The notes below the pieces were generated by a model. That model saw only the letters and a list, made by a program, of their open reading frames with translations, had not been told where the DNA came from and made no database searches. Position numbers and translations under genes: made by a program. Below are positions 1 through 13,982 of a stretch of DNA of 13,982 bases, one piece after another (position 1 is the first letter of the stretch; the number at the start of each line of letters is the position of its first letter). Source of the stretch: an uncultured Erysipelotrichaceae bacterium (lineage in GTDB: Bacteria > Bacillota_I > Bacilli_A > Erysipelotrichales > Coprobacillaceae); the NCBI GenBank assembly GCA_900544435.1, contig UQVG01000021.1, forward strand, positions 1-13,982. The letters run 5' to 3'.

Positions 1-12
1 AGCCTATCTGCG

Positions 13-46
13 CAAATGCCTCTTTGTTAAAACAAAGAGGCATTTG
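13..46 (+). terminator. Rho-independent terminator for a convergent + strand gene outside the window
   Basis: The arms CAAATGCCTCTTTGT (13-27) and ACAAAGAGGCATTTG (32-46) are perfectly complementary over 15 bp, with a 4-nt loop. On the + strand the stem is followed by TTTT (47-50). On the minus strand it is followed by GCGCAGATAG, with no U-tract. It therefore most likely ends a gene that enters from the left on the + strand, which would be convergent with the operon in this window. That gene itself is not visible. Confidence 0.75.
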
Positions 47-80
47 TTTTATGAAAGATAGAGGAACAAAATATTTTCTA

Positions 81-120
81 TAAACAAAAAAAGGAATTGA
101 GGTTTGCTCAATTCCTTTTT
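81..120 (-). terminator. Rho-independent terminator of the operon
   Basis: A 14-bp perfect stem (88-101 with 107-120) and a 5-nt loop lie only 5 bases past the stop codon of the last gene. Read on the minus strand, the stem runs into TTTTTTTGTTTA, a good U-tract. The opposite strand is also T-rich after the stem (about 116-130), so the element may work in both directions. Confidence 0.9.
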
Positions 121-125
121 ATTGT

Positions 126-1565
126 TTATTGATTCATAATTTCATTTATTTTATCAGAAACAGTTTTTCTGCTTGTTTCATCAACTACAAGTGTGTATAG
201 ATTATGATTTGGCATTGAATATAGACCATATGTCATTTTACCTTGTCCAGTAAGATATTGTCTTTCAATAGCATAACCTTGCATACTTGACATTTGTTTT
301 TTAATCGCTGTTAATAAGTCATCTTTTGACATATTGGTATCAAAAGTCCCTTCAACATGATCTAAGATATTTTGATAATTCATTAAAGTATCACTACTAA
401 TTAAAGCATTGATAATACCAATCATTACTTCTTGTTGGTTTTGAATACGATGTTGGTCTCCATCACTATAAGAATGTCTTTCTCTAGCAAAAGTTAAAGC
501 CATTGCTCCATTCATATAGTTAGGACCTTGATTATAATGATATTCACCAATTGTTAGATCTTGGTCACTATTAACATAAATACCACCTAAAACATCAACA
601 ACATTCACTAAAGAAGCAAAGTTGACACGATAGTAATAGTCAATATTAATATTTAAGAAATTACCAATGGTTTGCATTGTTTCATTGATTCCATAAATAC
701 CACTGTGTGTAAGTTTATCATATTGTCCATTCATCGCAAGAGGCACATAACTATCTCTTGGGATTCCTGTTAATAAGATTCTATGTTGATTCATATTCAC
801 TGTCATCAACATATTAACATCACTACGGCTTCTTGTAGAAATATCACCATATGTATCAATTCCTGAAATTAAAACATTGAAGACACCATCATTAACAGAA
901 CCATTATGCGCCATGTTTTTATCTTTACTTTCAGTTTCTACATAATAGATAACACGTGTATTATCAGAGAATGTTTCATCGATATTTTCTAATAAAACAC
1001 GGTATGATTCATTGACTAAAATAGCATCTACTTGATGATTGAAAAGACTGTCATGTAATTGATCCCAACTATCACAAGTTGTTGTATTGATATTGATTTG
1101 TCCTTGGATATCTTTTAAAGCATGGTTTGTGTTATCTTGATCTAGTGTGTTATTATAATTTAATGTTTTCCCTTTTAAATCATTTAATTCTTGATAAGAG
1201 CTATCTTTTAAAACAATAACACTCATTGTATTGACATAACGATTTGTGCCTGTAAAACCATCCATAAATGAGCTTCCTACATGGATAAAGAAGCATCCTA
1301 AAGCAAGAGCTAAAGAAACGATTAAAGAAATGATTTTAGAAATCATCCCTCTAATTGAAAAGGCATCTTTATTGTATTGTAGAAAGTATACAAGTAATAA
1401 TAGTAAAACTAAAATAACAATGGCTCCGCCTAAAAATAAAGCAGGTAGAATAGGCATTTCAATTAATAAAACACCTAAAAAGACAATTGTTATAATGAAT
1501 TGAATAATTGTTAGATATTGGTTTTTCAACCATTTTTTTTGAAATATTTCCTTTATTTTATTCAT
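126..1565 (-). CDS. LCP (LytR-CpsA-Psr) family cell-wall polymer ligase
   Basis: This 479-residue membrane protein belongs to the family that transfers lipid-linked glycopolymers (capsule, teichoic acid) onto peptidoglycan outside the cell. Three N-terminal membrane helices are visible (about 17-35, 40-63, 72-94). A region at about 113-210 resembles a small solute-binding-like accessory domain; this is a weaker call. The LCP domain covers about 226-395 and shows the expected acidic/arginine pattern: SGID (234-237), SRSD (246-249), IPRDS (268-272), FARERHS (359-365) and R373 near the end of the motif. The ATG has a GAGGGG ribosome site 6 nt upstream and begins 17 nt after the preceding BY-kinase gene. 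Being last in the operon, just before the terminator, agrees with a role in attaching a polymer whose length is set by the upstream kinase pair. It has no C-terminal extension. The substrate polymer cannot be told from sequence. Confidence 0.93.
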   Translation of the reverse strand: MNKIKEIFQKKWLKNQYLTIIQFIITIVFLGVLLIEMPILPALFLGGAIVILVLLLLLVYFLQYNKDAFSIRGMISKIISLIVSLALALGCFFIHVGSSFMDGFTGTNRYVNTMSVIVLKDSSYQELNDLKGKTLNYNNTLDQDNTNHALKDIQGQININTTTCDSWDQLHDSLFNHQVDAILVNESYRVLLENIDETFSDNTRVIYYVETESKDKNMAHNGSVNDGVFNVLISGIDTYGDISTRSRSDVNMLMTVNMNQHRILLTGIPRDSYVPLAMNGQYDKLTHSGIYGINETMQTIGNFLNINIDYYYRVNFASLVNVVDVLGGIYVNSDQDLTIGEYHYNQGPNYMNGAMALTFARERHSYSDGDQHRIQNQQEVMIGIINALISSDTLMNYQNILDHVEGTFDTNMSKDDLLTAIKKQMSSMQGYAIERQYLTGQGKMTYGLYSMPNHNLYTLVVDETSRKTVSDKINEIMNQ

Positions 1566-1582
1566 GAATTTCCCCTCTTTTT

Positions 1583-2941
1583 CTATTTATAACCATATCC
1601 ATAATGGCGTTCTTCCTCTTTAAAGATAGATTTCTGTGCTTGACTAATAATAGTACCACTAATTTGAGGTAAATGACTATTTAACTCTTCTAAAGCATCT
1701 AAAATATTATAAACACTTGCAAAATCTTGTTTAATAACAATGAAAGAACTATCACAATAACGACTAATAATCATTGCATCTTCTAATAAATATAAAGGTG
1801 GAACATCTAAAATAACAAATTCATAATCTTTTTTAAGTTGTTCAATCAATTCCCCTAATCTTTCTTTTGATAACATTTCTGTTGATTCATCAAAAGCTTT
1901 TACACCATAAATAATATCTAAAGGATAATCTTGATAACTATTCAAGATTTCTTCATAACAATAATCACCCTTTAAATATTCTCCAATATCACCACAAATT
2001 TGATCCTCTTTTAAAATATGATAAACACTTGGATTTCTTAAATCCAAATCAACTAAAGCAGTTTTATAACCCTTTTGTGCTAAACTAATAGCACTATTAA
2101 CAGCTACTGTTGATTTACCTTCATTAGGTAAAGTACTTGTAAACATAAAGACTTGTCGATCATGGTTATTCTTTTCTTGTTCTAATTTTAAACGAATATT
2201 AGAAAAAGCATGTTGAAAAGAATATTGGATACGTGGGTTTGATAATAATAAATATTGATTTTTTCTTTTTTTATTTGTTTTAATATAAGGTATTTTAGTG
2301 ATGTTATGAAGATGTAATTCTTTTTTAACATCTTCACTTTCTAAAATTGTTTTACGCGCTGTCATTAAAATAAAGACAATTCCTAAATCAATAATTATTC
2401 CAATAGCAAATCCTATCACTCCATCTTTTAAATAATCAGGATAAGCATCTGGCTTACTTGCTTGTTCTGGAGTATCAATAATGGCGATATTAATATCACT
2501 CATTGAATAATCTGTAACTTGTTTATAGTTATTTAAAATACAGTTAATAATATCATATGATAGTTTAGGATCTTGGCTAACAACCTTTAAAACAGCTAAA
2601 TTCGTATCATTAAAACGATTTAAACTGATACTTACAGGAAAGTCTGTTAAACCTAAGTTTGTCTTCACGACATCTTGCATCATGCTACCACAAAGTAAAC
2701 CACTAAATGAAGAAAATAAACTATCTCCATCATCACTGACTTCAAAGATATTATCTTGATCTTGTTCATAAACGACAAAGACTGATTGAGAGGTATAAGT
2801 TGTTTTAAAGAACAAGAATGTTTTAGCAAGATTTAAAACAGTTGTACAAACAACAATAATAATCAACCATTTTTTAACTCTTGAAACTGTACGATAAAAA
2901 CGATTGAAATATTGTGTTAAATCAATTTTATTATCTTCCAT
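1583..2941 (-). CDS. Wzc-like fusion: chain-length (Wzz) domain plus BY-kinase, copy 2
   Basis: This 452-residue protein is likely a bacterial tyrosine kinase fused to a polysaccharide co-polymerase domain, controlling polymer length and export at the membrane. The first membrane helix is at about 23-43, an extracellular Wzz-like segment follows to about 172, and the second helix is at about 173-193. The cytoplasmic kinase domain carries Walker A STLPNEGKST (269-278), Walker A' ALVDLDLRNP (295-304) and Walker B FVILDVPP (375-382). The tail HYGYGY (446-451) is a short tyrosine cluster, the usual autophosphorylation site. In most Gram-positives these two parts are separate proteins (CpsC/CpsD, YwqC/YwqD); here they are one chain, as in Gram-negative Wzc. 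The ATG overlaps the stop of the upstream paralogue by one base (TAATG) and has a GGGAGG site, so translation is probably coupled. Confidence 0.9.
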   Translation of the reverse strand: MEDNKIDLTQYFNRFYRTVSRVKKWLIIIVVCTTVLNLAKTFLFFKTTYTSQSVFVVYEQDQDNIFEVSDDGDSLFSSFSGLLCGSMMQDVVKTNLGLTDFPVSISLNRFNDTNLAVLKVVSQDPKLSYDIINCILNNYKQVTDYSMSDINIAIIDTPEQASKPDAYPDYLKDGVIGFAIGIIIDLGIVFILMTARKTILESEDVKKELHLHNITKIPYIKTNKKRKNQYLLLSNPRIQYSFQHAFSNIRLKLEQEKNNHDRQVFMFTSTLPNEGKSTVAVNSAISLAQKGYKTALVDLDLRNPSVYHILKEDQICGDIGEYLKGDYCYEEILNSYQDYPLDIIYGVKAFDESTEMLSKERLGELIEQLKKDYEFVILDVPPLYLLEDAMIISRYCDSSFIVIKQDFASVYNILDALEELNSHLPQISGTIISQAQKSIFKEEERHYGYGYK

Positions 2942-4317
2942 TATCTTACCTCCCTTTTACGATTATAGTGGTTATAACCATAACGATAACCATAAACCAT
3001 ACTTCCTTGGTTCATTTCATAAATACTTGCATTATAAATACATCCAATTAAATTATTCTTAGCTTGAACAAGACGACTAATAACTTCATTAATATGAGAA
3101 ATCGTTGCTTCATTTTGTTTAACTACTAAAAATGAAGCATCTACTAAACGATTGATCACTAATGGTTCATCAAGTCCTAAAGTTGGAGCAACATCTATAA
3201 TAATATAATCAAACTGACTTTTAGCTTCTTTAATTAATTGTGCTAATTGTGTTTCTAAGACTTTTTCATCTAAATTTAAATCTTGATCTGCACATAATAC
3301 AGATAATTGATAATTTTCTAAGAAGTTTACTTGGCTTTGCCAAGTAGCTTCTTTACTAAAGTAACGATTGATCGTTGTATCTTTAGTTATTGAAAAAATC
3401 TTATGCACCGCTGGTTTCTTTAAGTCACCATCAATTAATAATACTTTATAATGACTTCTAGCAAGTGATAACGCTAAGTTAGCAGCTACTGTTGATTTCC
3501 CTTCGTTTTCAACAGTACTTGTAATCATAATGGTTTGATAACCATGTTTTTTAGCTGATAATTCAAATCTGTTTCTTAATTTTTTAATGGCTTCTTTATA
3601 ATAGAAACTTGTTGTAAGTGATGTCATTAAGACAGCAGTTTTACGACGACGCATTTTCTTTCTTTCTCTTGGAATTTTCGCAAATAAACGACAATCCAAC
3701 ATTTTTTCAATATTACTGGCTTTTTTGATGTCTTGTCTAAAATAGACAATGAATCCAATTAAGACGAGTAATAGAATACCACAATATAGAACACCTGATC
3801 TAAAGTTTCTTACGTGGCTATTTAAAGCGATTGGTGATTCATTTAAGCTAATATCTTGTAAAATATTTAATTCATATGTCAAATGATATTTTTCACCATT
3901 GTTTTGATACCAGTCTTTAATACATTTTAAAGAATAGTAAGCTTCTTTTTTAGTAGGAGCAATGACTTGAATTGTGACAATGTTTTGTCCACTTTGACTT
4001 ACAATTTGACAATTCATGTTAACTGTTTCTAGATTTAATTTACTTTTAATTTCATTTTTAACGACTTGTCCGTTAAAAATGTATTGTAATGTTTTTGTAT
4101 AGGTTTCTGCTTGTTCTAATTGACTATACGTATTTTGACTTGATTTTAAGGCTGCTTGCATAGAAGCCATGTATTGAGGTTGATAGGTTAGCGTTTTAAA
4201 AATATCAAAACCAATCCCACTGATGACTAAACATAAAGCAAGCAAACCGATTTTTTTGATGATATAAGAAATCATCAAAGAAATCTGTAAAACAAGAGCA
4301 TTATTTTTACTATTCAT
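2941..4317 (-). CDS. Wzc-like fusion: chain-length (Wzz) domain plus BY-kinase, copy 1
   Basis: This 458-residue paralogue of the next gene has the same order of parts: membrane helix about 18-40, extracellular coiled/Wzz-like region about 45-165, second helix about 174-193, kinase domain from about 235. Walker A is STVENEGKST (267-276), Walker A' LIDGDLKKP (294-302) and Walker B IIIDVAP (372-378). The C-terminal tail holds five tyrosines in ten residues (Y442, Y444, Y446, Y448, Y451), typical of BY-kinase autophosphorylation clusters, which the CpsB-type phosphatase upstream would reverse. I chose the ATG at 4317 rather than the GTG at 4341: AGGAGG (4329-4324) lies 6 nt before this ATG. With this start the gene overlaps the upstream stop codon by 8 nt. 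Two tandem kinases may form a mixed oligomer or act on different steps; sequence alone does not decide. Confidence 0.9.
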   Translation of the reverse strand: MNSKNNALVLQISLMISYIIKKIGLLALCLVISGIGFDIFKTLTYQPQYMASMQAALKSSQNTYSQLEQAETYTKTLQYIFNGQVVKNEIKSKLNLETVNMNCQIVSQSGQNIVTIQVIAPTKKEAYYSLKCIKDWYQNNGEKYHLTYELNILQDISLNESPIALNSHVRNFRSGVLYCGILLLVLIGFIVYFRQDIKKASNIEKMLDCRLFAKIPRERKKMRRRKTAVLMTSLTTSFYYKEAIKKLRNRFELSAKKHGYQTIMITSTVENEGKSTVAANLALSLARSHYKVLLIDGDLKKPAVHKIFSITKDTTINRYFSKEATWQSQVNFLENYQLSVLCADQDLNLDEKVLETQLAQLIKEAKSQFDYIIIDVAPTLGLDEPLVINRLVDASFLVVKQNEATISHINEVISRLVQAKNNLIGCIYNASIYEMNQGSMVYGYRYGYNHYNRKREVR

Positions 4318-5134
4318 GGCTACCCTCCTCAACAACGACAACTAATTTTGTAACACCAATTTCACCATTTTCTTCAAGACGATAAATAAATTCATAAACA
4401 CCTGGTTTTGTTGGATCATAGTTATTACTTACTTTAACATTTTTAATTAAGCTTGTTTCTGACATACCCATTAATTCAATATTTTCAATATAATCTAATG
4501 GTCTAATTTTTTGTCCTACTTGAGCTTTGATCATATAATCAGATAAAGTAATTTGAATATTGTTCATCGCTGGTAAAATAGTCACATTTGTTGTTAAAGT
4601 AGATTTAGTTCCACAGCTATCAACAACTGAATAAGTAACAGCAAAATCTTCACCTTTATAATCTGCTTTATCAATTGAAATCTTTGAACTGATATCTCCA
4701 TCAACACCACTTGTTGCTTGAACATAGTCTTTTAATGAATCAGTTGATTCTAGATAATAAATACATAATGGTTTAGTAATCTTTATTTCTGGAGCTGTAT
4801 AATCTGTATATTTTAACTGACGTGTTGCTCTAGCAATATGGTCATCACTATCTAATACTGCATACGTAATGGTACGCATTTTTTGATCATCGAAAGGTGA
4901 AATACTTTCGATATAGACGTTACTTGTGATGTTACCATCTTCGATATCAATTGCACTGACACCGTTTAATAGACTGTCTTCTTTATCGTTGACACTTACT
5001 TGTAAAGGAGCTTGACTTACGGTAATGACAGGATCATGACCATCATCTTTTATTCTACTTTCTAGAAATAGAAACCCTCCATAGAACATCAATAAAAGAA
5101 TGATGAAAAAGATATATTTTCCATGTTTTTTCAC
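4310..5134 (-). CDS. Membrane-anchored extracellular protein with Ig-like (DUF5011-type) repeats
   Basis: The product has 274 residues. A single N-terminal membrane helix (about 7-26) is followed by an extracellular region of two to three beta-sandwich repeats. The motifs DIEDGNITSNV (63-73) and GVDGDISSKI (143-152), each followed by a Y-x-V-x-D-type strand, are the hallmark of DUF5011/HYR-like bacterial Ig domains. A third repeat (about 192-270, ending in a PGVYEFIYRL-type strand) lacks the acidic motif. Its start is GTG (5134), overlapping the TGA of the phosphatase gene by 4 nt (GTGA), with a GGGGG site 8 nt upstream; no better ATG exists. It has no sortase motif. Lying between the phosphatase and the kinases, it may be an accessory scaffold or ligand-sensing partner of the polysaccharide machinery, but its exact role is unknown. 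Confidence 0.8.
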   Translation of the reverse strand: MKKHGKYIFFIILLLMFYGGFLFLESRIKDDGHDPVITVSQAPLQVSVNDKEDSLLNGVSAIDIEDGNITSNVYIESISPFDDQKMRTITYAVLDSDDHIARATRQLKYTDYTAPEIKITKPLCIYYLESTDSLKDYVQATSGVDGDISSKISIDKADYKGEDFAVTYSVVDSCGTKSTLTTNVTILPAMNNIQITLSDYMIKAQVGQKIRPLDYIENIELMGMSETSLIKNVKVSNNYDPTKPGVYEFIYRLEENGEIGVTKLVVVVEEGSHE

Positions 5135-5865
5135 TTTGTTAACCCCCTAATATCTTTATTTTCTAACATCTTTGCTGGATTATTTTTAAAAATATCCCTG
5201 ACATATTCATGACCATAATGGTCTTCAATATAACAATAATCCTCATACATTAAAGCGTGACGACGATTTAATGTATGAGCATCACTGCCTATAAAGCTAA
5301 TGTAATGATTTTCTAATAAATAGTGGATACATTCCTTCGCAAATGTACCATATTGTCCAAATAAACTTCCTCTATTCATTTGAAGCAAGGCTCCTTTTTC
5401 AATACATTGAAGAGGAAGTTTTCTAGAAGCTTGCATACATTCATATCTTTCAGGATGAGCAATAATTGGAATATAATTATTTTCAATCACTGTATCGATA
5501 GCTTCTAAAACTAAATCTTCTTGTACATCAAAGAAGAATTCCATTAAAAGATATTGCGTTTGATTGATTCTTGTAATATCTTCTAAATGTTTATAAAAAG
5601 AAGCCGTTGATGTGAATAAAAATTCACATCCTAAATAAAGTTTAATAGGAATTCCTTCATCTTGAACAATTTCTTGGAATTCATTAAATAATTCTTTGAT
5701 TTTTTTATAAGGATTAATAAAATCATAAGGATAAGCCAGATGAGGTGTTAACACCATTTCATCTGTACCATCTTGATATGCTTTTTCTAACATCAATAAT
5801 GATTCATTGACAGATTGAAAGCCATCATCTACCATTGGTAAAATATGTGTATGTATATCAATCAT
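5131..5865 (-). CDS. CpsB/YwqE-type PHP-fold protein tyrosine phosphatase
   Basis: This 244-residue metal-dependent phosphatase is of the kind that dephosphorylates BY-kinases and so controls capsule or exopolysaccharide synthesis in the cytoplasm. All PHP metal-site motifs are present: HTH (5-7), DDG (13-15), TPH (40-42), GCEF (79-82), MEF (108-110), AHPER (136-140) and SDAH (194-197). I chose the ATG at 5865: AGGAGG (5877-5872) sits 6 nt upstream, and MIDIHTHILP is the family's normal N-terminus. An in-frame start at 5913 would add 16 residues lying inside the ABC transporter gene. The stop of that gene (5876-5878) overlaps the ribosome site, so this gene is directly coupled to the exporter. 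A 13-bp perfect inverted repeat lies inside the gene at 5242-5279. Confidence 0.94.
   Translation of the reverse strand: MIDIHTHILPMVDDGFQSVNESLLMLEKAYQDGTDEMVLTPHLAYPYDFINPYKKIKELFNEFQEIVQDEGIPIKLYLGCEFLFTSTASFYKHLEDITRINQTQYLLMEFFFDVQEDLVLEAIDTVIENNYIPIIAHPERYECMQASRKLPLQCIEKGALLQMNRGSLFGQYGTFAKECIHYLLENHYISFIGSDAHTLNRRHALMYEDYCYIEDHYGHEYVRDIFKNNPAKMLENKDIRGLTK
5242..5279. repeat. Perfect 13-bp inverted repeat inside the cpsB-like gene
   Basis: CTCATACATTAAA (5242-5254) and TTTAATGTATGAG (5267-5279) are exact reverse complements separated by 12 nt. It lies in codons for the region just after the SDAH motif of the phosphatase. No U-tract follows on either strand, so it does not look like a terminator. 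Confidence 0.85.
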
Positions 5866-5875
5866 CTTTTTCCTC

Positions 5876-7630
5876 CTAAAAATCCATTGCCATTTGAGCA
5901 GACTCTTCTTCATCTAATAATGTTAAATGTGTATCCATGACACGATAAACTCTTTGACACATATTTAACACACTTGGACGATGGGTTGTGACAATACATG
6001 TTTTATGAGGATGATTCTTCACGATATTATTTAAAACCCTACGTTCTGTTCTTACATCTAAAGCACTTGTTGCTTCATCTAATAATAATATTGGTGCATC
6101 TCTTAATATAGCTCTTGCAATCGCTATTCTTTGAGATTGACCTTCAGATAAGCCTTTCCCTCTTGTGCCTATTTCAGTATATATGCCTTTATCTAATCTT
6201 TCAACAAATTCATAAGCACAGGCTGATTTTAAAGCTTGAATAATTTCTTCATCGGTTGCATCTTCTTTAACCATTCTTAAATTATCAGCAATAGTTCCTG
6301 AAAAGATCGTATTTCCTTGAGGCACATAAGCAAATAAATGACGTGTAGAAGCATCTAACGTATACTTTTTATTTTGATAATCCACTAAACAAGCATGTCC
6401 CATGCTTGGTGTAATTAATCCTAAAAATAAACGAATCATGGTTGTCTTTCCTTCACCACTAGGACCTACTAAAGCTACAATTTCACCATGTTTTGCTTCC
6501 ATTGAAGAAGAAACTAATACTTGTTTATTTTCTACATAAGAGAAATAAACATTTTCTAATTCAATTGAAAAACCATGATCTTTGATTTGATTTAAATAAT
6601 CACTTCTTTGAATATTTGTTTCTTCTTTAGGTAAAGAAATGATTTCAATCAATCTTTTAGCTGAAATCGTTGAAGAAATCGTTGAAGGAATAATGCCTAC
6701 TAAAGAACTAAAAGCACTCGACATACGTGTAGACTGTTGTAAAAACAACGTCATTTCTCCATAATTAATAACACCACTCCATAAACGATAAACAGCCCAT
6801 CCAAAGAAACTAAATTGAATAACCATTCCTACTAAAGACAAAATCGTGTTTGTTTTGATACTAAACATATTATAATCAAGGTTAACAACTTTATATTTTT
6901 CTTGAAAACCTTTAAGTTTTCTAGAAAACAAATCAACTAAACCAAAAGATTTAATCGAATCAATATTACTAAAAGTTTCCGTTTGAAATGACATCATTTC
7001 ACTATTCATTTCTTTAACCTTTAAATTATATTCTCTCATTCTAGACATCAATACCTTAGAAGAAACTAACATAATAGGCGCATTAATTAACGTTAAAACC
7101 ATCATTGTTGGATCATAATAAAGAATCAAACACAATGTAGCAACAAAATTAAACGTATTAATAATTAAATTAGGAACCCAACCAATAGCTGAAGAAGCAA
7201 CAGTTCCAACATCTCCTCCAAAACGATTCAATAAATCACCACTATGAAAAGAAGACAAATCTAACCAATTCACTTGAATAATCTTATCAAAAATATCTGC
7301 TTGAATCTCATTTTGAATCCTAATATTGATCTTCAAAGTAATTCTAGACATTACCTGATTAAACAACAAACTAAACAATGACATTGAAACCATTAAAACA
7401 GCCATTCCTAATGCTCTGCTTTCTTGTTTCCCTGTAACAATATTAATTAATTCTTTACTTGCTACTGAACTAACTAAAGTCATGATTGTTGAAAAAACAC
7501 CAAGGAATGTATAAAAGACAATCTCTTTTTTATATTTCTTTCCATAGGAAAACATCCATTTAAACTCTTCCCACATTTCCTTGATACTACCATCTTTGAT
7601 CTTTTCAATAATCATCTTCAATGATTCCAC
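5876..7630 (-). CDS. ABC exporter (fused membrane and ATPase domains), probable peptide exporter
   Basis: This 584-residue half-transporter would act as a homodimer to pump a substrate out of the cell. The membrane domain covers about 36-325 with six predicted helices (first at about 36-57). The ATPase domain has Walker A GPSGEGKT (389-396), Q-loop VPQGN (436-440), signature LSEGQ (494-498, with E for the usual G), Walker B ILLLDEA (514-520) and switch H550. There is no N-terminal C39 peptidase domain, so leader removal must be done by another protein, plausibly the S26-type peptidase just upstream. The start is GTG (7630) with AGGTGA 5 nt upstream; an ATG at 7615 is the alternative. The gene starts 5 nt after the peptidase stop. 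Position next to the radical SAM and peptidase genes suggests the modified precursor is the cargo; a lipid or glycan substrate is the alternative, since the next genes are polysaccharide-related. Confidence 0.9.
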   Translation of the reverse strand: MESLKMIIEKIKDGSIKEMWEEFKWMFSYGKKYKKEIVFYTFLGVFSTIMTLVSSVASKELINIVTGKQESRALGMAVLMVSMSLFSLLFNQVMSRITLKINIRIQNEIQADIFDKIIQVNWLDLSSFHSGDLLNRFGGDVGTVASSAIGWVPNLIINTFNFVATLCLILYYDPTMMVLTLINAPIMLVSSKVLMSRMREYNLKVKEMNSEMMSFQTETFSNIDSIKSFGLVDLFSRKLKGFQEKYKVVNLDYNMFSIKTNTILSLVGMVIQFSFFGWAVYRLWSGVINYGEMTLFLQQSTRMSSAFSSLVGIIPSTISSTISAKRLIEIISLPKEETNIQRSDYLNQIKDHGFSIELENVYFSYVENKQVLVSSSMEAKHGEIVALVGPSGEGKTTMIRLFLGLITPSMGHACLVDYQNKKYTLDASTRHLFAYVPQGNTIFSGTIADNLRMVKEDATDEEIIQALKSACAYEFVERLDKGIYTEIGTRGKGLSEGQSQRIAIARAILRDAPILLLDEATSALDVRTERRVLNNIVKNHPHKTCIVTTHRPSVLNMCQRVYRVMDTHLTLLDEEESAQMAMDF

Positions 7631-7635
7631 TTACA

Positions 7636-8061
7636 TCACCTCAATCCATATAACTTAATAATCATATAACGACAAGGAATAATCCTAATCCACACATAAT
7701 AAAAGAAATTCCACCAAAAATCACCAGGTTTAATCTCTTTCCCTTTTCTTTTAACCTTATAAACAATCGCAAAGATTTGTTCTCTTTTAATAGGACCTTC
7801 AATATCTACTTGATTATCACCTACAAAATAATAATCATCACCATCTACCTTATAAATACGATGCAACACATAAGCCCCATTACTCCTTTGAAAAAAACAA
7901 ATATCTCCTTTTTTCAATTCCTTATCAATCTTTCTAAAATAAACAATATCTCTTTGATGAATCAAAAACGGAGCCATCGAACTACCAACAACTACCATAC
8001 TAGCCTCATCACCATTTAAAACAACCTCTTTTAAAATAGAAACATATTCTCTAGTATTCAT
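7636..8061 (-). CDS. S24/S26-type signal-peptidase-like serine peptidase (Ser/His type)
   Basis: The product has 141 residues. From the third of three consecutive ATGs (8061) it shows the signal peptidase I boxes: V-x-G-S-S-M-A-P with likely nucleophile S28, KKGDICFF (50-57), YVLHRI (64-69) with His at 67 where bacterial type I enzymes have Lys, and VGDNQVD (80-86) with D82. The His form is typical of SipW/Sec11-like (ER-type) enzymes. A hydrophobic tail (about 115-138) may associate with the membrane. Three in-frame ATGs exist (8067, 8064, 8061). GGAG lies 1, 4 and 7 nt before them, so I favour 8061, though 8067 is possible. The gene overlaps the end of the radical SAM gene by 11-17 nt. It is the best candidate for cutting the leader of the modified precursors; this is inference from context. 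Confidence 0.85.
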   Translation of the reverse strand: MNTREYVSILKEVVLNGDEASMVVVGSSMAPFLIHQRDIVYFRKIDKELKKGDICFFQRSNGAYVLHRIYKVDGDDYYFVGDNQVDIEGPIKREQIFAIVYKVKRKGKEIKPGDFWWNFFYYVWIRIIPCRYMIIKLYGLR

Positions 8062-9178
8062 CATCATTCTCCATCTTTTTCAATTCTTCCTTAAAATACT
8101 CAATTGTCCATTTCGTATACTCACATAAATATTCAGGTACACCTGAATATTTACCAGTTTCTAATAAAGAATAAGTAGGACATACATTACATACTTTCCT
8201 TAAAGTACATTGTTGACACTTTTCACTTGTATAAATTTCTTCTGTCTTACAAACAATTTCTTTCCAACAATCCTTAAAATCTTTTCCTGTTGTATCAACA
8301 CTAGGAGCACTCATAATCACACAAGGAATCATTTCTCCTCGCCAATTAATCGTATAAGAACATTTACCAGCCTTACACTTCATACCACCCTTTTTACTTT
8401 CTCCAACAGGTGTATTTTCAGCTAAATCAATATGTAACCTTGCACTTTCTTTAAAGACTTCATCGCCCATTTCCTTACGTAAAACTTGAATACGTACACG
8501 TGCAGCCTCTCTAGCATCTAAACGTCCTTTAAAATCAAAAGGACGACATCTTTCTCTTGTAGCAGGAGCCATATACGTATCCGCAAAAACAGGAATATCA
8601 AGCTCTTTTCCTAAATCAATCACTTGTTCATAACTTTCTACATTGTGTTTAGTAAGCGAACAATTGATCTTAACAGCTACATTTCTTTCCTTTAACTTCT
8701 TTAAAGCATTCCCTGCTTTTTCATAACCTTTATAATGACATAACTTTATATAGCCTTCTTCATGATGGCTATATAAAGTTATATTAATTCTTCGTGGTTT
8801 ATGTTGACTAAAGAACTCTATCCACTCATCATTCATCAAAGTTCCATTACTATTAACAGTAACAACCATCCCCATATTTAATAACTCTAAATACAGTTCT
8901 TTAAACCAAGGATACAACAAAGGTTCTCCACCCGTTAATAAAACAAACAAAACACCGGCATCCTTCATCTCCCTAGCTAACTCTAACCATCTCTCTAAAC
9001 TTAACATCTTTCCTTGATTATCCATCTCTTCTCTAGATAATCTTACATAACACATATCACAATTCATATTGCACATCGGTGTAAGCTCTAATACACCATA
9101 AATCGGTTCTTTACGTGATTCAGCCCACATAAACAACTTCTGTTCAATACTACTTCCAAATTCAATATCATTTTCCAT
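8051..9178 (-). CDS. Radical SAM/SPASM peptide maturase
   Basis: The product has 375 residues. The radical SAM core has the cluster motif C36-x3-C40-x2-C43 and GGEP (83-86) for SAM binding. The C-terminal SPASM domain is cysteine-rich: C268 then G281-x4-C286, then C321-x2-C324-x5-C330-x2-C333 and C352, enough for two auxiliary Fe-S clusters. Enzymes of this type install crosslinks (thioether or carbon-carbon) in ribosomal peptides. There is no fused PqqD/RRE domain at the N-terminus, so substrate recognition should rely on the two separate PqqD-like proteins encoded upstream. The start ATG has GAGGTGA about 6 nt upstream. It lies downstream of precursor 2 after a spacer of about 96 bp with possible attenuator hairpins. 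The modification it makes cannot be named from sequence. Two long perfect inverted repeats (8126-8153, 8740-8782) lie inside the gene. Confidence 0.93.
   Translation of the reverse strand: MENDIEFGSSIEQKLFMWAESRKEPIYGVLELTPMCNMNCDMCYVRLSREEMDNQGKMLSLERWLELAREMKDAGVLFVLLTGGEPLLYPWFKELYLELLNMGMVVTVNSNGTLMNDEWIEFFSQHKPRRINITLYSHHEEGYIKLCHYKGYEKAGNALKKLKERNVAVKINCSLTKHNVESYEQVIDLGKELDIPVFADTYMAPATRERCRPFDFKGRLDAREAARVRIQVLRKEMGDEVFKESARLHIDLAENTPVGESKKGGMKCKAGKCSYTINWRGEMIPCVIMSAPSVDTTGKDFKDCWKEIVCKTEEIYTSEKCQQCTLRKVCNVCPTYSLLETGKYSGVPEYLCEYTKWTIEYFKEELKKMENDDEY
8126..8153. repeat. 28-bp palindrome inside the radical SAM gene
   Basis: TAAATATTCAGGT (8126-8138) and ACCTGAATATTTA (8141-8153) are exact reverse complements around a 2-nt centre (AC). 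It falls in the codons for KYSGVPEYL near the C-terminus of the maturase. There is no U-tract on either side. Confidence 0.85.
8740..8782. repeat. Perfect 16-bp inverted repeat inside the radical SAM gene
   Basis: ATAACTTTATATAGCC (8740-8755) and GGCTATATAAAGTTAT (8767-8782) are exact reverse complements with an 11-nt loop. It codes for part of the SAM barrel (TLYSHHEEGYIKLCH). It is the longest intragenic hairpin found by eye, comparable in stem length with the two terminators, but no U-tract follows on the minus strand. Confidence 0.88.
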
Positions 9179-9199
9179 ATTTTCACCTCTATCTATCTA

Positions 9200-9226
9200 T
9201 TAAAAAGGCTTGGAGGAAACACCGAC
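9200..9226 (-). repeat. Element R3 (inverted copy of a 22-27 nt repeat)
   Basis: This copy carries TTGGAGGAAACAC on the + strand, whereas R1 and R2 carry that motif on the minus strand. Over the 22-nt core (9205-9226) it matches R1 at 20 positions and R2 at 18. It lies 48 nt past the stop of precursor 2 and 21 nt before the maturase start. With R2 it forms an inverted pair around the block PqqD-2 plus precursor 2. Confidence 0.75.
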
Positions 9227-9254
9227 CCCCATTAAAATTGAATGAATTTTTAAT
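9200..9254 (-). promoter_or_regulatory. Possible attenuator between precursor 2 and the maturase
   Basis: On the minus strand, an A/T hairpin (about 9254-9231, nine pairs with one bulged base) is followed by TGGGGG...CCTCCA (about 9230-9211, six pairs including one G-T) and then AAGCCTTTTTAAT. The second stem is short and the T-run is offset, so termination would be partial at best. A partial stop here would give more precursor than enzyme, a common arrangement in peptide operons. This is inferred from shape only. Confidence 0.3.
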
Positions 9255-9274
9255 AACTTAACTTAAAACTAAAA

Positions 9275-9702
9275 CTATGAACGGTTTGGATGATTTGGTA
9301 CATTTGCAGTAACAAGTCCTTGATGGTGCCAAACTCTGCCACCACTAGCACTTGTTGTCCAATAGATGTAGTCACCAACTTTTACACTACTAACAGATTT
9401 TGTAGTACGATAACTACTATCTGTATAGATTGTACAATTTAATCGACCTAACCCATCTGTAGCTACTTCTACCATACGATCAGCTGTTCCATTATTATCA
9501 TCGTCATAAATGACTTGATTTCCAGCTAATCCACAGTGAGCACTCGCATGAGATTCATCTTTATGTCCAGGCCAAGTTGATTCAACTTTATTAGCATCAG
9601 TGACATTACAACCTACACCCCAGCAAGATGATACATATTCATTAGGAGTAAATTCTTCTAATGTACTTTTGGTGATACCCATGTCTTCTTTGCAGTATTC
9701 AT
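9275..9702 (-). CDS. RiPP precursor-like protein 2, apparent -1 frameshift in the leader
   Basis: The uninterrupted frame 9682-9275 gives 135 residues beginning MGITKSTLEEFTPNEYVSSC. That ATG has only a weak ribosome site. An ATG at 9702, with GGGGAG about 9 nt upstream, starts MNTAKKTWVSPKVH and stops at TAG (9660-9658). Joining the frames at the AAAA run in CCAAAAGT gives a leader ...WVSPKSTLEEFTPNEYVSSC that matches precursor 1 (FTANEFISTC). One lost A would explain it; so would programmed -1 slippage or a sequencing error. After the leader, the long region has cysteines at 20, 25, 50 and 83 (numbered from 9682), a C-W-G-V-G-C start, and is rich in Gly, Asp, Asn, Ser and Thr, ending NRS. 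No homologue family can be named. PqqD-2 lies 22 nt upstream and the maturase downstream, so it is likely a maturase substrate. Confidence 0.7.
9658..9702 (-). other. Short leader reading frame in front of precursor 2
   Basis: This frame has 14 codons (MNTAKKTWVSPKVH) followed by TAG, with a ribosome site GGGGAG at 9717-9712. The K-K-x-W-x-x-P-K composition resembles the basic start of precursor 1 (MRKYKKPVLNV). It overlaps the body frame by 25 nt (9682-9658) and is offset by one base, so it reads as the detached N-terminus of precursor 2 and not as a separate gene. Confidence 0.6.
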
Positions 9703-9724
9703 ATTTACTCTCTCCCCTATTTTT

Positions 9725-10075
9725 CTATAAACCTAACTTCAAACTTTCTAAAACAAAGTGATAAATATCTTTTACAATACAATCATCTACATCATCGTAT
9801 TGTTCTTTTGCAGACAATACAACTTCATAGATGGTATGTGGTTGTTGAAACTGTTGCCAGATAAAATAAAACGTTTCATTCAAAGATATCATCCCATTGA
9901 TGGAAGATACACTATCCCCTGTGGGGATAAGTAAATATTCTCCTGCTACTTCACGTAGCAGAAAGTTTTCATTAACTTTATATTTTTGTTTTTCTTTCGA
10001 AAGTTCATTTGTTAATTCGGTTGTAGAAATATCTTCTATAGCCAAATCATTAATCATTGGACTATGATTATCCAT
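9725..10075 (-). CDS. PqqD-like peptide-binding protein 2
   Basis: This 116-residue protein of the PqqD/RRE fold binds precursor leaders and presents them to modifying enzymes. An N-terminal extension of about 30 polar residues is followed by the domain: NFLLREVAGEYLLIP (37-51) and SSINGMISLNETFYFIW (57-73). These line up with PqqD-1 (GFITREIAGEYMLVP and NGIIELNE), showing the two are related but clearly diverged. The ATG at 10075 has AGAGG 5 nt upstream. It sits 22 nt before the start of precursor 2, which suggests one PqqD per precursor. Two GC-richer hairpins occur in the gene: TATCCCC/GGGGATA (9913-9929) and CTGCTAC/GTAGCAG (9943-9961). Confidence 0.85.
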   Translation of the reverse strand: MDNHSPMINDLAIEDISTTELTNELSKEKQKYKVNENFLLREVAGEYLLIPTGDSVSSINGMISLNETFYFIWQQFQQPHTIYEVVLSAKEQYDDVDDCIVKDIYHFVLESLKLGL

Positions 10076-10126
10076 ATAAACCTCTTTTCACAAACATCTA
10101 TTCATTAAAAAAACTACATAATAGGA

Positions 10127-10153
10127 GTTAGTATTTCCTCCAAACCTTTTTAA
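10127..10153 (-). repeat. Element R2 (copy of a 22-27 nt repeat)
   Basis: The minus strand reads TTAAAAAGGTTTGGAGGAAA and then TACTAAC. The core matches R1 at 20 of 22 positions. It begins 9 nt after the stop of precursor 1 and precedes PqqD-2. It contains an SD-like GGAGG, but no start codon follows at a suitable distance. GGAG (10124-10127) can pair with CTCC (10138-10141). Confidence 0.75.
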
Positions 10154-10161
10154 AACAATAA

Positions 10162-10575
10162 CTAAGATTTATTCCCTTGAGTTATTTTTATATTTTCTTT
10201 AAGAGCAGTTGTACAATGATATCCTGTAGAGTTTGAATACCACGTAAGAACATTTGTAACTTTATTATTACTTGGATTAACATAGTAGCCTTGTGCGAAT
10301 GTTTCACCCACTTTAACAAAATGCTCTTCACCACATGGATGATAACTTCCAGTAGCGTATTTATCTGCAGAAACCCAATCCCATCCATCCAATGAAGGGC
10401 TTCGTTGCAATCCATCTTTTCCATTAGTTTCTAAATATACATTTCCATATCTACCCGAAACACCTGCATCACATTTAAATACATAATATTTTTCCTCAGT
10501 ATCACTACATGTTGAAATAAATTCATTTGCAGTAAATTGTTCTACATTAAGAACTGGTTTTTTATATTTTCTCAT
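10162..10575 (-). CDS. RiPP precursor-like protein 1
   Basis: This 137-residue protein resembles no enzyme family I recognise. It begins with a basic leader MRKYKKPVLNVEQFTANEF and then ISTC (20-23); the motif F-T-x-N-E-[FY]-[IV]-S-[ST]-C is shared with precursor 2. The remaining 114 residues are hydrophilic and aromatic (many Tyr, Trp, Gly, Asn) with cysteines at 23, 35, 81 and 121, and end GNKS. There is no signal peptide, membrane helix or Gly-Gly cleavage site. Four cysteines in both precursors and the nearby SPASM enzyme suggest modified cysteines, but no target residue can be identified. The start ATG has AAGGAGGG about 6 nt upstream, one of the strongest sites in the window, fitting a highly made substrate. 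It is flanked by repeats R1 and R2. Confidence 0.72.
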   Translation of the reverse strand: MRKYKKPVLNVEQFTANEFISTCSDTEEKYYVFKCDAGVSGRYGNVYLETNGKDGLQRSPSLDGWDWVSADKYATGSYHPCGEEHFVKVGETFAQGYYVNPSNNKVTNVLTWYSNSTGYHCTTALKENIKITQGNKS

Positions 10576-10631
10576 CTCTTTCCCTCCTTAAAATCCTTAT
10601 AAATAATAATTCTTTCAATAATAACTACTTT

Positions 10632-10666
10632 GTCAGTGTTTCCTCCAAACCTTCTTATGTTTGGAG
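10632..10666 (-). repeat. Element R1 (copy of a 22-27 nt repeat) with hairpin
   Basis: The core is 10632-10653 (minus strand AAGGTTTGGAGGAAACACTG and then AC). In addition, CTCCAAAC (10643-10650) and GTTTGGAG (10659-10666) form an 8-bp stem with an 8-nt loop. It starts a few bases past the PqqD-1 stop. There is no U-tract after it, so it is more likely an mRNA-processing, stability or regulatory structure than a terminator. Confidence 0.7.
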
Positions 10667-10672
10667 AATTTG

Positions 10673-11005
10673 TTATGTGTTTGTTTGTTCGTTAAGTATA
10701 AATATAATTTGGTTTTTAAAACCTGTCTCTAAGAATTCTTCGATATCTTCTGTGATATCTTGTCCTTCTGTATCAAATTCTTTATTTACTTCTTCTATAA
10801 GCTGTTTGATTGTTTTTGGTTCTTTTAATAATTCAAATAGAAAAAGTGATAATTCATTAAGTTCAATAATACCATTAAATTCTGGTAAATCTGTTCCATC
10901 ATTTAAATGAACAGTTTCTAAATTACCAGGAACTAACATATATTCTCCTGCTATTTCTCTTGTAATAAATCCTTGTCTAGCTACAAATCTCATATTCTCA
11001 TCCAC
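10673..11005 (-). CDS. PqqD-like peptide-binding protein 1
   Basis: This 110-residue protein is of PqqD/RRE type, with the diagnostic strand-turn GFITREIAGEYMLVP (12-26), then EFNGIIELNE (about 42-51) and a helical C-terminal half rich in Glu/Lys. The start is GTG at 11005 with GGAGGTGA 5 nt upstream; the preceding TAA of the kinase-like gene is directly adjacent, so translation is coupled. An internal ATG at 10993 would remove only four residues and has no better ribosome site. It is likely the leader-recognition partner for precursor 1, the next gene. Confidence 0.87.
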   Translation of the reverse strand: MDENMRFVARQGFITREIAGEYMLVPGNLETVHLNDGTDLPEFNGIIELNELSLFLFELLKEPKTIKQLIEEVNKEFDTEGQDITEDIEEFLETGFKNQIIFILNEQTNT

Positions 11006-11845
11006 TTACTTCACCTCCCTTAAATAATCATCTAAGCAGTTAACTGCTTCTTCACTAATCGTACAACTTAAGTGTACTATTGGTACTTCACTTATTAATT
11101 GATCTATAAACTCAAAACTTTGATTAACATAATCTTGATTATGGAAATTAACTGTAATTTCTTTAAGCAATCTTTTAGTTTTTACGATATATGTTGGATT
11201 AGTTGCAACATTTGTTGGTCCTTGATCCAACATTACTATCGCTTTTATTGGATAAGCCTTATTGTGGCATATCTTCGATGAGCCACATACTGGCCATCCT
11301 TTAGCGTAGAATCCATCATCTTCTTTAACAAGCAACGATCTATCACCATTAATAATTTCTACATTTCTATATTTTTTCCAAAGATCAGCTTGCGTACTTT
11401 TTCCTACACCACTCGGTGCAGTAAAAAGTATTGCTTCTCCTTTATCTACAATATAAGCACTATGTAAAATATAGTGATGATGTTGATACATTCTTCTTTC
11501 TAATAGAAATAATGAAGTAAAACAAGTGTCAACTTGTAAGTAATCAATATAATCTTTATTAAAGTAGATGTTTGTTTGGTGATCATCTATTTCTTTGCAT
11601 AAAGCATAGATATTTGTATCACCTGGTAAAATTAAATATCTTGTTTCTAAGTGATTATCGCTAACTATCTTAATCGTTGGTTTATTAACGAGTAATTGCT
11701 GATTTGGCATATCAATACGATCTACAAATTGAAATGTATAGCGATAATCACCTTGTTTGTCTGTTTTAAATTTTTGAAAGTTTATAGGAATATGTTTAGA
11801 ATCTATTCCTATAATATCAAAGATAAAATGTCCTATTTTGTACAT
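11006..11845 (-). CDS. HPr-kinase-like ATPase of peptide-modification clusters
   Basis: The product has 279 residues. The C-terminal half has the P-loop APSGVGKST (about 143-151) and INGDRSLL (about 165-172), in the arrangement of HPr kinase/phosphorylase-like proteins (PEPCK-related fold) often found in lasso and PqqD-containing clusters. There, some homologues phosphorylate the precursor. The N-terminal half (to about 120) is a less conserved beta-rich region. I chose the ATG at 11845 (AGGTGA 5 nt upstream) over the GTG at 11854 that directly follows the stop of the nucleotidyltransferase gene. If it does phosphorylate the precursors, their many Ser/Thr residues, including the C-terminal Ser of both (GNKS and NRS), are candidate sites. 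That link is inference; the lasso-peptide kinases modify a C-terminal Ser. Confidence 0.82.
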   Translation of the reverse strand: MYKIGHFIFDIIGIDSKHIPINFQKFKTDKQGDYRYTFQFVDRIDMPNQQLLVNKPTIKIVSDNHLETRYLILPGDTNIYALCKEIDDHQTNIYFNKDYIDYLQVDTCFTSLFLLERRMYQHHHYILHSAYIVDKGEAILFTAPSGVGKSTQADLWKKYRNVEIINGDRSLLVKEDDGFYAKGWPVCGSSKICHNKAYPIKAIVMLDQGPTNVATNPTYIVKTKRLLKEITVNFHNQDYVNQSFEFIDQLISEVPIVHLSCTISEEAVNCLDDYLREVK

Positions 11846-11854
11846 ATTTGTCAC

Positions 11855-13018
11855 CTACTTCATTACTTTATATTTCTTTAAGAGATTGACTCTTTGTTGT
11901 CCTATTTCTATTGTTTGTTTACCATCGTTTAGTTTATTTGTTTTTTGATATTGAATGATTCTAGAAATGTAGGCAAAAGGTAATAAATAGGGATATTTAT
12001 TTAAATATTCATATTTTGCCTGCATTTCTTTAAGTGTTGGAAATAAGCTTTTAAATACATTTGTTTTGCCTTTATCAAAAGCATTTAATGTGATCGTTGA
12101 TGAATGTATTCTTTCTTTACTTGTTTGTCCAAAGATACCAGCATTCACAATATCATCTAGTAAATCTTGATAATCAAGATGATCTATTTTTAATTGATTG
12201 ATATTAAAATCAAAATAATCATGAGCCATTGAAAATAGATTTAAAATAAGTTCATCTACTTGAAAATATTTGAGAATCTCAAATATTTTCTTCCAATCAA
12301 TATCATCTTGATATGTTTCACTATAAACAACAATATCTAATACTTGTCTAATTCCTGCACCTGAATGTAAGAAATGTTTAACAAAGTGAAGAATTAAAAA
12401 TAATAAATGATAATCATGATCTAAAGAAATAAAATCTACACCTTGTATAGAATGTATTGTTGTATGTTCAAAAGCATTATCAAATAAAGATTGATATTTA
12501 CCATAAGCTTTTGAATCTTTAGAGAATAATTGTGTATGCATTTCTATTGATAAACCTGATGAAAAATCTATAAATGTTGTTACATCTTCACTTTCATGAG
12601 CTATTTGGAAATGATCTTCTAAGAGTATATCTTTTACTGTTTGAAGATCTTTTTGTTTAATATAGAGATCTTCATCATTAGATTGTCTATTTTCACCTTG
12701 TGGATATAATGATCGACAAATAATGCCTTTGACTACTATGACATCTATTCCTTTATTTCTTAACTTTTGATAGATGTCTAGTAGTCTAAATGTTTTTCTT
12801 GTTTGAAAAGCATTTATTTTAATAGCTTCTGATCTCCATTGTTGTTTTAAATCATTTGGAAAATCAGGAAAATCATAAATTTGATTATAAATCAAAGCTG
12901 AAACTTGATGTTGATTGGCAAGTTGATACAGCTTTTGATAATCAAGTTGACGATATGTTGACTTTTGATTTAATCTTGCATCTTTTAATAAAGTTAACAG
13001 TTCTTTATCCATCATCAT
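11855..13018 (-). CDS. Nucleotidyltransferase-fold family protein (NTP_transf_5-like)
   Basis: The product has 387 residues. The motifs VVKGIICRSLYPQ (95-107), R111-x-S-N-D-E-D-L (111-118; the paired acids are the expected metal ligands), EMH (159-161) and HFVKHFLHSGAGIRQVLDI (211-229) are those of the uncharacterised nucleotidyltransferase family that accompanies HPr-kinase-like and PqqD genes in lasso and other RiPP clusters. Its substrate in such clusters is not established. Three ATGs open the frame (13018, 13015, 13012), and GGGGG lies 2, 5 and 8 nt before them, so 13015 or 13012 may be the true start. The first ATG overlaps the metallophosphoesterase stop as ATGA. A perfect 13-bp inverted repeat lies at 12262-12290. 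Confidence 0.83.
   Translation of the reverse strand: MMMDKELLTLLKDARLNQKSTYRQLDYQKLYQLANQHQVSALIYNQIYDFPDFPNDLKQQWRSEAIKINAFQTRKTFRLLDIYQKLRNKGIDVIVVKGIICRSLYPQGENRQSNDEDLYIKQKDLQTVKDILLEDHFQIAHESEDVTTFIDFSSGLSIEMHTQLFSKDSKAYGKYQSLFDNAFEHTTIHSIQGVDFISLDHDYHLLFLILHFVKHFLHSGAGIRQVLDIVVYSETYQDDIDWKKIFEILKYFQVDELILNLFSMAHDYFDFNINQLKIDHLDYQDLLDDIVNAGIFGQTSKERIHSSTITLNAFDKGKTNVFKSLFPTLKEMQAKYEYLNKYPYLLPFAYISRIIQYQKTNKLNDGKQTIEIGQQRVNLLKKYKVMK
12262..12290. repeat. Perfect 13-bp inverted repeat inside the nucleotidyltransferase gene
   Basis: GAAAATATTTGAG (12262-12274) and CTCAAATATTTTC (12278-12290) are exact reverse complements around a 3-nt centre. It codes for KKIFEILKYF. No U-tract or stop codon is nearby. 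Confidence 0.85.
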
Positions 13019-13860
13019 TTCCCCCTCAATGTAATCGATACGATCTCACTAGGATTATTCCACCTAGGTAATAATTCTCCACTACTACTTATCCCTCTTG
13101 TAATAATAAGATTTGTATCCTTTATATGATATTTTCCATAATCATATTTAGGAAACCATCCCTGTTCAGGAGCATACAAACCACCAAAATAAGGCAAGAT
13201 GACTTGTCCTCCATGAACATGACCACTTAATATCATATCAATGTCCCAGTCAATAGCGTTACCATAGATAAAACTATCTGGTCTATGGGACATCATAATT
13301 TGATAGTTATCTGTTTGTTTAAATTCATTTAAGAATTGATAAGTTGAACTATCATGCATAGATTCTTTAGAGATGTTTCCATCTCCTGTACTAAATGCAT
13401 AATCATATAATCCTCCAATTCTTATCTTATTTTTATGAACAGTTATATCTACATAATCTTTATCCAAAACATTAATCTTTAAAGCTTTCACTTGTTTTAT
13501 AAATTCATCACCATGATCATTTTCTATTTCATGATTACCGATACTCATATATGTATCGGTAATCTTAGAAAGTGATTTTAAGAAGTTTAGAATTGATGTA
13601 TCATCTGTTGTTTGATTATCAATAATATCACCAACACAAAGAATTACATCAGGATGTAATTCTTTGATTTGTTTGATGATTTTATCTTTAATACGACAAT
13701 GATAATCATGAACATCTGCAATCATGGCTATTTTAACTTCTTGATCTATTTTCGTATTTATTATCTCATAGTTTTTAACATCTATCGAATAATAAGATAT
13801 ATAAGTAAAATAGAAGATAATAAGGCATAAACTTAAAACTGTCATGATTACTTTTTTCAT
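13015..13860 (-). CDS. Membrane-anchored calcineurin-like metallophosphoesterase (YkuE-like)
   Basis: The product has 281 residues. An N-terminal signal anchor (about 4-24) is followed by a phosphoesterase domain with all metal motifs: ADVHD (48-52), GDIID (77-81), GNHE (108-111), SH (191-192) and GHVHGG (213-218). Related membrane-bound enzymes act on phospholipid-type or nucleotide substrates; the substrate here is unknown. I chose the ATG at 13860, with AAGGAG about 6 nt upstream. A longer frame from TTG 13893 would overlap the proposed promoter -10 downstream region and has no ribosome site. It is the first gene after the upstream terminator, and its TGA overlaps the next ATG, so it is part of the same operon although its link to peptide or polysaccharide work is not obvious. 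Two long inverted repeats lie inside (13533-13564, 13637-13666). Confidence 0.9.
   Translation of the reverse strand: MKKVIMTVLSLCLIIFYFTYISYYSIDVKNYEIINTKIDQEVKIAMIADVHDYHCRIKDKIIKQIKELHPDVILCVGDIIDNQTTDDTSILNFLKSLSKITDTYMSIGNHEIENDHGDEFIKQVKALKINVLDKDYVDITVHKNKIRIGGLYDYAFSTGDGNISKESMHDSSTYQFLNEFKQTDNYQIMMSHRPDSFIYGNAIDWDIDMILSGHVHGGQVILPYFGGLYAPEQGWFPKYDYGKYHIKDTNLIITRGISSSGELLPRWNNPSEIVSITLRGK
13533..13564. repeat. Perfect 12-bp inverted repeat inside the metallophosphoesterase gene
   Basis: GATTACCGATAC (13533-13544) and GTATCGGTAATC (13553-13564) are exact reverse complements with an 8-nt loop. It overlaps the codons of the catalytic GNHE motif region (DTYMSIGN). Confidence 0.85.
13637..13666. 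repeat. 30-bp palindrome inside the metallophosphoesterase gene
   Basis: CAAAGAATTACATC (13637-13650) and GATGTAATTCTTTG (13653-13666) are exact reverse complements around a 2-nt centre. It lies just before the GDIID motif and codes for KELHPDVILC. Confidence 0.85.
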
Positions 13861-13882
13861 ATAAACTCCTTTCTTTTTTGTA

Positions 13883-13930
13883 GGTAGTGTCAAAAATCTA
13901 TATTAAATAGCGTAAATACACTACCCTCAA
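13883..13930 (-). promoter_or_regulatory. Candidate operon promoter with a flanking inverted repeat (possible operator)
   Basis: On the minus strand, TTGAGG (13930-13925) and TTTAAT (13907-13902) are spaced 17 nt apart, near the sigma-A consensus. An exact 8-bp inverted repeat, ACACTACC (13918-13925) and GGTAGTGT (13883-13890), brackets the -10: one half lies just inside the -35 and the other falls just past the expected start site. Such placement would let a dimeric repressor or an unwinding regulator control the operon. No regulator gene is in the window, so the link is untested. Confidence 0.5.
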
Positions 13931-13951
13931 TTTATCTATATAAACAGTAAA

Positions 13952-13980
13952 ATGATTACTGAGTATATCTTAGTAATCAT
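13952..13980 (-). terminator. Terminator of the gene upstream of the window
   Basis: The 12-bp stem 13952-13963 with 13969-13980 (one G-T pair, ATGATTACT outer arm) has a 5-nt loop. On the minus strand it is followed by TTTTACTGTTTATATAG, a moderate U-tract. It probably ends the preceding minus-strand transcript, which places the start of this operon at the promoter just after it. The flanking + strand is cut off by the window edge, so a role in that direction cannot be excluded. Confidence 0.6.
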
Positions 13981-13982
13981 CT

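Follow-up and report, generated by a model that had tools for sequence, protein, structure and literature searches.

We analysed a stretch of 13,982 nucleotides (the window) from an uncultured Erysipelotrichaceae bacterium (contig UQVG01000021.1). ORF calls placed all cluster genes on the minus strand, in the order and strand first described. Beginning with the first gene of the run, the features are:

13015..13893, minus: metallophosphoesterase (PF00149, E 5.4e-14)
11855..13018, minus: nucleotidyltransferase-fold protein NTP_transf_5 (PF14907, E 3.1e-47)
11006..11854, minus: HprK-like kinase (TIGR04352, E 9.4e-5; TIGR04249 ScmC, E 1.8e-4; both below cut-off)
10673..11005, minus: PqqD1, RiPP recognition element (RRE; PF05402, E 3.8e-10)
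10162..10575, minus: PrecA, 137 residues; leader with Y-x-x-P and FTANEFISTC, four-cysteine body, C-terminal Ser
9725..10075, minus: PqqD2, second RRE (PF05402, E 3.2e-9)
9668..9702, minus: start of the PrecB leader, in a frame other than that of the body (three-frame translation); ATG at 9702, W-x-x-P
9275..9682, minus: PrecB body frame, 135 residues as called; leader end FTPNEYVSSC, four cysteines, C-terminal Ser
8051..9178, minus: radical SAM/SPASM maturase (PF04055, E 1.9e-24; best PDB match SkfB, 6efn, E 5.4e-15)
7636..8067, minus: archaeal-type signal peptidase of family S26, candidate for leader removal (TIGR02228, E 1.5e-8, under the curated cut-off)
5876..7630, minus: MsbA-like ABC exporter (TIGR02204, E 1.1e-77; TIGR02203, E 8.6e-76; PF00664, PF00005)
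126..5913, minus: exopolysaccharide gene block, co-directional after the exporter (Pfam and similarity), with the five genes below
5131-5913, minus: CpsB/CapC
4310-5134, minus: Ig-like protein (PF16403 match near cut-off in the block)
2941-4341, minus: Wzz/Wzc-type protein, assigned from similarity only
1583-2941, minus: Wzz/Wzc-type protein (PF13614 and PF02706, weak)
126-1565, minus: LytR-CpsA-Psr

Pfam and NCBIfam matches backed the first-pass annotation of two PqqD-like proteins, a radical SAM enzyme, an S26 peptidase and an exporter beside the precursors. With the common leader and the dissimilar bodies, this set supports the RiPP-type logic proposed at first. The SPASM profile matched weakly (E 0.45), yet its cysteine pattern is visible in the radical SAM protein. 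The reading of a kinase and a nucleotidyltransferase as lasso-type companions without a lasso cyclase also held: in 14 proteins of the window, Pfam recognised neither an asparagine-synthetase-like macrolactam cyclase nor a B2 peptidase. The exopolysaccharide block matched PF19567 (E 1.5e-61) and PF03816 (E 3.5e-36). Membership of the metallophosphoesterase in the pathway is uncertain; a relative also lies beside clusters L004, L007, L090 and L093. An Rfam scan of the window gave no match. Recombination at an intergenic repeat was considered as well. The repeat has three copies in the window compared with none in 200 shuffles, but its exact 18-nt core was found in 0 of 94 loci and no element of this kind turned up when four relatives were scanned for repeats, so the idea was set aside.

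Precursors with a shared leader and a C-terminal serine

PrecA and PrecB carry four cysteines each and share FT[AP]NE[FY][IV]S[ST]C, which bears out the earlier description of two four-cysteine precursors with a common leader and unlike bodies. We collected 32 relatives of PrecA and 363 of PrecB (E<=10), and residue counts for PrecB refer to the 120 listed of those 363. The motif [YWF]xxP was present in 32/32 PrecA relatives, 120/120 listed PrecB relatives and 37/37 leader-bearing locus ORFs, and after [YW]xxP the leader reads F-x(3)-E-[YF]-[VI]-[AS]-x-C. The predicted cut is preceded by A, S or T in the same three sets (32/32, 120/120 and 37/37). A cut immediately before the Cys was dropped because that residue varies (A, T, L, V, S), whereas the preceding one is always A, S or T. 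By eye, the leaders lack a hydrophobic signal-peptide-like stretch.

C-terminal Ser was found in all 32 PrecA relatives and in 119 of the 120 listed PrecB relatives, against a background of 14/268, and in 35/37 leader-bearing locus ORFs. In sister clusters the leader pattern gave 20 ORFs, 15 of which we judged genuine, and 14 of these 15 end in Ser. The exceptions include a leader-bearing ORF in L054 that ends SV and a sister precursor in L063 that ends ST.

Leaders of unlike bodies from one genome were 68% identical, compared with 54% for leaders of the same body from different genomes, a difference reached in 0 of 5000 permutations. PrecA bodies are hypervariable, with several precursors in one genome (L004, L091), and PrecB bodies are strongly conserved. 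AlphaFold2 predicted the bodies to be folded beta-rich domains of more than 100 residues (pLDDT 80.8 for PrecB and 79.4 for PrecA), supporting the earlier suggestion that the substrates resemble small folded proteins. The bodies had no Pfam or NCBIfam match and no clear PDB match. Among 27 rows (26 PrecA-type proteins or relatives, and PrecB) no Pfam family occurred in more than one member, and fold searches gave no Foldseek match at E<=0.001 and low Z values only in VIA-align.

The start of PrecB as called at 9682 is probably not native. The ATG at 9702 has an RBS-like stretch upstream (by eye), and the frame it opens contains W-x-x-P, though the body is read in a different register. In P0033, a PrecB relative with 90% identity, motif and body share one frame. 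Furthermore, the sole radical SAM enzyme of the window groups in the tree with PrecA-type enzymes, and none of the PrecB type is present. Together, the frameshift and the enzyme type suggest that PrecB may be decaying in the window, or that the assembly may be wrong. The first-pass annotation had noted neither this frameshift nor the C-terminal Ser or the exopolysaccharide setting.

Enzymes, recurrence and exopolysaccharide setting

On the radical SAM tree, body labels required 4 changes compared with 12.7 when shuffled (0/200 shuffles), and the clades largely follow body type. A profile built from 22 cluster PqqDs had LppB as its best PDB match (9x8z chain B, E 6.8e-7), tied with the lasso RREs PbaB1 (9x90, E 9.2e-7) and TbiB1 (E 2.5e-6). 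Residues H131, K152 and D171 of the HprK-like kinase were identical in 24/24 rows, as were K97, G98, D115 and D117 of the PF14907 protein in 7/7 and the candidate Ser, His and Asp of the S26 peptidase (S30, H69 and D84) in 10/10.

The module recurs elsewhere, in 13 loci with a PrecB relative, in 4-kb loci and in long stretches. Its hosts are mostly Lachnospiraceae, and one MAG labelled Bacteroidota carries the complete set. PrecB usually lies between PqqD and radical SAM genes. Widespread relatives without these neighbours, which the first-pass annotation named as evidence against its proposal, were not seen: PqqD was present in 11 of the 13 PrecB loci, radical SAM in 10 and neither in one (L002), so that PrecB relatives do not occur widely without them, although orphans exist. 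In L011 and L012, PqqD is the precursor's sole neighbour. Exopolysaccharide genes usually adjoin the module, and 26 of 31 Wzc-like genes (10 genomes) had a cluster radical SAM gene no more than 8 kb away. Widening the search to the class gave matches at E<=1e-60 in just 3 of 391 genomes, and the family sample had already included two of these. Neither the radical SAM enzyme nor PrecB had a relative on viral contigs, and plasmid matches to the radical SAM protein (96 records) were all below 60% identity.

Proposed pathway, alternatives and known systems

We think it fairly probable that the cluster matures small folded proteins by a RiPP pathway in which a phosphorylation like that of paeninodin or of linear polyphosphorylated peptides (LPP) is combined with a radical SAM enzyme. 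An RRE would bind the [YW]xxP leader, as the motif and homology to LppB suggest, and the radical SAM/SPASM enzyme would modify the body, where thioethers at Cys are a guess. The HprK-like protein, a candidate C-terminal Ser kinase, would then phosphorylate that residue; this step is proposed from the near-invariance of the Ser and because HprK-like kinases do so in paeninodin-type lasso peptides. The PF14907 protein, a candidate to act on phosphoserine, might add a sugar or nucleotide to the phosphate by analogy with pseudomycoidin, and this is the weakest step. The S26 peptidase would cut [YF][VI][AS]|xC and so place Cys at position 2. Finally, the MsbA-like exporter would release a product that, judging from its location, may work with or on the locus exopolysaccharide. 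For the HprK-like and nucleotidyltransferase companions, the best account is that they phosphorylate the C-terminal Ser and transfer a sugar, as in paeninodin and pseudomycoidin. The LPP kinase phosphorylates core Ser 3 and not the C-terminus, according to the main text of PMC13381572, so an HprK-like kinase does not by itself fix the site, and the C-terminal Ser could be a sorting or structural signal instead.

It is also conceivable, though unlikely, that these are folded radical-SAM-modified miniproteins whose phospho-Ser tail is capped by the PF14907 protein and joined to the locus exopolysaccharide, for example by the LCP transferase encoded there. If so, the capsule would be decorated with swappable encoded proteins via a C-terminal phosphodiester, with many bodies using one leader and one machine.

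Other readings were weighed against the same data. The cluster could be a strict LPP system, with phosphorylation close to the leader-core boundary as its principal modification, the radical SAM enzyme as a late accessory and some other role for the C-terminal Ser. The identical set of peptidase, RRE, kinase, NTP transferase and exporter in a capsule setting, as far as PMC13381572 describes it, would fit this, and the PrecA of the window has Ser at core position 3. This Ser, however, occurs in only 8/32 PrecA relatives (the window type included) and in 0/120 listed PrecB relatives, the leader consensus given there is absent beyond YxxP, and radical SAM enzymes adjoin the precursor in clusters sampled via radical SAM or PrecB, a sampling blind to clusters that lack them; we regard the reading as improbable. 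We would give a similarly low weight to a thioether RiPP of the sactipeptide or ranthipeptide kind, secreted as an antimicrobial, with the kinase and nucleotidyltransferase providing self-protection or activation. SkfB is the nearest PDB sequence to the radical SAM/SPASM enzyme, the cysteines are conserved, and hypervariable PrecA bodies with several precursors per genome would suit such a role. Against it stand the size and predicted beta-rich fold of the bodies, the strong conservation of those of PrecB, the near-constant exopolysaccharide setting, the absence of any recognised immunity gene and cysteine pairs that could equally be disulfides.

Least probable, and in our view very doubtful, is that the supposed precursors are surface proteins secreted in the ordinary way, while PqqD and the radical SAM enzyme serve another substrate. 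The predicted folds and the orphan PrecB genes of L002, L011 and L012 point that way, but the RRE motif is in the leader throughout, the leaders co-vary inside genomes and show no visible signal-peptide-like stretch, PrecB mostly sits between PqqD and radical SAM genes, and radical SAM clades track body type.

If the favoured RiPP pathway is correct, radical SAM modification of the body and kinase-driven C-terminal phosphorylation are joined on protein-sized substrates, and both RiPP logics are tied to capsule-type loci of gut Lachnospiraceae. Since one leader serves several unlike bodies, the machine is a candidate protein-modification tool, and both the leader pattern and the conserved Ser at the C-terminus lend themselves to simple tests.

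A literature search covering few subscription papers found no system with radical SAM, HprK and RRE together. The SynChlorMet cassette (TIGR04248-04251) comprises a PqqD, an HprK-like protein and a pair of radical SAM/SPASM proteins. Our cluster matched ScmC, ScmD, ScmE and ScmF weakly (21.0, 21.1, 67.4 and 48.2 bits), every match being far under its curated cut-off (125, 100, 400 and 400). SkfB, CteB and PapB are sactipeptide or ranthipeptide maturases, a group to which PDB and NCBIfam matches also pointed, and in those systems, as here, a radical SAM/SPASM enzyme adjoins a Cys-bearing precursor. They differ from the present cluster, which has a separate RRE pair, kinase, nucleotidyltransferase and S26 peptidase, predicted folded bodies of more than 100 residues and thioethers that are a guess. 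In paeninodin-type lasso peptides an HprK-like kinase phosphorylates a conserved C-terminal Ser (PMC9266682). Paeninodin and pseudomycoidin thus share with our cluster a kinase gene beside a precursor with C-terminal Ser, a nucleotidyltransferase companion, an RRE and an ABC exporter; here, however, no macrolactam cyclase or B2 peptidase was recognised, the bodies are far larger and a radical SAM enzyme is present.

The closest likeness is to LPP, published in May 2026 for the lpp cluster of Paenibacillus alginolyticus (PMC13381572, on whose main text the following rests). Both have an archaeal-type signal peptidase as leader peptidase (here TIGR02228, below cut-off), a discrete RRE (here LppB is the best profile match, with lasso RREs tied), an HprK-like kinase (here with weak profile matches), an NTP transferase, an MsbA-like exporter, a [Y/W]xxP leader motif, a capsular polysaccharide setting and one to three precursors that keep a constant N-terminus and vary at the C-terminus. 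That study reports that LppN deletion was without effect and states the role of LPP and paeninodin products as unknown. A wholly new product class, as had been suggested, is not supported, since the gene set minus radical SAM is the known LPP set. LPP products are linear with no other primary modifying enzyme, and 'radical SAM' and 'SPASM' occur 0 times in that main text; of the LPP leader, YxxPxVLxHQxIxFETxxS, only the [YW]xxP part was found here. The LPP phosphosite Ser 3 is unconserved here and the C-terminal Ser conserved instead, the bodies are Cys-rich and predicted to fold, and the relatives are mostly Lachnospiraceae, whereas LPP are in Bacilli. New relative to LPP, as described there, are the radical SAM enzyme(s), the leader, the large bodies with their predicted fold and the C-terminal Ser.

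Gene run, leader and C-terminal serine

All cluster genes of the window form one run on the minus strand, in the following order.

Minus strand, first genes: metallophosphoesterase, PF14907 nucleotidyltransferase, HprK-like kinase, PqqD1, PrecA
Minus strand, middle, after PrecA: PqqD2, PrecB, radical SAM/SPASM enzyme, S26 peptidase, MsbA-like ABC exporter
Minus strand, end, directly 3' of the exporter: CpsB/CapC, Ig-like protein, two Wzz/Wzc-type proteins, LytR-CpsA-Psr

PrecA and PrecB, the two four-cysteine precursors, matched no family in Pfam or NCBIfam. We found 32 relatives of PrecA and 363 of PrecB at E<=10, and the PrecB counts rest on the best 120 of the 363. A [YWF]xxP leader motif was present in 32/32 PrecA, in 120/120 of the best PrecB relatives (of 363) and in 37/37 leader-bearing ORFs from related loci. 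When 22 PqqD proteins of these clusters were combined into a profile and compared with the PDB, the profile matched LppB (E 6.8e-7; 9x8z, the RRE-leader complex of linear polyphosphorylated peptides, LPP), PbaB1 (E 9.2e-7; 9x90, a paeninodin-type RRE-leader complex) and TbiB1 (E 2.5e-6). We infer a predicted cut one residue ahead of the first Cys, preceded by [YF]-[VI]-[AS]. The residue at -1 is A or S in all 32 PrecA and all 37 locus ORFs, and A, S or T in all of the best 120 PrecB relatives (of 363). PMC13381572 places cleavage by LppS, the LPP signal peptidase, after F-E-T, with Phe at -3. As for the body cysteines, they may form either disulfides or radical-SAM crosslinks.

The precursors also share their last residue. 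Serine ends 32/32 PrecA relatives, 119 of the best 120 PrecB relatives (of 363; the remaining one ends in Cys) and 35/37 leader-bearing locus ORFs, compared with a background of 14/268 other locus ORFs, although the relatives in these counts are not independent. The two exceptions among the 37 locus ORFs are in L008, where the frame is broken, and L054, which ends in SV. Most of the unlike bodies end in Ser as well. The C-terminal Ser is the very residue of paeninodin that PadeK, an HprK-like kinase, phosphorylates, and in pseudomycoidin the hexoses on phosphoserine require PsmN (PMC9266682). The HprK-like protein of the window has weak family matches and His, Lys and Asp conserved across 24 rows, which make it a candidate kinase. 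We take PsmN to be a member of PF14907, and any action of the window's PF14907 protein would be a guess by analogy with this one precedent.

Body types and their enzymes

Beside radical SAM genes we found PrecA, PrecB and further bodies behind the same leader, two in locus L004 and others in L020, L048/L051, L054 and L093. A leader-pattern search around sister-clade radical SAM genes yielded 20 same-strand ORFs with the variant Y-x-x-P ... [IV]A-x-C. We judged 15 of these ORFs to be genuine precursors, with lengths of roughly 80 to 150 residues. Fourteen of the 15 end in Ser, and the remaining one, in L063, has a final Thr preceded by Ser; the other five ORFs look like chance, and none of them ends in Ser.

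Over 20 residues, the leaders of unlike body types sharing a genome were 68% identical (17 pairs). Identity was 54% when the leaders came from different genomes (182 pairs), and 58% when the body type was the same and the genomes differed (94 pairs). The within- versus between-genome difference was reached in 0/5000 permutations of a sample of 25 precursors from 10 genomes, some closely related. This sample was confined to a chosen list of loci, and it omits the window, whose leader is broken, and the L011 PrecB, which the pattern did not catch. Our reading of these sequences is that leaders track the local machine and that bodies would be exchanged. In L004 (3401-18690), five precursors lie amid an integrase, Transposase_31 proteins and a UPF0236 protein, a setting that offers a possible route for exchanging bodies. 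L091 (15086-16851, genome G001) has three consecutive PrecA genes whose leaders are almost the same and whose bodies differ; two radical SAM genes and two PqqD genes adjoin them.

Radical SAM enzymes largely follow body type. In a tree of 45 enzymes, 17 of them without a body label, a branch (96/85) separates the nine labelled PrecB-type enzymes from all other labelled rows. The 13 PrecA-type enzymes need three changes, and one of these enzymes (L045) lies beside the B group. Body labels overall required 4 changes versus 12.7 in shuffles (0/200). The window has a single radical SAM enzyme, which groups among those of PrecA type at a support of 92/91 (not starred), and no PrecB-type enzyme was found within the window. 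The listed start of the PrecB ORF (9682) falls within the leader. A better placed ATG at 9702 is in frame with the W-x-x-P motif, but this part of the leader (9668-9702) is out of register with the PrecB body; a 90% identical relative, P0033, has motif and body in a single frame. Possible explanations are decay of PrecB in the window and an error in the base sequence.

A 26-nt intergenic repeat occurs three times in the window (9200-9234, 10119-10153 and 10632-10657), two copies in the same orientation and one inverted; three copies were reached in 0/200 shuffles. PqqD2-PrecB is bracketed by 35-nt inverted arms (83%), and a hairpin overlaps the copy at 10632. The exact core was absent from 94 other loci. 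L001 holds GC-rich, dispersed-repeat-like copies (7945-8042 and 9247-9344; 85%) close to radical SAM and precursor genes.

Related loci and exopolysaccharide genes

Scanning genome contigs with the PrecB alignment gave 13 loci, several of them short contigs, with genes for PqqD in 11/13, radical SAM in 10/13, HprK-like protein in 8/13, exporter in 5/13, PF14907 in 4/13 and S26 in 3/13. PqqD and radical SAM were both absent in one of the 13 (L002), whose genome (G003) carries genes for radical SAM, kinase and S26 proteins on a different contig. In L011 and L012 (both 9514-10399), from two Bacteroides/Phocaeicola-labelled MAGs, a PqqD-PrecB pair stands by itself, and a gene for a type III glutamine synthetase lies upstream of it. 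The Phocaeicola-labelled MAG with L011 (G001) has the whole module and three PrecA genes on its other contig; G002, with L012, had no radical SAM gene at E<=1e-30. Used as a query, the window radical SAM enzyme matched 13/397 genomes of the G005 family (labelled Lachnospiraceae) at E<=1e-80 and 3/391 genomes of the G005 class at E<=1e-60; the sister-clade query matched 28/397 at E<=1e-60. In L006 (5802-8180) and L007 (5753-8179) the nucleotidyltransferase gene is preceded by one for a LuxR-type, MalT-like regulator, identified with Pfam in the L006 copy. Large proteins lie directly 3' of the sister clusters in L089 (7348-13176; 1942 aa) and L090 (4217-9859; 1880 aa), the latter with BNR sialidase-like and Ig-like domains.

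Wzc-like genes were found in 5/13 PrecB loci, within the stretches examined, and in five of six further hand-chosen stretches, the exception being L094. Ten cluster-bearing genomes held 31 Wzc-like matches in nine genomes, with none in G007. Twenty-six of the 31 lie <=8 kb from a cluster radical SAM gene; those beyond are in G005 (2), G010 (2) and G011 (1). As these genomes were picked for holding the cluster, the count places exopolysaccharide genes and is not a frequency of the cluster in such loci.

Comparison with linear polyphosphorylated peptides

As described in PMC13381572, LPP clusters lie in capsular polysaccharide loci, with precursors of 35-200 aa, an archaeal-type signal peptidase, a discrete RRE, an HprK-like kinase, an NTP transferase and an MsbA-like exporter. 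The kinase targets core Ser 3, the leader is removed by the signal peptidase, and deletion of the counterpart of the PF14907 protein had no visible effect. By analogy, the present system would work like an LPP system. However, its leaders lack the full LPP motif, core position 3 is Ser in only 8/32 PrecA and 0/120 of the best PrecB relatives (of 363), and a radical SAM enzyme is present as another primary modifying enzyme, whereas LPP are marked by the absence of one; "radical SAM" and "SPASM" have 0 occurrences in the main text of PMC13381572. The system departs from LPP in these three marking features and is therefore not filed as LPP. On sequence grounds we file it as a putative radical-SAM variant of phosphorylated RRE-dependent RiPPs, with predicted product chemistry.
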